Source: Thiorhodovibrio frisius (GTDB lineage Bacteria; Pseudomonadota; Gammaproteobacteria; Chromatiales; Chromatiaceae). Taken from it: a stretch of 64,000 nt of DNA. The notes under the pieces are model-generated. The model was given only the letters and a program-made list of their open reading frames with translations, did not search any database and was not told where the DNA came from. The stretch lies in assembly GCF_033954835.1 (NCBI RefSeq), contig NZ_CP121471.1, positions 3,714,501-3,778,500 of the forward strand, written 5' to 3'. Of the stretch, positions 1 through 64,000 are shown piece by piece. A program made the translations under genes and the position numbers. Each line of letters starts with the position of its first letter. Within the stretch, counting starts at the first letter, position 1.

Positions 1-1
1 T

Positions 2-526
2 GAGATGCTCCAGCGCCTGGCCACCACGGATCACCTCACTGACATCGAAAACCGCTGGTCGTTCGAAAACAGGGCCCAGATAGAAATCAGCCGCGCACAG
101 CGCTATGGAGAGCACCTGTCGGTCATTCTGTTCGATATCGACCACTTCAAGGCAATTAACGATCAGTTCGGCCATCTCATCGGCGATCAGGTCATCATCG
201 AAATCACCAAGCGAGTGGGCCGCAATCTGCGCATGGTCGACATGCTTGCCCGTTGGGGCGGAGAAGAGTTCGCTGTGATCCTGCCAAACTGCAGGCTCAG
301 CGATGCGGCACTAATGGCCGAAAAGCTTCGCGCCCTGATTGCCGATGAAGCCTTCACCCACGTGGGGCAAGTCACCTCCAGCTTCGGCGTCGCCGAGTGG
401 GCACCGCAAGAGAGTCTCGATCAGTGGATCAAGCATGCCGATAATGCCCTATACGCGGCCAAGGCAGCAGGGCGCAACTCTTTTTGTGTGCATAAAGATC
501 GACCGAATGGAGCGCATGAAAGCTAA
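2..526 (+). CDS. Diguanylate cyclase, C-terminal GGDEF domain (5' end outside window)
   Basis: This is the 3' end of a gene whose frame is open to the left edge. The visible ~174 codons are a complete GGDEF domain: an atypical TDIENRW where TGLxNRR is usual, the metal-binding DIDHFKAINDQFGH stretch, the active-site loop RWGGEEF and an upstream RMVD that fits the RxxD product-inhibition site. It should make cyclic di-GMP from two GTP. The sensor part is outside the window, so the input is unknown. The stop TAA at 524-526 is also the first base triplet of a 24-base sequence repeated at 3326-3349, so the last few residues may lie at a rearrangement junction. The family call is certain; activity is inferred from intact motifs. 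Confidence 0.92.
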   Translation, partial: EMLQRLATTDHLTDIENRWSFENRAQIEISRAQRYGEHLSVILFDIDHFKAINDQFGHLIGDQVIIEITKRVGRNLRMVDMLARWGGEEFAVILPNCRLSDAALMAEKLRALIADEAFTHVGQVTSSFGVAEWAPQESLDQWIKHADNALYAAKAAGRNSFCVHKDRPNGAHES

Positions 527-547
527 GGCAACTCCCCGAACAAAGTA
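524..547 (+). repeat. 24-base direct repeat, copy 1 (partner 3326-3349)
   Basis: The 24 bases starting at the stop codon of the first gene match 3326-3349 with one mismatch and one gap. In this copy the repeat is followed at once by EAL-coding sequence. In the other copy it lies about 130 bases upstream of the full PAS-GGDEF-EAL gene. This looks like the left end of an internally deleted duplicate. Confidence 0.6.
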
Positions 548-708
548 CCTGCATCAGTCGGCTCTATGCCCGGACGCTCAAGGTCGATCAGATCTTTGTG
601 CGCGACATGCTCAAGCATCATGAGAACCCCGACATCGCCGAAGGGGTCATCGGACTCGCCCGAGCCTTCAATCTCGCGGTCATTGCCAAAGGCGTGGGAA
701 CCCGAGGG
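547..708 (+). pseudogene. EAL-domain phosphodiesterase fragment
   Basis: Translated in the frame starting at 547, this segment gives RTLKVDQIFVRDM, then EGVIGLARAFNLAVIAKGVG, which is the distal part of an EAL domain. It aligns base for base with 5371-5532 of the complete GGDEF-EAL gene downstream, with about 24 differences by my count. The catalytic EAL, DDFGTGYS and all N-terminal sequence are missing, and the conserved EGVET is changed to KGVGT. Past about 708 the similarity stops and the frame runs to a TAG at 745-747. It is a non-functional remnant, probably of a second copy of the downstream gene or a close paralogue. Confidence 0.85.
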
Positions 709-792
709 CGACTAGGCCGCAATTCTCATCACCGGCGGAACCAGTAGGTGCGCGCGAAAGATAAAGAGGCGTTGCCTTGCCTATATCCCACG

Positions 793-823
793 TTGACATA
801 TCTTAGGATAAGTACAGAATAAT
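793..823 (+). promoter_or_regulatory. Candidate promoter of the HTH-ImmA/PIN pair
   Basis: A perfect -35 hexamer TTGACA lies at 793-798. A loose -10 candidate AATAAT follows at 818-823 with a long 19-base spacer (17 bases would give AGAATA). Between them is the short palindrome TATCTTAGGATA, a possible autoregulatory operator for the downstream HTH protein. This rests on consensus matching by eye. Confidence 0.45.
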
Positions 824-850
824 AAGAAATGCACAGTATTGGGCGGCGCC

Positions 851-2008
851 ATGAAAGAACGCATCGGTGGAAATTTGTTGCGATTGCGGCGGGAGCGAAG
901 CCTGTCCCAGGAAACACTCGCCACCCAGGCAGGACTCTCTTTGCTGGCCTATCGAAACCTGGAGAAGGGCCGATCCGAACCTCGCAGAAACACCCTGCTG
1001 GCCTTGGCAGCAGCATTGGATGTCCCCATCAAGGCACTGCTTCAGCCAGCCCGACACCTGCAACGGGTGCGATTTCGCTCGCTCAAAAAGCTCAAGCGAC
1101 GGGATCAGGTGCTCGCTGATATCGCCCTGCGCTTAGCCAACTTTATCGACCTGGAAGCCATGACTGGTGACCGTTTGCCCCATGAGCTCAAGCCCTTGTG
1201 GGATGAACTGAGTCATCAATCCGAGCAAAACATCCCGGAACTGGCAGGCAAAGTGCGCAAGCATTTTGGGCTCAATAACAAGGAACCGGTGCACGATATC
1301 TGTGGCTTGCTGGAATCGCGCGGCATCAAGGTTCTCTCCCTCGAAGTACTCAGCGATGGCTTCATGGGGCTATCGGTGGCCGAAGAAGATGGTGGGCCAG
1401 CCGTGGTGGTTAACACCTGGCACCGTCTACCGGTTGAGACCTGGATTTTCAGCGCCGCCCATGAACTCGGCCATCTGCTGCTGCATCTGAATGCCTACGA
1501 TGTGGGCGAGGAGCGGGAAGATCAGCAACAAGAGCGGGAAGCCGATAGCTTCGCCTCGCATTTTTTGATGCCACAAGCGGCATTTGCCAACGAATGGCAG
1601 GATGCAGAAGGACTGCCACTACTTGATCGTGTGTTCAAGATCAAGCGGGTCTTTCGCGTCAGTTGGCGCACCGTGCTATATCGTGTTGCGGAGTCTGAGC
1701 CGGAACAAAAGCGCGCGCTTATCTGGCAGCGGTTCAATCGCGCTTACCAGCAACGCAATGGTAAATCCCTGCTGAAACATGATGAACCGGATGGCATTGC
1801 CCGGGAAATCTATCACGGTGACCAAGCTCAACGGTCCACTGGGTTGGAGCCGGCCAGGATGGAGAAATACGATTTTCAAGGCGACAGGCTCTGGCGGCTA
1901 ACCAGACACGCGGTGGAAAACGACCAGATTACCCTCTCCCGGGCATCGGAAATACTGCGCCTGCCCCTGCTGGAGATGCGCGAGTTGTCGGCCAGTTGGA
2001 TGCTATAG
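851..2008 (+). CDS. HTH-XRE/ImmA-IrrE zinc-peptidase regulator
   Basis: An N-terminal XRE helix-turn-helix (about residues 1-65, with LRRERSLSQETLATQAGLS) is followed by an ImmA/IrrE (COG2856) metallopeptidase domain. The zinc motif HELGH begins at about residue 204 and the downstream glutamate helix reads EREADSFASHFLMP. Such proteins bind DNA and are cleavage-type regulators or antitoxin-like partners in many mobile stress and defence modules. ATG 851 is preferred over TTG 839 because the HTH begins right after it. The PIN-domain gene starts 9 bases after the stop, so the two are almost certainly co-transcribed. The neighbouring IS remnant and broken EAL gene suggest acquired DNA. A role as antitoxin is inferred from the arrangement. 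Confidence 0.9.
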   Translation: MKERIGGNLLRLRRERSLSQETLATQAGLSLLAYRNLEKGRSEPRRNTLLALAAALDVPIKALLQPARHLQRVRFRSLKKLKRRDQVLADIALRLANFIDLEAMTGDRLPHELKPLWDELSHQSEQNIPELAGKVRKHFGLNNKEPVHDICGLLESRGIKVLSLEVLSDGFMGLSVAEEDGGPAVVVNTWHRLPVETWIFSAAHELGHLLLHLNAYDVGEEREDQQQEREADSFASHFLMPQAAFANEWQDAEGLPLLDRVFKIKRVFRVSWRTVLYRVAESEPEQKRALIWQRFNRAYQQRNGKSLLKHDEPDGIAREIYHGDQAQRSTGLEPARMEKYDFQGDRLWRLTRHAVENDQITLSRASEILRLPLLEMRELSASWML

Positions 2009-2017
2009 GCAGATAGG

Positions 2018-2509
2018 ATGCTGCTCATCATTGATGCCAATGTCCTGATCGACTACGCACAAACGAATCGACAAATACTCGCTCTGGCGGCGCGCCATCT
2101 CGGCAGGCTCCAAGTGGCACGGGTGATATTGGATGAGGTAGACCAGCTCACAGAGGCGGACTGCCACGCCTTGGGGCTCAGCATCGTGGATGAACCTGTG
2201 GATCTCTTGGCTAGCGCGGCGGAGCGTGGAGGGGCCTTGTCATTCGAGGATCACGTCTGCCTGCTACTGGCCAAGCAGAACAGTTGGACGTGCGTAACAA
2301 ACGACAAGCGGCTGCGTGCGGAGTGCGAAAAAGAGGGCGTAAGTACCTTCTGGGGGCTGCGATTGCTGATCGAACTGGTACGAGCGCGGCACCTTGATGC
2401 AGAAGCCGCCGCAGCGACAGCGCAAGCCATCCACGAATCCAACCCGCGTCATATAACGCCACAGATACTGAAGCAACTGCAAAGACAGTTGCGAGAAATT
2501 GAAGATTGA
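2018..2509 (+). CDS. PIN-domain putative ribonuclease toxin
   Basis: The 163-residue protein opens with LLIIDANVLIDYA, carries an acidic VILDEVDQL segment, and later FEDHVCLLL and TNDKRLR. These match the spaced acidic residues of PIN nucleases, which are usually Mg2+-dependent RNases and often toxins. The C-terminal ~45 residues, after the PIN core, are helical and charged. It lies 9 bases downstream of the HTH-ImmA gene in the same direction, with no small VapB/Phd antitoxin beside it, so the large HTH-peptidase is the likely partner. Its 3' end abuts the truncated transposase on the opposite strand. RNase activity and toxicity are inferred from the family. Confidence 0.82.
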   Translation: MLLIIDANVLIDYAQTNRQILALAARHLGRLQVARVILDEVDQLTEADCHALGLSIVDEPVDLLASAAERGGALSFEDHVCLLLAKQNSWTCVTNDKRLRAECEKEGVSTFWGLRLLIELVRARHLDAEAAAATAQAIHESNPRHITPQILKQLQRQLREIED

Positions 2510-2577
2510 GACTTCTGCACGAAGAGCGCAATCGGGGGCGCGGCTGGATATCTCAACCTAAAAACGGCAGATGCCAC

Positions 2578-3150
2578 ATCGGCACGGTCGCGATAAAGCT
2601 GGGCGACGCTGAGAATCTCATTGGTGAGCGAGGTGATCAGTACCGCGTATTCATAGACCACCGTCTCCTCGGTCAATTCCGCGAAGCTCAGTTGCAATTG
2701 ATCCGGATCGCTCTGGTCGACGACCGCCAAGTCGCCTTTGATCCGCCGACGCAGCACAATGGCGCGGCGATGGCGCCCCCAACCCTGCAAGCGCAGCGGG
2801 GTTTCCGCGCCTTCCCAGCCCTGTCCGGCATCGCACCAATGGGCGTCGCGCATCAACCGCTCAATGCTCTGCTTGACGCCTTTGCTCATGCGCAGCTTAA
2901 ACAGGAATGGCACCCCTTCCTGTTCGGCGCGCGCCATGTTTGCCTCACTCCCCCAGTCACGATCACCGCGGATCAGCGACGGCCAGAGTGAACGGGGCAA
3001 TCGACCCAGTAGTTCCCATAATCCCGGCGCACTGTATTTGGAGGCACTCTGGTTGCCAGGCTTGACCTCGACATCCAGCACCAAGCGCAAGTTGGCGATG
3101 AAATAGGTGTGATAGGTATGCGATGGACGCCCGGGCTTGTGCGGGTTATC
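2578..3150 (-). pseudogene. IS1380-type transposase remnant
   Basis: Read on the minus strand from about 3150, the frame gives NPHKPGRPSHTYHTY, LVLDVEVKPGNQ, IRGDRDWGSEANM and YAVLITSLTNE, ending LYRDRAD. These resemble the central and late parts of an IS1380-type DDE transposase. A TAG (3151-3153) directly precedes the frame, so the N-terminal part is lost. After RAD (about 2578) the sequence no longer resembles the family and runs into the 3' flank of the PIN gene, so the C-terminal part is lost too. The remaining ~190 codons cannot make a working transposase. The family name is from memory of conserved blocks. Confidence 0.8.
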
Positions 3151-3328
3151 CTAAATCCGGCAGCTCGGGAGCCTGAAATTCTCTAAGCCCATGTTTTGTA
3201 AGTAGGCCACTCAACTTCGGAGCAGTTGGAATGGTCACTAAACGAGTGACTTGCAACTTCCAACAATGTCGCATGGATTCAGGCTAATATGATCAGAAAG
3301 CCAGCCCAACTGCCGGGTTTACGATTAA
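3146..3328. repeat. Inverted pair of ~18-base sequences beside the IS remnant
   Basis: The bases at 3146-3163 (TTATCCTAAATCCGGCAG) and the reverse complement of 3310-3328 agree at 16 positions with one gap. The pair encloses about 146 bases with no visible gene and touches the broken 5' edge of the transposase remnant. They could be terminal repeats of the decayed element or of a small derivative. I cannot check them against known IS ends. Confidence 0.4.
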
Positions 3329-3477
3329 GGCAGCTCCCCGCAACGAAGTAAGCAGTGATTTCTGATAACCAGCGCCGACCTGAATAGTCAACTGATGCAT
3401 CAATGACATGCCATTTTTCCAGGACTTGACAGTTATTAAATTACAGAAAGGCCAAACAAGCGGAATCGACCTATACG
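3151..3477. other. Intergenic region without a recognisable gene
   Basis: This stretch is poorer in GC than its surroundings. It contains the right arm of the inverted pair, the second copy of the 24-base repeat and, presumably, the promoter of the PAS-GGDEF-EAL gene. I see no coding sequence, RNA gene or clear terminator. Confidence 0.6.
3326..3349 (+). repeat. 24-base direct repeat, copy 2 (partner 524-547)
   Basis: This copy matches 524-547 with one mismatch and one gap. It lies upstream of the complete GGDEF-EAL gene, whereas copy 1 is fused to a fragment of an EAL gene. Confidence 0.6.
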
Positions 3478-5697
3478 ATGGAACAGGGATCTAACAGCCA
3501 CAGCGGTTGCAACGAGCCCGAACATCTATCGTCCGCGCCGCGCGCCCTGTGGTCGAACGAACGCGAACAAATGCTCTCCCACGCCGCACGTCTGGCGCAG
3601 GTCGGCGGCTGGACGCTTGAGCCAAACAGCAGTCGCTTCCGACCGACGGTTCACTGGTGCCATCTCCACGGTGTCGAGCCGGGTGAATCGACCCTGGACA
3701 GCCTGCTGCGAATCCTCCATCCCGATGATCGAGCGGGGATGCTGGCCGCCATCCAGCGCGCCTTGGAAGAAAACGCGCCCTGCGTTCACCAGCACCGCAT
3801 CATCCGTCCGGACGACCAAAGAACTCGCTTCATTCAGGACTATGGCGAGTTCCTGTATGACGCCAATGGCAAGCCCACGGCCTTGTGCGGCGCCGCGCAG
3901 GACATTACTGAGCGGATTCGGATGCAAGACGCAATCCGGGATACCGAGGAACATTTGTATCTGGCGTTGCAACTTTCAAAAACGGCGATCTGGGAGTGGC
4001 ATACCGACACCGACCAAGTGACATGGTCTGAGGATATGGCTTCAATGTGGGGCCTTGCTCCGAGACTGTTTCGTGGCACCTTCGAGGAGATCGCCGCGCG
4101 CATCCACCCCGATGATCTCGCGCACTGGCGCAAGAGCATGCAGGCCTGTGTTGAGGATGGCGCCGAACTCAAAATCGAGTTTCGTGTCCTCTGGCCCGAC
4201 GGGTCAAGTCACTGGTTGGCCACCGATGGTGACGCGATTCGCGGCGCAAACGGTCGAGCCATCCGCCTGGCAGGTGTGGCCCGCGACATCACCGAACGTA
4301 AAACGAGCGAGCAGGATTTGCTCGACAGCCAGATACGTTTGGAACAGTTGGCCTATTACGATCATCTCACCGGACTCGCCAACCGACGCCTGCTCCTGGA
4401 CCGACTGCGCCAAGCGATCGCGGTGGCCGAACGCGAGAACACGCAGATCGCCGTCTGCTATCTGGACTTGGACGACTTCAAGCCCGTCAACGATCAGTGC
4501 GGGCACGAAGTAGGCGACATTCTTCTACAAGCCGTTGCAGCACGTCTGGTTTCCTGTGTCCGCCCAAGCGATACCATTGCCCGTTGGGGTGGCGATGAGT
4601 TCGCGCTGCTGTTTGCCGATGTCGTGGATCGGGACGCCTGTATTCAGATCCTTGACCGTATTCTGCATGGCCTGAACGAACGTCTGATCAAAGAGCAACC
4701 ACAGCCCGTTTCGGCCAGTATCGGGGTGACCCTGTATCCGCAAGATCATGGCGATGCCGATAGCCTGTTGCGACACGCTGATCACGCCATGTACCTGGCC
4801 AAGCAGTGCGGACGCAACAACTATCAGTTTTTTGACCCAGAGAAGGATCCTCTGGGCATCGCGAACCGCGAACGTCTGCGCGACATCCAGCAGGCGATTA
4901 ACGCCGGCGAGCTAAGACTCCTATATCAACCGATCGTCAACATGCGCAGCGACTCCACCGCAGCGGTCGAGTCTGTCGAGGCGCTGGTGCGCTGGCAGCA
5001 TCCGCGGCGCGGCCTCCTGGCGCCGGGCGAATTCCTGCCCGCCATTGAGGGCAGCGACCTGATCCGCCAACTCGATCACTGGGTGCTGCGCGAAGCCTTG
5101 ACCCAGCAGGAAGCCTGGATCCGTCAGGGGCTACAACTGCGCCTGCATATCAATGTCTCGGCCTATTCCCTGCTGACACCCGATTTCATGCTGGAGGTCT
5201 CGGGATTCATTGGTCAGCACCCGGGTGTCCGGCCCGGTGGGATTGAACTCGAAATTCTGGAGACGGCGGCACTCGATGATCTGGATCTGGTCAGCACGGT
5301 GATCCGCCAGGGTACCCTGCTCGGGCTGTCCTTCTCACTCGATGACTTCGGGACTGGCTATTCGTCGCTGACCTACATCCGTCGGCTCTCCGCCCGGACA
5401 CTCAAGATCGATCAAACCTTTGTGCGCGACATGCTCAATAATCAGGAAGACCGCGCCATCGTCGAAGGGGTCATCGGACTCGCCCGCGCCTTTAATCTTG
5501 CGGTCATAGCCGAAGGCGTGGAAACCCTGGAGCACGGTTGTCTGCTGATGCGCCTGGGCTGTGATCGAGCCCAAGGCTATGGCATCGCCCGTCCCATGGA
5601 TGCCGAGCGCCTCACCGAATGGGCGACCGCTTATCGGCAGCCCGCGCTCTGGGCTGAGCTAACGGAAGACTTAGCGGAAAACTTGGCACCGGCATAG
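3478..5697 (+). CDS. PAS-PAS-GGDEF-EAL cyclic di-GMP enzyme
   Basis: The 739-residue protein has no membrane segment. Two PAS/PAC domains (about 30-150 and 155-285, each ending in a DITER block) are followed by GGDEF (about 290-455) and EAL (about 475-725). The cyclase loop RWGGDEF is intact and an RPSD upstream fits the inhibitory I-site. The phosphodiesterase half keeps VEALVRW, DDFGTGYSSL and AEGVET. Both activities are therefore possible; in many such proteins GGDEF only senses GTP and EAL degrades c-di-GMP. PAS domains suggest a cytosolic redox, light or ligand input. The ATG at 3478 has no strong ribosome binding site. The gene converges on the parA-ended chemosensory operon. Confidence 0.93.
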   Translation: MEQGSNSHSGCNEPEHLSSAPRALWSNEREQMLSHAARLAQVGGWTLEPNSSRFRPTVHWCHLHGVEPGESTLDSLLRILHPDDRAGMLAAIQRALEENAPCVHQHRIIRPDDQRTRFIQDYGEFLYDANGKPTALCGAAQDITERIRMQDAIRDTEEHLYLALQLSKTAIWEWHTDTDQVTWSEDMASMWGLAPRLFRGTFEEIAARIHPDDLAHWRKSMQACVEDGAELKIEFRVLWPDGSSHWLATDGDAIRGANGRAIRLAGVARDITERKTSEQDLLDSQIRLEQLAYYDHLTGLANRRLLLDRLRQAIAVAERENTQIAVCYLDLDDFKPVNDQCGHEVGDILLQAVAARLVSCVRPSDTIARWGGDEFALLFADVVDRDACIQILDRILHGLNERLIKEQPQPVSASIGVTLYPQDHGDADSLLRHADHAMYLAKQCGRNNYQFFDPEKDPLGIANRERLRDIQQAINAGELRLLYQPIVNMRSDSTAAVESVEALVRWQHPRRGLLAPGEFLPAIEGSDLIRQLDHWVLREALTQQEAWIRQGLQLRLHINVSAYSLLTPDFMLEVSGFIGQHPGVRPGGIELEILETAALDDLDLVSTVIRQGTLLGLSFSLDDFGTGYSSLTYIRRLSARTLKIDQTFVRDMLNNQEDRAIVEGVIGLARAFNLAVIAEGVETLEHGCLLMRLGCDRAQGYGIARPMDAERLTEWATAYRQPALWAELTEDLAENLAPA

Positions 5698-5747
5698 CAC
5701 AACCAAGCCGCTTCCGCGTTCATCCGGGCTGTCTCGCAAAATATGTT

Positions 5748-6536
5748 CTATGCATTCTTAGAGTCAGCGTCCACGCCATCCAAGAGGGGCACGAGGGTTG
5801 CTGCAAGATTGGCGAAATCCTGAGCGCCACGACACTTTGGCGCATAGCTACGAACCGGCTTGCCAACGCTGAAGGCTTCCGCCAAACGGATGTCGGAGCG
5901 AATGCCGGCCAGGACTCTCAGGGCGCCGAATTGACGCACGACCTCGCCGGTTACCTGACGATGCTGGCGGACGTATTCCGCCGACATGGTCGGCAGAAAA
6001 CCGAGGATTTTCAGGTGCGGATTGGCGCCGCCCGAGATGATCTTGAACAGCACCCGCATCAGTTGCCGCACCCCTTCCCGCGAGAGATGGTGCGGAACAT
6101 AAGGCACCAGCACCCAATGCGCCGCCGTCAGTGCGTTGAACAGCAAATGATCCAGGGAAGGAGGCGTATCCAAGATCACCAGATCGAAAGCCGAGGCAAT
6201 GTCCTGGTGCGCGAGCGCCTGGGCCAAACGATCTTGACCGCCCACACCGCTACCATGCTCGAAGCGTTGATCGGCAGGGCTCAGGGAGAGATTCGCAAAG
6301 GCGCTCGGGTAGACGGCAACCGAGAGTTTTGCCAGAGGATCGAGAAAGATGCTATGGGCCGTGGGCGAATCCCGGTCCAATTTCAGGCCCAGCCCAGCGG
6401 CACAATGGCCCTGTGAGTCGAGGTCAACCAGAAGAACCCGACGCCCGAGCGCGGCCAGTTCGGCGGCGAGATTGACTGCCACCGTGGTCTTGCCGGTCCC
6501 GCCCTTGCGGTTGGAGACGGCAATGATCCGGGGCAT
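5748..6536 (-). CDS. ParA-like ATPase, chemosensory-array positioning
   Basis: This 262-residue Walker-type ATPase has the deviant Walker A KGGTGKTT near its N terminus, LLVDLDSQGH and LVILDTPPS. ATG 6536 is chosen because MPRIIAVSNRKGGTGKT is the normal start of the family; an upstream extension would overlap the preceding gene. No ParB or parS is visible nearby. It is the last gene of the chemosensory operon, 16 bases after the membrane MCP. ParA-type proteins next to che genes (ParC in Vibrio, PpfA in Rhodobacter sphaeroides) position polar or cytoplasmic receptor arrays. That role is inferred here from location. Confidence 0.85.
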   Translation of the reverse strand: MPRIIAVSNRKGGTGKTTVAVNLAAELAALGRRVLLVDLDSQGHCAAGLGLKLDRDSPTAHSIFLDPLAKLSVAVYPSAFANLSLSPADQRFEHGSGVGGQDRLAQALAHQDIASAFDLVILDTPPSLDHLLFNALTAAHWVLVPYVPHHLSREGVRQLMRVLFKIISGGANPHLKILGFLPTMSAEYVRQHRQVTGEVVRQFGALRVLAGIRSDIRLAEAFSVGKPVRSYAPKCRGAQDFANLAATLVPLLDGVDADSKNA

Positions 6537-6552
6537 GGCTAGGGCGCACCCA

Positions 6553-7851
6553 TTAAAAAAGCTCGATCTGGGGCCGCTCGTCAGTCGCCGCCCCGGCACC
6601 GACCACTGCGGCGTGAGCATTGCGCTGACTGGACATCACATAGCGATCAAGATGTCCATCCAGGCGCTCCTTGAGGCTCGGATGCACTGAGCCATCCCAT
6701 GCGGCATCGCCAAAACGATCCATGAGCGACTGCAAATGCTCGTCCAACTCGCCGAGAGCAATTCCGACCTGTTCCAAGCGTTGGCGGACCACATCCTGAA
6801 ACTGAATATATCCCAGTGCGCCGGACAGGCGTGTGACGATTTCCTGATTCCCCGTCTCCACCCCTTGAATCACCTCCAGCAGCAAGGCGCTCCCCTCGGC
6901 GAAACGCGCCTCCATGGCGCTGATGTCGGTGATAATCCGATGAATATGGTCGCTGTATTGCTTGCGGTCCCTGGCCTCGCGTGCCACGATAAGCTCTTTT
7001 TCCGTGCTCTCGGTCGCTGCGCTGATCTTGCGGGCGATATCCTCGGCCGCGCTGGCGGTTTGGGTAGAGAGCGCACGCACCTCGTCCGCCACCACAGCAA
7101 AACCACGTCCCGCCTGCCCCGCACGGGCGGCCTCAATGGCCGCGTTGAGCGCCAGCAGATTGATCTGTTTAGCAATGTTGGCAATCACCCCAACCAGTGG
7201 GGACAGGGCATCCACCTGGCCGGAGAGGCGCTCGATACGCTCCAGGTTGCTCTCCAGTTCCGCCATCTGCTCATCGAGATGCTCGCTCAGAACACCGACC
7301 ACCTCCTTGTTGCTGGTCGCTTGTTGTTCCATGACCTCCGCCAGCTCCATGCCATTCGCCATGGAATGCCCGATTCGATCCATCTGCGCTTGGGAGAGGC
7401 CGTGAACCTGATTGATCTGCTCGATGACCGCCATGACGCCCTGCTCTGTCTCTTGAACGCTGCCTTCCATCTGCTTGCGCATAATGTCGAGGTAGGGCGA
7501 GACATGGCTGATCTCGTCCTTGATTAGGGCTTGTTGCATGGACGCATTTTCAAGTTGGTGGCGGCCTTCGTGAAGCACGCGACTGAAGACCTCCAAATCC
7601 CTGCGCAAAAAAACCCAGGCCAGGACTCCGGTCAATATCAGCACGGAGACTGTCGACAAGAAGGTGGTGATGGCGATCTCGGCGGCATAACTCATGCCCA
7701 ACGGGGTGATAAACAGATCGCGCAGCCAAGGCGAGATCAGCCAAGCGACCGACACATTGATAGCCAGCGCCATGGCAGCGGCCATCAGCAGCCGATTGAG
7801 CGCATCACGCACAGGGATTGGCGTTTCCATCGCAGCCATTCTAAGGTTCAT
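6553..7851 (-). CDS. Membrane methyl-accepting chemotaxis protein with CheZ-like C-terminal motif
   Basis: The 432-residue receptor has two transmembrane segments (about 21-43 and 60-82) and almost no periplasmic domain, so it probably senses in the membrane or cytoplasm. A coiled coil leads to the hairpin tip at about residues 225-260 ([16 protein letters not shown], then [10 protein letters not shown]), which binds CheA and CheW. Near residue 350 is [15 protein letters not shown], whose Asp and Gln four residues apart match the catalytic DxxxQ of CheZ. ATG 7851 follows a GGGGGAAG ribosome site; GTG 7872 directly after the cheY stop is a less likely start. It is like the receptor at the end of V. 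cholerae cluster I. The acidic tail has no CheR-tethering pentapeptide that I recognise. Confidence 0.9.
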
Positions 7852-7872
7852 GGTGGCGGCCACTTCCCCCAC

Positions 7873-8247
7873 CTAAGCACCCGGCAGCACTTGCTTGATC
7901 ACCTTAACGAGAGCAGGCCCGTCCACAGGTTTCACCAACCAGCCGGTGGCGCCCAGTTTCTTGCCCTCGTCGCGCTTTTCCGCCTGAGTCTCGGTGGTCA
8001 GGGTCAGGATAGGCGTGAAGCGGAAACCCGGCAACGCGCGCACGTTCTTAATGAGTTCCAGCCCACCCATGTTGGGCATGTTGATATCGGTGATGATGAG
8101 ATCGGGCTTCACTCCGCCCTTAAGCTTAGTCAGAGCCTGCACCCCGTCTCCGGCCGTCTCGACCTGGAAGCCACTCATCTCCAGGGTCGTCTTTACGCTA
8201 TAGACCATGGTGGCAGAATCGTCCACGATCATAATAGTCTTTGACAT
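7873..8247 (-). CDS. cheY: CheY-type single-domain response regulator (distal)
   Basis: A stand-alone 124-residue receiver. The acidic pair is at residues 9-10, the phosphoacceptor Asp at 54 in IITDINMPNMGG, the switch Thr near 84 in LTLTTE and the Lys near 106 in LVKPVD. It ends where the membrane MCP region begins and is separated by 18 bases from the STAS-like gene. It should accept phosphate from the operon's CheA. Because a second CheY lies in the same operon, one may signal and the other act as a phosphate sink. Confidence 0.93.
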   Translation of the reverse strand: MSKTIMIVDDSATMVYSVKTTLEMSGFQVETAGDGVQALTKLKGGVKPDLIITDINMPNMGGLELIKNVRALPGFRFTPILTLTTETQAEKRDEGKKLGATGWLVKPVDGPALVKVIKQVLPGA

Positions 8248-8265
8248 TCATGTGCTCCACAAAAA

Positions 8266-8502
8266 TTACTCGATCAAAGCGGATTCGAGCCAACTACGTA
8301 ATCCAGCATCCTTGGGCCAAGCTTTGATGACAGGCTTGGCGGCCATCAAGACTTGCAGATTGGCTGGATGCAGATGGACGCAATCGGCCAAATTCACCTT
8401 CGCAGTCGGTTTCTTCTGCAACCATTCCAATAAGGTTTCGGCTTCCTCAACGGTCACAATGTCAAGAAACAGGGCATGATTGCCTTTGAACTCAATGGGC
8501 AT
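8266..8502 (-). CDS. Small STAS-like protein of the chemosensory operon
   Basis: A 78-residue protein without membrane segments. Its pattern (short strands, then VNLADCVHLHPANLQVLMAAKP and a helical tail) resembles a minimal STAS fold as in anti-sigma-factor antagonists, but similarity is weak. ATG 8502 overlaps the cheA stop as TGATG and has AAGGAG just upstream, so translation is coupled to cheA. A small protein occupies the same place between cheY and cheA in V. cholerae cluster I as I recall it. Its function is unknown. Confidence 0.75.
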   Translation of the reverse strand: MPIEFKGNHALFLDIVTVEEAETLLEWLQKKPTAKVNLADCVHLHPANLQVLMAAKPVIKAWPKDAGLRSWLESALIE

Positions 8503-11267
8503 CACAGAATCTCCTTGACATTGAGCACCATCAGCACCGAGCCATCGCCCATCAGCGCGGAACCGGAATAGGCAGACAGACTCGCCAGAACACCAGTCAT
8601 GGGCTTGAGGATGATATCGACGGTCTCGCGGAAATCGTCCACCAGCAGGCCTAGGGTTTCATCGCCCAGCCGCACCACTAGCACCGCCAACTCGTCATCA
8701 GCGTTGGCCTTGTGCTGCGCCTGAATCCCGAGCAGGGTGTTGATCGACTTCAGCGGCACAATACGCCCGCGCAAGACCGCGGCCAGACTGCGTTTGATAG
8801 TGCGAATCGCAGACTGGGGAACTCGCACAGTTTCCACCACAGTGTCCATGGGGACACCGAAGGACTGATCATCGGAGACGACAATCATGACGTTGGTCAC
8901 CGCCATCGACAAAGGCACCGACAGCCGCAGTTGGGTGCCCTGCCCCAGAACACTTGTGAGCGAAATGGCACCGTTGACCTTTTCTACGGCTGTGCGGACC
9001 ACGTCCATGCCCACCCCGCGCCCGGAGAGGTCTGACACCGTCTCTGCAGTCGATAAACCGGCGGCGAACACCAGATTCACGGCCTCCTGGTCACTAATGC
9101 GCTCTAGCGTGGCCTCGTCGATGAGTCCCTTGGTATAGGCCTTGCGTTTGATGGTCTCGGGGTCGATGCCCTTGCCGTCGTCCCTGATCTCAATCACCAC
9201 CCGGTCGGATTCCTGGCTGGCACGCAGCGTCAGGGTGCCAGCCACTGGTTTGCCGGCAGCGGCGCGCACCTCGGGCGACTCGAACCCATGATCAAGACTG
9301 TTGCGCACGATATGCACCAACGGATCACCCAAGGCCTCAATGATGTTCTTATCGGCCTCGGTGTCCTCGCCCTCCATGACCAGGTGCACATCCTTGCCGA
9401 GCTTGCGCGAGATGTCGCGCACCAGACGCGGGAAGCGCTGAAAAACAAAGGAAACGGGCATCATGCGCACCTGCATGATGGCATCCTGCATCTCCTCGGC
9501 GATGCGATTGATCACCGCGTAATGGCCCTTGATGTCGCGCGAGAGTTCGCGCACCCCGAACACATCCTCGGCCCGTCCCGCCAAGTAGGGCAGGCCATTC
9601 TTGGCCACCACCATCTCGCCGATCAGGTTCATCAGGCGGTCGATCTTGGTCTGATCGACCTTGAGGCTCTTGGGGCCGGCGATGGCATCCTCGGCGCGGC
9701 GACCGAATTTGACCCCGCCGCCCCCCCCTTCTGGCGCCGGTGTTGCCTGGGCAGCGGCTGATGAAGCGGCAGCTTGTGGAGCCTCGCCGAGCGCTGTAGC
9801 ACTCGCTGTGGGAAGCTGGGGCGATACCGGCTGATGCTCTGCGCCGGCATCGGCAAGCACCGGGGCCACAGCGGGAAAGCGTGCATCCAGCCAGGCCAGA
9901 AGGGCCACCCCGCTGTTTGCCTCCAAGGCCTCTCCGGTTGCCGTATCAAGCCCCGGCAGCGCCGCACTGTCGCCGCAGACGCGCAGGCAGCCGGACAGTG
10001 CGGCAGCGACGGACTGAATCCGACCAGGCAGCCAATCGGGATTGTCTGTCTGACTCAGAATGGTCCGTTGCGTGGCGACGACAGCCTCCAGCGCCTCAGC
10101 CTCCTCCACAGACAAGGTGGCGACATCGTCGCGTTGAGTGCTGCCCTCTGCTGCGACAGCCCCAACGCCATCCCAAGCGGGCGGCTCGAAGGTGCGCAAT
10201 GACTCTAGGAGCGCGTCGAGAACGGCCGGACTCTCTGGCTCGGTCTCCCGCTCAGTTTCCAGTACCACCCGCAGCCAGCGCAGGCCCGAGGCGATCCAAA
10301 GATCGGGGTTGGAGAGTTCGAGCATGGTGCCGGCGTTGCGAGCCAGGCCGTCAAGATCGCCGGCCCGCAACAGCTCCAATGCATCAGAGAGGAAGTCATC
10401 GTAGACCGGCCCACCATTGGTGTCGCCATGAGGCAGAACCAGCGCGAGCCGGGCGACTGGTATGAGCCTTATCTGGTCCGCCACATAGCGATAGTGTTCC
10501 TCCAGCGCGGCACGGGGTGCGGCGTTCAGCAGACTGAAATCCAGCACGCAAGCATAGGCGTCCAGCTCGGCCAAGGGCGACCATGGATCGCGTGCCTCAA
10601 TGCCGCCCCACAGCAATTCGGGGGTTTGGCGCACCAGAAAGAAGGGATCATCGCCCTGGTAAAAACATTGTTCCGACGGGGTGTAGACGAGCCAGTGCAG
10701 CGGATCACCCGCGCGGGCACGCCGGTAGGCATCCATGCGCGCGGCCTCGGGAATAGCGGCGAGCGGCAGTTGCGCGGATGCCTCGGGGTCCGGTTCTTTG
10801 GTCTCCGCACCCGTTGCGACATCGGGCGCGCCGGGCTTGCCTGGAGCCTGGCCGGAAGCCTGGTCGGGAGCCTGGCTGTCATCGGCTTGCATCAGCTCGC
10901 GCAGCGAGGCTCCCAAGCGTGCGGCATCCGTCCCGTGGGTTTTGCCCATGACACCGTCCGACTCGACTTCATCGCACAGCATGCCGACGAAATCCATCGC
11001 GTCCAACAGACGATCAGCCAGGAGCTGCGAGTAGGCCACCCGGCCGTTGCGCACCGCATCCATGAGGTCTTCGCCAGCGTGCAGCACCCGGGTCATTTCG
11101 GGAAAATCGAACAGGCCACTGTTGCCCTTGAGGGTATGCACCAGACGAAACAGCTCATTCATCATGGCCGCGTCGCCGGGGGCGTTTTCCAACTCCATCA
11201 GCTTTTCGCTGATGCCTTGCAGGAAATCGCGCGCCTCCGACAAAAACTGTTCGAGCAACGGACTCAT
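8502..11267 (-). CDS. cheA: Chemotaxis histidine kinase CheA
   Basis: At 921 residues this is longer than E. coli CheA (654). The Hpt domain carries the phosphorylated His44 in LVHTLKGNSGLF. A long middle section (about 150-510) includes a P2-like block around GDDPFFLVRQTPELL and Ala/Pro-rich linkers. The dimerisation helix follows (about 525-560, KIDRLMNLIGEMVVAKN). The ATPase domain has HIVRNSLDHGF, DDGKGID and GRGVGMDVV, and a CheW-like domain forms the C terminus (about 780-921). It phosphorylates the two CheY proteins and CheB. Start and stop overlap neighbours by four bases, indicating translational coupling through cheY-cheA. Confidence 0.96.
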   Translation of the reverse strand: MSPLLEQFLSEARDFLQGISEKLMELENAPGDAAMMNELFRLVHTLKGNSGLFDFPEMTRVLHAGEDLMDAVRNGRVAYSQLLADRLLDAMDFVGMLCDEVESDGVMGKTHGTDAARLGASLRELMQADDSQAPDQASGQAPGKPGAPDVATGAETKEPDPEASAQLPLAAIPEAARMDAYRRARAGDPLHWLVYTPSEQCFYQGDDPFFLVRQTPELLWGGIEARDPWSPLAELDAYACVLDFSLLNAAPRAALEEHYRYVADQIRLIPVARLALVLPHGDTNGGPVYDDFLSDALELLRAGDLDGLARNAGTMLELSNPDLWIASGLRWLRVVLETERETEPESPAVLDALLESLRTFEPPAWDGVGAVAAEGSTQRDDVATLSVEEAEALEAVVATQRTILSQTDNPDWLPGRIQSVAAALSGCLRVCGDSAALPGLDTATGEALEANSGVALLAWLDARFPAVAPVLADAGAEHQPVSPQLPTASATALGEAPQAAASSAAAQATPAPEGGGGGVKFGRRAEDAIAGPKSLKVDQTKIDRLMNLIGEMVVAKNGLPYLAGRAEDVFGVRELSRDIKGHYAVINRIAEEMQDAIMQVRMMPVSFVFQRFPRLVRDISRKLGKDVHLVMEGEDTEADKNIIEALGDPLVHIVRNSLDHGFESPEVRAAAGKPVAGTLTLRASQESDRVVIEIRDDGKGIDPETIKRKAYTKGLIDEATLERISDQEAVNLVFAAGLSTAETVSDLSGRGVGMDVVRTAVEKVNGAISLTSVLGQGTQLRLSVPLSMAVTNVMIVVSDDQSFGVPMDTVVETVRVPQSAIRTIKRSLAAVLRGRIVPLKSINTLLGIQAQHKANADDELAVLVVRLGDETLGLLVDDFRETVDIILKPMTGVLASLSAYSGSALMGDGSVLMVLNVKEIL

Positions 11268-11635
11268 TGAGCCACCTCCCCCAAGAGCACCCGGACCTGG
11301 GCCAGGAGTTGATCGGGCTTGACCGGTTTGATCACATACAGGTTGGCGCCGGCGGCATAGGCGCGTTGCTCATCGGCAGGCTGTGCCTCGGTGGAGATCA
11401 TGATGGCCGGCACCTGCGGCAGATCGCTGCCGCGCAATTCGCGCAGGAAACCATAGCCATCCAATTTGGGCATGTTAATGTCCACCAGATAGAGATCGAA
11501 GCTCGACTGCAAGGATTTTTCCAGTGCCTCAATGCCGTTCATCGCCTCCTCCACGGCGAAATTCGCCGTTTCGAGAATCCGGCGGTGATACAAGCGCACT
11601 GTCGCCGCATCATCGATAATCAGAATGCGCTTCAT
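11264..11635 (-). CDS. cheY: CheY-type single-domain response regulator (proximal)
   Basis: A 123-residue receiver with acidic residues 8-9, phosphoacceptor Asp52 in LVDINMPKLDGYG, Ser81-Thr82 in the switch strand and Lys103 in VIKPVKP. It overlaps cheR upstream and cheA downstream by four bases each. It lacks an output domain, so it acts by protein contact, classically on the flagellar switch; in clusters of this class the output need not be flagellar. It clearly differs in sequence from the other CheY in the operon. Confidence 0.93.
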   Translation of the reverse strand: MKRILIIDDAATVRLYHRRILETANFAVEEAMNGIEALEKSLQSSFDLYLVDINMPKLDGYGFLRELRGSDLPQVPAIMISTEAQPADEQRAYAAGANLYVIKPVKPDQLLAQVRVLLGEVAQ

Positions 11636-12492
11636 GACGTCTCCAGTGGCCTTTGATAGACGATGGCCTCAGGGAATTTCCGCACCTTGTAAAGTGACGA
11701 ACTGCGGCTCATGGATTCCGAATGACCGAGACAAACGAAGCCGCCTGGCTTCAAAGCGTCATAAAAGGTCTCAGTCGCCGTCTTGCGCGAGACATCGTCG
11801 AAATAGATCAGCAGGTTGCGGCAGAAGATTACGTCAAAGTCGCGATAGCTCCGAGTATCACCGCGCTCGGAGACATTGACCCGAGTGAACTCCACCGACT
11901 CACGCAGATCATCACAAATCTGATAGCCGTCAGCCTGGCGGCGAAAATACCGCTGCAGGTATTTGGCCGGCAAATGCTGCACCGAGCGGATTGAATAAAG
12001 CCCCTCACGGGCGCGAGCGAGAATTCGGGTATCGATGTCGGACGCAACGATTTCGACATCCCATTCATTGATACCAGGCCAACGCTCCAACAGATAGATG
12101 GCAATGGAATAGGGTTCCTCGCCGGAGGAAGATGGAACCACCCAGATACGAATGGCGCGCTGATCGCGTTTGCGCGCGACGATTTCGGGCAGCAGTGAAT
12201 CGACCAAACACTGAAACTGATACTCTTCACGGAAAAAATAGGTTTCATTGACCGTCATCAGATTGGTCAATAACTGCACTTCATCGCTGCTCGCCTGAAA
12301 GCGCAGCAAGGTGAAATAACTGCGAAAGCTGCCGCTGTCCGTGGCTTCAATGCGCTCCACTAACCGCTTATCGACGAAATAGCGCTTGGATGTATCGAAC
12401 TGGATACCGGTCTTGCGATAGAAAAACTCCCGAAACTTCTGGAAATCCTCGTCGCTGATCCGGATATTGGCCGGCGCCGGATCAGGCTTCAC
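11632..12492 (-). CDS. cheR: Chemoreceptor glutamate methyltransferase CheR
   Basis: The 286-residue protein has the N-terminal helical domain of CheR and an AdoMet-binding domain. The latter contains SSSGEEPYSIAIYLLER (usually ACSTGEEPYS, so the first residues vary), VASDIDTRIL and the late IFCRNLLIYFD block. It methylates glutamates on the receptors' cytoplasmic helices. Its start overlaps the HEAT-repeat gene by 11 bases and its end overlaps cheY by four. With CheB in the same operon it provides adaptation. Confidence 0.95.
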   Translation of the reverse strand: MKPDPAPANIRISDEDFQKFREFFYRKTGIQFDTSKRYFVDKRLVERIEATDSGSFRSYFTLLRFQASSDEVQLLTNLMTVNETYFFREEYQFQCLVDSLLPEIVARKRDQRAIRIWVVPSSSGEEPYSIAIYLLERWPGINEWDVEIVASDIDTRILARAREGLYSIRSVQHLPAKYLQRYFRRQADGYQICDDLRESVEFTRVNVSERGDTRSYRDFDVIFCRNLLIYFDDVSRKTATETFYDALKPGGFVCLGHSESMSRSSSLYKVRKFPEAIVYQRPLETS

Positions 12493-13105
12493 GAAGACGC
12501 CCTAGAGCCAGGTCGGTCGCAAAGCGGATGTATGGCTCGTCGGCAAAGCGCACCTTAAGGCGCAATAGACTCTCGCGAGCCGACACCGTCCCGACCTCTC
12601 CGAGCAGATCCACCGCTGTACCGCAGACATTGACATGGGAGTCGTGATCAATGACCTCGATCAGCCAGGTCTCCACCTCCGGGTGACAGAGGGATTCCAG
12701 AATATTGACCGCGAAGATCCGGACATCCGGATCGGAGTCGGCGAGCAGGCCGCGCATAATGGGCGCCACCTCATCGGGCAACTGCTGCATGGCCTCAATC
12801 GCCTCGTTGCGCAGCGCCGGTTCCTCGCTGCGCAGACAGTCGACGAGACCCGCTACCGCTGTGGCGTCGCCCAGGCTGGTCAGGGTCGTAAGAATGACCT
12901 CCCGAACTGAAACATCCGCTTCTTGTTTAAGGCAGGCCACCAAGACGGGCGAGGCATCCGGGCAATCGACCAGATCACGCGCCGCCCAGCGCCGAGCGGT
13001 CGGGTCCGACGCCTCCAACTGCACGATCAGACTCGCGCAATCGCGGTCCGCCTCGCGTGCGTCTGTCGTGATGGGCTCGTCTGTTTGGGTTTTGACGAGA
13101 GCCAT
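12482..13105 (-). CDS. HEAT-repeat protein of the chemosensory operon
   Basis: The 207-residue protein is made of short helical repeats of about 30 residues, for example ASDPTARRWAARDLVDCP, ADVSVREVILTTLTSLGD and SDPDVRIFAVNILESLCHP. This is a HEAT/PBS-lyase-type solenoid that would serve as a binding scaffold. ATG 13105 follows a GAGG ribosome site; longer starts would run into cheB. Between cheB and cheR it occupies the same position as a HEAT-like gene in V. cholerae cluster I, as I remember that locus. Its binding partner is unknown; receptors or adaptation enzymes are reasonable guesses. Confidence 0.85.
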   Translation of the reverse strand: MALVKTQTDEPITTDAREADRDCASLIVQLEASDPTARRWAARDLVDCPDASPVLVACLKQEADVSVREVILTTLTSLGDATAVAGLVDCLRSEEPALRNEAIEAMQQLPDEVAPIMRGLLADSDPDVRIFAVNILESLCHPEVETWLIEVIDHDSHVNVCGTAVDLLGEVGTVSARESLLRLKVRFADEPYIRFATDLALGRLREA

Positions 13106-13115
13106 GATCGAAGCC

Positions 13116-14180
13116 TCAACGCCCCGCCCAGGTGTTGACCTGCGCGGCGATTTTTTCCGCATGCAGCACCAGGCTGGCGCCACCGCGCGCGATCAGTTCC
13201 GCTGGCATCCCAAAGACCACAGAAGATTCCTCGGATTCGGCGATGGTGCGCCCGCCGCGCGCTTTTATCTCGGCGAAGGCATCGGCGCCGTCATAGCCCA
13301 TGCCTGTCAGTAGGATGCCGATGACCCGCGCGGGGTCGCAATGCTCCAGCACCGAGCGACCCAAGAGCTCGACCGAGGGGTGCCAGAGAAAGTCGTGATT
13401 CTCGGGCTTGGAGAGGACTGTCAGGCACCCGCCGCGCTGACCCACCACCATGTCGGCGCCGCCCTTGCCGATGTAGATGGTGCCCGGCTCGACCGGCATG
13501 GGACGCGCGACCTCCACGACATTCAGGGTGCAGAGCCCGTTCATGCGCTGAGCGAAAGGGAGCGTGAAGGACGCGGGCATGTGTTGGGACACCAGAACCG
13601 GCCAGGGAAAATCAGCCGGCAAGCGCGGCAGGATGTCCTCCAGAGTGCGCGGACCGCCGGTCGAGACGCCAATCACCACCAGCCCCTCGCCCGCCACGCC
13701 GCGACGCACGGCAAGCGGTCGCGGGGCGGGTTTCGCCTGCTCCTGACGCAAGCGGTTACTGACCGTCCGAGCTGTCCTGGATTTGAGCCGTGCGCCTGCC
13801 GCAGCGCGCACTTTAGCCACCAGTTCAGCGCTGATCTCCTCGATAGAGAGCGAAATGGTGCCGCCCGGTTTGGCCAGATAATCCACGGCGCCTAGATTGA
13901 GCGCCTCAAACGTAGCCAGCGCGCCCTGCTCGGTGAGCGAGGACACCATGACCACCGGCACCGGCCGCTCTGCCATTATCAGCGACAGCGCTGTGATGCC
14001 GTCCATCTCCGGCATGTTGATATCGAGCGTCACCACGTCCGGCTCGAAGGCGCGATTCTCCTCGACCGCCTCCTGGCCGTTGCGCGCCTGACGAATCTCG
14101 AAATCCCCCTCGGCCTGGAAGACATTGGCCAACTGACGGCGCATCAGCGCCGAATCGTCAACAAGCAGCAGCTTAATCAT
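13116..14180 (-). CDS. cheB: Receptor methylesterase/deamidase CheB
   Basis: A 354-residue protein with an N-terminal receiver (acceptor Asp53 in TLDINMPEMDG) and a C-terminal methylesterase domain. The Ser/His/Asp catalytic set is visible: Ser in IGVSTGGPRT (about 172), His in VSQHMPASF (about 198) and Asp in LLTGMGYDGA (about 294). It removes methyl groups added by CheR and is switched on by phosphate from CheA. The start overlaps the triple-CheW gene by four bases. Confidence 0.96.
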   Translation of the reverse strand: MIKLLLVDDSALMRRQLANVFQAEGDFEIRQARNGQEAVEENRAFEPDVVTLDINMPEMDGITALSLIMAERPVPVVMVSSLTEQGALATFEALNLGAVDYLAKPGGTISLSIEEISAELVAKVRAAAGARLKSRTARTVSNRLRQEQAKPAPRPLAVRRGVAGEGLVVIGVSTGGPRTLEDILPRLPADFPWPVLVSQHMPASFTLPFAQRMNGLCTLNVVEVARPMPVEPGTIYIGKGGADMVVGQRGGCLTVLSKPENHDFLWHPSVELLGRSVLEHCDPARVIGILLTGMGYDGADAFAEIKARGGRTIAESEESSVVFGMPAELIARGGASLVLHAEKIAAQVNTWAGR

Positions 14181-15856
14181 GCGGACAAGGCCGCCAGGTC
14201 GGCCAGCTCACGTCCCCGCACCAACTGCGTGGGATCAATCAACTGCACCAGACGCTGCTGCTTTTCAAGGTTCGCCATGCGCGCGAGGAGTTGTGATTGC
14301 TCGCTGGACAATTGCGGCGCCGGTTCGATGGCGGTTTTGGGAATCTTGAGCACCTCAGCCACCGAATCCACAATGAAGCCGGTGCGCGCGCCTTCGATCA
14401 GAAACACCATGACACGTTGGCGGTCCGTGCGCTCCACGCTCTGCAAGCCAAGGCGTCGGCGCAGATCGATCACCGGCAGCACCGTCCCGCGCAGATTGAT
14501 GACCCCCTCCACAAAGGCCGGCGCCTTGGGCACATGGGTCAACTCTTCCGGAACCCGCACGATCTCTTGCACACTCTCAATCGGCACTCCGAACTCCTCC
14601 TTGTCGAGGCGGAACACCACCACCTGCTCATCATCGTCGGCGCTTTCCTCGTCAGAATCCTCAACATCGGCTCGCTCGCTCTCATTCATGCTATCCACGG
14701 TGGTCAAGGCCTCCTTGATGGCTGAATGACGGAAGAGATTGTCGGTGGAGATGATCGACACCAGGCGCTTGCCCTCGTCGAGCCGACAGATATCGGAGAT
14801 GTCGGCCATATCCCCGTCGCGCGCCAAGAGACCGGGCATGGCCTCAACCACGGCCTTGGCGACCCGCAGGACTTCGTTAACGCTGTCCATCACCAGGCCG
14901 ACCGAGGTCCCGCCCAGCGACACCACCACGATGCGGCTATGTTCGTCCGCCTCCTGCGGTGGCAGCGCGAACATCCGGCGCAGACTCACCAGAGGCAACA
15001 GGCGGTTACGCAAGCTCATGACACCCAGCACATGCTGCTCCGATCGCGGCACCTGCACGATATGCTCGGGCACCTGCACGATCTCCTGAACATTCTCGAT
15101 CGCGACGGCGTACTCCTGCCCGGCAACATCGAAGCTCACCAGTTGCAGTTCGTCGCTGTCCTCTTCCTCTTCGGTTTCGGCCTGCCTGGAAAGGCCCGCC
15201 GTCATTCCTGCGGACTTGGCCAGCTTGGCGATGTCCGCGAACTCCCGACTGATCAGTTGAGCGAAGTCCAGCACCATAATCATGGCGTGACCGCCCACAT
15301 CCTTGATGAGACCGGACAGCAGTTGGGTATCCACGGTGCTGCTGATGGAGCCGACCGCCTCGATTTTGGCCGGCTCCACGCCTATCACGCTGGCAACCCG
15401 GTCGACCACAAAGCCTAGGGGCTGGCCAATGTCGATCACCAAGGCGCGGGTGGTGTCATCATGCTCACGCTCGGGCAGTCCGAACAGATGGCGCAGCGCG
15501 ATGATCGGCAACACCTTGCCACGCAGGTTGGCCAAGCCTTGCAGACTGGGTGGTGCCAGTGGCACCCGGACCACCTCCGGTACCCGGATGATCTCTTGCA
15601 CCGGGGCCATGTCGACGGCGAAGACCTCCTCGCCGACGACGAAGGTGACGAACTGGCGAATATCGCTGACTTGCTCATCGAGGTCATCATCCAGTGGCAC
15701 CCCATCGCGTCCTTGCTTGCTTTGCCCTTGCCTGCTTTTAGGGGGGGAGTCTTTGGGGTTTTCCGTCAGGGTCTCTGGTTCAATTTGTTCTGGTTCAATT
15801 TGTTCTGGTCCAACTTTTTCTGGGCGCATCTCTGGAGGGGGAGTCTCTATCGTCAT
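14177..15856 (-). CDS. Coupling protein with three tandem CheW domains
   Basis: The 559-residue protein has a polar N-terminal region rich in Pro, Glu and Gln (about 1-65, with a repeated EQIEPE unit). Three complete CheW domains follow, at about 66-210, 235-380 and 410-555, each with the hallmark pattern seen as VQEIIRVPEVVRVPLAP, VQEIVQVPEHIVQVP and VQEIVRVPEELTHVP followed by an LRG or LRN motif. Acidic linkers (EEEEDSDE and DSDEESADDDE) separate them. One polypeptide could couple several receptor and kinase sites, stabilising the array. It lies 10 bases after the double-tip MCP gene. Standard CheW has one domain. Confidence 0.92.
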   Translation of the reverse strand: MTIETPPPEMRPEKVGPEQIEPEQIEPETLTENPKDSPPKSRQGQSKQGRDGVPLDDDLDEQVSDIRQFVTFVVGEEVFAVDMAPVQEIIRVPEVVRVPLAPPSLQGLANLRGKVLPIIALRHLFGLPEREHDDTTRALVIDIGQPLGFVVDRVASVIGVEPAKIEAVGSISSTVDTQLLSGLIKDVGGHAMIMVLDFAQLISREFADIAKLAKSAGMTAGLSRQAETEEEEDSDELQLVSFDVAGQEYAVAIENVQEIVQVPEHIVQVPRSEQHVLGVMSLRNRLLPLVSLRRMFALPPQEADEHSRIVVVSLGGTSVGLVMDSVNEVLRVAKAVVEAMPGLLARDGDMADISDICRLDEGKRLVSIISTDNLFRHSAIKEALTTVDSMNESERADVEDSDEESADDDEQVVVFRLDKEEFGVPIESVQEIVRVPEELTHVPKAPAFVEGVINLRGTVLPVIDLRRRLGLQSVERTDRQRVMVFLIEGARTGFIVDSVAEVLKIPKTAIEPAPQLSSEQSQLLARMANLEKQQRLVQLIDPTQLVRGRELADLAALSA

Positions 15857-15866
15857 GATCGCACCC

Positions 15867-17783
15867 CTAGGCGCTTTGCAGTTCGTCGGCGAGCGAGGCG
15901 ATCTCCTCGACGGCGGATGCCAGTTCCTCAGCCCCTTGCGACTGCTGCTGGGAAGCGGACGCCGCCTCGGTCGCGGCCTTGTCGGCCTCCTGAGCGGCGG
16001 CGGAGATCTGCTCGATTCCAGTCTTCACCTGCGTGACAGCCGCGACGATCTCGCCAGCGGCGGCAAGAATTTCCTGTGTTCCCTCCTCCACGGTGACGAT
16101 ATCCGTCTCGATGGTTGTCAGATTGGCTGTGGTCGCCTTGGCCTTTTCTACCTCAGTGAGCGCGGAGGAGACGATCTCTTCCAGATCGCGCCCGACGATG
16201 CCGATCTGATCCTGCACTGCCTTGACCAGATCCTTGATGTTGTCGGCGTTCTCGGCCGAGTCATGGGCCAGATTGCGAATGTCGGTGGCCACCACCACGA
16301 AGCCCTTGCCGAATTCGCCAGCGCGCGCGGCCTCAATCGAACCATTCACCGCCAACATGTTGGTCTGGATGGAAACCGTAGTGATGGCGTCGACGATCTT
16401 GTCAATGCGCCGGGAAACCAGCTCCAGGTCATTGATCTGTTTGATGCTCGAGCGCGAGGCATCCGCCGCAGTCGAGACCCCGCTAACCAGGCCGTCGACG
16501 GTGGTCTTGTTCTCGGCCAACAGGGCCTTGATCGCTTCCACCTTCTCGGCGCCGGCGGTGGCGCGCGCCTGGGCCAGCTCCAGCCCCCGCTCAATCTGGG
16601 TCACAGCAGCGGCCGACTCCTCGGTGCTCGCAGACTGCACCTCGGCCCCCTTGCGGATCTGGTCGATGGCGACCTCGATCTGGGTGCTGGAACGATTGAT
16701 CTCAGCGACGGCGGATGACAGTTCCTCAGCGGCGGAGGCCACCTCCTCGGCACTCTTGGCGACATCGGTCGATGTCTTGAGGTCCTCGGCCAGCTCCGAG
16801 AGCGCCTGGGCCGCCTGCTCGCACTCAGCCAACGCCTGCGACTGTTCAGCCACCGTCTTGGCGGCTTCCTCGGCGGCAGCAGACTGCTCCTCGGCAGCGG
16901 CGGCAATATCCTCCGAGCCCTTGAGCGCCTGCTTGGCGGCGGTGCTGGACTGCTGGGCACCGGTGGCGATCTCCTGCACGCCTTTGACGATCTCCGCCGC
17001 ATCAAGACGAATCTGCTCCAGTTGGGTAATGATGGACTGACCCTTTGCCGCCTCGCCCTCTACCGTCTTGGCCGATGTGCCGATGCCCTGGGCGATGGTC
17101 TTCACCTCGCCTTGGATCTGCCCCACCAGGTCCTGAATCTGCTTGGCGCTCTTCTCCGAGGTCTCGGCCAGGGTGCGCACCTCGTCGGCCACCACCGCGA
17201 ATCCCTTGCCGTGCTTGCCGGCGCGGGCCGCCTCGATGGCGGCATTGAGCGCCAGCAGGTTGGTTTGGTCAGCGATGCGCGCCACCGCCTTGACGATATC
17301 GCCGATGTTGGCCGCTTGTTTCTCCAGTTCCGCCACGCGCTCGACCGAGGCCGATTGACGCTGAGCCGCAAGACCAACGTTCGTGACCAGGCCGTCGATC
17401 TCAGCGCTGGCCTTAGCCACCAAGGTCTGAGTGGCATCACTCTTCTCTTGGCTGGTACTCGCGCTACTCAGTTGGCGCCCGATGGCCACCTCGACCTGCT
17501 TGAACGCCGTAAGTGACTCCTGGGCCGCACCGGACGCCTCCTCGGCGCCGGCGGCGATCTGATCAACCGCGCGTTTGAGTTCCTCGGCGGCAGAAGCTGC
17601 CTCATTGACGCCTGAGGACAACTGGCCGGTGGCGGCGGCGATGCGCTCGGCCGCCTGCTGCTGCTTGGCCAGCGTGCGCGCGCGCTTGCGCTGCGCCTCT
17701 GCCTCGCGGGCGGCCGCTGCGGATGTCTTGCCTTCAGCCGCATTGGCACTGGCGGCGGTTGAGGAATGTTTCACGAGTGCCAT
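15867..17783 (-). CDS. Cytoplasmic double-tip MCP (DosM-like)
   Basis: The 638-residue protein is Ala/Glu/Gln-rich coiled coil with no transmembrane segment and no ligand domain. It contains two receptor signalling tips. The first (about 170-205) has [17 protein letters not shown] and [14 protein letters not shown]. The second (about 470-505) has [17 protein letters not shown] and [15 protein letters not shown]. The second is clearly diverged, so it is not a recent duplication. Double-tip receptors such as V. cholerae DosM bridge two CheA/CheW base plates in cytoplasmic arrays, and a triple-CheW protein follows here. Start ATG 17783 has AGGAGA upstream, and this is the first gene of the operon. 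Confidence 0.92.
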
Positions 17784-18019
17784 GCGGTGTCTCCTGATGT
17801 TCGAAGGATTGGCTCACCGAATCGCAAACTTGAGAAACTGTCCTTTTTCTAATTCGCGAATCAGGCTATTCCAGGAAAGGGAAGAAAGTGACCGGCTGTT
17901 TCGGTCGCGGCGCACTGAAGTGGGCAGTGGCCGAGCCTGCCAGTGTCAAACAACGCCCCAGCGCTGCTTGGCCGCCGACAAGCCAATTCACCACCAATAG
18001 ATGCGCCGCAACCCGCGTC

Positions 18020-18196
18020 TTAGCCGTCTTTTTTGATCTGCGCCTCGATATCACCGACACCCGCCTGCATCTTGCCAGCGTTCTTTTGGACTTTTCCTTT
18101 TGCTTCCAGCGTCTTATTGCCGACGGCATGACCGGCAACCTCTTTCACTTTGCCCTTGGCTTCTTCGTAGCGACCATTGACTTGCTTTTTGTTCAT
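18020..18196 (-). CDS. CsbD-like small stress protein (58 residues)
   Basis: Translated on the minus strand from ATG 18196, the protein begins MNKKQVNGRYEEAKGKVKEV and continues with KTLEAKGKVQKNAGKMQAG. It is a short, highly charged, Lys/Glu/Gly-rich sequence of the CsbD (YjbJ) type, usually strongly induced under general stress or stationary phase. The molecular function of the family is unknown. It lies about 240 bases upstream of the chemosensory operon in the same direction and could be the first gene of a longer transcript. It is easily missed because of its length. Confidence 0.88.
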   Translation of the reverse strand: MNKKQVNGRYEEAKGKVKEVAGHAVGNKTLEAKGKVQKNAGKMQAGVGDIEAQIKKDG

Positions 18197-18563
18197 CTCT
18201 CTGCCCTATCTGATTAGTTAAACCATCGCCCAAGCGCGGAATGTCATTTCCCATCGCTTGTAGAGAAAATGTACGCGCAAGGCGGCTGGCCGTCGGTTCG
18301 GCAGCGCACATAGAGCAGGAGTATTTATTTTTGCACTACGGAACCGACGGCTCTGGACACCTCAGCGTTCCAAGCCGCGGCACAGGGATCTCTCGGGGGG
18401 GGCTGAATGTCCCAGCCAGTCGCCACAGAGTCCTCAGGAAGGTTGCTCGACGGCATTCTCGAGCGTTGACCAGGTACCTCGTACCCGCTAATCTCCGCTC
18501 TTGGTACCCGGATTAGTTCATCAGGGTTGTTTGGATTTCTTATCCCTTAAATGAGGGATCGTT
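18197..18563. other. Divergent intergenic region with inverted repeat
   Basis: The region separates the minus-strand csbD-like gene from the plus-strand TMEM43-like gene and must hold promoters for both. Its only conspicuous structure is an imperfect inverted repeat at 18289-18351. I see no coding sequence. Confidence 0.6.
18289..18351. repeat. Imperfect inverted repeat, 20-base arms
   Basis: The left arm 18289-18308 (gccgtcggttcggcagcgca) pairs with 18332-18351 at 17 of 20 positions, with an 11-base perfect outer stem and a 23-base loop. There is no T-run after the right arm, so it does not look like a terminator of either neighbour. A small palindromic mobile element or a structured leader are alternatives. 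Confidence 0.6.
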
Positions 18564-19655
18564 ATGAGTAACAATAAAGGCTGTTTATTTGCTACCCCTT
18601 TCATTGGTGGGCTGTTTATATTGATGATGTTGCCCATGCTATTTTGGAACGAAGGCCGGGCGATTAACACCTATCGCTCTCTGATTGAGGGCACGGCCGC
18701 GGTCATCTCCGTTGCCGCAGACACCGTTGAGCCAGCTAATGAGGGCAAGCTGGTTCATATTGCCGGTCGAGCCACCAACAACAAGCCGGTGCGAGACGTG
18801 CTTTTTGGGATTACAGAGGAACATGTCTTGCGCCTCAAACGCACCGTCGAGATGTATCAATGGCACGAAAAGAGTTCGTCAAAACGATCAGGCAGTGAGA
18901 ACAGTACCGATTACAGCTACTACAAAGATTGGACAGATGAGACAATACAGTCCAATAGCTTCCATCGAGAGGGGTACGATAATCCGCCCATGCCCTATCA
19001 CGGCGAAATATTTAATGCTGAAACCGTCACCGTCGGCGCCTTTGTTCTGCCGCCCAACATGGTCGAGCAGATGAATGATTTTCAGCAGATTCAGATCGAA
19101 AAAGCACCAGAGTTATCGCGACCCGTTAAGCTGATCAACAGTGGGTACTTTTATCTGGGGAAAAACGAAAAATCGCCCGAAGTCGGCGACGTGAAAGTCA
19201 GTTTCGCCATCATCCGGCCGGGAGAGGTATCGGTGGTGGCACAACAAAGGGGTAACAGCTTTCAGCCCTACGACACAAGCTACTATCCGGTGGAACTATT
19301 TGAGACAGGGATGCACAGCGCCAAAGCCTTGTTCACCATGGCTCAATCGAAAAATACAGTTCTCACTTGGATGCTCCGTTTCATGGGCTTTATGGGCATC
19401 TTCGTCGGGCTGATGATGATTTTTAAGCCGTTGACCTCGTTACTCGGCTACATTCCCATCTTGGGCAACATGGCGAACTTTGGCATTGGCCTGTTTGCCT
19501 TTGGGATTGCTATTGGCCTAGCCTTTGTGGTTATTTCTTTAGGGTGGATATTCTATCGCCCGGTGTTGGGTTTTTCCTTGCTTGTCGTTGGTCTAGCTGG
19601 TTTTGCGGGTACCTGGTTCGCGGTGCAAAAGTTCCAGCACAAATCAGAGCAGTGA
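18564..19655 (+). CDS. TMEM43-family (DUF1625) membrane protein
   Basis: The 363-residue protein has one hydrophobic segment near the N terminus (about 6-28, ending in FWNEGRA, a typical TMEM43 feature), a large polar domain of about 230 residues, and three C-terminal segments (about 270-353, including GLAFVVISLGWIFYRP). This is the bacterial TMEM43/LUMA layout. The biochemical role of bacterial members is not established; a membrane-organising role is usually assumed. GAGGGA precedes ATG 18564. It stands alone, divergent from the csbD-like gene. Confidence 0.85.
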   Translation: MSNNKGCLFATPFIGGLFILMMLPMLFWNEGRAINTYRSLIEGTAAVISVAADTVEPANEGKLVHIAGRATNNKPVRDVLFGITEEHVLRLKRTVEMYQWHEKSSSKRSGSENSTDYSYYKDWTDETIQSNSFHREGYDNPPMPYHGEIFNAETVTVGAFVLPPNMVEQMNDFQQIQIEKAPELSRPVKLINSGYFYLGKNEKSPEVGDVKVSFAIIRPGEVSVVAQQRGNSFQPYDTSYYPVELFETGMHSAKALFTMAQSKNTVLTWMLRFMGFMGIFVGLMMIFKPLTSLLGYIPILGNMANFGIGLFAFGIAIGLAFVVISLGWIFYRPVLGFSLLVVGLAGFAGTWFAVQKFQHKSEQ

Positions 19656-19795
19656 AACGCGAGGTAAGCCGGCAAGTCTCCACTGATCGTCACTGAGCGC
19701 AGCTTGAGGATAGCCTTCGCGCGCCATGAGCCCCGCCCCGGAAGCAGGCACAGGGATAGCCTCCGCGCGCGCGCCGCGCCGAGGCCCTTCGGGAT

Positions 19796-20227
19796 CTATT
19801 CGACCGAAATCACCTGGAAAAAATCGCGGGTCAACAGGATCTGACCGTCGATCACTTCCCACATATGCATGTAGCGACCGGTGATGCGTTGCTCCCCGAT
19901 CTCTGCCGTCATGTCGGAAATTTCATAGGCGGCGTTCGATCCATAGTTGCGGATATCGATCACCTTAAACTGCAGGTTGCGCACACCCTTTGCAAAGGCT
20001 GCCGCATAGTTTTTCGCAATGCCATCGCGACCGAGGATCACGGGTTGGCCAGGCAGAAACAGCGCGGCATCCTCGGCGTAGAAGTTGGCCACGGCCTGGG
20101 CGTCCTGCGCGTTGTAGGCTTCGGCAAAGGCGTTCATCCGCGCAATAATGGGGTTGTCCTGCTGTGCTGAGACGGCGGAGGCAAACACGAGCAGGATCGC
20201 GAAAGCAATCGGTACAATGTGGGACAT
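19796..20227 (-). CDS. Secreted NTF2-like (DUF4440/SnoaL-type) protein
   Basis: The 143-residue protein has a clear signal peptide (MSHIVPIAFAILLVFASAVSA). The rest is one NTF2-like domain: AFAEAYNAQDAQAVANFYAED, LFLPGQPVILGRDGIAKNY, and a final MHMWEVIDGQILLTRDFF. The family covers small ligand-binding or isomerase-like periplasmic proteins; the substrate here is unknown. ATG 20227 is the start because it opens the signal peptide. An IS1595-type element is inserted 14 bases upstream of the start codon, so the gene is cut off from its native promoter and part of its ribosome site now comes from the element's end. Confidence 0.85.
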   Translation of the reverse strand: MSHIVPIAFAILLVFASAVSAQQDNPIIARMNAFAEAYNAQDAQAVANFYAEDAALFLPGQPVILGRDGIAKNYAAAFAKGVRNLQFKVIDIRNYGSNAAYEISDMTAEIGEQRITGRYMHMWEVIDGQILLTRDFFQVISVE

Positions 20228-20241
20228 GGAATATGGCCTTT

Positions 20242-21295
20242 CCTGATTAGCAAGATTCCTCAGCAGCCCGAAGCCAGCGTTGCGGGCGTGGTCCAATCGT
20301 GACCGCTGCGACGAGCAAGCGATTTTGAATTGTGTCGAGGTCGAAGCGGCGGTTGAAGCGATAGGCGAAGGTGGAAAGATAACGCGTGCCATATTTGGCG
20401 AAATCAAAGGCGTGGTAAGCGCCGCCGAAGCTGGTTTTGAGGTTGCCCAGGACGGTGTTGACCCAAGCAAATTGCGGGAGATCCCTTGGCTTGAGGGCAC
20501 CAACGACGATGGGGCTGTGCTGGCATCCAGCATCGGTCACGCCAGCAAAGCAGCCCAAGCCGTCGGACGTTACCCGACATCCAGGGGTCAAGTCACTGGC
20601 TGCCCAGTTGGCAATGGCCTTGCGAGTGAAGCCTGGGACGGGCGCCATTTTCGCATACTGCGGATGCCCCTCGGGTGTCAGCGAGACGGCCGCAACGAAG
20701 GGCACTTTATTCTCCGAGCCCCGTCCGGCTGTGCCGCCGGTGAGCTCTCCGCCGAGGTAGACATCATCGACCTGGATGTCACCAACGAGCGTATAGGCGC
20801 TGTCGCGTTCGCACATCGCCTGCATGAGCTTGTGTTGCAGCAGCCAAGCGGTCGGATAGCTGACGCCGAGTAGGCGTTTCAGTGCCAAGGCCGACAGCCC
20901 GGTCTTGGCCTGGCTGATCAAATAGATCGCCAGAAACCAGAGCGTCAGTTCCAGATGCGTGCCTTGGAATAGGGTCCCGGCGATCAGCGAGGTTTGCTTG
21001 CGGCATGCTTGGCACTGAAAGGTTTTGTGTTTGCTACCTTTGAGAATATACGCATGGGCATGCCCGCAGTCGGGACAACGAAACCCCTCAGGCCAGCGTG
21101 CCTGCTCCACGGCGCTTTCGCACTGCGCCTCGGTGCCAAATTGCGCGAGAAAATCCGGCAACGACAGGCCGGTTTGGAATTGAACGCGATTCATCGGCAT
21201 GGTTTGGTCCTGAGGCAGAATGAGGTAACTCAGTGTGCGCCCTTTTTCCTTTTGTCGTCGGAAATTCTGGTGGCTGAAGAAGCTTGCTAATCAGG
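20242..21295 (-). mobile_element. IS1595-type insertion sequence with 8-bp target duplication
   Basis: The element is 1054 bp, bounded by inverted ends CCTGATTAGCAAG (from 20242) and its complement CTTGCTAATCAGG (to 21295), with further imperfect pairing inward. The flanking octamers are identical: tggccttt at 20234-20241 and 21296-21303. An 8-bp duplication fits the IS1595 family. It has one gene, the transposase, whose stop codon lies inside the left end. The perfect duplication indicates a fairly recent insertion. Confidence 0.95.
20247..21200 (-). CDS. IS1595-type transposase
   Basis: The 317-residue protein has an N-terminal zinc ribbon (CPDCGHAHAY followed by CQACRKQTS), a helical DNA-binding segment and a DDE-type core. 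First Asp lies in GDIQVDDVYLGGEL, second in RVTSDGLGCF, and the late block reads YLSTFAYRFNRRFDLD. In many relatives the late block has Glu where this protein has Thr (LSTF); if that is the catalytic position, the enzyme may be weakened. ATG 21200 is preceded by CAGGA; an alternative ATG is two codons inside. The gene fills the element from end to end. Confidence 0.92.
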   Translation of the reverse strand: MPMNRVQFQTGLSLPDFLAQFGTEAQCESAVEQARWPEGFRCPDCGHAHAYILKGSKHKTFQCQACRKQTSLIAGTLFQGTHLELTLWFLAIYLISQAKTGLSALALKRLLGVSYPTAWLLQHKLMQAMCERDSAYTLVGDIQVDDVYLGGELTGGTAGRGSENKVPFVAAVSLTPEGHPQYAKMAPVPGFTRKAIANWAASDLTPGCRVTSDGLGCFAGVTDAGCQHSPIVVGALKPRDLPQFAWVNTVLGNLKTSFGGAYHAFDFAKYGTRYLSTFAYRFNRRFDLDTIQNRLLVAAVTIGPRPQRWLRAAEESC

Positions 21296-21503
21296 TGGCC
21301 TTTTGGGTCAAATGAATGCAGAGGGACCGTGCCACAGAACAGCGGTTTTAGGCAAGTGAAATTTGCGGGCGATGCGGAGCTGAGCCCCACTCGTTCCTGC
21401 GCGCAGCGGCAACTGATTATGTCCGTTTCCCCCTGTAGTCGTGAAAGCGAATATAAAAACAGAATAATCGCTCGGCTCTTTTATACAAATGAGGAGTATT
21501 CAG

Positions 21504-22787
21504 ATGGCTTCTTCCACACGCGCAGCCTATACCATCCGGCATCCGATGAGCCAAGTAACCGTGCGTTTAGTGTTGGTCGGCGTGATAACCAGCCTCTTGA
21601 TGGGCCTAGCGGTGTGGGGATTTGAAACCGAACGCATTGATGATCGGGTACTTGGGATGGCGGTCGCCGCCGCAAACCACATCGATAGTGAGGCGCTCCA
21701 GCACCGCAACCTGGACCAAGAAGGGCCAGGCGCCCTGCGAACCCAGGCCAAAAATGCGCTGTACGAGCAATTCGTTGTGGTGGAAATTTACAACCACGAC
21801 CGAGAAAAGCTCGTCGAAGAAGTCGCGCCGGGTTGGGAATCACTGGAAGAACTGCTCGCCGCTCAACATCATGCCTTTCCTATCGACGACGAGGTGCACT
21901 ACGAAAAGCACTTTATTCTGAACCAGTTGGTGTTAGTGGTGCTGGTTCCGGTAAAAAACGCTGACGGGATCATCAGCGGCTACCTGGAAGGCGTTTATGT
22001 CACGGCCCCGGAAATCCTCGCTCGCCTGAAACAGGACGTTATCATTACCGTACTGGTGGTCATCGCGGCCGTTCTGCTCACTTCGCTGGTGATGATTCCA
22101 GTGATTTTGTCCCTCAATCGGGTTGTTTTAGAGCGCTCCCGACAAGTCCTGCGCGGCAACCTGGAGACCCTGGACGCGCTGGGTGCCGCTATCGCCAAGC
22201 GGGATTCGGACACCAACATCCACAATTATCGCGTGACCCTGCTGGCGCTTGAACTGGCGGCTGCAGCGGGCATGAAAGAAGACAGTATTCGCGATTTAAT
22301 GATCGGTGCATTCCTGCACGATGTCGGAAAAATCGGCATCAGCGATGCCATCCTACTCAAGCCGGGCCGCCTCACCCCAGAGGAGTTCGACATTATGCGA
22401 ACCCATGTCAAGCTTGGAGTGGACATAGTCGCAAGTTCTGAATGGCTACAAAAAGGCCGGGAAGTGGTGGAATTTCACCATGAAAAAATCGATGGCTCAG
22501 GCTACATGCGCGGACTCAAAGGTGAAGACATCCCACTTGCTGCGCGCGTTTTTGCCATTGCCGATGTCTTCGACGCCCTGACCTCCAAGCGACCCTATAA
22601 AGAACCCATGCCCCTGGAAAAGGCCATGGCCATCATAAAGCAGGACGCCGGAAGCCATTTCGATGCTCGATTAGTGGATCTGTTTCGCGACATTGCACCG
22701 GCGCTTTATGCGGAACTCTCCACTATGGACGATTCGGCTGTGATCGCTCGAGTCAGAAGCAAAGCTGAACATTACTGGCTTGGCTAA
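21504..22787 (+). CDS. Membrane HD-GYP phosphodiesterase with extracytoplasmic sensor
   Basis: A 427-residue protein with two membrane segments (about 20-40 and 185-210) flanking a ~145-residue periplasmic domain. A C-terminal HD-GYP domain follows, with HNYRVTLLA, FLHDVGKIGI, HHEKIDGSGYMRG and ADVFDALTSKRPY. The metal-binding histidines and the HD pair are present, but the signature GYP reads GYM. HD-GYP enzymes hydrolyse c-di-GMP to GMP or pGpG; the Pro to Met change may alter activity or partner binding. ATG 21504 is chosen because GAGGAG lies 7 bases upstream; ATG 21489 precedes that ribosome site. The gene stands alone and converges on the Sia operon. Confidence 0.9.
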   Translation: MASSTRAAYTIRHPMSQVTVRLVLVGVITSLLMGLAVWGFETERIDDRVLGMAVAAANHIDSEALQHRNLDQEGPGALRTQAKNALYEQFVVVEIYNHDREKLVEEVAPGWESLEELLAAQHHAFPIDDEVHYEKHFILNQLVLVVLVPVKNADGIISGYLEGVYVTAPEILARLKQDVIITVLVVIAAVLLTSLVMIPVILSLNRVVLERSRQVLRGNLETLDALGAAIAKRDSDTNIHNYRVTLLALELAAAAGMKEDSIRDLMIGAFLHDVGKIGISDAILLKPGRLTPEEFDIMRTHVKLGVDIVASSEWLQKGREVVEFHHEKIDGSGYMRGLKGEDIPLAARVFAIADVFDALTSKRPYKEPMPLEKAMAIIKQDAGSHFDARLVDLFRDIAPALYAELSTMDDSAVIARVRSKAEHYWLG

Positions 22788-22937
22788 CCGAGATTTTTTA
22801 AACCGCCGCGAGATGCGCGATCAAGCCATTGATCAGAAATCCATTCGATCCTCAATGATGGGCAGACGGGCGTGCGCCGGCGATGTCTTTCTTGACTCCG
22901 TCGGCACGGGCACGAATCCGGCGCGACTCGCCGTTGA

Positions 22938-24668
22938 TCAATCATTCTTGTGAATCGCGATGAGCGTCATATCATCGCGGCGCGCCTGCTCACCCCGATA
23001 GGCCGCAAGTGCCTGTTCAAGCGCGAGCATCCAGTCATGCAGCTTGGCTTTGCGGCTGCGCTTGAGTCGTTCGATGAAGCGGCGGCGACCCAGGAGCCGC
23101 TGCGGCTCGCCGCCCATCTGGTCGGTCACGCCATCGCTGAGCAGCAGACACAGATCGCCGGGTGCGATCTCCAGCCGATGCAGTTCGATCCGGCGCGGTG
23201 GCGGCAGACTGGCGTAGCCGAGGTGCGCATGGCCGCCGCGATAGACCTTCACCCGGTCATCGGCGTCGAGCTGGATCAACGCAATGCCGGCGCTGGCGAA
23301 ACGCGCCTGGGTGCAGTCCGGGTTGAGACAAAGAACCGCCGCTTCAAGCCCATCGTCGGCAACGCTGTCGTGAGCATCCTGACGCATGCGTTTGCGAACC
23401 AGATCATCGAGTGCATAGAGTATCTCAACCGGGTCGCGCAATTTCTGCTCGTGCAGAATGCGCTCCAGGGCCGAGGCCACCACTAGCGTCATCAGGGCGC
23501 CAGGAACCCCGTGCCCCGTGCAGTCGGCGAGCACGATGAGCGGCTGATTCGCCAGGGATTCAAACCAATACCAGTCGCCGCCCACGGCTTGCAGTGGCTC
23601 CCAATGCACGGCGATTTCAGCCTGGTGCAGGCGGATGCGATCCGACGCGGGCAGAATGGCGTTTTGAATGCGCCGCGCATAATTGATGCTGGCGAGCAGT
23701 TGATCATTGGCATCGGCGAGCCGGGCATGGGTGCTGTCAAGTTCGCCGAAGGCCTGCTCGAGCGCGGATTTTTGCTGGTCAAGATCCTGCATCGCGCTGT
23801 GCAGCGCACAGGTTCGCTCCTGAACGCGGGCTTCGAGTTCCTGCGTCAGCGCACGCAGATCCTGTTCAGCCACATCGCGCTGATTGAGACCCTGCTGAAA
23901 GGCGCTGAGCAGAGCGCCCATGCGCAGATTCAACATACCCAGCTCGTCGCGCTGGTGTCCGCGCAGTCGCGGCGGTGTCCAGTATCCCGGTGCGCCGGGG
24001 TCGACCTCGGTAATGGCATCGGACAGTCGCAGAATCGGGCGGGTGATCATCCAATAGAACACGGCCACCACCAGCGCCGAAACCAGCAGGATTTGCACCG
24101 TGGTCACCAGCAGGTTGTTGCGGGCTTGGACCAGAAAGCTGGCGGCCAGGGCATTGGCCGAGAGTTCCAGGCTGAGGGTGCCGATGGGTTCGCCCGGCTC
24201 TGTGGATGCCTCGGGGGCGCTCTGAGGATCATGCAGGACCAGGCGGTAATGCAGGATGTCGGCAAAGGAGGGCGCCAGCGCGCGCACCAGAACCGTCGGC
24301 GGCGATGCCGATGCGGGTTTGATCTCAGCGAGCACCTGCCCGAAGTTGTCGCGCAGCTCGGCGGCGGCAAGGGCAGGCAGGGCATGGAGTCCATTGATGA
24401 GCTGGCGCGCCAGCTCGGGATGCATTTGGAAAGCCGCTTCGGCTGCGGAGCCGCGCACCAGCGCGAGCGTGCGGTCGATTTCGGCCTGGAGGTCGGCGCG
24501 CATGCCGCGCCATTGCAGATAGAGCTGAGCGGCGCCGGTCGATAAGCTCAGTAGTGACACCACCAGCAGGGTGATGGTGGCCTGCTTGAAGGTGAGGCCG
24601 CGCCAGAAGGTCACCTGGGCGTTCGCCAAGTCGGGGTGTGGCGTGAGCGGTTCAGTGGGCGCCTTCAA
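22938..24668 (-). CDS. siaA: SiaA-like membrane PP2C/SpoIIE phosphatase with HAMP
   Basis: The 576-residue protein has an N-terminal membrane segment (about 28-50), a ~130-residue periplasmic domain, a second segment (about 185-207), HAMP, a coiled coil (about 260-335) and a C-terminal SpoIIE-type PP2C domain. Metal-site motifs are present: AVGGDWYWF, LADCTGHGVPGALM, LLLSDGVTDQ and RDDMTLIAI. In P. aeruginosa SiaA dephosphorylates SiaC in response to an external cue, which lets SiaC activate the cyclase SiaD. Here it is the last gene of a SiaB-SiaC-SiaD-binding protein-SiaA operon, overlapping the binding-protein gene by 17 bases, so that protein is a likely ligand input. Confidence 0.88.
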   Translation of the reverse strand: MKAPTEPLTPHPDLANAQVTFWRGLTFKQATITLLVVSLLSLSTGAAQLYLQWRGMRADLQAEIDRTLALVRGSAAEAAFQMHPELARQLINGLHALPALAAAELRDNFGQVLAEIKPASASPPTVLVRALAPSFADILHYRLVLHDPQSAPEASTEPGEPIGTLSLELSANALAASFLVQARNNLLVTTVQILLVSALVVAVFYWMITRPILRLSDAITEVDPGAPGYWTPPRLRGHQRDELGMLNLRMGALLSAFQQGLNQRDVAEQDLRALTQELEARVQERTCALHSAMQDLDQQKSALEQAFGELDSTHARLADANDQLLASINYARRIQNAILPASDRIRLHQAEIAVHWEPLQAVGGDWYWFESLANQPLIVLADCTGHGVPGALMTLVVASALERILHEQKLRDPVEILYALDDLVRKRMRQDAHDSVADDGLEAAVLCLNPDCTQARFASAGIALIQLDADDRVKVYRGGHAHLGYASLPPPRRIELHRLEIAPGDLCLLLSDGVTDQMGGEPQRLLGRRRFIERLKRSRKAKLHDWMLALEQALAAYRGEQARRDDMTLIAIHKND

Positions 24669-25461
24669 TCGGATCTGTCCTCTCCGTGTCGGCCTGACCC
24701 AGCCCCCAGCGCGCCTTGATGGCTTGCACCTGAGCGGCGGACCGCTCCAACCAGTGATCGAAGGCTTGCAAGACCTGCGGATATTTCAGGGTGGAGAGAT
24801 GGTAATGATCGCGCGAATGCGGCAGGCTGGGATCGAACACCAGTGCTTCGGGCTGGCCGATGGCCTGTTCGAGCTGATAGGCCGCGACCTGGGTGTTGGC
24901 ATAGGCGGCATCAACGCGCCCGGCGATGGTCTGGCGCATCAGTGCTTTGACGTCCAGACTCTTGCGCAACTGGACCTGGCCCTGGCTAATCTCCTGCTGC
25001 CAGGCCCAGGGCGTGAAGCCGATCACCGTGGCCAAAGTCTTGACGCTGGCGCGACCCAGGCCCGCGCGTTCGGGGCGCACCAGGGTGCCATCGGTGAAGG
25101 CCAGCAAGGGCCGGCTGTAGTGAATCTCGAAGCCCGCACGTTTATCGCGCTGCCAAGCGGGATGGTCGGGTAGCTTAAAGTCGATCTGGCCAGTGAGAAA
25201 ACTGCTCAGCAGACGCGAGACAGGGAGCGGGCGATAGTCGAAGCGGATGCCCTGATCCTCGGCAAAGGCGTCGAGCAGTTCCGGCAAGACGCCCATGCAG
25301 CGGCCATCCTGGCAAGCATGCACGGGGAGATAATCGATCTGCTCGACACCGACGCTGTAGGTCTCGCTTTGCGCGGTCGCTTCCGAGAGAACCAGCAGCG
25401 TCAGAGCGCAGAGGCCAAGCACGGTTTTTAAGTGATGCTCAGTCACGCGTGATTGGTGCAT
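24652..25461 (-). CDS. Periplasmic amino-acid-type binding protein in the Sia operon
   Basis: About 269 residues with a signal peptide (TVLGLCALTLLVLSEATAQS) and an SBP_bac_3-like fold: GVLPELLDAFAEDQGIRFDY, LTGQIDFKLPD, VDAAYANTQVAAYQLEQAIG. No permease or ATPase lies nearby, so it is more likely a sensor than a transporter component. The start is uncertain: ATG 25461, or GTG 25446, which overlaps the siaD stop; both give coupled translation. The stop overlaps siaA by 17 bases. It probably presents a ligand to the periplasmic domain of SiaA. P. aeruginosa siaABCD has no such gene. Confidence 0.85.
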   Translation of the reverse strand: MHQSRVTEHHLKTVLGLCALTLLVLSEATAQSETYSVGVEQIDYLPVHACQDGRCMGVLPELLDAFAEDQGIRFDYRPLPVSRLLSSFLTGQIDFKLPDHPAWQRDKRAGFEIHYSRPLLAFTDGTLVRPERAGLGRASVKTLATVIGFTPWAWQQEISQGQVQLRKSLDVKALMRQTIAGRVDAAYANTQVAAYQLEQAIGQPEALVFDPSLPHSRDHYHLSTLKYPQVLQAFDHWLERSAAQVQAIKARWGLGQADTERTDPIEGAH

Positions 25462-26287
25462 CCGCTGAATCCAGCGTGTCCGCGACCACCTGATTGCGTC
25501 CGGCATCTTTTGCGCGATAGAGGCTGCGGTCAGCGCGCGCGATGGCGCGGTTCAGCGGCTCATCCTTGGCGAGTGACGCGACCCCGATGCTGAGTGTCAT
25601 TTGGATGGGGCCACGCTGGCTTTGAATTTGCGCCTGAGCCAGGCGCTCGCGCAGGCGTTCGGCGACCTGAAGACCGTCGTCGAGGGTGGTTTCCGGCAGA
25701 ATACCGAGAAACTCTTCCCCGCCCAAACGTCCCGCTACATCACCCTCGCGCAATTCAGAGCGAAACAGGTCTGCAAAATGGCACAGCACGTCGTCGCCGA
25801 TGCCGTGACCATAGCAATCATTGACCTGCTTGAAATAATCGAGATCGCACAGCATCAGGGTCAGCGGCTGTTGGGTGCGACGGTGGCGGCGGACCTCATG
25901 CTCACCGAGTTCCAGAATATGCCGACGGTTGCTAATGCCGGTCAGTTCATCCGTGGTTGCCATCCGGCGTAGTTCGGCCTCGAGCACCTTGCGGTGCTGA
26001 ATCTCTTCATGCAGTTGGTCATTCAGGGCCTGGAGTTTTGTGGTCTGTTCGGACAGTAGCTGATTGGCGCGGTGCAGATCGAGCTGCAGCCGATCACTGA
26101 TGCGCAGCAGCCGGCGCGACTCGCGATAGCTGCGGCGGTAGGCATCGCGCAGCAGGCTGAAGCCTTCGGGCAGGCCCTCGGGAATGCGTTCCAGGCTTTG
26201 CACCATGGCTTCCGCCTGGTCCAGCATTTTCTCCTCGTAGGCAAAGAGCGTGAAGCTCGCGTCAGGGGATTCGATGGGTTGGATCAT
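25439..26287 (-). CDS. siaD: SiaD-like diguanylate cyclase
   Basis: The 282-residue soluble protein has an N-terminal helical, coiled-coil region (about 1-115) and a GGDEF domain (about 115-270) with TGISNRR, DLDYFKQVNDCYGH and RLGGEEF. An REGD five residues before the loop fits the I-site. In P. aeruginosa, unphosphorylated SiaC binds the N-terminal stalk of SiaD and switches on c-di-GMP synthesis. The gene follows siaC by 11 bases and overlaps the binding-protein gene, fitting that mechanism. Confidence 0.9.
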   Translation of the reverse strand: MIQPIESPDASFTLFAYEEKMLDQAEAMVQSLERIPEGLPEGFSLLRDAYRRSYRESRRLLRISDRLQLDLHRANQLLSEQTTKLQALNDQLHEEIQHRKVLEAELRRMATTDELTGISNRRHILELGEHEVRRHRRTQQPLTLMLCDLDYFKQVNDCYGHGIGDDVLCHFADLFRSELREGDVAGRLGGEEFLGILPETTLDDGLQVAERLRERLAQAQIQSQRGPIQMTLSIGVASLAKDEPLNRAIARADRSLYRAKDAGRNQVVADTLDSADAPITRD

Positions 26288-26298
26288 GGCGAGATATC

Positions 26299-26688
26299 CT
26301 AGCCTTGGGGGAGCGGCACCAGTTCAAATTCTCCGTGCTCGAAGTCTTCCGCGAAGTCCTCGCCAAACTCCTGCATGGCGTCATCCTCGGGGTCGAAAAA
26401 CCAGCGTACGCGCGTCGAGACCCCGCGCGATGCAGCGTGCTCGAGGAGCTGAAACATGTTCATCAGCGCCTTGGCGCTGCTGCTGTTGAAGTAGGTCATG
26501 CGCAGTTCAAGCTCGACGCGCGCATCGACAAGACCGTCGAGATATTCCGCCATCGCCTTGAGCGGAGGGCCAAAAAAAGCCGCCGCATCCTCCGGATAGG
26601 ACTCACCCGCCAGGGAGAGGCGATGATGCTCAAAATCAAACAGGAGCGCGGGGGAGCGTTCGGTGGCTTCGCGGTGGATCGGTTGCAT
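26299..26688 (-). CDS. siaC: SiaC-like (DUF1987) phosphorylatable antagonist
   Basis: The 129-residue protein matches DUF1987 in length and pattern: a short N-terminal segment, SPALLFDFEHHRLSLAGESY, LRMTYFNSSSAKALMNMF, VRWFFDPEDD and an acidic end. In P. aeruginosa SiaC is phosphorylated on a Thr by SiaB and dephosphorylated by SiaA, and only the free form activates SiaD. The matching position here appears to be a Ser in FNSSS. ATG 26688 is used because a longer frame would add ~67 unlike residues. It lies between siaB and siaD. Confidence 0.88.
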   Translation of the reverse strand: MQPIHREATERSPALLFDFEHHRLSLAGESYPEDAAAFFGPPLKAMAEYLDGLVDARVELELRMTYFNSSSAKALMNMFQLLEHAASRGVSTRVRWFFDPEDDAMQEFGEDFAEDFEHGEFELVPLPQG

Positions 26689-26794
26689 GCTGTCTCGGCG
26701 CGGACTTAACTGGGCGCGGATTGCGGGTGACCGGATTGGATGACCTGATTGGATGACCGGGTGAGTGGCCTGGCCGAGTGATTGATCAGGCAAC

Positions 26795-27349
26795 TTAAAT
26801 ATAGGCCTTGAGACAGAAAAATGTCTGCTGCTGGCCAACGGGAACGAAGTCGAACTCAATTGGCCGACTCGAACGACGCGCGATCTCAATCAGACCGACA
26901 TTGCCGCCGATGCTATCGGACTCTGCGGGTTCTCTGAGTTTTTCCTTGTAAAGCGCCTTGAGCTCGGTCTTGTCCATTTTCGCCATGGCGCTGAGGCGCT
27001 GATCGAGTGCAATGGCTTCTTGCTCGCGCACCACATTGCCACAGACGACAAAAAAGCCATCCGCCTCGCGACCGACCGAGACCATGCCCGAGCTGAGTGC
27101 CGTCGCTTGGCTGGGCGGGTCGATCAAGCGCTCCGATGAATACCGCAGGATATTTTGCACCTGTTCGACAAAGACGGAGAAAACGCGCTTGGTGACGTTC
27201 GCGTCGGTGTCTTCGAGGGTCATTTTCTGTTTCAGCGCTTCGCCGAGGGAGTACAGAATCCCCTCGGACAAAAAACCGACGAAGGAGAAAATCAGACCGC
27301 GATTGCCGGTCAGTCGCTGAAACTCGAAATAGTCACGGGCGAGATGCAT
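26795..27349 (-). CDS. siaB: SiaB-like protein kinase (DUF6272)
   Basis: The 184-residue protein resembles the SiaB family: GLIFSFVGFLSEGILYSLGEAL, VEQVQNILRYSSERL, GFFVVCGNVVREQEA, and NVGLIEIARRSSRPIEF, where the N and G residues recall the ATP-binding boxes of anti-sigma-factor-type kinases. In P. aeruginosa SiaB phosphorylates SiaC and so turns off SiaD. ATG 27349 follows GGGAG at normal spacing. It is the first intact gene of the operon and overlaps the upstream truncated receiver by 17 bases. Confidence 0.85.
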   Translation of the reverse strand: MHLARDYFEFQRLTGNRGLIFSFVGFLSEGILYSLGEALKQKMTLEDTDANVTKRVFSVFVEQVQNILRYSSERLIDPPSQATALSSGMVSVGREADGFFVVCGNVVREQEAIALDQRLSAMAKMDKTELKALYKEKLREPAESDSIGGNVGLIEIARRSSRPIEFDFVPVGQQQTFFCLKAYI

Positions 27350-27590
27350 CGGTGGACTCCCACGGGCAGCGCCTGACATTGGGGGCTCTGAGGACCGGTC
27401 GCATCACCGCGCCGACACCGGCTCTTTGAGCCATCATGTTAAAGGTCGCGCCAGTGCGGCACAATAGCCGAATAGCCGCGACAGCCTCGCGCGTTGCCAG
27501 TACGTGATACTCCAGCTTGAGCAGATTGACAAGACTGCGCTGGTTGTCAATCTGATCGTCAACGATCAGAATCGAATGCGGGTCTGTCAT
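27333..27590 (-). pseudogene. Truncated response-regulator receiver
   Basis: The first ~43 residues are a good receiver start (HSILIVDDQIDNQRSLVNLL, HVLATREAVAAIRLL). After that the sequence no longer resembles the fold: the expected phosphoacceptor strand and everything behind it are missing, and about 40 unrelated residues follow to the stop. It has a GAGGG ribosome site before ATG 27590, so it may still be translated and coupled to siaB. It is likely the remnant of a REC protein that once headed the operon. Confidence 0.75.
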
Positions 27591-27645
27591 TCAAAACCCT
27601 CTAAACAGTCAGGAAAAAGCCCATGGATCCCGCCGTGAATCCCCC

Positions 27646-28716
27646 ATGAAACACTCGCTTATGACTCAGCAAGCCGTCACCGCTAGCACCGACAAACCAA
27701 CGATTCTTGCCGTGGATGACGCGCCAGGGGATTTGAAAATTCTTGCTAAGATTCTCAAAGACGACTACCGCGTGAAACTGGCTTGCAATGGGGCCGCAGC
27801 GCTTGAAGCGGCAAACGCGACTGAAAAGCCGGATTTGATTCTGCTCGACGTGAAGATGCCTGATCTTGACGGCTACGAAGTTTGCCGACGCCTGAAAAGC
27901 AACCCGTTGACTCAGAATATCCCGGTTATCTTCGTCACGGCTTTAGATAAATTCCAAGGCGAAACCGTCGGCTTCGACCTAGGCGCGGCGGATTATATTA
28001 CAAAGCCGATTAAACCCGTGATTGTCCGGGCGCGCGTGCGAACGCAACTCGCGCTCTACGATCAGACACGCCACCTCGAAACCCTGGTGCGAGAGCGCAC
28101 CCAGGCGCTTGAGCGGACCCGGCTGCAAGTTGTAGAAATACTCGGGCGTGCGGCCGAGCTGAAGGATGAGGAAACCGGTCTGCATGTGGTGCGCATGAGC
28201 CGCTACGTCGGTCTGCTCGCACAAGCCCATGGTCTGGAGGAAGACTTCTGTAAGTTGTTGCAGCATGCCGCCATGATGCACGACGTGGGCAAGATCGGCA
28301 TCCCGGACCACATTTTGCGCAAGCCCGATCGCCTCGACGAGGCCGAATTTGCTGAGATCCGCCGACACGCCGAAATCGGCGCCAGAATCATCGGCCAGAA
28401 CGCCGACGACAGCCATTCACTGATCGAGCTTGCGAGCATTATCGCGCTTACCCACCACGAAAAATGGGATGGCAGCGGTTATCCGCACGGACTTGCCGGG
28501 GAAGACATTCCTTTGGTCGGGCGCATCGCCGCTGTTGCCGATGTGTTCGATGCCTTAACCTCTGACCGGCCCTACAAAGCCGCCTGGAGCATCGAGGACG
28601 CTGTCGCTCTGCTCAAACGCGAGCGCGGACGTCATTTTGATCCGCATCTGGTGGATAGTTTTGAGAAGATTTTGCCGCGCATCATCGCCGTGCGCGAGGC
28701 ATCTCTGGACAAATGA
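27646..28716 (+). CDS. REC-HD-GYP response regulator (phosphodiesterase)
   Basis: The 356-residue protein has a receiver (about 18-140; acceptor Asp in LILLDVKMPDLDGYE, Lys in YITKPIKP) and an HD-GYP domain (about 155-345). The latter is complete: HVVRMSRY, MMHDVGKIGI, ALTHHEKWDGSGYPHG and ADVFDALTSDRPY. It should hydrolyse c-di-GMP under phosphorylation control. It is divergent from the truncated receiver/Sia operon with a ~55-base gap, so promoters may be shared. Start could be ATG 27646 or 27661. The kinase is not obvious; hybrid kinases downstream are candidates. Confidence 0.93.
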   Translation: MKHSLMTQQAVTASTDKPTILAVDDAPGDLKILAKILKDDYRVKLACNGAAALEAANATEKPDLILLDVKMPDLDGYEVCRRLKSNPLTQNIPVIFVTALDKFQGETVGFDLGAADYITKPIKPVIVRARVRTQLALYDQTRHLETLVRERTQALERTRLQVVEILGRAAELKDEETGLHVVRMSRYVGLLAQAHGLEEDFCKLLQHAAMMHDVGKIGIPDHILRKPDRLDEAEFAEIRRHAEIGARIIGQNADDSHSLIELASIIALTHHEKWDGSGYPHGLAGEDIPLVGRIAAVADVFDALTSDRPYKAAWSIEDAVALLKRERGRHFDPHLVDSFEKILPRIIAVREASLDK

Positions 28717-28901
28717 CCAGCCGCGTCAGGACGCAGGCATGAAGCACGCCTTGCCTGCGAGAAGCACCGGCAGATAAAAGGTTTCGCCACATAATCAACG
28801 GCGCTAAGACCATCGGGAGCGCTACCCTTTCCAAGACGGAAAACTCTTTTGCTACAGCTCTATATATGGTTGGCCGAGCCAGGTCACGAGGATCAAGTGC
28901 C

Positions 28902-30035
28902 ATGAATGTTCTTTGCTTAAAAAACTGCCTAAGCTCACTCCCGGCTGCTGCGGCCCGGATGCTGTTTCTGCTTATGGTGCTCTGGCCAAGCGCCTATGTG
29001 CTGGCCGAATCGATCGAGTCGAGTGCCCTGTCGGATCAGCAGCAGCAAGGGGACTCACCGCCGCGCGAGCTGGTGTTCTACAACTGGACCGCCTACGTCG
29101 ATCAGGACGTGGTCAAGGCGTTCGAGGAAAAATACAACGCGCGGGTCGAGCAACGGTATTTTCAGTCCGCCGACGAGCGCGATGAAACCCTGATGCGGAA
29201 TGAGGGCAAGGGCTTCGATGTGCTGGTGGTGACGGCCGGCGATCTGCCGCCTTACATCAAGCGCGGTTGGTTGCAGCCGCTCGAAAAGGCAGCCATTCCC
29301 AATCTGGAGCATATCGACCGGCGCTGGATTGAGGGCTTTGAAGGTTTAGACCAGTACGCCGCGCCTTACCTCTGGGGGACAACCGGACTCATTTGGCGCT
29401 CCGATTTGATCGATCAGCCGCTGACGAGTTGGGGCCAGTACTATGCGCCCCAAGATGCCTGGACTGGCCATGTGATGGTGCTCAATCAGTACCGGATTGC
29501 CTTTGGCATGGCGCTGAAATCCCTCGGGTATTCGTTCAATTCAACAGTGCCTGATGAAATTGACGAAGCCGCCGCCCTGCTGCGGGCGCAAAAGCCATTC
29601 GTGCAGAATTACGGCTATTTCAAGACCGATGCCGACTCGGGCATCGTCTCCGGGGAGACCTGGATCGGTCAGACCTGGAATGGCGATGCGCTGATGCTGA
29701 TGGAGCGCAATCCGGCGATTCGCTACATCGTGCCTAAGGAAGGCGGGGAGTTGATGATCGATTATCTGGTCATACCCGCCGAGGCGCGCGAGCCCGAACT
29801 GGCCAATGCCTTCATCAACTGGTTACATGAGCCCGCCAACGCTGCGGCCTGCGCCCAAAGCCTGCAATTCGCGACCACCAATCTGGCGGCCAAAGCGCTG
29901 CTGCCGCAAGACTTCCTCAACAATCCGGTGATCTATCCGCCGCCTGAGGTGTTCGCGCGCAGCGAGGTGCAACAGCCGCTGCCGGCGGAGATTCAGGCAC
30001 GCATGATTAGCGTCTGGGCGCAGTTGATCAATTAG
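28902..30035 (+). CDS. Polyamine-type (PotD/PotF) periplasmic binding protein
   Basis: About 377 residues with a hydrophobic leader (MLFLLMVLWPSAYVLA) and a PotD/PotF-type body: ELVFYNWTAYVDQDVVKAFE, FDVLVVTAGDLPPYIKRG, YLWGTTGLIWRSD, QTWNGDALMLMERNP. ATG 28902 has GAGGA upstream. No polyamine permease or ATPase genes are nearby; the next gene, 80 bases on, is a membrane kinase-GGDEF protein. The arrangement recalls NspS-MbaA of V. cholerae, where a PotD-like protein passes norspermidine signals to a c-di-GMP enzyme. A sensory role and polyamine ligand are inferred. Confidence 0.88.
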   Translation: MNVLCLKNCLSSLPAAAARMLFLLMVLWPSAYVLAESIESSALSDQQQQGDSPPRELVFYNWTAYVDQDVVKAFEEKYNARVEQRYFQSADERDETLMRNEGKGFDVLVVTAGDLPPYIKRGWLQPLEKAAIPNLEHIDRRWIEGFEGLDQYAAPYLWGTTGLIWRSDLIDQPLTSWGQYYAPQDAWTGHVMVLNQYRIAFGMALKSLGYSFNSTVPDEIDEAAALLRAQKPFVQNYGYFKTDADSGIVSGETWIGQTWNGDALMLMERNPAIRYIVPKEGGELMIDYLVIPAEAREPELANAFINWLHEPANAAACAQSLQFATTNLAAKALLPQDFLNNPVIYPPPEVFARSEVQQPLPAEIQARMISVWAQLIN

Positions 30036-30115
30036 CTGACCCGCATCCTGATGCTTTTAATCAGTTTCCATTTCCGCCTGTTCTCACCCGAAAACCTGTT
30101 GCTCGTGCCTGACTG

Positions 30116-33100
30116 ATGCCACTGCGGCTCAAACTGCTGTTATTCGTTCTGCCGCTCGTCATCGGCCCGTTGCTTGGGCTCGGCTGGCTGGCCTACGACG
30201 GTCTGCGCACCAATGCCGAGACGACGCTGCTGCGGGAAATGGACACTCTGCTCGAGCAGGTAACGCTGAGCGAGGAAACCCACCGCCGCACGGCGCTCGC
30301 CAATGCCAAGCTATTCGGCGGCTCCAATCTGCTCAAGCGCTATCTGTTCGCACCCGAGGATGAGCGCGTCAGCTTTCTACTACTGCCGCTGCTGAATCTG
30401 TTCGCGAGCTATCACGACGCCTATGCCGACTATGGCGACATCCGCCTGATCGACCCGGACGGCAAGCAACTGGCGCGCTATCTGGCGGACGAGCATGGCA
30501 GCGCGTCGGCGTTGGTGGGCTTGGATGACTATCTCGACGCGCTGCGCGCGAGCGACCAGCCAGCGCTGGCCCGCTATGTGCGGAACCAAGACGGCGAGCC
30601 GCGGTTGCTGGTGGGACTCAAGCTGGTGTTTGTCGATCCGGTGTTCGAGGACAACAGCTTCGCCGAGCCGTCCTTGCGCGGTTTTTTGTTACTGGTGATT
30701 TCGCCTGAGCATCTGCGCCAGCAGGTCGAGAAGGGCAGTTTTGGTCGCAACGGTCGCATTCTCTTTGCCGATGCTGAGGCAAGACGGCTGTTTGCCGACG
30801 GGGCCAATCCGGCTGGTGAGTGGCTTTCCGCAAGTTTGCACGCCTCGGTGACGGCGGCAACGAGCGCTCATAGCGTGCAACGAACCGAACAAGCCGGACA
30901 TGGCAATCTGGTCAGCGCGCGCGAGCTGACACCCAATCTGTCGCTGATTGCGCTCTTGTCGGAGGACGAGCTCGACGCCGCCGGGGCGGCCCTGGGGCGC
31001 AAGGTCGTCATCATTGCCCTTGTCACCCTGTTGCTCGCCTCAACCCTGCTGCTGATCGCGCTCCATCTGCTGGTGCTGCAGCCGGTTCGGCAGCTCGAGC
31101 GCGGTGCCCAGGCCATCGGCGCCGGCAATCTGCAAATGCGGCTGGTGGTGCGCGGCCGTGACGAGCTTGCTCATCTGGCGGCAGTGTTCAATCACATGGC
31201 GGCCAACCTGCAGACCTCGCAGCAGGAAAAGGACCGCGCCCAGCAGGAGGCGCTCGACAGCAAGCAGCTCGCAATCGACAGCCTGCGCAAGGCTGACCGG
31301 CTAAAGGATGATTTTCTCGCCAACACCTCGCATGAGTTGCGCACGCCGCTGCATGGCATCATCGGCCTGGCGGAGAGTCTGCGCGGCGGCGCCGCTGGCC
31401 CACTGACAGCGGCGACTGATGACAATCTGCGCCTGATCATCGCTTCCGGACGGCGGCTGGCAACCCTGGTTAACGATATTCTGGACTTCTCGCGGCTGCG
31501 TCATCGCGAGCTGCGGCTAAATCTCACTGCCGTGGATGTCCGGGCCGTTTGCGAGCTGGTCTTGCAGCTGGTGGCGAGCCTGGCCGAGCCCAAGGGACTG
31601 GAGTTGATCAACAAGGTGCCTCAGGGGCTGCCGCCGGCGCTAGCCGACGAGAACCGCCTGCAGCAGATTCTCTACAACCTGCTCGGCAATGCCATCAAGT
31701 TCACCAAGCAGGGCTGGGTGCAGGTCTGTGCCGAGGTGGATGACGACGGTCGGATTGCCCTGCGCGTCTGCGATTCCGGCCCAGGTATTGCGCCGGAGCA
31801 GCACGAGGCGGTCTTTGCCTCCTTCGAGCAACTCGACAGCGGCGCCGGGCGGGTGCATGGGGGCACCGGGCTCGGCCTCGCGGTCACCCGCTCGCTGGTG
31901 CAGGCGCTGGGCGGCAGTATTTCGCTCGAATCCCAACCCGGCGCTGGTGCCTGCTTCAATTTCACCTTGCCCGTGGCCGACCCGACAGCCCAGGCAGCCG
32001 GCCAGGCGCTGGCGGCTGACATGGCGCCTTCTGCGATGGCAGAAGCAGAAGCGGGAACAGCGCAAGCGCAGATGCTGCCCGGGGCGGACCGCCTGGTCGG
32101 CGCCAGCGACGCCAGCGATACCACCGACGCTATGCTGCGCGATTGGCGCGGCAACGGCCAGCTCGTGCTGGTGGTGGATGATGATCCGGTTAACCTGCGG
32201 GTGCTGGACAACCAGCTTGGCATCCAGGGATTCCGCGTCCAGACCGCTCCCGACGGGGAGCAGGCCCTGGCTCTAATGGCCGCCGTCGGGAGTGACCAGA
32301 GCGATGGCGCACCCAAGGATTGGATTACAGGCCCACCCTCAGACGTGCCCGAAGCTATGCACGGAGTTCTGCCAGCCGAACAACCCAGCGTGGTGCTGAT
32401 CGATGTCATGATGCCGCATATGAACGGCTTCGAGCTGTGCCAGCGGTTGCGGCAGCGCTTCGGTCCGGACGAACTGCCGATTGTGTTCCTAACCGCGCGT
32501 AATCGCGAGGGCGACATCCTGCACGGCTTTAGCGTCGGCGGCAACGACTACCTGCCCAAGCCCTTCTCGCGCGGCGAGCTGATCGCGCGCGTTCATGCCC
32601 ATGCCAGTCTGGTCGAGCGCACCCAGTCGCTGCGACTGCTGACGCGCGAGCTCGAACAGCGTGTGACTGCACGGACCCACGAATTGGAGGCGGCACGGGC
32701 GGAAATGGAACGCCTGGCGATGCTCGACGGCCTGACCCAGCTACTCAACCGCCGCGCGCTCGATCTGGCCGTGGAGCGAGAATGGAGTCGCGCACAACGC
32801 CATGCGCAGCCGCTCTCGGCGCTGATGCTGGACGTGGATTTCTTCAAGGCCTACAACGACCGCTACGGTCATCCGGAAGGCGACCGCTGCCTGCAGGCAG
32901 TGGCCGACGTGATGTGCGAGCAGGCGCGCCGCGGCGGCGACCTGGTGGCACGTTACGGTGGCGAGGAGTTCTGCGTCCTGGTCGCGGACGATGCCGACCA
33001 GGCACTGCCGCTGGCCGAGCGCATCCGTGCCGCCGTCGCCGCGCTCGGCATCGCGCACGATGACTCTGAGGTGGCCGACCATGTCACCGTCAGCATTGGC

Positions 33101-33229
33101 GTGGCAACCCGGGTGCCGGATGGCGCAATGCCAGCATCGGCGTTACTCGAGCGCGCCGATGCCGCGCTCTATCGGGCCAAGCGCCAGGGCCGAAATTGCG
33201 TATTGGTTGATCGTGGTCCAGACGATTGA
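30116..33229 (+). CDS. Membrane hybrid kinase-REC-diguanylate cyclase
   Basis: The 1037-residue protein has TM1 (about 5-27), a ~270-residue periplasmic domain, TM2 (about 298-325), HAMP, HisKA (His near 405 in NTSHELRTPLHG), HATPase (about 505-625, with NAIKF and GTGLGLAV), a receiver (about 685-850), a coiled coil and a C-terminal GGDEF (RYGGEEF near 947, RGGD I-site upstream). The receiver contains a ~30-residue insertion before the acceptor Asp in LIDVMMPHMNG. Kinase, receiver and cyclase in one chain means sensing could directly set c-di-GMP production. The preceding polyamine-type binding protein is the probable ligand carrier. Confidence 0.93.
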   Translation: MPLRLKLLLFVLPLVIGPLLGLGWLAYDGLRTNAETTLLREMDTLLEQVTLSEETHRRTALANAKLFGGSNLLKRYLFAPEDERVSFLLLPLLNLFASYHDAYADYGDIRLIDPDGKQLARYLADEHGSASALVGLDDYLDALRASDQPALARYVRNQDGEPRLLVGLKLVFVDPVFEDNSFAEPSLRGFLLLVISPEHLRQQVEKGSFGRNGRILFADAEARRLFADGANPAGEWLSASLHASVTAATSAHSVQRTEQAGHGNLVSARELTPNLSLIALLSEDELDAAGAALGRKVVIIALVTLLLASTLLLIALHLLVLQPVRQLERGAQAIGAGNLQMRLVVRGRDELAHLAAVFNHMAANLQTSQQEKDRAQQEALDSKQLAIDSLRKADRLKDDFLANTSHELRTPLHGIIGLAESLRGGAAGPLTAATDDNLRLIIASGRRLATLVNDILDFSRLRHRELRLNLTAVDVRAVCELVLQLVASLAEPKGLELINKVPQGLPPALADENRLQQILYNLLGNAIKFTKQGWVQVCAEVDDDGRIALRVCDSGPGIAPEQHEAVFASFEQLDSGAGRVHGGTGLGLAVTRSLVQALGGSISLESQPGAGACFNFTLPVADPTAQAAGQALAADMAPSAMAEAEAGTAQAQMLPGADRLVGASDASDTTDAMLRDWRGNGQLVLVVDDDPVNLRVLDNQLGIQGFRVQTAPDGEQALALMAAVGSDQSDGAPKDWITGPPSDVPEAMHGVLPAEQPSVVLIDVMMPHMNGFELCQRLRQRFGPDELPIVFLTARNREGDILHGFSVGGNDYLPKPFSRGELIARVHAHASLVERTQSLRLLTRELEQRVTARTHELEAARAEMERLAMLDGLTQLLNRRALDLAVEREWSRAQRHAQPLSALMLDVDFFKAYNDRYGHPEGDRCLQAVADVMCEQARRGGDLVARYGGEEFCVLVADDADQALPLAERIRAAVAALGIAHDDSEVADHVTVSIGVATRVPDGAMPASALLERADAALYRAKRQGRNCVLVDRGPDD

Positions 33230-33463
33230 CCGGATCGACGATGCCGCTCCAACACGCCTGATCCCGCCCACCCCGGGCAATGAAGCCATGAAAGTCACGC
33301 CTTCTTTGAGATTCACGCCAAGGCGCGACATGCCGACAAACGCGATCAGTCGCGAAACACACCCAGCTGTGGCTTGACTAGCTGAACGCCGCAGCATCGC
33401 CATGTTTGGACTCGCACGCCAAACCGCTGTATACACTTATTATTCTAAATGACAGGAGCATGG

Positions 33464-34258
33464 ATGATGTCGCAACACCCCCTGCGCCAAGTTCGCGGTC
33501 CCTTTTTCGCCGAGCAATTACGCGATGGCGATCCTTATGAACTGAGTAACGGCCATCCCATCGAATGCCTGCCCGCCGGGGGACGCCACGCCTGGGCCAA
33601 TTTGGTCGGCGGCTTGGCTATGGAGACCGATCCCAAAGTAGATGCCGCAGCGGTGGATGCCGGTTATGCCTTTGGTTCGCAGGATCTCCGCGCTCCGGAT
33701 ATCGCCGTTGGCAATGTTCCCGACGCCCCTGGCTGGATTTCAGGTGTCCCGCCCCTGGCGGTGGAATATGCCGACCGCGGGCAAGATGAGGATGAGCTTC
33801 AAGACAAAATCCGCGAGCTTCTGGCCGCAGGAACGCGCTACCTGTGGGTGGTGCGTTTGCATGGCCCGCGACGAGTCGAGATCCATGAGGCGGGCAAGAC
33901 CTGCCAGACGCTCTATCCGGGTCAGGAGCTTAGGGCGCCCGGTGTGCTGAAAAACCCGCTCCCGGTCGAGGCACTCTACGACCCACAGGCCGCGCACGAG
34001 GCGGCGCTGCGCAATCTGCTACAACGCAAGGGCTACGAGAGTCTGGATGCCGTTCGCGACCAAGGGAGGGCTGAGGGGATGGCTGAAGGCGAGCTAAACA
34101 TCCTGTTGCGTCTCCTCGACAAGCGCCTGGGTGGCCTGGCCCCAGTTCTCGCGACCCAAATACGCGGGCTCGACTCAGCCCGACTAAGCGCGCTCGGCGA
34201 TGCGCTGTTGGATTTCCAACAAGAGCAAGATCTGCGCGCATGGCTAAACGCCAATTGA
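33464..34258 (+). CDS. Uma2 (DUF820) nuclease-like protein with DUF4351 tail
   Basis: A ~264-residue protein with a PD-(D/E)XK-like Uma2 core (LRAPDIAVGN; PPLAVEYADRGQDEDELQDKIRELL; TRYLWVV) and a C-terminal DUF4351-like helical segment (GELNILLRLLDKRLGGL). Uma2 proteins are abundant in cyanobacteria and some purple bacteria, usually as multi-copy solitary genes of unknown role, possibly mobile. AGGAG at 33454-33458 favours ATG 33464 or 33467 over ATG 33449. It stands alone between signalling genes. Confidence 0.85.
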   Translation: MMSQHPLRQVRGPFFAEQLRDGDPYELSNGHPIECLPAGGRHAWANLVGGLAMETDPKVDAAAVDAGYAFGSQDLRAPDIAVGNVPDAPGWISGVPPLAVEYADRGQDEDELQDKIRELLAAGTRYLWVVRLHGPRRVEIHEAGKTCQTLYPGQELRAPGVLKNPLPVEALYDPQAAHEAALRNLLQRKGYESLDAVRDQGRAEGMAEGELNILLRLLDKRLGGLAPVLATQIRGLDSARLSALGDALLDFQQEQDLRAWLNAN

Positions 34259-34440
34259 CCCAGAACGACCTTGCGTGCGCGATGCGCTTAATCACCAAAT
34301 TTAGGGCTAATGAGCTTTTTTGAGCACCCTGTAAATAATTCCGCATAGAGAATTCGAGGAAAATTGATTCTAGATATGTGTATTTGAATGTTCGAAGCCG
34401 CTAGCGCACAATGCCGGGATGAGCCCGCCACGGGTGCTGA

Positions 34441-35523
34441 ATGGAGGAGTTCGGACTATTGAACCAAGCAGCGACGGCTTCGATTTTGATTGTCGATGAC
34501 AACCAGGAAAATATCGATGTCCTCAAAGGCATGCTGTCTGGCCACTATGGCATCCGGGTGGCGACCAGCGGTCGCCTGGCGCTGAAGATCGCGCGCTCCG
34601 GCAAGCCGCCCGATCTCATCTTGCTCGATGTGATGATGCCGGAGATGGATGGCTATGAGGTGTGCCAACAGCTCAAGGCCGATGAGCGCACCCAGTCAAT
34701 TCCGGTGATCTTTGTCACGGCGCTCAGCGATGCGGACGACGAGACGCGCGGTCTCGAGCTTGGCGCGGTGGACTATTTGATCAAGCCGTTGAATGCCGCT
34801 ATCACCATGGCGCGCATCAAGACGCATCTGATGCTGAATGATCGCAGTCGCCTGCTGCAAGAATTGGTTGATGATCAGACGCAATGCCTGGTGCACAAGA
34901 CCCTGGAGTTGGAAGCCTCACGGCTTGAGATCCTGCGCCGGCTAGGGCGGGCGGGGGAGTATCGCGACAATGAAACCGGCCTGCACGTCATCCGTTTGAG
35001 CCACTACGTTCAGTTGCTGGCCAAGGCGGCGGAGCTACCCGGCGAGACGGTCGAGCGGATCATGAGCGCCTCCTTGCTGCACGACATCGGCAAAATCGCG
35101 ATTCCGGATCGCATCTTGCTCAAACCGGGCAAGCTGACCGAGGAGGAATTTGAGGTCATCAAGACTCACACCACCATTGGCGCTGAGATCATCGGCGAGC
35201 ACCCGCATCCATTGATCCGCATGGCGCGCGACATCGCCGTGACGCACCACGAGAAATGGAATGGCAAAGGCTATCCGCTGGGGCTGGCGGGGACGGAGAT
35301 CCCGCTGCACGGTCGCATGACGGCGATTGCAGATATTTTCGATGCCCTGACCAGCGTGCGACCCTATAAAGAGGCATGGAGCCTGGATAAAGCGCTGGAC
35401 GTCATTGCCAAGGAAGCGGGAAATGCCCTCGACCCCGAGCTTGTCGCGCTCTTTCTTGGTCTGCGCCCGCAGATCGAATCCGTCAAGGAAACCTTCGCCG
35501 ATGGCGCGGCAGGCGCAGACTAA
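34441..35523 (+). CDS. REC-HD-GYP response regulator (phosphodiesterase)
   Basis: The 360-residue protein has the same layout as the REC-HD-GYP protein at 27646. The receiver (acceptor in LILLDVMMPEMDGYE; Lys in DYLIKPLN) and HD-GYP (LLHDIGKIAI; HHEKWNGKGYPLG; ADIFDALTSVRPY) are complete. Its stop TAA overlaps the ATG of the TRAP-type binding-protein gene (TAATG), so they are translated together, linking extracytoplasmic binding to c-di-GMP breakdown. The kinase genes just downstream are plausible phosphodonors. Confidence 0.93.
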   Translation: MEEFGLLNQAATASILIVDDNQENIDVLKGMLSGHYGIRVATSGRLALKIARSGKPPDLILLDVMMPEMDGYEVCQQLKADERTQSIPVIFVTALSDADDETRGLELGAVDYLIKPLNAAITMARIKTHLMLNDRSRLLQELVDDQTQCLVHKTLELEASRLEILRRLGRAGEYRDNETGLHVIRLSHYVQLLAKAAELPGETVERIMSASLLHDIGKIAIPDRILLKPGKLTEEEFEVIKTHTTIGAEIIGEHPHPLIRMARDIAVTHHEKWNGKGYPLGLAGTEIPLHGRMTAIADIFDALTSVRPYKEAWSLDKALDVIAKEAGNALDPELVALFLGLRPQIESVKETFADGAAGAD

Positions 35524-36734
35524 TGGTGCCTCGCCCGCCGCCCGGTCTTGCCGTTGCTGTTGTCATCGCGATCATCCTGGTGATCGCGCTGCTCTTGGTG
35601 ACCGCTGGAGTCTGGATGCCAAACAAAGCGCCCGCCAACGGGGTGCCCACAAGCGGGGTGCCGGCAACCAGCGCGCCTGATCAGGCCCCGCTGGCCGAAG
35701 AGCCCGGCGCGCGCGCGGCGATTGCACCTCTAACTCTGCGGCTCGGGCACAACATGGTAGAGGATAGCGCCCTGCATGCCGCCGCCGCGCGCTATGCCCG
35801 AGAAGTCGAAGCGCGTAGCGACGGGCGCATTCGCATCGAGGTGTATCCGGCCAGCCGCCTGGGCAACGATCTTCAGATGATCGAAATGGCCAAGCAGGGA
35901 AGCTTGGATTTGCTGCTGTCGCCGACGGCCAAGTTAAGCTCGGACGTTCCGGCCATCCAGTTTGTTGATCTGCCGTTTTATTATGATTCGCGCGCCACGC
36001 TCTACGCCATCCTCGATGGCGAGCCGGGGCAAATGCTGCTCGACAAACTCCGACCGGTAGGCCTGGTGGGCGTGACCTTTTGGGGAAATGGCTTCAAGCA
36101 GTTTACGGCCAACAGCCCCTTGCGCACCCCGGAGGACTTTCACGACCTGCGCTTTCGGGTCATGAAAAGCCGCATCATTATCCAGCAGTTCCGGTTGCTG
36201 GGTGCCACGCCGGTGCCGATCGAATTCAACGCGACCTATCAGGCACTGGCTGATGGCGCCGTGGATGGTCAGGAAAACCCGCTGGTGGCCATCGTCGGCA
36301 TGCGCTTTTATGAGGTGCAATCACATCTGACCCTGAGCCACCATGGCTACCTGGCCTATGTGCTGTCGATCAGCGCCAAGGTGTTTGATCAGCTACCGGA
36401 CTCGGCGCGCACGCTGCTGATCGCTGTCGCCGAGGAAGTCACCCAGTGGGAACGCGAGGAAACACAACGCCGAGACGCCGACTATCTCGAACGCGTCAAG
36501 GCAGCGGGCGTGACGGTGACCACGCTCACCGCTGCCGAGCGCGAGCGCTTTGTCAAAGCGCTCGCCGTGATCCCCCAGCGCTTCGAGACGCTGATCGGTG
36601 CCGACCTGCATGCCGCGATTGAGGACATGCGCGCTGACCGGGAAAACGCTAACACCGGGAGCGCCAGCGGGAGCACCAGCGCGGGCACCAGCGCGGGCAC
36701 CAGTGGCAACCGGAACACCACACCGGTGGATTGA
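35523..36734 (+). CDS. Membrane-anchored DctP-type (TRAP) binding protein
   Basis: The 403-residue protein begins with an uncleaved-looking hydrophobic helix (about 9-31, VAVVIAIILVIALLLVTAGV) and a Pro/Ala-rich linker. The DctP body follows: LTLRLGHNMVEDSALHAAAA, SRLGNDLQMIEMAKQGSLDL, GNGFKQFTANSPLRTPED, VDGQENPLVAI. The C-terminal ~25 residues are a Gly/Ser/Thr-rich tail with a repeated TSAG unit. No DctQ or DctM membrane subunits are present. With a REC-HD-GYP gene overlapping upstream and a histidine kinase downstream, it probably works as a sensor of an organic acid or similar ligand. Confidence 0.88.
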   Translation: MVPRPPPGLAVAVVIAIILVIALLLVTAGVWMPNKAPANGVPTSGVPATSAPDQAPLAEEPGARAAIAPLTLRLGHNMVEDSALHAAAARYAREVEARSDGRIRIEVYPASRLGNDLQMIEMAKQGSLDLLLSPTAKLSSDVPAIQFVDLPFYYDSRATLYAILDGEPGQMLLDKLRPVGLVGVTFWGNGFKQFTANSPLRTPEDFHDLRFRVMKSRIIIQQFRLLGATPVPIEFNATYQALADGAVDGQENPLVAIVGMRFYEVQSHLTLSHHGYLAYVLSISAKVFDQLPDSARTLLIAVAEEVTQWEREETQRRDADYLERVKAAGVTVTTLTAAERERFVKALAVIPQRFETLIGADLHAAIEDMRADRENANTGSASGSTSAGTSAGTSGNRNTTPVD

Positions 36735-36794
36735 CCAGGAGGTCATCAAACCGCAGCAACGGAGCTAGCACTGAACAGGCCGATTCCCAACCCC

Positions 36795-38792
36795 TTGTCG
36801 TCCACCGAGCAACGGCTGTCGCGTTCGCTGACGGGACGTTACCTGATCGGTCTGGCCCTGATTGCCTGCCTTGCCACCACCGCCTGGATCAGTCTGGAAC
36901 TGGTCATCACCACGCATGAGAGCACGGCCGCCATCGTCAACGTCAGCGGTCGCCAGCGCATGCTCAGCCAGCGCACCGCATTGTTCGCCATGGAGTTGGT
37001 CAACGCGCCCCCGAGCGAGCGCCCCGGCGTGCGCGAGCAACTGCGCCAGACGCTCGACTTAATGGAGCACTCACATCAGGGGCTGATCCACGGCGACCCC
37101 GACATGAAGCTACCAAGCCAGCAGTCCGAGCCGGTCAGAGCCATGTATTTCGACGGCGAGGACGCCCTCGACTCGCAGGTCAGGCGCTATCTTGAGGCCG
37201 CACGCCTGCTCGCGAACGCCGATGACGCCCAGTTGAACATCGAGCATCCGGCGCTGCGCTATCTGCTGATGGTCGGTCCCGGCGTCCTGCTGGAGGCGCT
37301 CGATGCCATGGTGTCGCAGTACCAGCGCGAGGGCGAGGCGGCGGTGCGGACATTGCACCGCATCGAGACGGTGGTCTGGCTGCTGACCCTGCTGTTGTTG
37401 GTGTCGGAGGCGCTGTTCATTTTCCGCCCTTTCAATCAGCAGATGAGCCAACTCATCGGGAGACTGAAGGACGCGCAACGCGACCTTGAGCAACATACCG
37501 AGACGCTCGAAGAGCAAGTCGCCGCGCGCACCCAGGAGTTGCAGGCGCATCGCGAGCACCTGGAGGAACGGGTCGCGCAACGCACCGCCGAGTTGGAAGC
37601 GGCGAATGCCACCAAAAGCGCCTTTCTGGCCAACATGGGCCACGAGATCCGCACCCCGATGAACGCCATCATGGGGTTTTCGCAGCTGTGCATGCAGACC
37701 GAGCTGTCGCCGAAGCAGTCCGACTACTTGCAGAAGATCCATACCGCCGCGCAAAGCCTGCTTGGGCTCCTCAACGATATTCTCGATGTCTCCAAGGTCG
37801 AGGCGGGGCGGCTGGAGCTGGAGCGCATTCCCTTTGTGCTTGACGAAGTCATCGGGCGGGCTGCCGCGATCATTGCCATCAATGCCGAGCAGAAAGGGCT
37901 CGCGTTTGTGATCGAGACCGACCCTGAGATCCCGCGGCAGCTGATGGGTGACCCACTGCGCCTGGGCCAGGTCCTGCTCAACTTGCTCAGCAATGCGGTC
38001 AAGTTCACCGAGCGCGGCGAAGTCAGTCTGCGCATCGCGCTGTCAAGACGCGAGCACGACAGCGCTGAGCTGAAGTTTGAGGTTCAGGACAGCGGCATTG
38101 GCATCAGCGCAGCGGACGCCGCGCGCCTGTTTCGCCCCTTTACCCAGGCCGACGCCTCGACAACGCGCAAATACGGCGGCAACGGGCTCGGGCTGGTCAT
38201 CAGCCAGCGCCTGGTGGAGATGATGGGCGGTGAGCTGCGCTTTCGCAGCCAGCCCGGCGAAGGCTCGGTGTTTTACTTCAGCGCCCATCTGGGTCTGCCC
38301 GACGCGCTGACCGCCCGGAGCGTGGCGCCGCTGCCCCCGGCCCTCACGCCCGATTTGCCCATGCCTGATCTGCCCATGCCTGATCTGCCCATGCCTGATC
38401 TGCCCATGCCTGATCTGCCCATGCCCGATCTGCCCATACCCGATCTGCCAGGCGTCGGGGTCGAGACCACCGCGCGCCGACCCGCGCCGGACGCCGCCAG
38501 CGCCAGCGCCCCTGGGATCTCCCTCGAACGCTTGCAGCCGCTACTGGACAAAGCCTGTGTTCAGTTGGATGAGTGTGATGCAGCGGTCGACCAGACGATG
38601 GAGGAGATTCTGCGCATCGCCGCCCTGCCTGGGCCAGTGACCAAGGAGCTGGCGGCGGCCGCCAAGGCGATTGCTCGCTACGATTACGATGTCGCACTCG
38701 ACATCCTGCGCCAGATCGGACGCGCGCGGCCGCAACCCGGCGCATCCGCGCTTGGCCAAGAGGCCGAGCGCAGCGATGACCTCAACAGCTGA
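36795..38792 (+). CDS. Membrane histidine kinase with PilJ/NarX-like sensor, lacking receiver
   Basis: About 665 residues: TM1 (about 15-37), a periplasmic helical domain opening with VNVSGRQRMLSQRTA (the P-box-like motif of PilJ/NarX-type sensors), TM2 (about 193-215), a coiled coil, HisKA ([11 protein letters not shown]) and HATPase (about 385-500). A PDLPM minisatellite linker and a ~65-residue C-terminal helical module follow. The next gene has nearly the same kinase core and tail, but with two receivers and an Hpt between them, all missing here. The start is uncertain: a perfect AGGAGG (36737-36742) is not followed by an ATG; TTG 36795 is the first usual codon, CTG 36771 an alternative. 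Confidence 0.85.
   Translation: MSSTEQRLSRSLTGRYLIGLALIACLATTAWISLELVITTHESTAAIVNVSGRQRMLSQRTALFAMELVNAPPSERPGVREQLRQTLDLMEHSHQGLIHGDPDMKLPSQQSEPVRAMYFDGEDALDSQVRRYLEAARLLANADDAQLNIEHPALRYLLMVGPGVLLEALDAMVSQYQREGEAAVRTLHRIETVVWLLTLLLLVSEALFIFRPFNQQMSQLIGRLKDAQRDLEQHTETLEEQVAARTQELQAHREHLEERVAQRTAELEAANATKSAFLANMGHEIRTPMNAIMGFSQLCMQTELSPKQSDYLQKIHTAAQSLLGLLNDILDVSKVEAGRLELERIPFVLDEVIGRAAAIIAINAEQKGLAFVIETDPEIPRQLMGDPLRLGQVLLNLLSNAVKFTERGEVSLRIALSRREHDSAELKFEVQDSGIGISAADAARLFRPFTQADASTTRKYGGNGLGLVISQRLVEMMGGELRFRSQPGEGSVFYFSAHLGLPDALTARSVAPLPPALTPDLPMPDLPMPDLPMPDLPMPDLPMPDLPIPDLPGVGVETTARRPAPDAASASAPGISLERLQPLLDKACVQLDECDAAVDQTMEEILRIAALPGPVTKELAAAAKAIARYDYDVALDILRQIGRARPQPGASALGQEAERSDDLNS
38350..38450 (+). 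repeat. 15-base coding minisatellite (PDLPM units)
   Basis: Within the preceding kinase gene, the unit cccatgcctgatctg (Pro-Met-Pro-Asp-Leu) is repeated about six times, almost perfectly, giving seven PDLP motifs. One PMPDLPG copy is present at the matching place in the next kinase gene (about 42370-42390). The repeat number probably varies between strains and marks the deletion point in this paralogue. Confidence 0.92.
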
Positions 38793-38819
38793 ACATTTCG
38801 AGCCAAGGCTTTCGCTGAC

Positions 38820-41800
38820 ATGCACCCTGATCGCCGTCTTAAACAACGCATCACCCGCGCCTTTACCGGCTTTGTTGCGGGCGTGATGATCCTGGCCACT
38901 GTTGCCGTCGCGCTGCTCCTTGCCTATCAGGCGTCGGAGAATGTCAAAGAAAACCTGCGCAACTGGGTCGAATTCGATAGCCACCTGCTGGCGCAGCGCC
39001 TGGATTACCTGCTCGAAAACACCAGACGCATGGCCGCCAACCCTTTGGTCATTGATGGCATGTCGGATCAGGACGGTCGATCAACTTATTTGCCGCAACT
39101 GGTGGACAACCTCGGTGACACCCGCCATCTCCACTCCCTGGCGCTGGTGGATTTTGATGGTCAGGCCATTTTCTCAACGCTGGACTCGCCACCGGTCTAT
39201 GCCAAGTCGCAGGCGCTGCGCCAGACGCTGGCCTCGGGGAGCGTTTCAGCCGAGATCGAAACGCAGGACGGGCGGATCATCTTCATGGTGCCCATCGACT
39301 ACTACGACTCCACGCTCGGTGCGCTCATCGTTGAGTTCGATTTGCGTGCCATTGCCCAGGACGTACTGGTGGCCGAAGACAGCTTCGCGCAGCGATTGCT
39401 TCATAACGGCAATAAAACGCTGTATCGCCTGGGCTTCCGCCAGGACACCCGTTATCTGATCGAAGCCTACGAGCTGCGCGATGCCGAGCTGCCAGAGGAC
39501 ATGCACTCGCTCGGCCTAGTGCTGGAGCTGGGCACACCAATCGCGGGATACCTGACGAGAGTGCTTGGCGTCTCCTTCTATGTCGCATTATTCGGTGCCT
39601 TGATGGTGGGCATTGCCGTGTTTTTTGCGCGCCGTCTGGGGGGCTCTATTGCCCAGCCGATCCTGACGCTCTGCCACCGAGTGGCCGTGGCCGATGGCAG
39701 CGCGGAGCGCAAATGCGCGCCGGTCGGGACGCACGACGAACTCGAACTGCTGGCGCAAGCCTTCGATGCGCGCACCGCCGAGTTGGCGGCCATTCAGGCC
39801 AACCTCGAAGAGCGTGTGCGTTTGCGCGCCGGACAATTGCAACGTGCGCAGGAAATCGCCCATACCGGGAGCTGGCAATGGGAGATCGAAGACGATGTGC
39901 TGGAGTGGTCCGACGAGACCTTCCGCATTTTCGGCTTTGAGCCACAGGCCTTTCAGCCGACCCGGGAGGCCTTTTTCGACATTCTTTACCCCGCTGATCA
40001 GGATCTCGTCCGCCAAGCCATCACGCGCACCCGCGAGACCGGTGAGGATTACGACATCCAATATCGCTTTTGCCGACCTGGCAACACGGTTGGTTATGTG
40101 CGTGATCACGGCGTACTGGAATGCGATGCGCGAGGCCGACCGCGCCGCATGATCGGAACCTTGCAGAACATCACCGAGCAAGTGCTGGCCGGGCAGAGTC
40201 GCGACCTGAGTCGGGCCGTTCTCGAACGCATTGCATCCGGAGTGCAGTTGCGTGACGTGCTCGATAGCGTGGTCGAGCTGGTCGAGGTGCTGGTTCCCGG
40301 AAGCCTGGGTTCGATCTTATTGATTGATCGCGAGCACGGTTGCCTGCGCCACGGTGCGGCACCGCATCTGCCCGAGGACTACAACGCCCTGATCGACGGG
40401 CTCACCTATGGCGTGGGCGTAGGCTCCTGCGGCACCGTGGCCGCCACGGGCCAGTGCATGCTGGTCGAGGATGTGGCAACTCACCCCTACTGGGCAGCGT
40501 TTCGTGACGCCACCGCCGCCGCTGGTCTGCGCGCCTGCTGGTCGATTCCGGTGCGCAACAGCGAGGGCACGCTCCTCGCCACCCTGGCCGTTTATCGCCG
40601 GGAACCGGGGCTGCCCGACGAACGCGAGCTGGATCAGATGCGCGTGGCCGCCAATCTGGTCGCCATCGTGCTGATGCGCGAGCAACGCGAAGCCGAGCTC
40701 ATGCTGGCCAAGGAGCAGGCCGAGACCGCCAACCAGTCCAAGAGCGCCTTTCTGGCCAACATGAGCCATGAGATCCGCACCCCAATGAACGCCATCATGG
40801 GGTTTTCGCATCTGTGCATGCAAACCCAGCTGTCGGAGAAGCAATACGGCTATCTGGAGAAGATCCACACCGCCTCGCAAAGCCTGCTGGGGCTCATCAA
40901 CGATATTCTGGATGTTTCCAAGGTTGAGGCGGGACGGCTGGAGCTTGAGCGCATTCCCTTCGAGCTTGACGAAGTCATCGAGCGGGTGGCCTCGATCATT
41001 GCCATCCGCGCCGAGCAGAAAGGGCTTGAATTTCTGATCGACACCGATCTCGAAATCCCGCCGCACCTGATCGGCGATCCCCTGCGCCTCGGCCAGGTGC
41101 TGCTCAACCTGCTCAGCAATGCCGTGAAGTTCACCGAGCGCGGCGAAGTCAGTCTGCGCATCGCGCTGCAAGGACGCGAGCACGACACTGCCGAGTTGAC
41201 CTTTGAGGTGCAGGACAGTGGCATCGGGATGAGCGAGGCGGACGCCGCGCGCCTGTTTCGCCCCTTCACTCAGGCCGACTCCTCAACCACGCGCAAATAC
41301 GGCGGCAGTGGGCTCGGGCTGGTGATCAGCAAGCGTCTGGTGGAAATGATGGGCGGCGCGTTGCGCTTTCGCAGTCAGCCTGGCGAAGGCTCGGTGTTTT
41401 ACTTTAGCGCCGAGCTGGGTCTGCCCGACCAGCCGAGCGCCCGCAGCTTCGCCCCGCCGCAGGATCTCCGCGACCTGCGTGTGCTGGTGGTCAATGACCA
41501 TCGGCGCGTGCTTGAAGTGCTGACAAACTATCTGCAATCCTTCAACTTCCGCGTCACGGCCATTGCCACCGGCGCCGAGGTGACCGAAACCGTGCTCGCC
41601 GCCGCGCGCGCCGGCGATCCTTTCGAGCTGCTGGTGGTTGATACCCGCCTGCCCGAGTGGGACGGCCTTGACTGCGCGCGCCGCCTGCGTGCGCATCCAG
41701 AACTGGGCGGCACGCTGAAAATTCTGTTGGTCTCCTCTTCTGGTCGCTTGGAGCGGCTGCAACCGCAGCGCGACCTGGTTGATGGTCTGCTGGCCAAACC

Positions 41801-43016
41801 CTTTCAGGCCAGCGGCTTGTTTAACGCCATCATGGGCATCTTCGACCATCTGGAGCTGATCCCTGGGCAACGGCCCTGGAGTGTCGACGATGGCGCAAGT
41901 CGCGCCCAGGTCCAGGGCGCGCGACTGCTGTTGGTCGAAGACAACCCGATCAACCAGCAGGTGGCCTGCGAGCTGCTGGCCGGCGCGGGCATCGGCGTGA
42001 TGGTGGCCGAGAATGGCCAGCAAGCGCTTGAGATCCTGCGCCGGGAGACCTTCGACGGCGTGCTGATGGACATGCAGATGCCGGTGATGGACGGGGTGAC
42101 CGCCACCCGCGCGATCCGCGCCCAGACCGCGCTGCAGCGGCTGCCCGTGATCGCGATGACCGCCAATGCCATGGCCAGCGACATTGAGCGCTGTCGTGAG
42201 GCCGGTATGAACGATCACATTGCCAAGCCCATTGACCCGGATGTGCTGTTTCAGGTGCTGGCGCAGTGGGTGAAGCCGGGGCTTGCGCCTGCGCAGTCAG
42301 GATCTGAGTCCGCGCCGCTGCCCGCGCCACCGCCCCCAGCGATGGTCGCCCCGCCGTCCTTGCCCAGCTTGCCCATGCCCGATCTGCCCGGCGTCGAGGT
42401 CGAGTCCGCCGTGCGCCGCCTGGGCGGGAACCTCAACCTCTACTATGAGATTCTGGAGAAATTCCTCGCCAACCAGCACAACGCCGTGGACGCCATACGC
42501 GCGGCCCTGGATGCGGTAGACACCGAGCAGGCCCGCCGCCTGGCCCATACCCTGAAAGGCCTCAGCGGCACCCTGGGCGCAGCCGAGCTGGCCGAGCAGG
42601 CCGCCGCCCTGGAGCTGGGCCTGCGCGAGCAAAGCGAGCGCGCGCGCATCGAGGCCATGTTGGCGTCGGTGGCGGCGAAACTTGGGGACTTGACCCAGGC
42701 CGCCGTCACCGCGCTCGCGTCCCGGCCAGCGCCAGACGCGGCCAGCGCCCCAGCCAGCGCCGCATCTCCGGGGGGCTCAATCGAACGCCTACAGCCGCTG
42801 CTGGACAAGGCCTGTGGTGAGTTGGAGGAGTCCGATGCGGCGGTCGATCAGACCATGCAAGAGATTCTGCGCATCGCGGCACTTCCTGCACCTGTCGCCA
42901 AGCAACTGGCGGCGGCCGCCAAGGCGATTGCTCAATACGACTACGAGGTCGCGCTCGACATCCTGCGCCAGGTCGCCGTGCTCCTGAATGACCCCAACGG
43001 CCTCGACACGCCCTAG
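38820..43016 (+). CDS. Hybrid histidine kinase: PAS-GAF-HisKA-HATPase-REC-REC-Hpt
   Basis: The 1398-residue protein has TM1 (about 20-42), a ~200-residue extracytoplasmic domain, TM2 (about 247-270), HAMP, PAS (about 345-450), GAF (about 460-620, with [15 protein letters not shown]), HisKA ([11 protein letters not shown] near 650), HATPase (about 750-870), REC1 (about 880-1000), REC2 (about 1033-1155) and Hpt ([13 protein letters not shown] near 1243). REC1 has Asn-Asp instead of the usual acidic pair but keeps an acceptor in [16 protein letters not shown]2 looks fully intact ([11 protein letters not shown]). A helical tail module ends the protein. No dedicated response regulator is adjacent. 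It is the second of four consecutive kinase genes. Confidence 0.93.
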
Positions 43017-43020
43017 CGTC

Positions 43021-46000
43021 ATGAAGATTCACAACGCCTTATCAAATCGTCTTGGATGGTTGAGGTCTGTAAGTTCCTCAACATGGAAAAACAGTCGTCC
43101 GTTCGCTTCGCTGCGCTTCCGGCTTAGTTTCTCCATCTGGCTGATGCTCACCGTCTGCACCATCGCCGGCGGCCTGCTGCTGGGCGAGCTGTTCCAACGC
43201 CAGGTGGTAGCCAACAAGGGGGCGCTGTTTTTTCATATCGCCGAGAGCCTGGTCAACCAACTGGATCGGGACATGGCCTCCCGGCTGGACGAAATTGGCA
43301 TCCATGCCGCCGATCAGCGGCTGATCGATCCATCCTTCTCCCCGGAGCAGCGCCGGGCCCTGCTGTCGCGCTGGCGGGCCGGCTCATCGTTCGCCTGGAT
43401 CGGACTGCTCAACCGCGAGGGTCGGATCGAGGTCGCCTCCGACGGCCGCCTTGAGGGGAGCGATGTTTCCGCGCGCGAGTATTTCAAGGCCGCCATAGGC
43501 GGCGAGCCTTATGCCGGTGATGTCCACGAGGCCTGGCTGCTCGCTCGGCATCTGCCGCCACCGCGTCATGACTCCCTGCCGCTGCGTTTCGTCGACCTTG
43601 CCCAGCCGATCTACGGGGCCGCCGACGCCCCGACTGACGCCCCGACCGGCGCCCCGATCGGCGTCCTGGTCGCGCATGTTGGCTGGGACTGGGCGGGCGA
43701 TGCGCGCGACGGCTTGCTCGGGCCCCTGGGCGATGAGCACGGACTAGAGGTAGTCATCTTCAGCAGCGAGGGCAAAGCGCTGCTGGGGTCTGAGGCGCTG
43801 CTAAAGGGCACGCGGGAGCCGCCGCTGCCATCGCTCACGCAAGGCGGCGACCCGCGCGGTGACTATCGTCTGATGGCGGACAAGGATGGCCACTCCTACC
43901 TGGTCGGAATCGGCGTAAGTCATGGGTTCGACGATTACCCGGGCTTGGGCTGGCGCGTGACGGTGAGTCAGCCCACCAGCATTGCCCTGGCCGAGGGGAG
44001 CACCATCAAGCACCGGCTATGGATGATCGGAGCCCTTGGGGCCTTTGCGCTCGGCTGGCTGGTGTGGGCGGCGGTGGGGCGGTTGGTCTCCCCGATTCGC
44101 GCAAGCGTGGAGGCAGCCTGCCGCATCAGCTCCGGTGATTTGGCGGTGGCGCTGCCGCGCGTGACGGGTCACTGCGAAGCGGCGGAGCTATGCCGCGCGC
44201 TCGACGCCATGGTCGCCACCATCCTCGCCCAGAAAGCAGCGCTTGCCGAGGCCAACGAGGTGCTGGAACGGCGGGTCACCGCACGCACCCAGCAGTTGGC
44301 GGCCAGCGAGGGGCGGCTGCAGGCCATTCTGTCTTCGATGAGCGACGGTATCCTGCAAGTCGACAGCGAAGGCCGCATGACCATGGCCAATGCGGCGGTG
44401 GAAAAGATGTTCGGCTACCCAGAGGAGGCGCTGCTCGAGCGCAACCTGAGCCTGCTGATTGCCGAGCCCGAGCGTCTCGCCGAGGATAGCCACTTGTGCT
44501 GGGATTTCATCAGCCGTGATGACCTGTCTGAGCGTCTTGAAGTGTTCGGGCGGCACGCCAATGGCACCACTGTGCCTTTGGAGATCTCCCGCGCGGAGTT
44601 GCTCGACGAGTCCGGGCGCAGCTGCATTTTCACCCTGCGGGACATCGCCGAGCGCTACCGCGATGAACGCCATCTGGCCGAGGGCCACAAGACCCTGGAG
44701 AAGATCGCCAGCGGCCAGACGCTGGCCGTGGTGCTGAACCGGATTGTGGAACTGGCGGAACTGTTCATCCCGGACAGCCGCTGCTCGATCATGCTGGTCG
44801 ATCAGCCGGCGGACACCCTGCGAATGGGGGCCGCTCCCCGCCTGCCAGCGGCCTTGAATGCCTTGCTCGATGGGATCGCCTGCGGCGAGCGCTGCGGCTC
44901 TTGCGCAACGGCTGCGGTGAGCGGCGAGGCGGTGGTGGCAGAGGATCTGGCCCGTCACCCGGACTGGGTGGCCTTGCGTCAGGTGACGGCGGCGGCCGGG
45001 CTGCGAGCCTGCTGGTCGGTGCCGGCAAAGGACGAAGACGGCGATGTGCTGGCAACCATTGCCATTTACATCAACGAGTCGCGCCCGCCCAGCGACCGTG
45101 AACTCGACCGGATCGGCATCCCCGCCCATCTGCTCGCCATCGCTCTGACCCGCCATAACCGCGACAAGGAGCTGATTGTCGCCCGGCACAAGGCGGAGGA
45201 GGCGACGCGGGCGAAAAGCGAGTTCCTCGCCAACATGAGCCACGAGATCCGCACGCCGATGAACGCGGTGATCAATCTCAGTCGCCTGGCGCTAAAGACC
45301 GACCTCGACGCCCAGCAGCGCGATTACATCGAAAAGGTGCTGCGTTCCGGCGAAAATCTGCTCGGGATCATCAACGACATTCTCGACTTCTCCAGAATCG
45401 AGTCGGGCAAGATGGCCTTGGACGCAGTGCCCTTCCGGCTCATCGATCTGATCAGTGACGTCGCCGATGTCATCACCGTCAAAGCCGACGAACGCGAACT
45501 GGAAGTCCTGTTCGATATCCCGCCGCTGGAGCGCCTGCTGTTCGGTGATGCGCTGCGCCTGCGCCAGGTGTTGATCAACCTGCTCAACAATGCCGTTAAG
45601 TTCACCTTGCAGGGCGAGGTGGTGCTGGGCATCGATGTGGTGGATTGCAGCTCCGACAAGGTTCGGCTCGATGTGTTCGTCTGTGATTCGGGCATCGGCA
45701 TTAGCCGCAAGCAGCGCCAACGGCTGTTTCGCCCCTTCGAGCAGGCCGACAGCTCGATTACCCGGGGGTTTGGCGGCACCGGTCTGGGCCTGTCGATCTC
45801 CCGGCATCTGCTGGGTCTGATGGGAGCGGAGCTTTCCCTGGAGAGCGCCCTTGGGGAGGGCAGTACCTTCAGCTTCACCCTCGACTTTCCGCTCTGCGAG
45901 GAGCATGAAGCGGACAAAGAGACACCAGAGCAACGCCCACAAATCGACCGCCGCATCCTGATCGTTGACGACAACCAGGTGGCCTGCCAGGTGCTCCAAC

Positions 46001-47529
46001 ACATGCTTGGCCGCTACGGCGCCAAGGCCGCAGCCGCAAGTGACGGCAGGCAGGGGATCGCCGCGCTGCGTGAGGCAGCGCGCGCAGGTTGTCCTTACGA
46101 CTTGCTGCTGATCGACTATCAGATGCCGGAGCTGGACGGTATCGCGACCTTCAAGCAGGTGCTTCAGGATGCGGAGATCATGCCCAAACCAATGGCCGTG
46201 TTGGTCACCGCCTTCAGCTCAGAGGAGGTCGCCATCAAGGCCCGAAAGCTTGGGTTCGCCAACCTGCTGGAGAAGCCGATTAACCCCGCGCGGCTGTTTG
46301 AGGTGCTGCTTGATGGCGGCGCGGGTGGGCCGCGAGCGCGTGTTGCCTTCCAGTCCGGTAGGCCCTTGGCGGAGTTGGATGGGATTCGTGGCCAGCGGGT
46401 GCTGTTGGCCGAGGATCAAGACATCAATCGCCAGATCGCCACCGAACTGCTGGAGAGCATCGGCCTGCGGGTCACCACCGCCAACGACGGCCGCGAGGCG
46501 TTGGAACATCTCACCGCCGAGCCCGACGCCTTCGATCTGGTGCTGATGGACTTGCAGATGCCGGTGATGGATGGCTTCGAGGCGACCCGCCAGATCCGCG
46601 CCGATGCCCGCTGGGCCGAGCTGCCGATTGTGGCGATGACCGCTCATGCCATGAGCGCCGAGCGGCAGCGCTGCCTGGCGGCGGGCATGAATGACCATCT
46701 CGCCAAGCCAATCGACATCGATGCGCTGCACGCCGCCTTGGTGCGCTGGATCGCCCCGGCTGGGGCATCGATGCCCATTCCAGCATCCGTGGCGGATAAG
46801 GTGGCCATGGGGGAAGCAGCGGCCGAGACGCCGATGCCGAGCGCACTTCCTGGCATCGATCTGGCCGCCGGCCTGCGCCGGGTCGTCAATAATCGCGAGC
46901 TTCACGGCAAGTTGCTGCGCCACTTCCGCGACGGGCATCGTCGGGATGCCGAGACGATCAGCCGGGCGCTGGCCGAGGGTCGCTGGGCCGATGCGCGCCT
47001 CGTCGCCCACTCGGTCAAAGGGGTCGCCGCCAACCTTGGGGCCGAGCGGTTGGGTTCTGCTGCTGCGCGTCTGGAGGCGCGGCTCGCTGCCGGTGATGGT
47101 CTGGGCGATGATCTGGGTGAGGATTCTGGTGAGGATTCTGGCCAGGATTCAGATCAGCATCTGAACGAGGCGCTGGCCGTCTTTGCCGGCGCGCTTGAGG
47201 AGGTGATCGGCGGTCTCGACGACTTCCTCCCCGATGATCGCCCGGAGCCGAATCGCGCAGAGCCTGAAGCCGAGGCACCCAATCTCGACGCGGTCGCGCC
47301 GCTGCTCAGCGCCATCGCCCGGGAGGTCGAGTCCGACCTTGGCGCAGCCAATGACCATCTTGCGCTCTTGCACAAGCTCCTGCGTGCAAGCCAGGTGCGC
47401 GACCAGATGGCGCGCCTGGGACGCGCCATGTCGGACTACGACAGTGACGCAGCGCTGGCCATCCTGCGGGAAATCGCCGCCGCCCTAGGTCTGGAGATCA
47501 AGTTAGGTCTGGAGATCAAGATGGAATAA
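43021..47529 (+). CDS. Hybrid histidine kinase: PDC-HAMP-PAS-GAF-HisKA-HATPase-REC-REC-Hpt
   Basis: About 1502 residues from ATG 43021; an earlier start at 42988 would overlap the previous gene. TM1 (about 33-57) and TM2 (about 332-355) enclose a PDC-type periplasmic domain. PAS (about 433-555), GAF (about 565-720, with [19 protein letters not shown]), HisKA ([11 protein letters not shown] near 738), HATPase, REC1 ([13 protein letters not shown]), REC2 ([15 protein letters not shown]) and Hpt ([13 protein letters not shown] near 1330) follow. The Hpt linker contains GEDS repeats, and the last residues duplicate LGLEIK. Its 3' ~825 bases plus ~155 downstream bases are nearly identical to the end of the next kinase gene. 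Confidence 0.93.
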
Positions 47530-47685
47530 TGCGCATGGTCACCGCCAACCTCCATTGACGTCACACCTATAACAAATGATGAAGATCGATGCGTGACAAA
47601 AATCGCCCGACTGTACTCATTGTCGATGATACCTCCGAGAATCTGGATATTCTGGTGGCAGCACTGACGGGCCGCTATTCCGTGG
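46705..47685 (+). repeat. ~1-kb direct repeat, copy A (partner 50900-51855)
   Basis: Copy A spans the end of REC2, the Hpt and tail of the kinase ending at 47529, the spacer, and the first ~97 bases of a receiver gene. It is nearly identical to 50900-51855 apart from small indels (an extra GEDS unit and LGLEIK unit here, two extra residues in B) and scattered substitutions. It reflects tandem duplication or gene conversion. Confidence 0.93.
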
Positions 47686-47750
47686 CCGGTGCCGACCTGC
47701 CGACCAACCATGCCTCACTCGTCGCCAGCATAAGTGTAACCAAAACGTGA
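47589..47750 (+). pseudogene. Beheaded copy of the REC-kinase gene
   Basis: From ATG 47589 the frame reads MRDKNRPTVLIVDDTSENLD then ILVAALTGRYSV, matching the start of the intact REC-kinase at 51760. After ~32 residues it diverges into ~20 unrelated ones and ends at TGA 47748-47750. The phosphoacceptor and kinase parts are missing. The stop overlaps GTG 47747 of the next kinase, so the remnant may serve as a leader for it. Confidence 0.9.
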
Positions 47751-50700
47751 ATTATCTTCAGCAAGAGCTTGACCAACTGGTCAAAACCGACAGCCGGATC
47801 TTCGCCTTTATTCGGCAAGGTGCGCTCGATGGTCTGTGGTATTGGGATATCGAGCAGCCCGAAAACGAATGGATGGACGCCCGGTTCTGGGCCACCCTTG
47901 GCTATGACCCCGAGCAGATGCCGCATCGCGCCTCGGCTTGGCAGGACATTATTTTCCCCGAGGATCTGGCGCGAGCCACCGAGAACTTCCACAAGCATCT
48001 CGCCGATCCCTCCCACCCCTACGATCAGTTGGTGCGCTATCGCCACCGCGATGGCTCGACGGTTTGGGTGCGCTGCCGGGGGCTGGCGATTCGCGACGCC
48101 GACGGCAAGCCGACCCGCATGCTCGGTGCGCACAATGATGTGACTGCCGAGCATACTGCTCAGCAGCAGCTCAAAGACCATCTAGCCCAGCTCGAAGAAA
48201 AAACCGCCAAGCTTGAGGCGGTGCTCGCGGCCAGCCAGATCGGGGTCTGGAGCATCACGCAGCCCGAGCGAACGATCACCTGGGATCGACATCTGCTCAC
48301 ACCCGAGGAGCGTGGCACGCCTGGGAGCCTGAAATTTCAACAGGCGCTGGACATGATCCACCCCAATGACCGGGAGCGGGCGGAAGCGGCTTACGAAGCA
48401 CTGCTGGCACATGGCATCGAACTGGACGAGGAGTACCGCGTTGTTCTGCCGAATGGGGATGAACGCGTGCATCGCTCCCGCGGCCGCGCGCGACCGCAAG
48501 TTGATGGCCAGAATGTGCGCGCTCTGGGGACGGTGCAGGATGTCACTGATCAGGTCGAAGCCCGTTTGGCGCTTGAGCAAAGCCGGCGATTCTCCGAGCA
48601 ACTGCTCGCCAACATGGCCGATGGCTTCTCGGTGGTGGACGCGCAGAGCCGGCAGCAGGTCGCCAACAAGGCGCTGTGCAAGATGACCGGGTTCAGCGAA
48701 GCAGAACTGCTCGGCCAGTCGGCGCCCTTCCCCTACTGGCCGGAAGAAGCGTTCGAAACCCTGAATGCGGCCTTTGGAACAATGCTCAGCGTTGGGATGG
48801 GCGATTTCGAACTGATGTTCAAGCGCAAGACCGGCGAGCGGTTTCCCGTGCATCTTTCAACCGGCTCGCTGTGCGATACCACGGGGCAGGTCACACATTA
48901 CTTTGCCAATATCACCGACATCAGCGCGCGTCGCGAGGCGGAGCGTCAGCTCAAGCGCGCCCATGCCTTCCTCAATCAGACCAGTCGGGTCGCGCGCGTG
49001 GGCGGCTGGGAATATGACCTGGTCAGTGGAAAGATCGAATGGACCGACTCCATCCGCGAAATCCACGAGGTTCCGCTGGACTTCGAGCCCAGTTACGAGA
49101 AAGCGATGGCCTTCTACACGCCAGAAACCGGCGTGCAACTCCAGCAGGCGGTCGCGCAGGCCATCGAAGACGGCACGCCCTATGGTCTGGACGTGCAGAT
49201 GATCACCGCCACCGGCAAGCTTTTGTGGGTGCGCGCCGTCGGCAATGCCGAATTCGACAACGGGCGCTGCAAGCGGCTGTTCGGCACCTTTCAGGACATC
49301 GACGAGGCCAAGAAGATTCGCGAAGCGCTCGAACAGGCGCGGGCAGAAGCCGACACGGCCAATCGGTCCAAGTCGGAATTCCTCGCCAACATGAGCCACG
49401 AAATCCGCACCCCGCTCAACAGCGTCATTGGCTTCAGCGATCTGCTGCGCCAGTCGTCGGAGCTGAATGAAACTCAGCGCAATTATGTCGGATACGTGAA
49501 TCAGTCGGCCAAGTCGCTGCTCGATCTGCTAAACGACATTCTGGATTTCTCCAAGATCGAGGCGGGCAAGCTTGAGCTGTCGCCAGAACAGATCGACCTC
49601 GATGACCTGACGCGCCAAATCATCGATGTGGTGCGCTACAAAACCAACGAGAAGGGGCTGGAGTTGCTGTTGCACATCGCCTCGGAGGTGCCCCACGTCA
49701 TCCACGCCGATCCCATCCGGCTGCGTCAGGTGCTGATCAACCTGATCAGCAACGCCATCAAGTTTACCGAGGCCGGCCACATCCGCATCGACATCAGCGC
49801 AGAGCAAACGGACACGCCTGGCATCAGCGAACTGGGCTTTGCCGTCAGCGATACCGGGTGCGGGATTGCACTCGATCAGCAGGAACGCATTTTTGACGCC
49901 TTCACCCAGGAGGACGCCTCGACCACACGCAAGTTTGGCGGCACCGGACTGGGCTTGTCGATTTCCAACCGCCTGCTGAACTTGATGGGCAGCCGGCTTG
50001 AGCTCGACAGCGAGCCGGGTCAGGGCAGCACCTTCTCGTTTCGCGTGCGCCTGCCGAGCGAAGGCGGCCGGGCGCTGGATCGGCTGGCCGACAAGGCCGT
50101 GCTCGACTCCATACATCATGTGCTAGTGATCGACGATAATCTGAATAACGGCAAGATTATCCAAGACATGCTCGATCTCGTCGGCGTGCGCTGTACCACG
50201 GTGGACAACGGGCCGGCCGCGCTGACCTTCTTGCAGCAGCAGGCTGTCGACATCGCCATTGTCGACTACCAGATGCCTGTTATGGACGGCCTGGAGGTGA
50301 TCCGCAGGATTCGCCAGCAGCTCAATCTCGGTGCCGAGTCGCTGCGCATCATGTTGTTGCACAGCCTGGTTGAAGATGTCCAACTGCGCGCGCAAGCAGC
50401 CCCGCTTGGCATCCATAAAATGGCCAACAAGCCAATCGACAGCCGCCAGCTCTACAATGCGCTGGTGGCGTTAAAGCTTGGCGGTGCGCTGGCTGAAGCA
50501 GAGGCAGGGCGCGGGAATGGGGCCGCGCCCGCGCAGGCTGGGGAGGATGCGATTGCGGCAAGCGCCGTCGCCACGCCCCAGACTGATCTGCGAATTCTGC
50601 TGGTGGACGATCATCCGCTCAACCTCATACTGGCACGACACCTGGTCGCCGAGATGCTTCCCGGAGCGCACATCGAGGAATTCAGTGGCGGTGAAGATGC

Positions 50701-51700
50701 CGTGCGTTACTGTACTGAAAACACGCCGGACTTGGTCTTGATGGACGTACAAATGCCGGGGATGAACGGCTATGACGCAACCAGCCAGATCCGCGCGCGC
50801 GAAAGCGGCAGGCGCGTGCCCATCATCGCCCTGACCGCCGGCACTCTGAAAGGCGAGAAGGAACGCTGCCTGCAAGCGGGCATGGATGATTACCTCGTCA
50901 AGCCAATCGACATCGATGCGCTGCACGCCGCCTTGGTGCGCTGGATCGCCCCGGCTGCGGCATTGATGCCTATTCCAGCATCCGTGGCGGATGAGGTGGT
51001 CAACGGGGACGCAGCGCCCGAGACGCCGTTGCCGAGCGCTCTTCCTGGCATCGATCTGGCCGCCGGCCTGCGCCGGGTCGCCAATAATCGGGCGCTTCAC
51101 GGCAAGTTGCTGCGCCACTTCCGCGACGGGCATCGCCGGGATGCCGAGACGATCAGCCGGGCGCTGGCCGAGGGCCGCTGGGCCGATGCGCGCCTCGTCG
51201 CCCACTCAGTCAAAGGGGTCGCCGCCAACCTTGGGGCCGAGCGCTTGGGCTCTGCCGCCGCACGTCTGGAGGCGCGGCTCGCCGCCGGTGATGGTCTGGG
51301 CGATGATCTGGGTGAGGATTCTGGCCAGGATTCGGATCAGCATCTGGGCGAGGCGCTGGCCGTCTTTGCCGGCGCGCTTGAGGAGGTGATCGGCGGTCTC
51401 GACGAATTCCTCCCCGATGATCGCCAGGAGCCGGATCGCGCAGAACCGCAACCTGAAGCCGAGGCACCCAATCTCGACGCGGTCGCGCCGCTGCTCAGCG
51501 CCATCGCCCGGGAGGTCGAGTCCGACCTTGGCGCGGCCAATGAGCATCTTGCGCTCTTGCACAAGCTCCTGCGTGCAAGCCAGGTGCGCGACCAGATGGC
51601 GCGCCTGGGACGTGCTATGTCGGACTATGACAGTGACGCAGCGCTGGCCATCCTGCGGGAAATCGCCGCCGCCCTCGGTCTGGAGATCAAGATGGACTAA
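47747..51700 (+). CDS. Soluble hybrid histidine kinase: 4xPAS-HisKA-HATPase-REC-REC-Hpt
   Basis: The 1317-residue protein has no membrane segment. Four PAS domains (about 15-135, 150-275, 285-395, 405-525) precede HisKA ([11 protein letters not shown] near 548), HATPase (about 650-775), REC1 (IAIVDYQMPVMDG; Lys in NKPID), REC2 (LVLMDVQMPGMNGYD; Lys in LVKPID) and Hpt ([13 protein letters not shown] near 1151). The last ~265 residues are almost the same as those of the preceding kinase, while the rest is different. The start is GTG 47747; no better codon is close. A cytosolic sensor with many PAS domains suggests redox or small-molecule input. It probably entered the locus by recombination using the shared 3' block. 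Confidence 0.92.
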   Translation: MNYLQQELDQLVKTDSRIFAFIRQGALDGLWYWDIEQPENEWMDARFWATLGYDPEQMPHRASAWQDIIFPEDLARATENFHKHLADPSHPYDQLVRYRHRDGSTVWVRCRGLAIRDADGKPTRMLGAHNDVTAEHTAQQQLKDHLAQLEEKTAKLEAVLAASQIGVWSITQPERTITWDRHLLTPEERGTPGSLKFQQALDMIHPNDRERAEAAYEALLAHGIELDEEYRVVLPNGDERVHRSRGRARPQVDGQNVRALGTVQDVTDQVEARLALEQSRRFSEQLLANMADGFSVVDAQSRQQVANKALCKMTGFSEAELLGQSAPFPYWPEEAFETLNAAFGTMLSVGMGDFELMFKRKTGERFPVHLSTGSLCDTTGQVTHYFANITDISARREAERQLKRAHAFLNQTSRVARVGGWEYDLVSGKIEWTDSIREIHEVPLDFEPSYEKAMAFYTPETGVQLQQAVAQAIEDGTPYGLDVQMITATGKLLWVRAVGNAEFDNGRCKRLFGTFQDIDEAKKIREALEQARAEADTANRSKSEFLANMSHEIRTPLNSVIGFSDLLRQSSELNETQRNYVGYVNQSAKSLLDLLNDILDFSKIEAGKLELSPEQIDLDDLTRQIIDVVRYKTNEKGLELLLHIASEVPHVIHADPIRLRQVLINLISNAIKFTEAGHIRIDISAEQTDTPGISELGFAVSDTGCGIALDQQERIFDAFTQEDASTTRKFGGTGLGLSISNRLLNLMGSRLELDSEPGQGSTFSFRVRLPSEGGRALDRLADKAVLDSIHHVLVIDDNLNNGKIIQDMLDLVGVRCTTVDNGPAALTFLQQQAVDIAIVDYQMPVMDGLEVIRRIRQQLNLGAESLRIMLLHSLVEDVQLRAQAAPLGIHKMANKPIDSRQLYNALVALKLGGALAEAEAGRGNGAAPAQAGEDAIAASAVATPQTDLRILLVDDHPLNLILARHLVAEMLPGAHIEEFSGGEDAVRYCTENTPDLVLMDVQMPGMNGYDATSQIRARESGRRVPIIALTAGTLKGEKERCLQAGMDDYLVKPIDIDALHAALVRWIAPAAALMPIPASVADEVVNGDAAPETPLPSALPGIDLAAGLRRVANNRALHGKLLRHFRDGHRRDAETISRALAEGRWADARLVAHSVKGVAANLGAERLGSAAARLEARLAAGDGLGDDLGEDSGQDSDQHLGEALAVFAGALEEVIGGLDEFLPDDRQEPDRAEPQPEAEAPNLDAVAPLLSAIAREVESDLGAANEHLALLHKLLRASQVRDQMARLGRAMSDYDSDAALAILREIAAALGLEIKMD

Positions 51701-51855
51701 AGCGCATGGTCACCGCCAACCTCCATTGACGTCACACCTATAACAGAGGATGAAGATCGATGCGTGACAATCATCGCCCAACTGTACTCATTGTTGATGA
51801 TACCCCCGAGAATCTGGATATTCTGGTGGCAGCACTGTCGGGCCGCTATTCCGTA
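50900..51855 (+). repeat. ~1-kb direct repeat, copy B (partner 46705-47685)
   Basis: Copy B covers the end of REC2, the Hpt and tail of the 4xPAS kinase, the identical spacer beginning gcgcatggtcaccgccaacc, and the start of the intact REC-kinase gene. In this copy the receiver continues normally, so B is probably the ancestral junction. Confidence 0.93.
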
Positions 51856-52866
51856 GCTGCCGCCCGTGACGGTGAGCGGGCCCTAAAGGTGGCACGACGG
51901 CAGCCGCCGCCGGCGATCATCCTGCTCGACATTATGATGCCCGGGATCGACGGCTATGAGGTCTGTCGACAGTTGAAGGCGGACGCCGCCACCCGCGACA
52001 TCCCGGTGCTCTTCCTCACCGCCCTGGCCGACGTGGACAGCGAAACCAAGGGGCTTGAGCTTGGCGCCGTGGACTACATCCATAAGCCGATCTCGGTCCC
52101 CTTGGTGCAAGTGCGGGTCGCCACCCATTTGGCCCTGGCGCAGGCCCGCCACCAACTTGCACTGCAAGTGGAGGAGCTGGTCGCGGCCGCGCGCTTGCGC
52201 GATGACGTCGACCGCATCCTCAGGCACGACCTCAAGGGGCCACTGAACCCGGTGATTGGCTTTGCCGACCTATTGCGCGATGAGCCGGAACTCAATAAAG
52301 AGCAGCGCGAATGCATGGATCTCATTCATGGCGCCGGCCTGAAGATGCTCGACATGATCAATCGCTCGCTGGATCTGTATAAGATGGAGCAAGGCAGCTA
52401 TGAGTTAATCCCGCAACCCGTGGAGCTACTGCCGTTGTTGCAACGTGTGGCCCGCGATCTCGATTTCCAGGTACAGCAAAAGCACCTCAGCATCGCCTCA
52501 GAAGGTGAGGCCGGGCACCTCTTGGGCGATGAAATGCTCTGCTACTCGCTCTTTTGCAACCTGATCAAGAACGCCATCGAAGCCTCGCCAGAACAAGGCC
52601 AGATCACCGTCACCGTCGCCGACGCAGCCCCTGGATGGGTGGTGGCAAGCATCCACAACCAGGGCGCCGTCCCGGCATCAATCCGCGAACACTTCTTCGA
52701 CAAGTACGTCACCGCCGGCAAGTCCAGCGGCACCGGACTCGGCACCTATTCAGCACGGCTGATGGCATCGACCCAGCATGGCGACATCGCCATGGAGAGC
52801 AGTGAGGATGTGGGCACGACCCTAACCGTTCGGCTTCCGGCTGCGACGGCGAACTACGACACATGA
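51760..52866 (+). CDS. REC-HisKA-HATPase response regulator/kinase
   Basis: A 368-residue soluble protein with an N-terminal receiver (acceptor in IILLDIMMPGIDGYE; Lys in YIHKPIS) and a C-terminal kinase. The H-box reads LRHDLKGPLNPVIGFADLL, an HD-x-K variant rather than the usual SHE-x-R-TP, and the ATPase part has NLIKNAIEAS and SSGTGLGTYSARL. An N-terminal receiver on a kinase suggests control by the upstream hybrid kinases' Hpt domains. It follows the 4xPAS kinase by 59 bases. A truncated copy of its start is found at 47589. Confidence 0.92.
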   Translation: MRDNHRPTVLIVDDTPENLDILVAALSGRYSVAAARDGERALKVARRQPPPAIILLDIMMPGIDGYEVCRQLKADAATRDIPVLFLTALADVDSETKGLELGAVDYIHKPISVPLVQVRVATHLALAQARHQLALQVEELVAAARLRDDVDRILRHDLKGPLNPVIGFADLLRDEPELNKEQRECMDLIHGAGLKMLDMINRSLDLYKMEQGSYELIPQPVELLPLLQRVARDLDFQVQQKHLSIASEGEAGHLLGDEMLCYSLFCNLIKNAIEASPEQGQITVTVADAAPGWVVASIHNQGAVPASIREHFFDKYVTAGKSSGTGLGTYSARLMASTQHGDIAMESSEDVGTTLTVRLPAATANYDT

Positions 52867-52930
52867 GGGAAATCAACCGCCTGCGCGATTGTCTGCCAAA
52901 ATGTTCTTATTCGGGAGAAAATCCTTGTCC

Positions 52931-53611
52931 ATGCAAGCCATTCCACCACTCTCGGCGCTCTTTGCGCGATCTCCGTTCAAGCCCATGCGACAGCACATGG
53001 CTGTGGTCCATGACTGCGTGGGCCTCGTCCCTGGGCTGTTCGATGCCTTGATCGACGGCGATGCGGCGGCGCTGCTGGCCGCGCGCGAAGCAATTGACGC
53101 CAAGGAGAGTGAGGCGGATGCCATCAAGAACGATGTGCGCTTGCATTTGCCCAAGAGCCTGTTTCTGCCAGTGGATCGACGCGATCTGCTGGCCATCCTG
53201 GAGGTGCAGGATAGGATCGCCGATGTGTCCCAGGATATCGCCGGGCTTTTGACCCAGCGTGAGCTGAAGGTCTTGGAGAGCATGCGCGAGGGTCTGCGAG
53301 AACTGGTCCAGCGCTGTGTTGAGGCCTGTGGTCAGGCGCGGGCTATTATCGATGAGCTTGACGAGCTGATCGAGACCGGCTTTCGTGGACCGGAGGCGGC
53401 GCGGGTGGAGGCGATGATTGCGCAGTTGAATCAAACCGAAACCGAGACCGACGCACTTGTGACCCGCCTGTTACAGACACTTTTTCAGCATGAGCAAACC
53501 ATGGACCCGGTATCGGTGATGCTCTGGTACCAATTGATCCAATGGATCGGTAATCTGGCGGATAATGCCGAGAAGGTGGGGGAGCGCCTGCTGCTGCTGA
53601 TCGCACGCTGA
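52931..53611 (+). CDS. DUF47 PhoU-like Pit accessory protein
   Basis: A ~226-residue all-helical protein of the TIGR00153/DUF47 type: FARSPFKPMRQHMAVV at the start, DAKESEADAIKNDVRLHLPK, LLAILEVQDRIADVSQDIAG and WIGNLADNAEKVGERLLLLI at the end. These PhoU-like proteins are commonly encoded beside Pit phosphate carriers and are thought to regulate them. ATG 52931 gives the usual family length; ATG 52901 or TTG 52889 would add a few residues. The Pit gene follows by ~100 bases. Confidence 0.9.
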   Translation: MQAIPPLSALFARSPFKPMRQHMAVVHDCVGLVPGLFDALIDGDAAALLAAREAIDAKESEADAIKNDVRLHLPKSLFLPVDRRDLLAILEVQDRIADVSQDIAGLLTQRELKVLESMREGLRELVQRCVEACGQARAIIDELDELIETGFRGPEAARVEAMIAQLNQTETETDALVTRLLQTLFQHEQTMDPVSVMLWYQLIQWIGNLADNAEKVGERLLLLIAR

Positions 53612-53715
53612 TGTCGTCTCTAACTGCAATCGCCGGCTGCTTTGCTAGCTGGTCGCTGGCTGGCTCATCTGGCCGCCGCGTCTGTCTCCGCATGTGACTG
53701 GGTTCTAAAACAACC

Positions 53716-54981
53716 ATGGAAATCATCGCCACCCACGGCACCCTCTTTCTCGTTCTTGCCATTGTCTTTGGGCTCTACATGACCTGGGGGATTGGCGCCA
53801 ACGATGTCGCCAATGCCATGGGCACCTCGGTCGGCTCCGGGGCCATCAGCATCCGGCAGGCAATTCTCATCGCCGCGATTTTTGAGTTTGCCGGAGCTCT
53901 GATCGCGGGTGGCAATGTGACCGCGACCATCCGCAAGGGCATTATCGATCCCGGACCCATCGCCCAGACGCCCGAGTTGCTGGTCTACGGCATGCTCGCG
54001 GCGCTGCTTGCCGCCGCCATCTGGCTGATGATCGCGACCAGCCGTGGCTGGCCGGTGTCGACCAGCCATACAATTGTCGGCGCCATTGTTGGCTTTGGCG
54101 TGGCAGGTATTGGTGTCGATGCGGTGCAGTGGGCGGCCATTGGGCAGATTGCCATCAGTTGGATTCTCTCTCCACTGCTGGGCGGACTCATCGCCTGGCT
54201 GCTGATGCTGAGCATTCGCGAGCTGATCTTTACCAGCGACAATCCCTTCTTGAGTGCCAAGCGCTGGGGGCCGTTTTACCTGTTTCTGGTCGGCTGGATC
54301 GTCAGCCTGGTCTCCCTGTTTAAGGGACTCAAGCATCTCGATCTGCATCTGACCAACCTCCAAAGCCTGATGGTCGCCACGGTGATCGGTCTGCTGGTCG
54401 CCATCGCCGGCAAGCTGATGATCGATCGGGTGCAACCCAACGTCTCGGCTGATCGTGACTTCCATTTCGCCAGTGTCGAGCGTGTCTTTGCACCCATGAT
54501 GCTCTTTACCGCTTGTGCGATGGCCTTTGCCCATGGCTCCAACGACGTGGCCAATGGTATCGGGCCGATGGCGGCCGTGGTCTCGATTGTGCAAAGTGGC
54601 GGTCAAGTCGGGCAAGAATCGGCGCTGCCGCTGTGGATTCTGGGGCTTGGTGGGATTGGCATTGTGGTCGGCCTGGCAACCATGGGCTATCGGGTGATGC
54701 AGACCATCGGCGTGCGCATTACCGAGCTGACCCCGACGCGCGGCTACTGTGCCACCCTGGCGGCGGCGGCCACCGTGGTGCTGGCCTCAAAAACCGGGCT
54801 GCCGGTGTCGACCACCCATATCGCGGTCGGTGCCGTAATGGGGGTCGGACTGGCCCGCGGCATCGGCGCGCTGGACATGCGGGTGATTGGCAATATTTTC
54901 GTGTCCTGGCTGGTGACCCTGCCGGCCGGTGCCCTGCTGGCGGCGATCTTCTTCTTCATCTTTAAGGCGATTTTCGGTTGA
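53716..54981 (+). CDS. pit: Pit-type inorganic phosphate transporter
   Basis: The 421-residue membrane protein has about 10 hydrophobic segments and the two duplicated PiT signatures: TWGIGANDVANAMGTSVGSG near the N terminus and FAHGSNDVANGIGPMAAV in the second half, plus GLPVSTTHIAVGAVMG. It is a low-affinity, ion-coupled phosphate symporter of the PiT (PF01384) family. With the DUF47 gene upstream and a PstS-like protein further down, it belongs to a phosphate module. Confidence 0.95.
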   Translation: MEIIATHGTLFLVLAIVFGLYMTWGIGANDVANAMGTSVGSGAISIRQAILIAAIFEFAGALIAGGNVTATIRKGIIDPGPIAQTPELLVYGMLAALLAAAIWLMIATSRGWPVSTSHTIVGAIVGFGVAGIGVDAVQWAAIGQIAISWILSPLLGGLIAWLLMLSIRELIFTSDNPFLSAKRWGPFYLFLVGWIVSLVSLFKGLKHLDLHLTNLQSLMVATVIGLLVAIAGKLMIDRVQPNVSADRDFHFASVERVFAPMMLFTACAMAFAHGSNDVANGIGPMAAVVSIVQSGGQVGQESALPLWILGLGGIGIVVGLATMGYRVMQTIGVRITELTPTRGYCATLAAAATVVLASKTGLPVSTTHIAVGAVMGVGLARGIGALDMRVIGNIFVSWLVTLPAGALLAAIFFFIFKAIFG

Positions 54982-55041
54982 AGCCAGGCCGCAGTCCAAT
55001 CGCTTGCGCTCAGGCCCGCTTGATCCGGGAGGGGCTTACCC

Positions 55042-55788
55042 TTGCCCGCTAGCCCGCAGCCGGCCCATGAGCATAAGTCCGGGTGTCGCGTCACATCGCT
55101 GCCGGGCCTGCTGCTCGAGCCGGTGACCGAGGTGCGCGTGGTCCGCGAGGTGCCGCTCGCCCAAGCGGTTCGCTTCAGCCAGATTATCGTGACCGGTCCC
55201 CCGGGTGCGGGCAAATCCACGCTAGTGCGTCAGCTCGGCGGCTGGCCGGAGGAAGGTTTTGTCGACCTGACCCGGCGCGGCTGGTGGCGGGCGGAAACCC
55301 TGGCCATGCGGCCCCGGGAAGTGCATCTGGGCCTGCCCTTCGTGGGCCATCAAGGTGCCATTGCGCTGTTCGACGAGGCCTGGCAGCGTGACTGGAAGAC
55401 CCTGGTGCTCGATCCGTCGCGGGTGCAGCTGCCGCGCCCCAAGCGCCATTTGTTTTCCGTCGACTGGCTGGGGCGCTTCGTCTTTGAGTTCCTGCTGCCG
55501 CCGCCCGAGCGCATCTACGCCGATCGCTGCGTGCGGGCCCGGGAAGGGACGCATCCGGTGGATGAACGCATCGACCTTGAGCAGATCCGCACCCAGGTCG
55601 CCCTCTACTGCGCCGTCCTGGCGCTGTTTCACAGACACGGCATGCAGGTCTATGTGCGACAGCGGCTTCTTGGTCGACCGCTGCGGTTGTGCGGCCAGTC
55701 AGGCGATCAAGCAGGCGACCAGTCAGGTGGCCAATCAGGCGATCAGGCTGGCGCCCAATCAATCAGGAGCGAAGATGCTCGCGCCTGA
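55042..55788 (+). CDS. P-loop ATPase paired with a PPP phosphatase
   Basis: The 248-residue soluble protein has a Walker A (VTGPPGAGKSTLVRQLGGWP) near residue 50, a possible Walker B in TLVLDPSRV, and an aromatic segment (SVDWLGRFVFEFLLPPPERI). The last ~30 residues are repeats of GDQ/SGGQ type. I recognise no named family beyond small AAA/kinase-like ATPases. The start TTG 55042 follows a strong GGGAGGGG. It overlaps the phosphatase gene by 14 bases, so the two are coupled and likely act together. Substrate unknown. Confidence 0.78.
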   Translation: MPASPQPAHEHKSGCRVTSLPGLLLEPVTEVRVVREVPLAQAVRFSQIIVTGPPGAGKSTLVRQLGGWPEEGFVDLTRRGWWRAETLAMRPREVHLGLPFVGHQGAIALFDEAWQRDWKTLVLDPSRVQLPRPKRHLFSVDWLGRFVFEFLLPPPERIYADRCVRAREGTHPVDERIDLEQIRTQVALYCAVLALFHRHGMQVYVRQRLLGRPLRLCGQSGDQAGDQSGGQSGDQAGAQSIRSEDARA

Positions 55789-57307
55789 AGCCAGCAATAA
55801 ATTTCTACGCTTCTTCTATGAGCTGATTCAGGACATGGAAGACAGCGATGAACAGGCGCTTGAGGCCGTCCTGCCCCTCGGTGAGAAGAAGATCCGCGTG
55901 CCCGAGCCCAAAGTGCCGCTGCAAATCCACCTCGGCGGCGAGGATGGCTGCACCCTGGAGCTCAGTCCGGAAATCGTCGTCACCGCCGATGGGCAGTTTG
56001 TCCATAACGGGCAGTATCTGCTGTTCGACCCGGCGCGGTTCTTCTCCTCCGTCAGCGGGTTTTTGCGCTTGCGGCGTGGCGCCTCGCTCACCCTGGGGCG
56101 CAAGAACGCGGCTCAGCAGCAACTGCTCGACTACCCCGATGGCGTGGCCGACAAGCACCTGCGGCTGAAGCTGAACGAAAAAGGGCTGTCGTTCAAGAAC
56201 CGCGCGCCGAGCCGGGGCGTGAGCATTGCGCCGCTGACTGATCGTCAGTCCATCGAGCGCATGGCGCGATGGCGCCAAGACAAGCTCAGGGCGCTCGCCG
56301 ATCTGCTGCAGGCGCCCATTGAGGAGCCCCCGCGCGCGGCGGCGCTCGACTTGCTCGAGCAGGTGATTGCGATCATGCGCTGCGAGCCCCATCGACTGGC
56401 CGGCCGCGACGACCGCCCCGGCAGTGTCTTGCGCCTGCCAAGCCAGGCGATTCCGATCATCGTCGGCGACCTGCATGCCTGCATCGACAACCTGCTGGTG
56501 GTGCTGACCCAAAACGACTTTCTCGACGCGCTCACGCAGGGCCGCGCGGTGCTGATCCTGCTCGGCGACGCCGCACATCCCGACGAGCCAGGTCGGGAAG
56601 CCGAGATGGAGACCTCCATGTGGCTGATGGATTTGATCTTTCGCCTCAAGGTGCAGTTTCCGGATCGGGTGTTCTATCTGCGCGGCAATCACGACAGCTT
56701 TGCCGAGGATATTGCCAAGGGCGGCGTCCCGCAGGGGCTGGTGTGGGAGCAGGCGCTGCACGACCAGCGCGGCAAGCGCTACCGCGATGCAATGCACCGC
56801 CTTTACAATCGGCTACCCTACATCGCCTACTCGGCGGATTACATCTGCTGCCATGCCGGCGCGCCGACCATGAAATATTCGCGCGCGGACCTGATTAATG
56901 CCCGCCGCAAGCCGAAGCTCCAGCTACAGCTCACCCGGCTGCGTCCGCGCCATTCCAATAAGCCCGACGGTTATGGCGCCAGCGATGTGCGCCGGCTACG
57001 CAAACATCTCGACGTGGCCGCGCAGACGCCCTTCATCGTCGGCCATACGCCGCGCTCGGCCGACGAGGCGGTGTGGAGCGACGCCGGTGGCATCAAGCAG
57101 CATTTCGTGCTGTTTGGCGCGAATCCGAACAAAGTCGGCGTGCTCACCCGCTCAGGCGCAGAGATGCTGCCACTGACCTATCCCGTCGAGCCGCTGATGG
57201 CGGTGTATAACCGGTTGGTGCGCACCGGCCGCTTTGAAGCTGCGATGGGCGATTCCGATGACAATTACTTGCCAGAGACCGCGCCTGACCATCAGGAGGA
57301 ACCATGA
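55775..57307 (+). CDS. PPP-type metallophosphatase with N-terminal extension
   Basis: About 510 residues. The N-terminal ~210 have no domain I recognise, though a stretch (LQIHLGGEDGCTLELSPEIV, VHNGQYLLFDPARFF) looks like a small beta domain. The C-terminal part is a calcineurin-like metallophosphatase: IIVGDLHACIDN, LLGDAAHPDEPG (a variant of GDxVDRG), FYLRGNHDSF, CCHAGAP and IVGHTPRS. It probably dephosphorylates proteins. ATG 55775 follows AGGAGC. It overlaps the ATPase gene by 14 bases and the PstS-like gene by four, tying it to phosphate sensing. Confidence 0.88.
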   Translation: MLAPEASNKFLRFFYELIQDMEDSDEQALEAVLPLGEKKIRVPEPKVPLQIHLGGEDGCTLELSPEIVVTADGQFVHNGQYLLFDPARFFSSVSGFLRLRRGASLTLGRKNAAQQQLLDYPDGVADKHLRLKLNEKGLSFKNRAPSRGVSIAPLTDRQSIERMARWRQDKLRALADLLQAPIEEPPRAAALDLLEQVIAIMRCEPHRLAGRDDRPGSVLRLPSQAIPIIVGDLHACIDNLLVVLTQNDFLDALTQGRAVLILLGDAAHPDEPGREAEMETSMWLMDLIFRLKVQFPDRVFYLRGNHDSFAEDIAKGGVPQGLVWEQALHDQRGKRYRDAMHRLYNRLPYIAYSADYICCHAGAPTMKYSRADLINARRKPKLQLQLTRLRPRHSNKPDGYGASDVRRLRKHLDVAAQTPFIVGHTPRSADEAVWSDAGGIKQHFVLFGANPNKVGVLTRSGAEMLPLTYPVEPLMAVYNRLVRTGRFEAAMGDSDDNYLPETAPDHQEEP

Positions 57308-58353
57308 GACCCACCCGCCTACCCATGCTGCTGGCGCTGTTCGCCATAACGGCGCTGCCCGGCGCATTCTGCCAGGCGCGCGATTACCCTTGGGCGGTTG
57401 GCTCTTCGACCGTGTTCCCGTTCGCGACAGTCGTGGCCGAACAGGTGGGGCAGGATCAAGACTTCAAAACGCCGCGAATCGAAGCCTGGGGCAGCGGCGG
57501 CGGGGCCAAGTTCTTTTGTCACGGCCTCGGTGCCGATGAGGTCGATGTCGCGCTCATGTCTCGCGAGATGACGCCTGAGGAGCTGTCCTGGTGCCAGACG
57601 CACGGTGTCGGCGAGTTGCTACAGCTACGCTTTGGCAGCGACGGGATCACCTTGGTCACGCCCAGGGATCTGTCGCTCGAGCTGAGCCGAGAAGACCTCT
57701 ATCTGGCCCTGGCGCGCGAGGTGCCGGACCCAGCCGATACCGATACCGATGCCGATACCGGGACCTTGATCGAAAACCCCTATCAGCGCTGGAATCAGAT
57801 CAACCCCGCCTTGCCCGAGGCGCCAATCCAGGTCTACGGCCCGCCACCCACCTCCGGCACTTACGATCTGCTGATCAAGCTCGCGCTCGAGCCGGGTTGC
57901 CGCCGCGTCCCCCAGCTCAGCGCGCTCGAGTCCAGTGACCCCGCGCGTTTCCGCACCGCCTGCGGCGCCATCCGCGAAGACGGTCAGTATGTCGCATCGG
58001 GCGAGAACGACAATCTGATCGTGCGCAAAGTGGCCGGTTCAAACGGGGCGGTCGGGATTCTTGGCTTCAGTTACTACGACCAGAACCGCGACCAGCTCAA
58101 CGCCGCCACCATCGACGGCATCGCCCCGGACTTAGACAGCATCTACACCGGCCACTACCCGCTGTCCCGCCCACTGTTCATCTACGTCAAATCCGAGCAA
58201 CTCGCGGGAATACCAGGACTACGCCGCTTTCTCGAAGAGCTGCTCAGCCCGGCAGCAGCAGGAGAGGAAGGCTACCTGGTCGACCATGGCCTGGTCCCAC
58301 TACCAGAGCAGGAGCGGGCCGACAACGCCCAGCGCATCCGCGCAATGAAGTGA
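57304..58353 (+). CDS. PstS-like phosphate-binding protein
   Basis: The 349-residue protein has a signal peptide (LPMLLALFAITALPGAFCQA) and a PstS-type body: AVGSSTVFPFATVVAEQVG, EAWGSGGGAKFFCHGLG, VDVALMSREMTPEEL, GPPPTSGTYDLLIKLALEPG and VAGSNGAVGILGFSYY. The SST and TSGT motifs fit phosphate contacts of the family. A short Asp/Thr-rich insertion (DPADTDTDADTGT) is unusual. No PstABC genes follow. ATG 57304 overlaps the phosphatase stop (ATGA), so it may deliver a phosphate signal rather than phosphate. Confidence 0.9.
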   Translation: MRPTRLPMLLALFAITALPGAFCQARDYPWAVGSSTVFPFATVVAEQVGQDQDFKTPRIEAWGSGGGAKFFCHGLGADEVDVALMSREMTPEELSWCQTHGVGELLQLRFGSDGITLVTPRDLSLELSREDLYLALAREVPDPADTDTDADTGTLIENPYQRWNQINPALPEAPIQVYGPPPTSGTYDLLIKLALEPGCRRVPQLSALESSDPARFRTACGAIREDGQYVASGENDNLIVRKVAGSNGAVGILGFSYYDQNRDQLNAATIDGIAPDLDSIYTGHYPLSRPLFIYVKSEQLAGIPGLRRFLEELLSPAAAGEEGYLVDHGLVPLPEQERADNAQRIRAMK

Positions 58354-58365
58354 GCTGCCTTACAC

Positions 58366-58400
58366 GATCCCTTCGTCATTGCCAAAACGTGACACGCCAT
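58366..58400 (+). pseudogene. Fragment of a Phd/YefM-type antitoxin gene
   Basis: The bases 58366-58385 (gatcccttcgtcattgccaa) are identical to 60504-60523 inside the intact antitoxin gene, and the next ~15 remain similar. The frame gives DPFVIAK followed shortly by a stop. It is a short scar of a second antitoxin copy or of a rearrangement. Confidence 0.6.
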
Positions 58401-58424
58401 CATCAAAAGCTCTGAAAATGCAAT

Positions 58425-58562
58425 TCAAGCGGCACATTGCAGCAAATTGACAAAGTCTCTTCCCGATGTCACCGGAGGAAGTGGCTTGTGATCTGCTTTG
58501 TACAGCGCGATAATTTCTTCAACGAGTTGGCATAATGTTTCAAACCTTTGCTGTTCATCATG
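58425..58562 (-). pseudogene. Possible C-terminal remnant of a small protein
   Basis: On the minus strand the frame gives QQRFETLCQLVEEIIALYKA, then DHKPLPPVTSGRDFVNLLQ to a TGA. It looks like a real amphipathic helix plus tail, resembling ends of small antitoxin-like proteins, and the DNA is less GC-rich than its neighbours. No credible start is seen before it meets the start of the DUF4424 gene on the other strand. Confidence 0.3.
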
Positions 58563-59942
58563 ACGACACGACTCCAAGCTGAAATGACGATTGCCCACCA
58601 AGCACGAACGAGCAGACGCTCCTGGCTGGCGGGTTTCATCGCCATAACCATCCTGGGCGCAGCACAAGCCAACGACGGCTTTGCCGAGAAGGGCGCCGGC
58701 GGACTCGTGTTCGTGGAGGCCCCGGACGGCTTGCACATCGCGCGCGAGGATCTGACCATCGCCAGCGACCGGATCAAGGTGGTTTATCGATTCGAGAACC
58801 GCAGCGGCCATCCGGTCGAGGCGCTGGTCGCCTTTCCTCTGCCCGACATCGCCCCCGGTGATCCGCACGAGGCCGCCGGCACGACGCCGTCGGAGCTCGC
58901 CGCTCTGTCGTTCCGCACCGAGGTTGATGGCCAGCCGGTGACCTATCAGAGCGAGCGCCGCGCCTTCGCCTGCCGGGGTGGTGGCTGGATCGACACCGGT
59001 GCCGCCGAGCAGCGCTGCTGCGCCGATTACGACTGGGACACCCAGAGCTGCACCCCTGCTCGGGGCACGCCCGAGATCACTGACACACTGGCACGTCTTG
59101 GGCTGCTCGACCTCCTTGAGGCCGAGCCTGTCCAGGCGCGCTTGAATAGCCTGTCGCCGTCCGCGCGCCAGGAATTGCTGGACCTGGGCGCGGTGCGCCA
59201 GTTCGGCGATGAGCTGCATGCAAACTGGGTCCAGCGCATCCGCCACTATCGCCGCCAGACCTTTCCGGCCGACCGCCCGTTGGAGGTCGTCCACCGTTAC
59301 GAGCCCGTACCCGGCGGATCGGTCTGGGGACCGAGCGACATCGGCGGCTGGGGCACCGTCTGGGCGGTACGCTATGTTCTGACCACAGCCAACACCTGGA
59401 CCGGCGCCATCGAGCGCTTCTCCCTGACCATCGAGCCGAGCACGGCCGCGCAGCGCGAGGTCATCGTGGTCGCTGGCCTGAATGACCTGCACCGCGATGC
59501 CGATGGTCGTCTGAGGACGGAAATCACAAATTTCGCACCAAACCGCGACATCGTCGTGACCTGGTTCCCCACCGCCACGCCGGAAGCGCGCCATGCCGGT
59601 GCCGACGCCTACCTGATGTATGCCTATGGTGCCTGGCCCGGCATGACCGAGCCCTACTGGATTTCACCAAACGCCTGGGACCTGCCGCCAGGGCGCTTTC
59701 CGGGTGCCTCCGTGCGACGCATCGACCCCCAAGAGCTGGAAAACATCGCCACCGAAGATCTGGCGGAGATGCGCAACGAAATCTATGCCCGTCACGGCCA
59801 TGTCTTTCGCTCCGCGCGCTGGCAGAAGCACTTTCAGGCCGCCGATTGGTATCAGCCCAGCCCTAAACAGACGGTCACTCTGACCCCACTGGAGCAGGCC
59901 AACGTCGCCGTCATCCAGGCGGCCGAGCGTTCGCGGCAATAG
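58560..59942 (+). CDS. Secreted DUF4424-YARHG protein
   Basis: A ~460-residue exported protein with a hydrophobic leader (SWLAGFIAITILGAAQA). Most of it is DUF4424-like (LTIASDRIKVVYRFENRSG, VEALVAFPLPDI, and a late beta domain with GIERFSLTIEPS-like spacing). The C-terminal ~75 residues are a YARHG domain with the eponymous MRNEIYARHGHVF and WYQPSP. YARHG domains occur in extracellular or periplasmic proteins; the function is unknown. Four Cys near the middle (CRGGG, CCADYDW, SCTP) may form disulfides. ATG 58560 or 58584 are both possible; neither has a good ribosome site. Confidence 0.85.
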   Translation: MTTRLQAEMTIAHQARTSRRSWLAGFIAITILGAAQANDGFAEKGAGGLVFVEAPDGLHIAREDLTIASDRIKVVYRFENRSGHPVEALVAFPLPDIAPGDPHEAAGTTPSELAALSFRTEVDGQPVTYQSERRAFACRGGGWIDTGAAEQRCCADYDWDTQSCTPARGTPEITDTLARLGLLDLLEAEPVQARLNSLSPSARQELLDLGAVRQFGDELHANWVQRIRHYRRQTFPADRPLEVVHRYEPVPGGSVWGPSDIGGWGTVWAVRYVLTTANTWTGAIERFSLTIEPSTAAQREVIVVAGLNDLHRDADGRLRTEITNFAPNRDIVVTWFPTATPEARHAGADAYLMYAYGAWPGMTEPYWISPNAWDLPPGRFPGASVRRIDPQELENIATEDLAEMRNEIYARHGHVFRSARWQKHFQAADWYQPSPKQTVTLTPLEQANVAVIQAAERSRQ

Positions 59943-60373
59943 GCCGCGCGCTTTGGTGTGTGGTCTGGCGTAAAGACCGGTAATGGCCTCAATTTGCCTG
60001 GAGAAGGGCGACTACCCGACAAACTCAATGGGCCTTATCGCGATCGCTCCCGACCCTTTGCTGCTGTCGCCCCGCCACCGATAGAAAACCACTTCTGTCG
60101 CTACCGAGTCACTGGCAGCTGCGGCAACTATCGGGCAGCTATCCCGGGAAGCGGACAGCATTGCGACCCAGATGGTGACAACGTCCATCCCGTAATGATC
60201 CCACAGTCGGTATTGGTAGACGAACTCCGTTCACCGAAGCCGCTTTCGGGGTCGCCCTGGACTTCGATGTGGATCAATACCCCGATTGTCGCGGCCGTCT
60301 CGGGCGTTAGTCGTTCTCGATGAGCGAACCATGACAGCTAAAAAGGTATTCTGAATTGTCTTTGGGGTCTGCA
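59943..60373. other. Intergenic region without a recognisable gene
   Basis: About 430 bases between the DUF4424 gene and the toxin-antitoxin promoter. I see no convincing coding sequence, RNA gene or terminator; short open frames here have no recognisable features. Confidence 0.6.
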
Positions 60374-60420
60374 TTGACGGGGTGGGACCGCCGACCTAGA
60401 CTAAGTTCATCGAGTTTAGT
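60374..60420 (+). promoter_or_regulatory. Candidate promoter and operator of the toxin-antitoxin pair
   Basis: TTGACG (60374-60379) and TAGACT (60397-60402) are separated by exactly 17 bases, a good sigma-70-type layout. An interrupted palindrome ACTAAGTTCATCGAGTTTAGT (60400-60420) overlaps the end of the -10 and could be where the antitoxin binds to repress its own operon. Confidence 0.6.
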
Positions 60421-60434
60421 TTGATGGCAAGGCC

Positions 60435-60674
60435 ATGCACACTGTTAATATACACGAAGCAAAAACTCATCTGTCCCAACTTGTTGAGAAAGCGGCCGGC
60501 GGCGATCCCTTCGTCATTGCCAAGGCGGGACGCCCGATGGTCAAGGTAGTGCCCCTCGGCGAGCCTGTTGTTCCGCGGCGTGTTGGCTTCATGGCGGGGC
60601 AGATCAGTGTTCCCGATGATTTCAACCGCATGGGTGAGGATGCCATCCTGGCCCTATTCGCAGAGCAGCCGTGA
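60435..60674 (+). CDS. Phd/YefM-type antitoxin
   Basis: The 79-residue protein starts MHTVNIHEAKTHLSQLVEKA, the standard Phd/YefM DNA-binding half, with FVIAKAGRPMVKVVPL following. The C-terminal part (about 50-79, FMAGQISVPDDFNRMGEDAI) would wrap around the toxin. It overlaps the PIN toxin gene by four bases. Antitoxins of this kind repress their own promoter together with the toxin. Confidence 0.93.
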   Translation: MHTVNIHEAKTHLSQLVEKAAGGDPFVIAKAGRPMVKVVPLGEPVVPRRVGFMAGQISVPDDFNRMGEDAILALFAEQP

Positions 60675-61063
60675 GGCTGTTACTTGATACCCAGATTCTT
60701 CTCTGGACCGCAGGCGACTCGGCGCGACTCCCGAACCAGACGCGCACTGTCCTTGAGGCGCCGGAGAATCTGTTGTATTTCAGCGCGGTCAATCTTTGGG
60801 AAGTGGTGATCAAGCTCGGGCTTGGCCGCAAGGATTTTCAGGTCGATGCGCACGCACTCCGTCGCGGTCTGCTCGACAATGGCTACCGCGAACTACCCAT
60901 CAATAGTCGCCATACGCTCATGGTTCAAAATTTGCCCAGAATTCACAAAGACCCATTCGACCGCATTTTAATTGCGCAAGCCATGGTTGAAGGGCTGACG
61001 CTGATGACCACAGATGACTTCATCGTGCAGTATCCCGTTGCAACCCACCAGGTATCAGCCTGA
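60671..61063 (+). CDS. PIN-domain (VapC-type) toxin
   Basis: The 130-residue PIN protein has the acidic residues expected of an Mg2+-dependent RNase: Asp in RLLLDTQILLW, Glu in NLWEVVIK, Asp in DPFDRILIAQA and Asp in TTDDFIVQY. The start is GTG 60671, overlapping the antitoxin stop as GTGA. It belongs to the same PIN group often paired with Phd-type antitoxins. It is the second PIN pair in this window. Confidence 0.93.
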   Translation: MRLLLDTQILLWTAGDSARLPNQTRTVLEAPENLLYFSAVNLWEVVIKLGLGRKDFQVDAHALRRGLLDNGYRELPINSRHTLMVQNLPRIHKDPFDRILIAQAMVEGLTLMTTDDFIVQYPVATHQVSA

Positions 61064-61201
61064 CCGAGATATCTGGCCGATGCATTAATTACAGACTTCC
61101 AGGTTCGGATTCTTTTGATGGTGGAGCGTTATGAACAGCGCAAGGCGGGATATCTGGCCGCTGCTCAGGTTGCCTGATCTCAGGCTTTGTGTGTAGCAGT
61201 C

Positions 61202-64000
61202 ATGATCAAACCAGATCGATGCAAGAACATTGTTTGGGCGCTCTGTCTTGCTGTTCTGTCCAGCATGGCCTGGACATGCATCGCCGAAGAGACGCGCCAG
61301 CCCACTGTCGAGTTGAGTGCCGAGGAACGCGCCTGGCTGGCGGCCAACCCGGATATCCTGATTGGCACCGCGCGAACCTGGACGCCTTACGTCCAGACGA
61401 CCAGCAGTGGCGAGGCCGTCGGCATCGAGCCTGACATCCTGGCACGTATCAAGGTGCTGACCGGCGCCAATATCCGTCTTGTCTTGGGCGAGTGGTCGGA
61501 GATGGTGCGGCAAGCCGAGCAGGGCGAGCTGTACGGGCTGGCGTTATCGGCCAAGCATCCCGAGCGGGCGGAGACCTTTCTGTTCAGCAAGAGTCCTTAT
61601 CGCCTCTCGCGCTATGTCTACGCACGCGACGGCGCCTCCGTGACGCGCATGGAGGATCTGTCCGGTCAACGCGTCGGCTACCTGGACGGTAATCTGGCCG
61701 AGCTCAAGACGCTTCAACGCTGGCCGGAGATCGTGCCGGTGTCCTTTTCCTCCAATCAGGCGATTGCCACGGCATTGCTCAAGGGCGAAGTGGACGCGGC
61801 CATCTCGAGCATCAGTCTGCTGCTGACCATTCGCGAGGATCTGTTTCCTGATCTCGAGATTGCCTTCAGTATCCCCGGTAGCGAAGTGGATCTGCGCTAT
61901 TCCATTCGCAAGGAATATCCCTTACTGCTCAGCATCATCGACAAAGCACTGGAGGCGATTGGTCCGCGCGAGATTGACGCGATCCTCGATAAATGGGGTG
62001 GCTTGCCGCCGACGCTCGTGTCAACCCTCAAGCTCAGCGACGAGGGCCGCCTTCAGCTGTCAGCGCGGGAGCGCGACTACCTTGATACCACGCTCTTTCG
62101 GCGCGCCACGGCCCGGGGTTGGCCACCATTGAGCTTCATCGGCAACGATGGCCGGGTGGTGGGTATGAGCGAGGATTATTGGGCACTGGTGAAACATAAG
62201 CTGCGATTAAAAGAAGACACCTTGGCGCCGGTGGATTTTGCCGAGGTGTTGCAATCCATGCGGCAGGGGGAGGTGGACATCTTTGCCAGCACGACCCGCG
62301 TCAGCCCGCGCGAGGCCTACGCGCTGTTCACCGACAGTTACGAAGGCTATCCCATCGCCATTGCCATGCGTCGCGACAGCGGTTTCATCACCGATGCCGC
62401 AACGCTGCAAGGCCAGGTTGTGGCGGTGGGCAAGAATTACAGCGCCTACCACTTGCTCAAGGCCCGCTACCCCGGAATCGAGTTTCTGCCGGTACGCGAT
62501 ACCCGCGCCGCGATTGCCGCAGTCGCTGCTGGCGAGGCCTTCGCAGCGGTGGATATTTTGCCCGTCCTGCAATATCAAATCGCCGCGCGCAACGACCCCG
62601 AGGTGCTGCTGTCCGGGGTCACCGACCTGATGTTCAAGCTGCAAATCATGGTGAGTCAGGAGCACGCGCGCCTGGTGCCTCTGCTGAACCTCGCGATTGC
62701 CGCCATTACCCCGGAGGAACGCATCGAGATCAGTAAGAAATGGATGTGGCGCGATGTGGTCACAGCCCGGGAAATCGACTACGGCTTGCTGTGGCGGGTG
62801 ACCGGCATTGGGTTGCTGGTCATTTTGGCGATCCTGTATTGGAACCATCAGCTCGCCCGTCAAATCAGGCAACGCAAACACGCCGAGGGGCAATTACAGG
62901 AAACCGGGGAGCGCCTGCGCTCGATCTTGGCTTCGATGGAGGATCTGGTCTTCGTGCTCGATACCGAGCAGCGCTTTATCGATGCCTACTATCAAGATGA
63001 ACGGCGACTCTTGATGCCTCCCGAGCAATTTCTTGGCAAGCCGTGTTCCGAGGTGCTGCCGCCAGCGATCTACGCGAAACTGGATGACGCCATCAAGGCG
63101 ATTCGCGGTCAGCGCGCGCAACAATTCGAATATTTCATGCCGTTGCCTGAAGGTGATGGGCGCTGGTTCAATGCCAGCGTTTCAGCGCGTTATGACGACA
63201 GGGGGCGTTTCATCGGCAGCACTATCGTCACGCGCGACTTCACCGACCGGAAACAGGCCGAGATCGCCTTGCGTCGGAGCCACGCCAAGTATCAGCGTCT
63301 GGTCGATGACATCGGCGGTCAGTTTATCGTCTATGCCCATGACGAACATGGCATCCTCACCAATGTGAGCAAAAACGTCGAACGGGTCTTCGGTCTGACT
63401 CAGGCCGAATGCATCGGGCAAAGTTTCGCGGATGTCGTCGATTGGCTGCCGGAATCCCTTGAGCTCGCCTGGGCGAATCTTGCCTACGTACTGCAGAGCG
63501 GCGAGGCACTGCCGCCCTGGGAGATCGAGTTCCATCGACCGGATGGTCAAATCGGCACAATCTTGGTCATTTCCAAACCGGCCAAGGATGAGGCGGGCAA
63601 GGTGACTTCGATCGAAGGTCTTGTCGAGGACATCACCGAGCGTAAGCTGGCCGCTGAAGATCTGCGCCTCGCCAAGGAGGCTGCGGAAAGCGCCAATCAG
63701 GCCAAGAGCGCATTTCTCGCCAACATGAGCCATGAATTGCGCACCCCGCTGAATGCCGTTCTCGGGTATGCGCAGATCCTCCAGCGCGATGCGACGCTCA
63801 CTGAGATGCAGCAGCAAGGCATCGACATTATTAATCGTAGCGGCGATCATCTGCTGACGTTGATCAATGATGTCCTGGATCTAGCGAAAATCGAGGCCGG
63901 CTACCTGGAATGCTTGCCGACTCCCTGTCGGTTACAAGATGTGTTGAGGGAATTATGCGAGCCCTTCCAGTTACGCGCCAACGAAAAGGGGCTCGCCTTC
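61202..64000 (+). CDS. BvgS-like sensor kinase with two binding-protein domains (3' end outside window)
   Basis: From ATG 61202 the frame is open for ~933 codons to the right edge. A signal sequence (IVWALCLAVLSSMAWTCIA) precedes two SBP_bac_3-type domains (about 35-275 and 280-520), a membrane segment (about 529-550, LLWRVTGIGLLVILAILYW), two PAS domains (about 565-690 and 695-815) and HisKA (NMSHELRTPLN near 840). The ATPase domain is just beginning at the edge. This is the architecture of BvgS-like sensors, where periplasmic binding domains control the kinase. Receivers and Hpt may follow outside the window. Confidence 0.93.
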   Translation, partial: MIKPDRCKNIVWALCLAVLSSMAWTCIAEETRQPTVELSAEERAWLAANPDILIGTARTWTPYVQTTSSGEAVGIEPDILARIKVLTGANIRLVLGEWSEMVRQAEQGELYGLALSAKHPERAETFLFSKSPYRLSRYVYARDGASVTRMEDLSGQRVGYLDGNLAELKTLQRWPEIVPVSFSSNQAIATALLKGEVDAAISSISLLLTIREDLFPDLEIAFSIPGSEVDLRYSIRKEYPLLLSIIDKALEAIGPREIDAILDKWGGLPPTLVSTLKLSDEGRLQLSARERDYLDTTLFRRATARGWPPLSFIGNDGRVVGMSEDYWALVKHKLRLKEDTLAPVDFAEVLQSMRQGEVDIFASTTRVSPREAYALFTDSYEGYPIAIAMRRDSGFITDAATLQGQVVAVGKNYSAYHLLKARYPGIEFLPVRDTRAAIAAVAAGEAFAAVDILPVLQYQIAARNDPEVLLSGVTDLMFKLQIMVSQEHARLVPLLNLAIAAITPEERIEISKKWMWRDVVTAREIDYGLLWRVTGIGLLVILAILYWNHQLARQIRQRKHAEGQLQETGERLRSILASMEDLVFVLDTEQRFIDAYYQDERRLLMPPEQFLGKPCSEVLPPAIYAKLDDAIKAIRGQRAQQFEYFMPLPEGDGRWFNASVSARYDDRGRFIGSTIVTRDFTDRKQAEIALRRSHAKYQRLVDDIGGQFIVYAHDEHGILTNVSKNVERVFGLTQAECIGQSFADVVDWLPESLELAWANLAYVLQSGEALPPWEIEFHRPDGQIGTILVISKPAKDEAGKVTSIEGLVEDITERKLAAEDLRLAKEAAESANQAKSAFLANMSHELRTPLNAVLGYAQILQRDATLTEMQQQGIDIINRSGDHLLTLINDVLDLAKIEAGYLECLPTPCRLQDVLRELCEPFQLRANEKGLAF

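Follow-up and report, generated by a model that had tools for sequence, protein, structure and literature searches.

What feeds a Sia-type phosphorylation switch is poorly defined; for Pseudomonas aeruginosa the available text of one study reports the input as membrane perturbation (PMC12834913). The 64,000-nucleotide stretch of Thiorhodovibrio frisius DNA analysed here (the window) raises the question in a particular form, since a gene for a periplasmic solute-binding protein (SBP) lies inside its Sia-type operon: does this protein provide the input of the phosphatase SiaA?

A solute-binding protein gene within a Sia-type operon

The original prediction that SiaB, SiaC, SiaD and SiaA are all present, with an SBP gene between the last two, was borne out: the order siaB-siaC-siaD-SBP-siaA runs on the minus strand from 27349 to 22938, in five co-directional ORFs whose products keep their key residues. 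The features are as follows.

26795..27349, minus strand: SiaB-type kinase of SiaC (SiaB_fam_kinase match; alignment to 6kko_A)
26299..26688, minus strand: SiaC-type STAS-like phosphoprotein (Pfam SiaC match; alignment to 6kko_C/6k4f)
25439..26287, minus strand: SiaD-type diguanylate cyclase, stalk and GGEEF (GGDEF match; alignment to 7e6g_A; motif scan)
24652..25461, minus strand: family-3 periplasmic SBP (sub-threshold PF00497, profile matches, predicted fold)
22938..24668, minus strand: SiaA-type PP2C (SpoIIE) phosphatase (SpoIIE match; sub-threshold HAMP; alignment to 6k4e)
24120..24515, minus strand: SiaA periplasmic sensor domain, about residues 52-183, proposed docking site of the SBP (predicted model; LapD-type fold match)

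The SBP gene overlaps both neighbours, as had been claimed, by 23 nt with siaD (SBP start ATG at 25461) and by 17 nt with siaA, whose start would be the TTG at 24668; an additional in-frame ATG of siaB lies at 27379, beyond the called start. When first starts were taken mechanically in 17 relatives, the SBP/siaA joint was a 17-nt overlap in seven, a 4-nt overlap in four, a longer overlap in two and a gap of 12-27 nt in four. Chance overlap of unrelated ORFs was ruled out because all five genes recur in order. The genome has one SiaC gene. Promoter-like sites numbered three against 1.0 (sd 1.0) in shuffled sequences, none of them on the minus strand just upstream of siaB, and terminator-like sites three against 3.7; neither count enters the interpretation.

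SiaB scored 203 bits with the NCBIfam model SiaB_fam_kinase (cut-off 85) and aligned with 6kko_A, the SiaB of P. aeruginosa (E 9e-22), the catalytic Glu being kept; this residue, named E61 in the accessible part of PMC7647112, would correspond, as the alignment is read, to the E of VFVEQVQN. SiaC matched Pfam SiaC (128 bits, cut-off 24.5) and 6kko_C/6k4f (E 4e-19), its putative phosphosite, a Ser in NSSS that recurs in 16 listed relatives of the B-C-D-SBP-A kind, aligning with NTSS of P. aeruginosa. SiaD has a GGDEF domain (156 bits, Pfam search), aligns to P. aeruginosa SiaD (7e6g_A, E 5e-34) over both stalk and GGDEF, and in a motif scan showed one RISDR in the stalk, RxxD and GGEEF. SiaA comprises a transmembrane segment, a periplasmic PAS-like domain, a second transmembrane segment, a HAMP-like region (20.9 bits, below the cut-off of 25), a coiled coil and a PP2C domain (SpoIIE, 84 bits), the last aligned to 6k4e (E 7e-34) with GGD, DCTGHG and RRDD motifs kept. 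Because all four proteins score below the cut-offs of the NCBI equivalog models (SiaA 188 against 700, SiaB 114 against 225, SiaC 86 against 150, SiaD 185 against 290 bits), they are, judged by sequence, members of the Sia families and not close SiaABCD orthologues. From the conserved residues and the work on P. aeruginosa, SiaB would phosphorylate SiaC, and SiaA, a membrane PP2C phosphatase, would take the phosphate off; unphosphorylated SiaC would then bind the SiaD stalk and turn on c-di-GMP synthesis.

The SBP scored 23.9 bits with PF00497, below the gathering cut-off for Pfam membership (26.4), and a profile of 18 members of its family matched solved amino-acid binding proteins including AncQR/ArtJ (best E 8e-6). 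Its predicted model (pLDDT 93.7) has the two-lobe SBP fold and, among the 50 matches listed, corresponds to solved family-3 SBPs with Z of 19.6-21.6 over 205-227 residues, the first-ranked being 3h7m, a histidine-kinase sensor domain (Z 21.6). A signal peptide, assessed by eye, spans about residues 1-30. The model of the SiaA sensor domain (pLDDT 85.6) found its best single-domain solved match in the LapD-type periplasmic domain 4u64 (Z 10.7, rmsd 3.6, 131 aligned residues), a class that, in the excerpts available on LapD-LapG, binds a periplasmic protein; its CHASE8 score of 16.1 bits lies below the Pfam gathering score of 27. That this part is missing from the P. aeruginosa system, as had been proposed, agrees with three lines of evidence: the best stretch common to the window SiaA and the P. 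aeruginosa SiaA model covers residues 308-572 only (a second stretch is unplaced), a search at E 0.1 did not find the window-type sensor in SiaC loci arranged A-B-C-D, and the P. aeruginosa protein reportedly senses membrane perturbation through its own N-terminal part (PMC12834913).

Distribution of the gene order and of the SBP-sensor pair

The gene order is not unique to this genome, a possibility ruled out by its conservation in 21 distinct loci: the window, 17 others in window order (a contig end truncates one of them, L083), and in addition L098, L104 and L124. L098 has an extra kinase gene between siaC and siaD, and L104 and L124 come from Rhodocyclaceae and Rhodospirillaceae. There were 14 named Sia loci, 11 of them matched to loci already in the set and counted once; the nearest to the window is that of Rhabdochromatium marinum (L097).

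Among 40 SiaC loci drawn from 210 genomes of the order and 369 of the class, 18 carry the window-type sensor, and the operons of all 18 contain a free-standing family-3 SBP gene, placed between siaD and siaA in 17 (orthologous) and before siaB in the other (L092). Such a gene was found in one of the 22 sensor-less loci (L084), and SBP domains fused in the phosphatase in two (L071, L089); in the remaining 19 a broad home-made SBP profile found no SBP. The association has a nominal Fisher p of 2e-10 over genomes that are not independent. The narrow SBP profile misses other SBP subfamilies; the seeds of the broader one include L092, L199, L200, L071 and L089, whose own matches are circular, and a PF00497 search of 20 genomes, read among the matches listed, was used beside it.

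L092 had been a candidate for a sensor locus without an SBP, which is ruled out by its SBP gene of another family-3 subfamily (49.4 bits), directly before siaB with a 35-nt overlap (mechanical starts); no match to the orthologue-type SBP alignment was found in that genome. Because the SBP of L092 is of another subfamily and lies before siaB, the exact gene order is not fixed. L084 has free-standing SBP genes beside its phosphatase without the window-type sensor, and therefore weakens a strict one-to-one rule of SBP and sensor. A likeness to the SiaD stalk in products beside SiaC at L071 (5e-5) and L084 (6e-4) was set aside as too weak, because no RISD motif was found there.

The pair also occurs on other signalling enzymes. 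Five of the 60 named SBP-family loci (L099-L102, L114) have the SBP gene immediately ahead of a histidine kinase gene whose product contains HisKA, HATPase and the window-type sensor (E 4e-38 to 7e-43). At L200 a sensor-GGDEF gene follows two family-3 SBP genes and shares 4 nt with the second of them. Forty-one of the 60 SBP relatives are not beside a sensor of this type (24 of these in Pseudomonas or Stutzerimonas); at L103 the contig ends just after the SBP gene, and in genome G426 a kinase without a recognised sensor of this type comes after an SBP of the family (L209).

A sensor tree, like the SBP tree a quick search with a midpoint root, placed 28 rows in one clade (SH-aLRT 95), comprising 22 PP2C phosphatases, five kinases and one cyclase, and a family-3 SBP gene is present in the operon of all 28. 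Twenty of these rows, from nine genera, were found independently of the SBP; the five kinase loci, L098, L104 and L124 were found through it, and their SBP adjacency is therefore built in. In the SBP tree the Sia-linked proteins fall into more than one clade, the SBPs of L098, L104 and L124 grouping with kinase-linked and stand-alone ones; where the SBPs of L199 and L200 fall, on branches of about 10 changes per column, is meaningless, and the L199 SBP is below the cut-off (15.1 bits). Over 18 pairs, SBP distances correlate with sensor distances (r 0.77; none of 5000 permutations as high), as is expected for any co-inherited pair.

Outside the clade, a related sensor occurs on kinases of 628-648 aa in eight genomes, all from a single genus of the same family, with no adjoining SBP gene found; at L196, the only locus of that genus whose kinase neighbours were identified with Pfam, these are IspD, YgbB, TruD and enolase. 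Sensor matches L201-L207 from genomes of the class (E 1e-10 to 1e-20) and a second match in G180 (L208), which have mixed outputs and long branches, were left out. A pairing of the sensor with YfiR-like proteins was also considered, and no such link was found because the small genes by the L196 kinase and L201 encode YgbB and Tyr-tRNA deacylase. Near L204, an SBP-like gene lies tail to tail with the sensor gene.

The binding protein as probable input to SiaA

Gene order, gene overlap, co-occurrence of SBP and sensor, a sensor common to several output types and the predicted folds are observed features of these loci. We consider it likely that the five window genes form one signalling unit, in which the SBP docks on the periplasmic domain of SiaA and tunes the phosphatase, and hence SiaC and SiaD. 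The SBP would be secreted to the periplasm and hold a small ligand between its two lobes; its ligand-dependent docking on the PAS-like domain would change SiaA phosphatase activity by way of the transmembrane segments, HAMP region and coiled coil. We infer the contact itself, its control by ligand and the direction of its effect. The earlier proposal of a defined ligand input to SiaA thus holds in part: the SBP as input is well supported by comparative genomics (the conserved order, 18 of 18 loci against 1 of 22, and SBP relatives before the same sensor on kinases), and the words "defined ligand" are premature.

An unlikely alternative is that the SBP itself, with no small-molecule input, serves SiaA as a protein ligand, much as YfiR does YfiN or LapG does LapD, and reports envelope state or its own abundance. 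The LapD-like fold of the sensor, its weak CHASE8 likeness and its match to an NCBIfam model of kinases adjoining YfiR-like proteins (30.5 bits, far under the cut-off of 194) would suit such a role, as would the occurrence of Asn, Ser or Asp at the SBP position that we take to be that of the Asp holding the alpha-amino group in amino-acid SBPs. The SBP nevertheless retains a confidently predicted two-lobe fold, residues that do not vary among 46 family members (D64, P68, D69, W73 and Y157 of the mature protein are examples) may line a cleft, and the pairing of different SBP subfamilies with the same sensor clade (L092, L200) fits changing ligands.

We also think it rather improbable that the SiaA sensor binds a small ligand of its own or directly monitors the membrane, the SBP only buffering or delivering that ligand; PAS-like periplasmic domains often do bind ligands themselves, and one genus has related sensors with no adjoining SBP gene found. 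Membrane perturbation is indeed the reported stimulus of P. aeruginosa SiaA in the part of PMC12834913 available, but SiaA of that type seems to carry another sensor, and within the sensor clade the operon always has a family-3 SBP gene. That the SBP gene is merely co-transcribed and works in uptake or elsewhere is very hard to credit: 41 of 60 SBP relatives do lie apart from this sensor, yet the gene accompanies it in 18 of 18 SiaC loci (against 1 of 22 others), on kinases and on a cyclase, and no ABC permease or ATPase was found among the ten window proteins scanned around the SBP, a result on which a part in an ABC importer was also rejected.

Returning to the SBP as ligand-dependent partner of SiaA, in purple sulfur bacteria and some relatives the Sia switch, which governs a messenger of biofilm formation, carries its own SBP gene next to the sensor, and the presence of the pair on other enzymes suggests a portable receptor. 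Because the SBP gene goes with the sensor in SiaC loci, on kinases and on a cyclase, we regard as probable a two-protein receptor of SBP and PAS-like domain, with an exchangeable SBP, that serves at least three outputs (partner-switch PP2C phosphatase, histidine kinases and diguanylate cyclase); in the window it would form a ligand-gated phosphatase that sets c-di-GMP through Ser/Thr phosphorylation, with the SBP in trans. A phosphatase with its own soluble binding protein would open the Sia input to straightforward binding assays. Kinases and a cyclase with that receptor amount to a natural swap experiment in how one receptor drives different enzymes.

Comparison with known systems

A search of the open-licence PubMed Central literature found no Sia operon described as containing an SBP. 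The window shares with SiaABCD of P. aeruginosa the kinase B, phosphoprotein C, stalked diguanylate cyclase D and PP2C phosphatase A, with residues at known sites kept, and differs in its order (B-C-D-SBP-A, not A-B-C-D), the SBP gene in the operon, the SiaA sensor and a Ser for Thr at the putative phosphosite of SiaC. Its SiaD stalk has one RISD motif where that of P. aeruginosa has two, described in the accessible text as two SiaC-binding motifs (PMC8457831).

In ArtI-STM1987 of Salmonella Typhimurium, a sensor cyclase depends for its response on a periplasmic protein that putatively binds arginine, according to the portion of PMC8846402 available; that sensor is a dCACHE domain on a cyclase, without a partner switch. 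RmcA of P. aeruginosa, like other sensors with a fused SBP, uses, in the same portion, a family-3 SBP fold for c-di-GMP input (PMC8846402). The RmcA domain (7ejg; Z 20.1 with the window SBP model) acts in cis within one polypeptide, whereas the window SBP is a separate protein. In YfiBNR and LapD-LapG, as the excerpts at hand describe them, the target of a periplasmic protein is likewise the periplasmic domain of a c-di-GMP protein in the membrane. Neither YfiR nor LapG is an SBP, and the outputs differ from that of the window.

In NspS-MbaA of Vibrio cholerae, a periplasmic binding protein acting in trans on a membrane sensor sets c-di-GMP, as described in the available sections of PMC8967002. 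MbaA is a GGDEF/EAL enzyme in its own right and responds with polyamines as ligands, whereas the window sensor is a partner-switch phosphatase and its SBP belongs to family 3. The window system is a variant of the Sia switch with the SBP-in-trans logic known from NspS-MbaA.

The Sia locus and its embedded binding-protein gene

Five co-directional minus-strand genes occur in the order B-C-D-(binding protein)-A over 27349-22938, as the original prediction held; its claim that the gene for the family-3 solute-binding protein (SBP) overlaps both siaD and siaA also stands, the SBP start lying 23 nt within siaD and its stop 17 nt within siaA. Assuming that siaC starts at 26688, about 105 nt separate it from siaB. 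The T. frisius genome contains a single SiaC gene.

Genes of the Sia locus and its flanking neighbours
27349 to 26795, minus: siaB (kinase)
26688 to 26299, minus: siaC (phosphoprotein)
26287 to 25439, minus: siaD (diguanylate cyclase)
25461 to 24652, minus: SBP gene
24668 to 22938, minus: siaA (PP2C phosphatase)
21489-22787, plus: HD-domain protein, HD-GYP-like, flanking neighbour
27646-28716, plus: receiver-HD protein, HD-GYP-like, flanking neighbour

By eye, a short minus-strand frame ahead of siaB (27330-27592, beginning MTDPHSILIVDDQIDNQRSLVNLL) resembles a decayed response-regulator receiver, and an open frame at 20247-21200 resembles an IS1595-type transposase.

All four Sia proteins score under NCBI's stricter cut-offs for named SiaABCD proteins. 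SiaB is recognised by the SiaB-family kinase model, and its residues 17-183 of 184 align with P. aeruginosa SiaB, glutamate region included. In the alignment of SiaC to its solved P. aeruginosa counterpart, NSSS stands at the position of NTSS, so that the putative acceptor would be serine; such variation is common to many SiaC proteins compared. The alignment of the SiaA phosphatase domain to solved 6k4e takes in the GGD, DCTGHG and RRDD motifs. SiaD, with RxxD and GGEEF, aligns with solved SiaD through stalk and cyclase domain; its stalk has one RISDR motif, whereas P. aeruginosa SiaD is reported to bind SiaC via two conserved stalk motifs (PMC8457831).

Fold and family of the SBP and the SiaA sensor

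The SBP scores 23.9 bits in Pfam, under the cut-off of 26.4; a profile from 18 family members matches solved amino-acid binding proteins, and the predicted model (pLDDT 93.7) matches family-3 SBPs. Its top structural match is 3h7m (Z 21.6), the sensor domain of a histidine kinase, and an RmcA domain matches at Z 20.1, rows differing by 1 or less in Z being read as ties. The signal peptide was assigned by eye. Where amino-acid SBPs hold the ligand's amino group with an Asp, family members have Asn, Ser or Asp, and an ordinary amino acid ligand is therefore not to be assumed.

A model of SiaA residues 1-282 (pLDDT 85.6) shows a periplasmic alpha/beta domain framed by two long helices. The best single-domain solved match of this PAS-like sensor (about residues 52-183) is the periplasmic domain of a Legionella LapD orthologue (4u64; Z 10.7, 131 aligned, rmsd 3.6), for which Foldseek gives just E 3.5e-3; an integrative WalK model outranks it against the SiaA model, covering the helices too. 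A CHASE8 match in the sensor is sub-threshold.

Conserved order, co-occurrence and exchange of outputs

SiaC was found in 27 of 210 order genomes (29 loci) and, counting the window's genome, in 10 of 369 class genomes (11 further loci), a sample of 40 loci. The SBP was retrieved at E < 1e-60 from 18 of 204 order genomes, and the check on conservation of gene order upheld the prediction: B-C-D-SBP-A is kept in the window's genome and all 17 others, one locus (L083) being truncated at a contig end ahead of siaC. Eighteen of the 40 loci encode a sensor of the window type; in 17 of these an SBP orthologue is encoded between siaD and siaA, and the last, L092, carries immediately ahead of siaB a gene for an SBP from a different subfamily (49.4 bits). 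Among the 22 loci lacking the sensor, 13 have the order A-B-C-D and 19 have no SBP within the locus stretches examined; in L084 free-standing SBP genes lie 36 nt ahead of the phosphatase gene, one stretch containing an in-frame stop, and L071 and L089 have SBP domains within phosphatases. The association of a free-standing SBP gene with the sensor across the 40 loci has a nominal Fisher p of 2e-10, kinship ignored.

The same pair occurs on other outputs. Sia operons, including those of Roseospirillum, Rhodospira and a Rhodocyclaceae genome, make up 14 of 60 named SBP-family loci; in five (L099-L102, L114) the gene next after the SBP encodes a histidine kinase with the same N-terminal sensor domain. 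Different genes adjoin the remaining 41 (24 of them from Pseudomonas or Stutzerimonas), in cases checked those for phospholipase D-like, TonB receptor and chemoreceptor proteins; at L209 an SBP relative precedes a kinase without a recognised sensor of the window type. Searching by sensor alone gave matches in 10 of 369 and 27 of 204 genomes, among them sensor-GGDEF genes preceded by two tandem family-3 SBP genes (L200, 4566-7393) or a sub-threshold SBP-like gene (L199, 5104-7512), possibly one-step versions of the SBP-sensor receptor. In eight genomes of one genus a related sensor lies on a kinase with no adjoining SBP gene seen (Pfam on one, L196).

The sensor tree unites the PP2C rows with the five kinases and L200 in a single clade (28 rows, SH-aLRT 95), and all 28 have a family-3 SBP gene in the operon. 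The SBP led to eight of these rows; the 20 found otherwise represent nine genera, most of them belonging to a single family. Over 18 pairs, distances among SBPs track those among sensors (r 0.77), as co-inheritance of any two genes would also produce. The SBP tree splits the Sia-linked SBPs, and those from outside Chromatiaceae group closer to SBPs linked to kinases, a placement that fits exchange of outputs or transfer.

Other SiaC loci vary in content. The Rhodocyclaceae Sia operon L098 has, between siaC and siaD, a HisKA and HATPase histidine kinase (5086-6111) with a SiaD-like stalk and RLLHIGDRLQ motif, possibly a SiaC-controlled kinase. A Rhabdochromatium-like genome has two SiaC loci, of which the second (L071, 5715-14581) encodes a 1789-aa dCache/SBP_bac_3/HAMP/PAS/SpoIIE protein, SiaB, SiaC and then an HD-GYP-like GAF-HD protein, gene content that suggests a Sia switch with phosphodiesterase output. 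L089 (620-15501) combines SiaB and SiaC with four PP2C-type phosphatases (home-made search), SpoIIE being present in the two Pfam-scanned and SBP_bac_3-like domains in three of four. At L084 (5748-12177), SBP-like genes directly precede a SiaA-like phosphatase with a different type of sensor, followed by SiaB, SiaC and an Hpt/HATPase/CheX-like protein in place of the cyclase.

Proposed mechanism and known systems

In P. aeruginosa, according to published work (PMC8457831, PMC7647112), SiaB phosphorylates and SiaA dephosphorylates SiaC, and free SiaC activates SiaD. Alongside the observed gene order, overlaps, co-occurrence and exchange of outputs, we propose that the SBP would dock on the SiaA sensor and that its ligand state would set SiaA phosphatase activity. 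The literature searched yielded no description of a Sia-type phosphatase on which an SBP acts.

Elsewhere in the window, two SBP_bac_3 matches (61355-62410) lie within a long open frame of 1299 aa, a fused SBP sensor. At 28866-33229, an SBP_bac_8 gene stands immediately ahead of one encoding weak dCache, HAMP, hybrid kinase and GGDEF domains, an arrangement resembling NspS-MbaA. NspS-MbaA (PMC8967002) and ArtI-STM1987 (PMC8846402) are known cases of an SBP acting in trans as an input to c-di-GMP, a feature that the proposed system would share.
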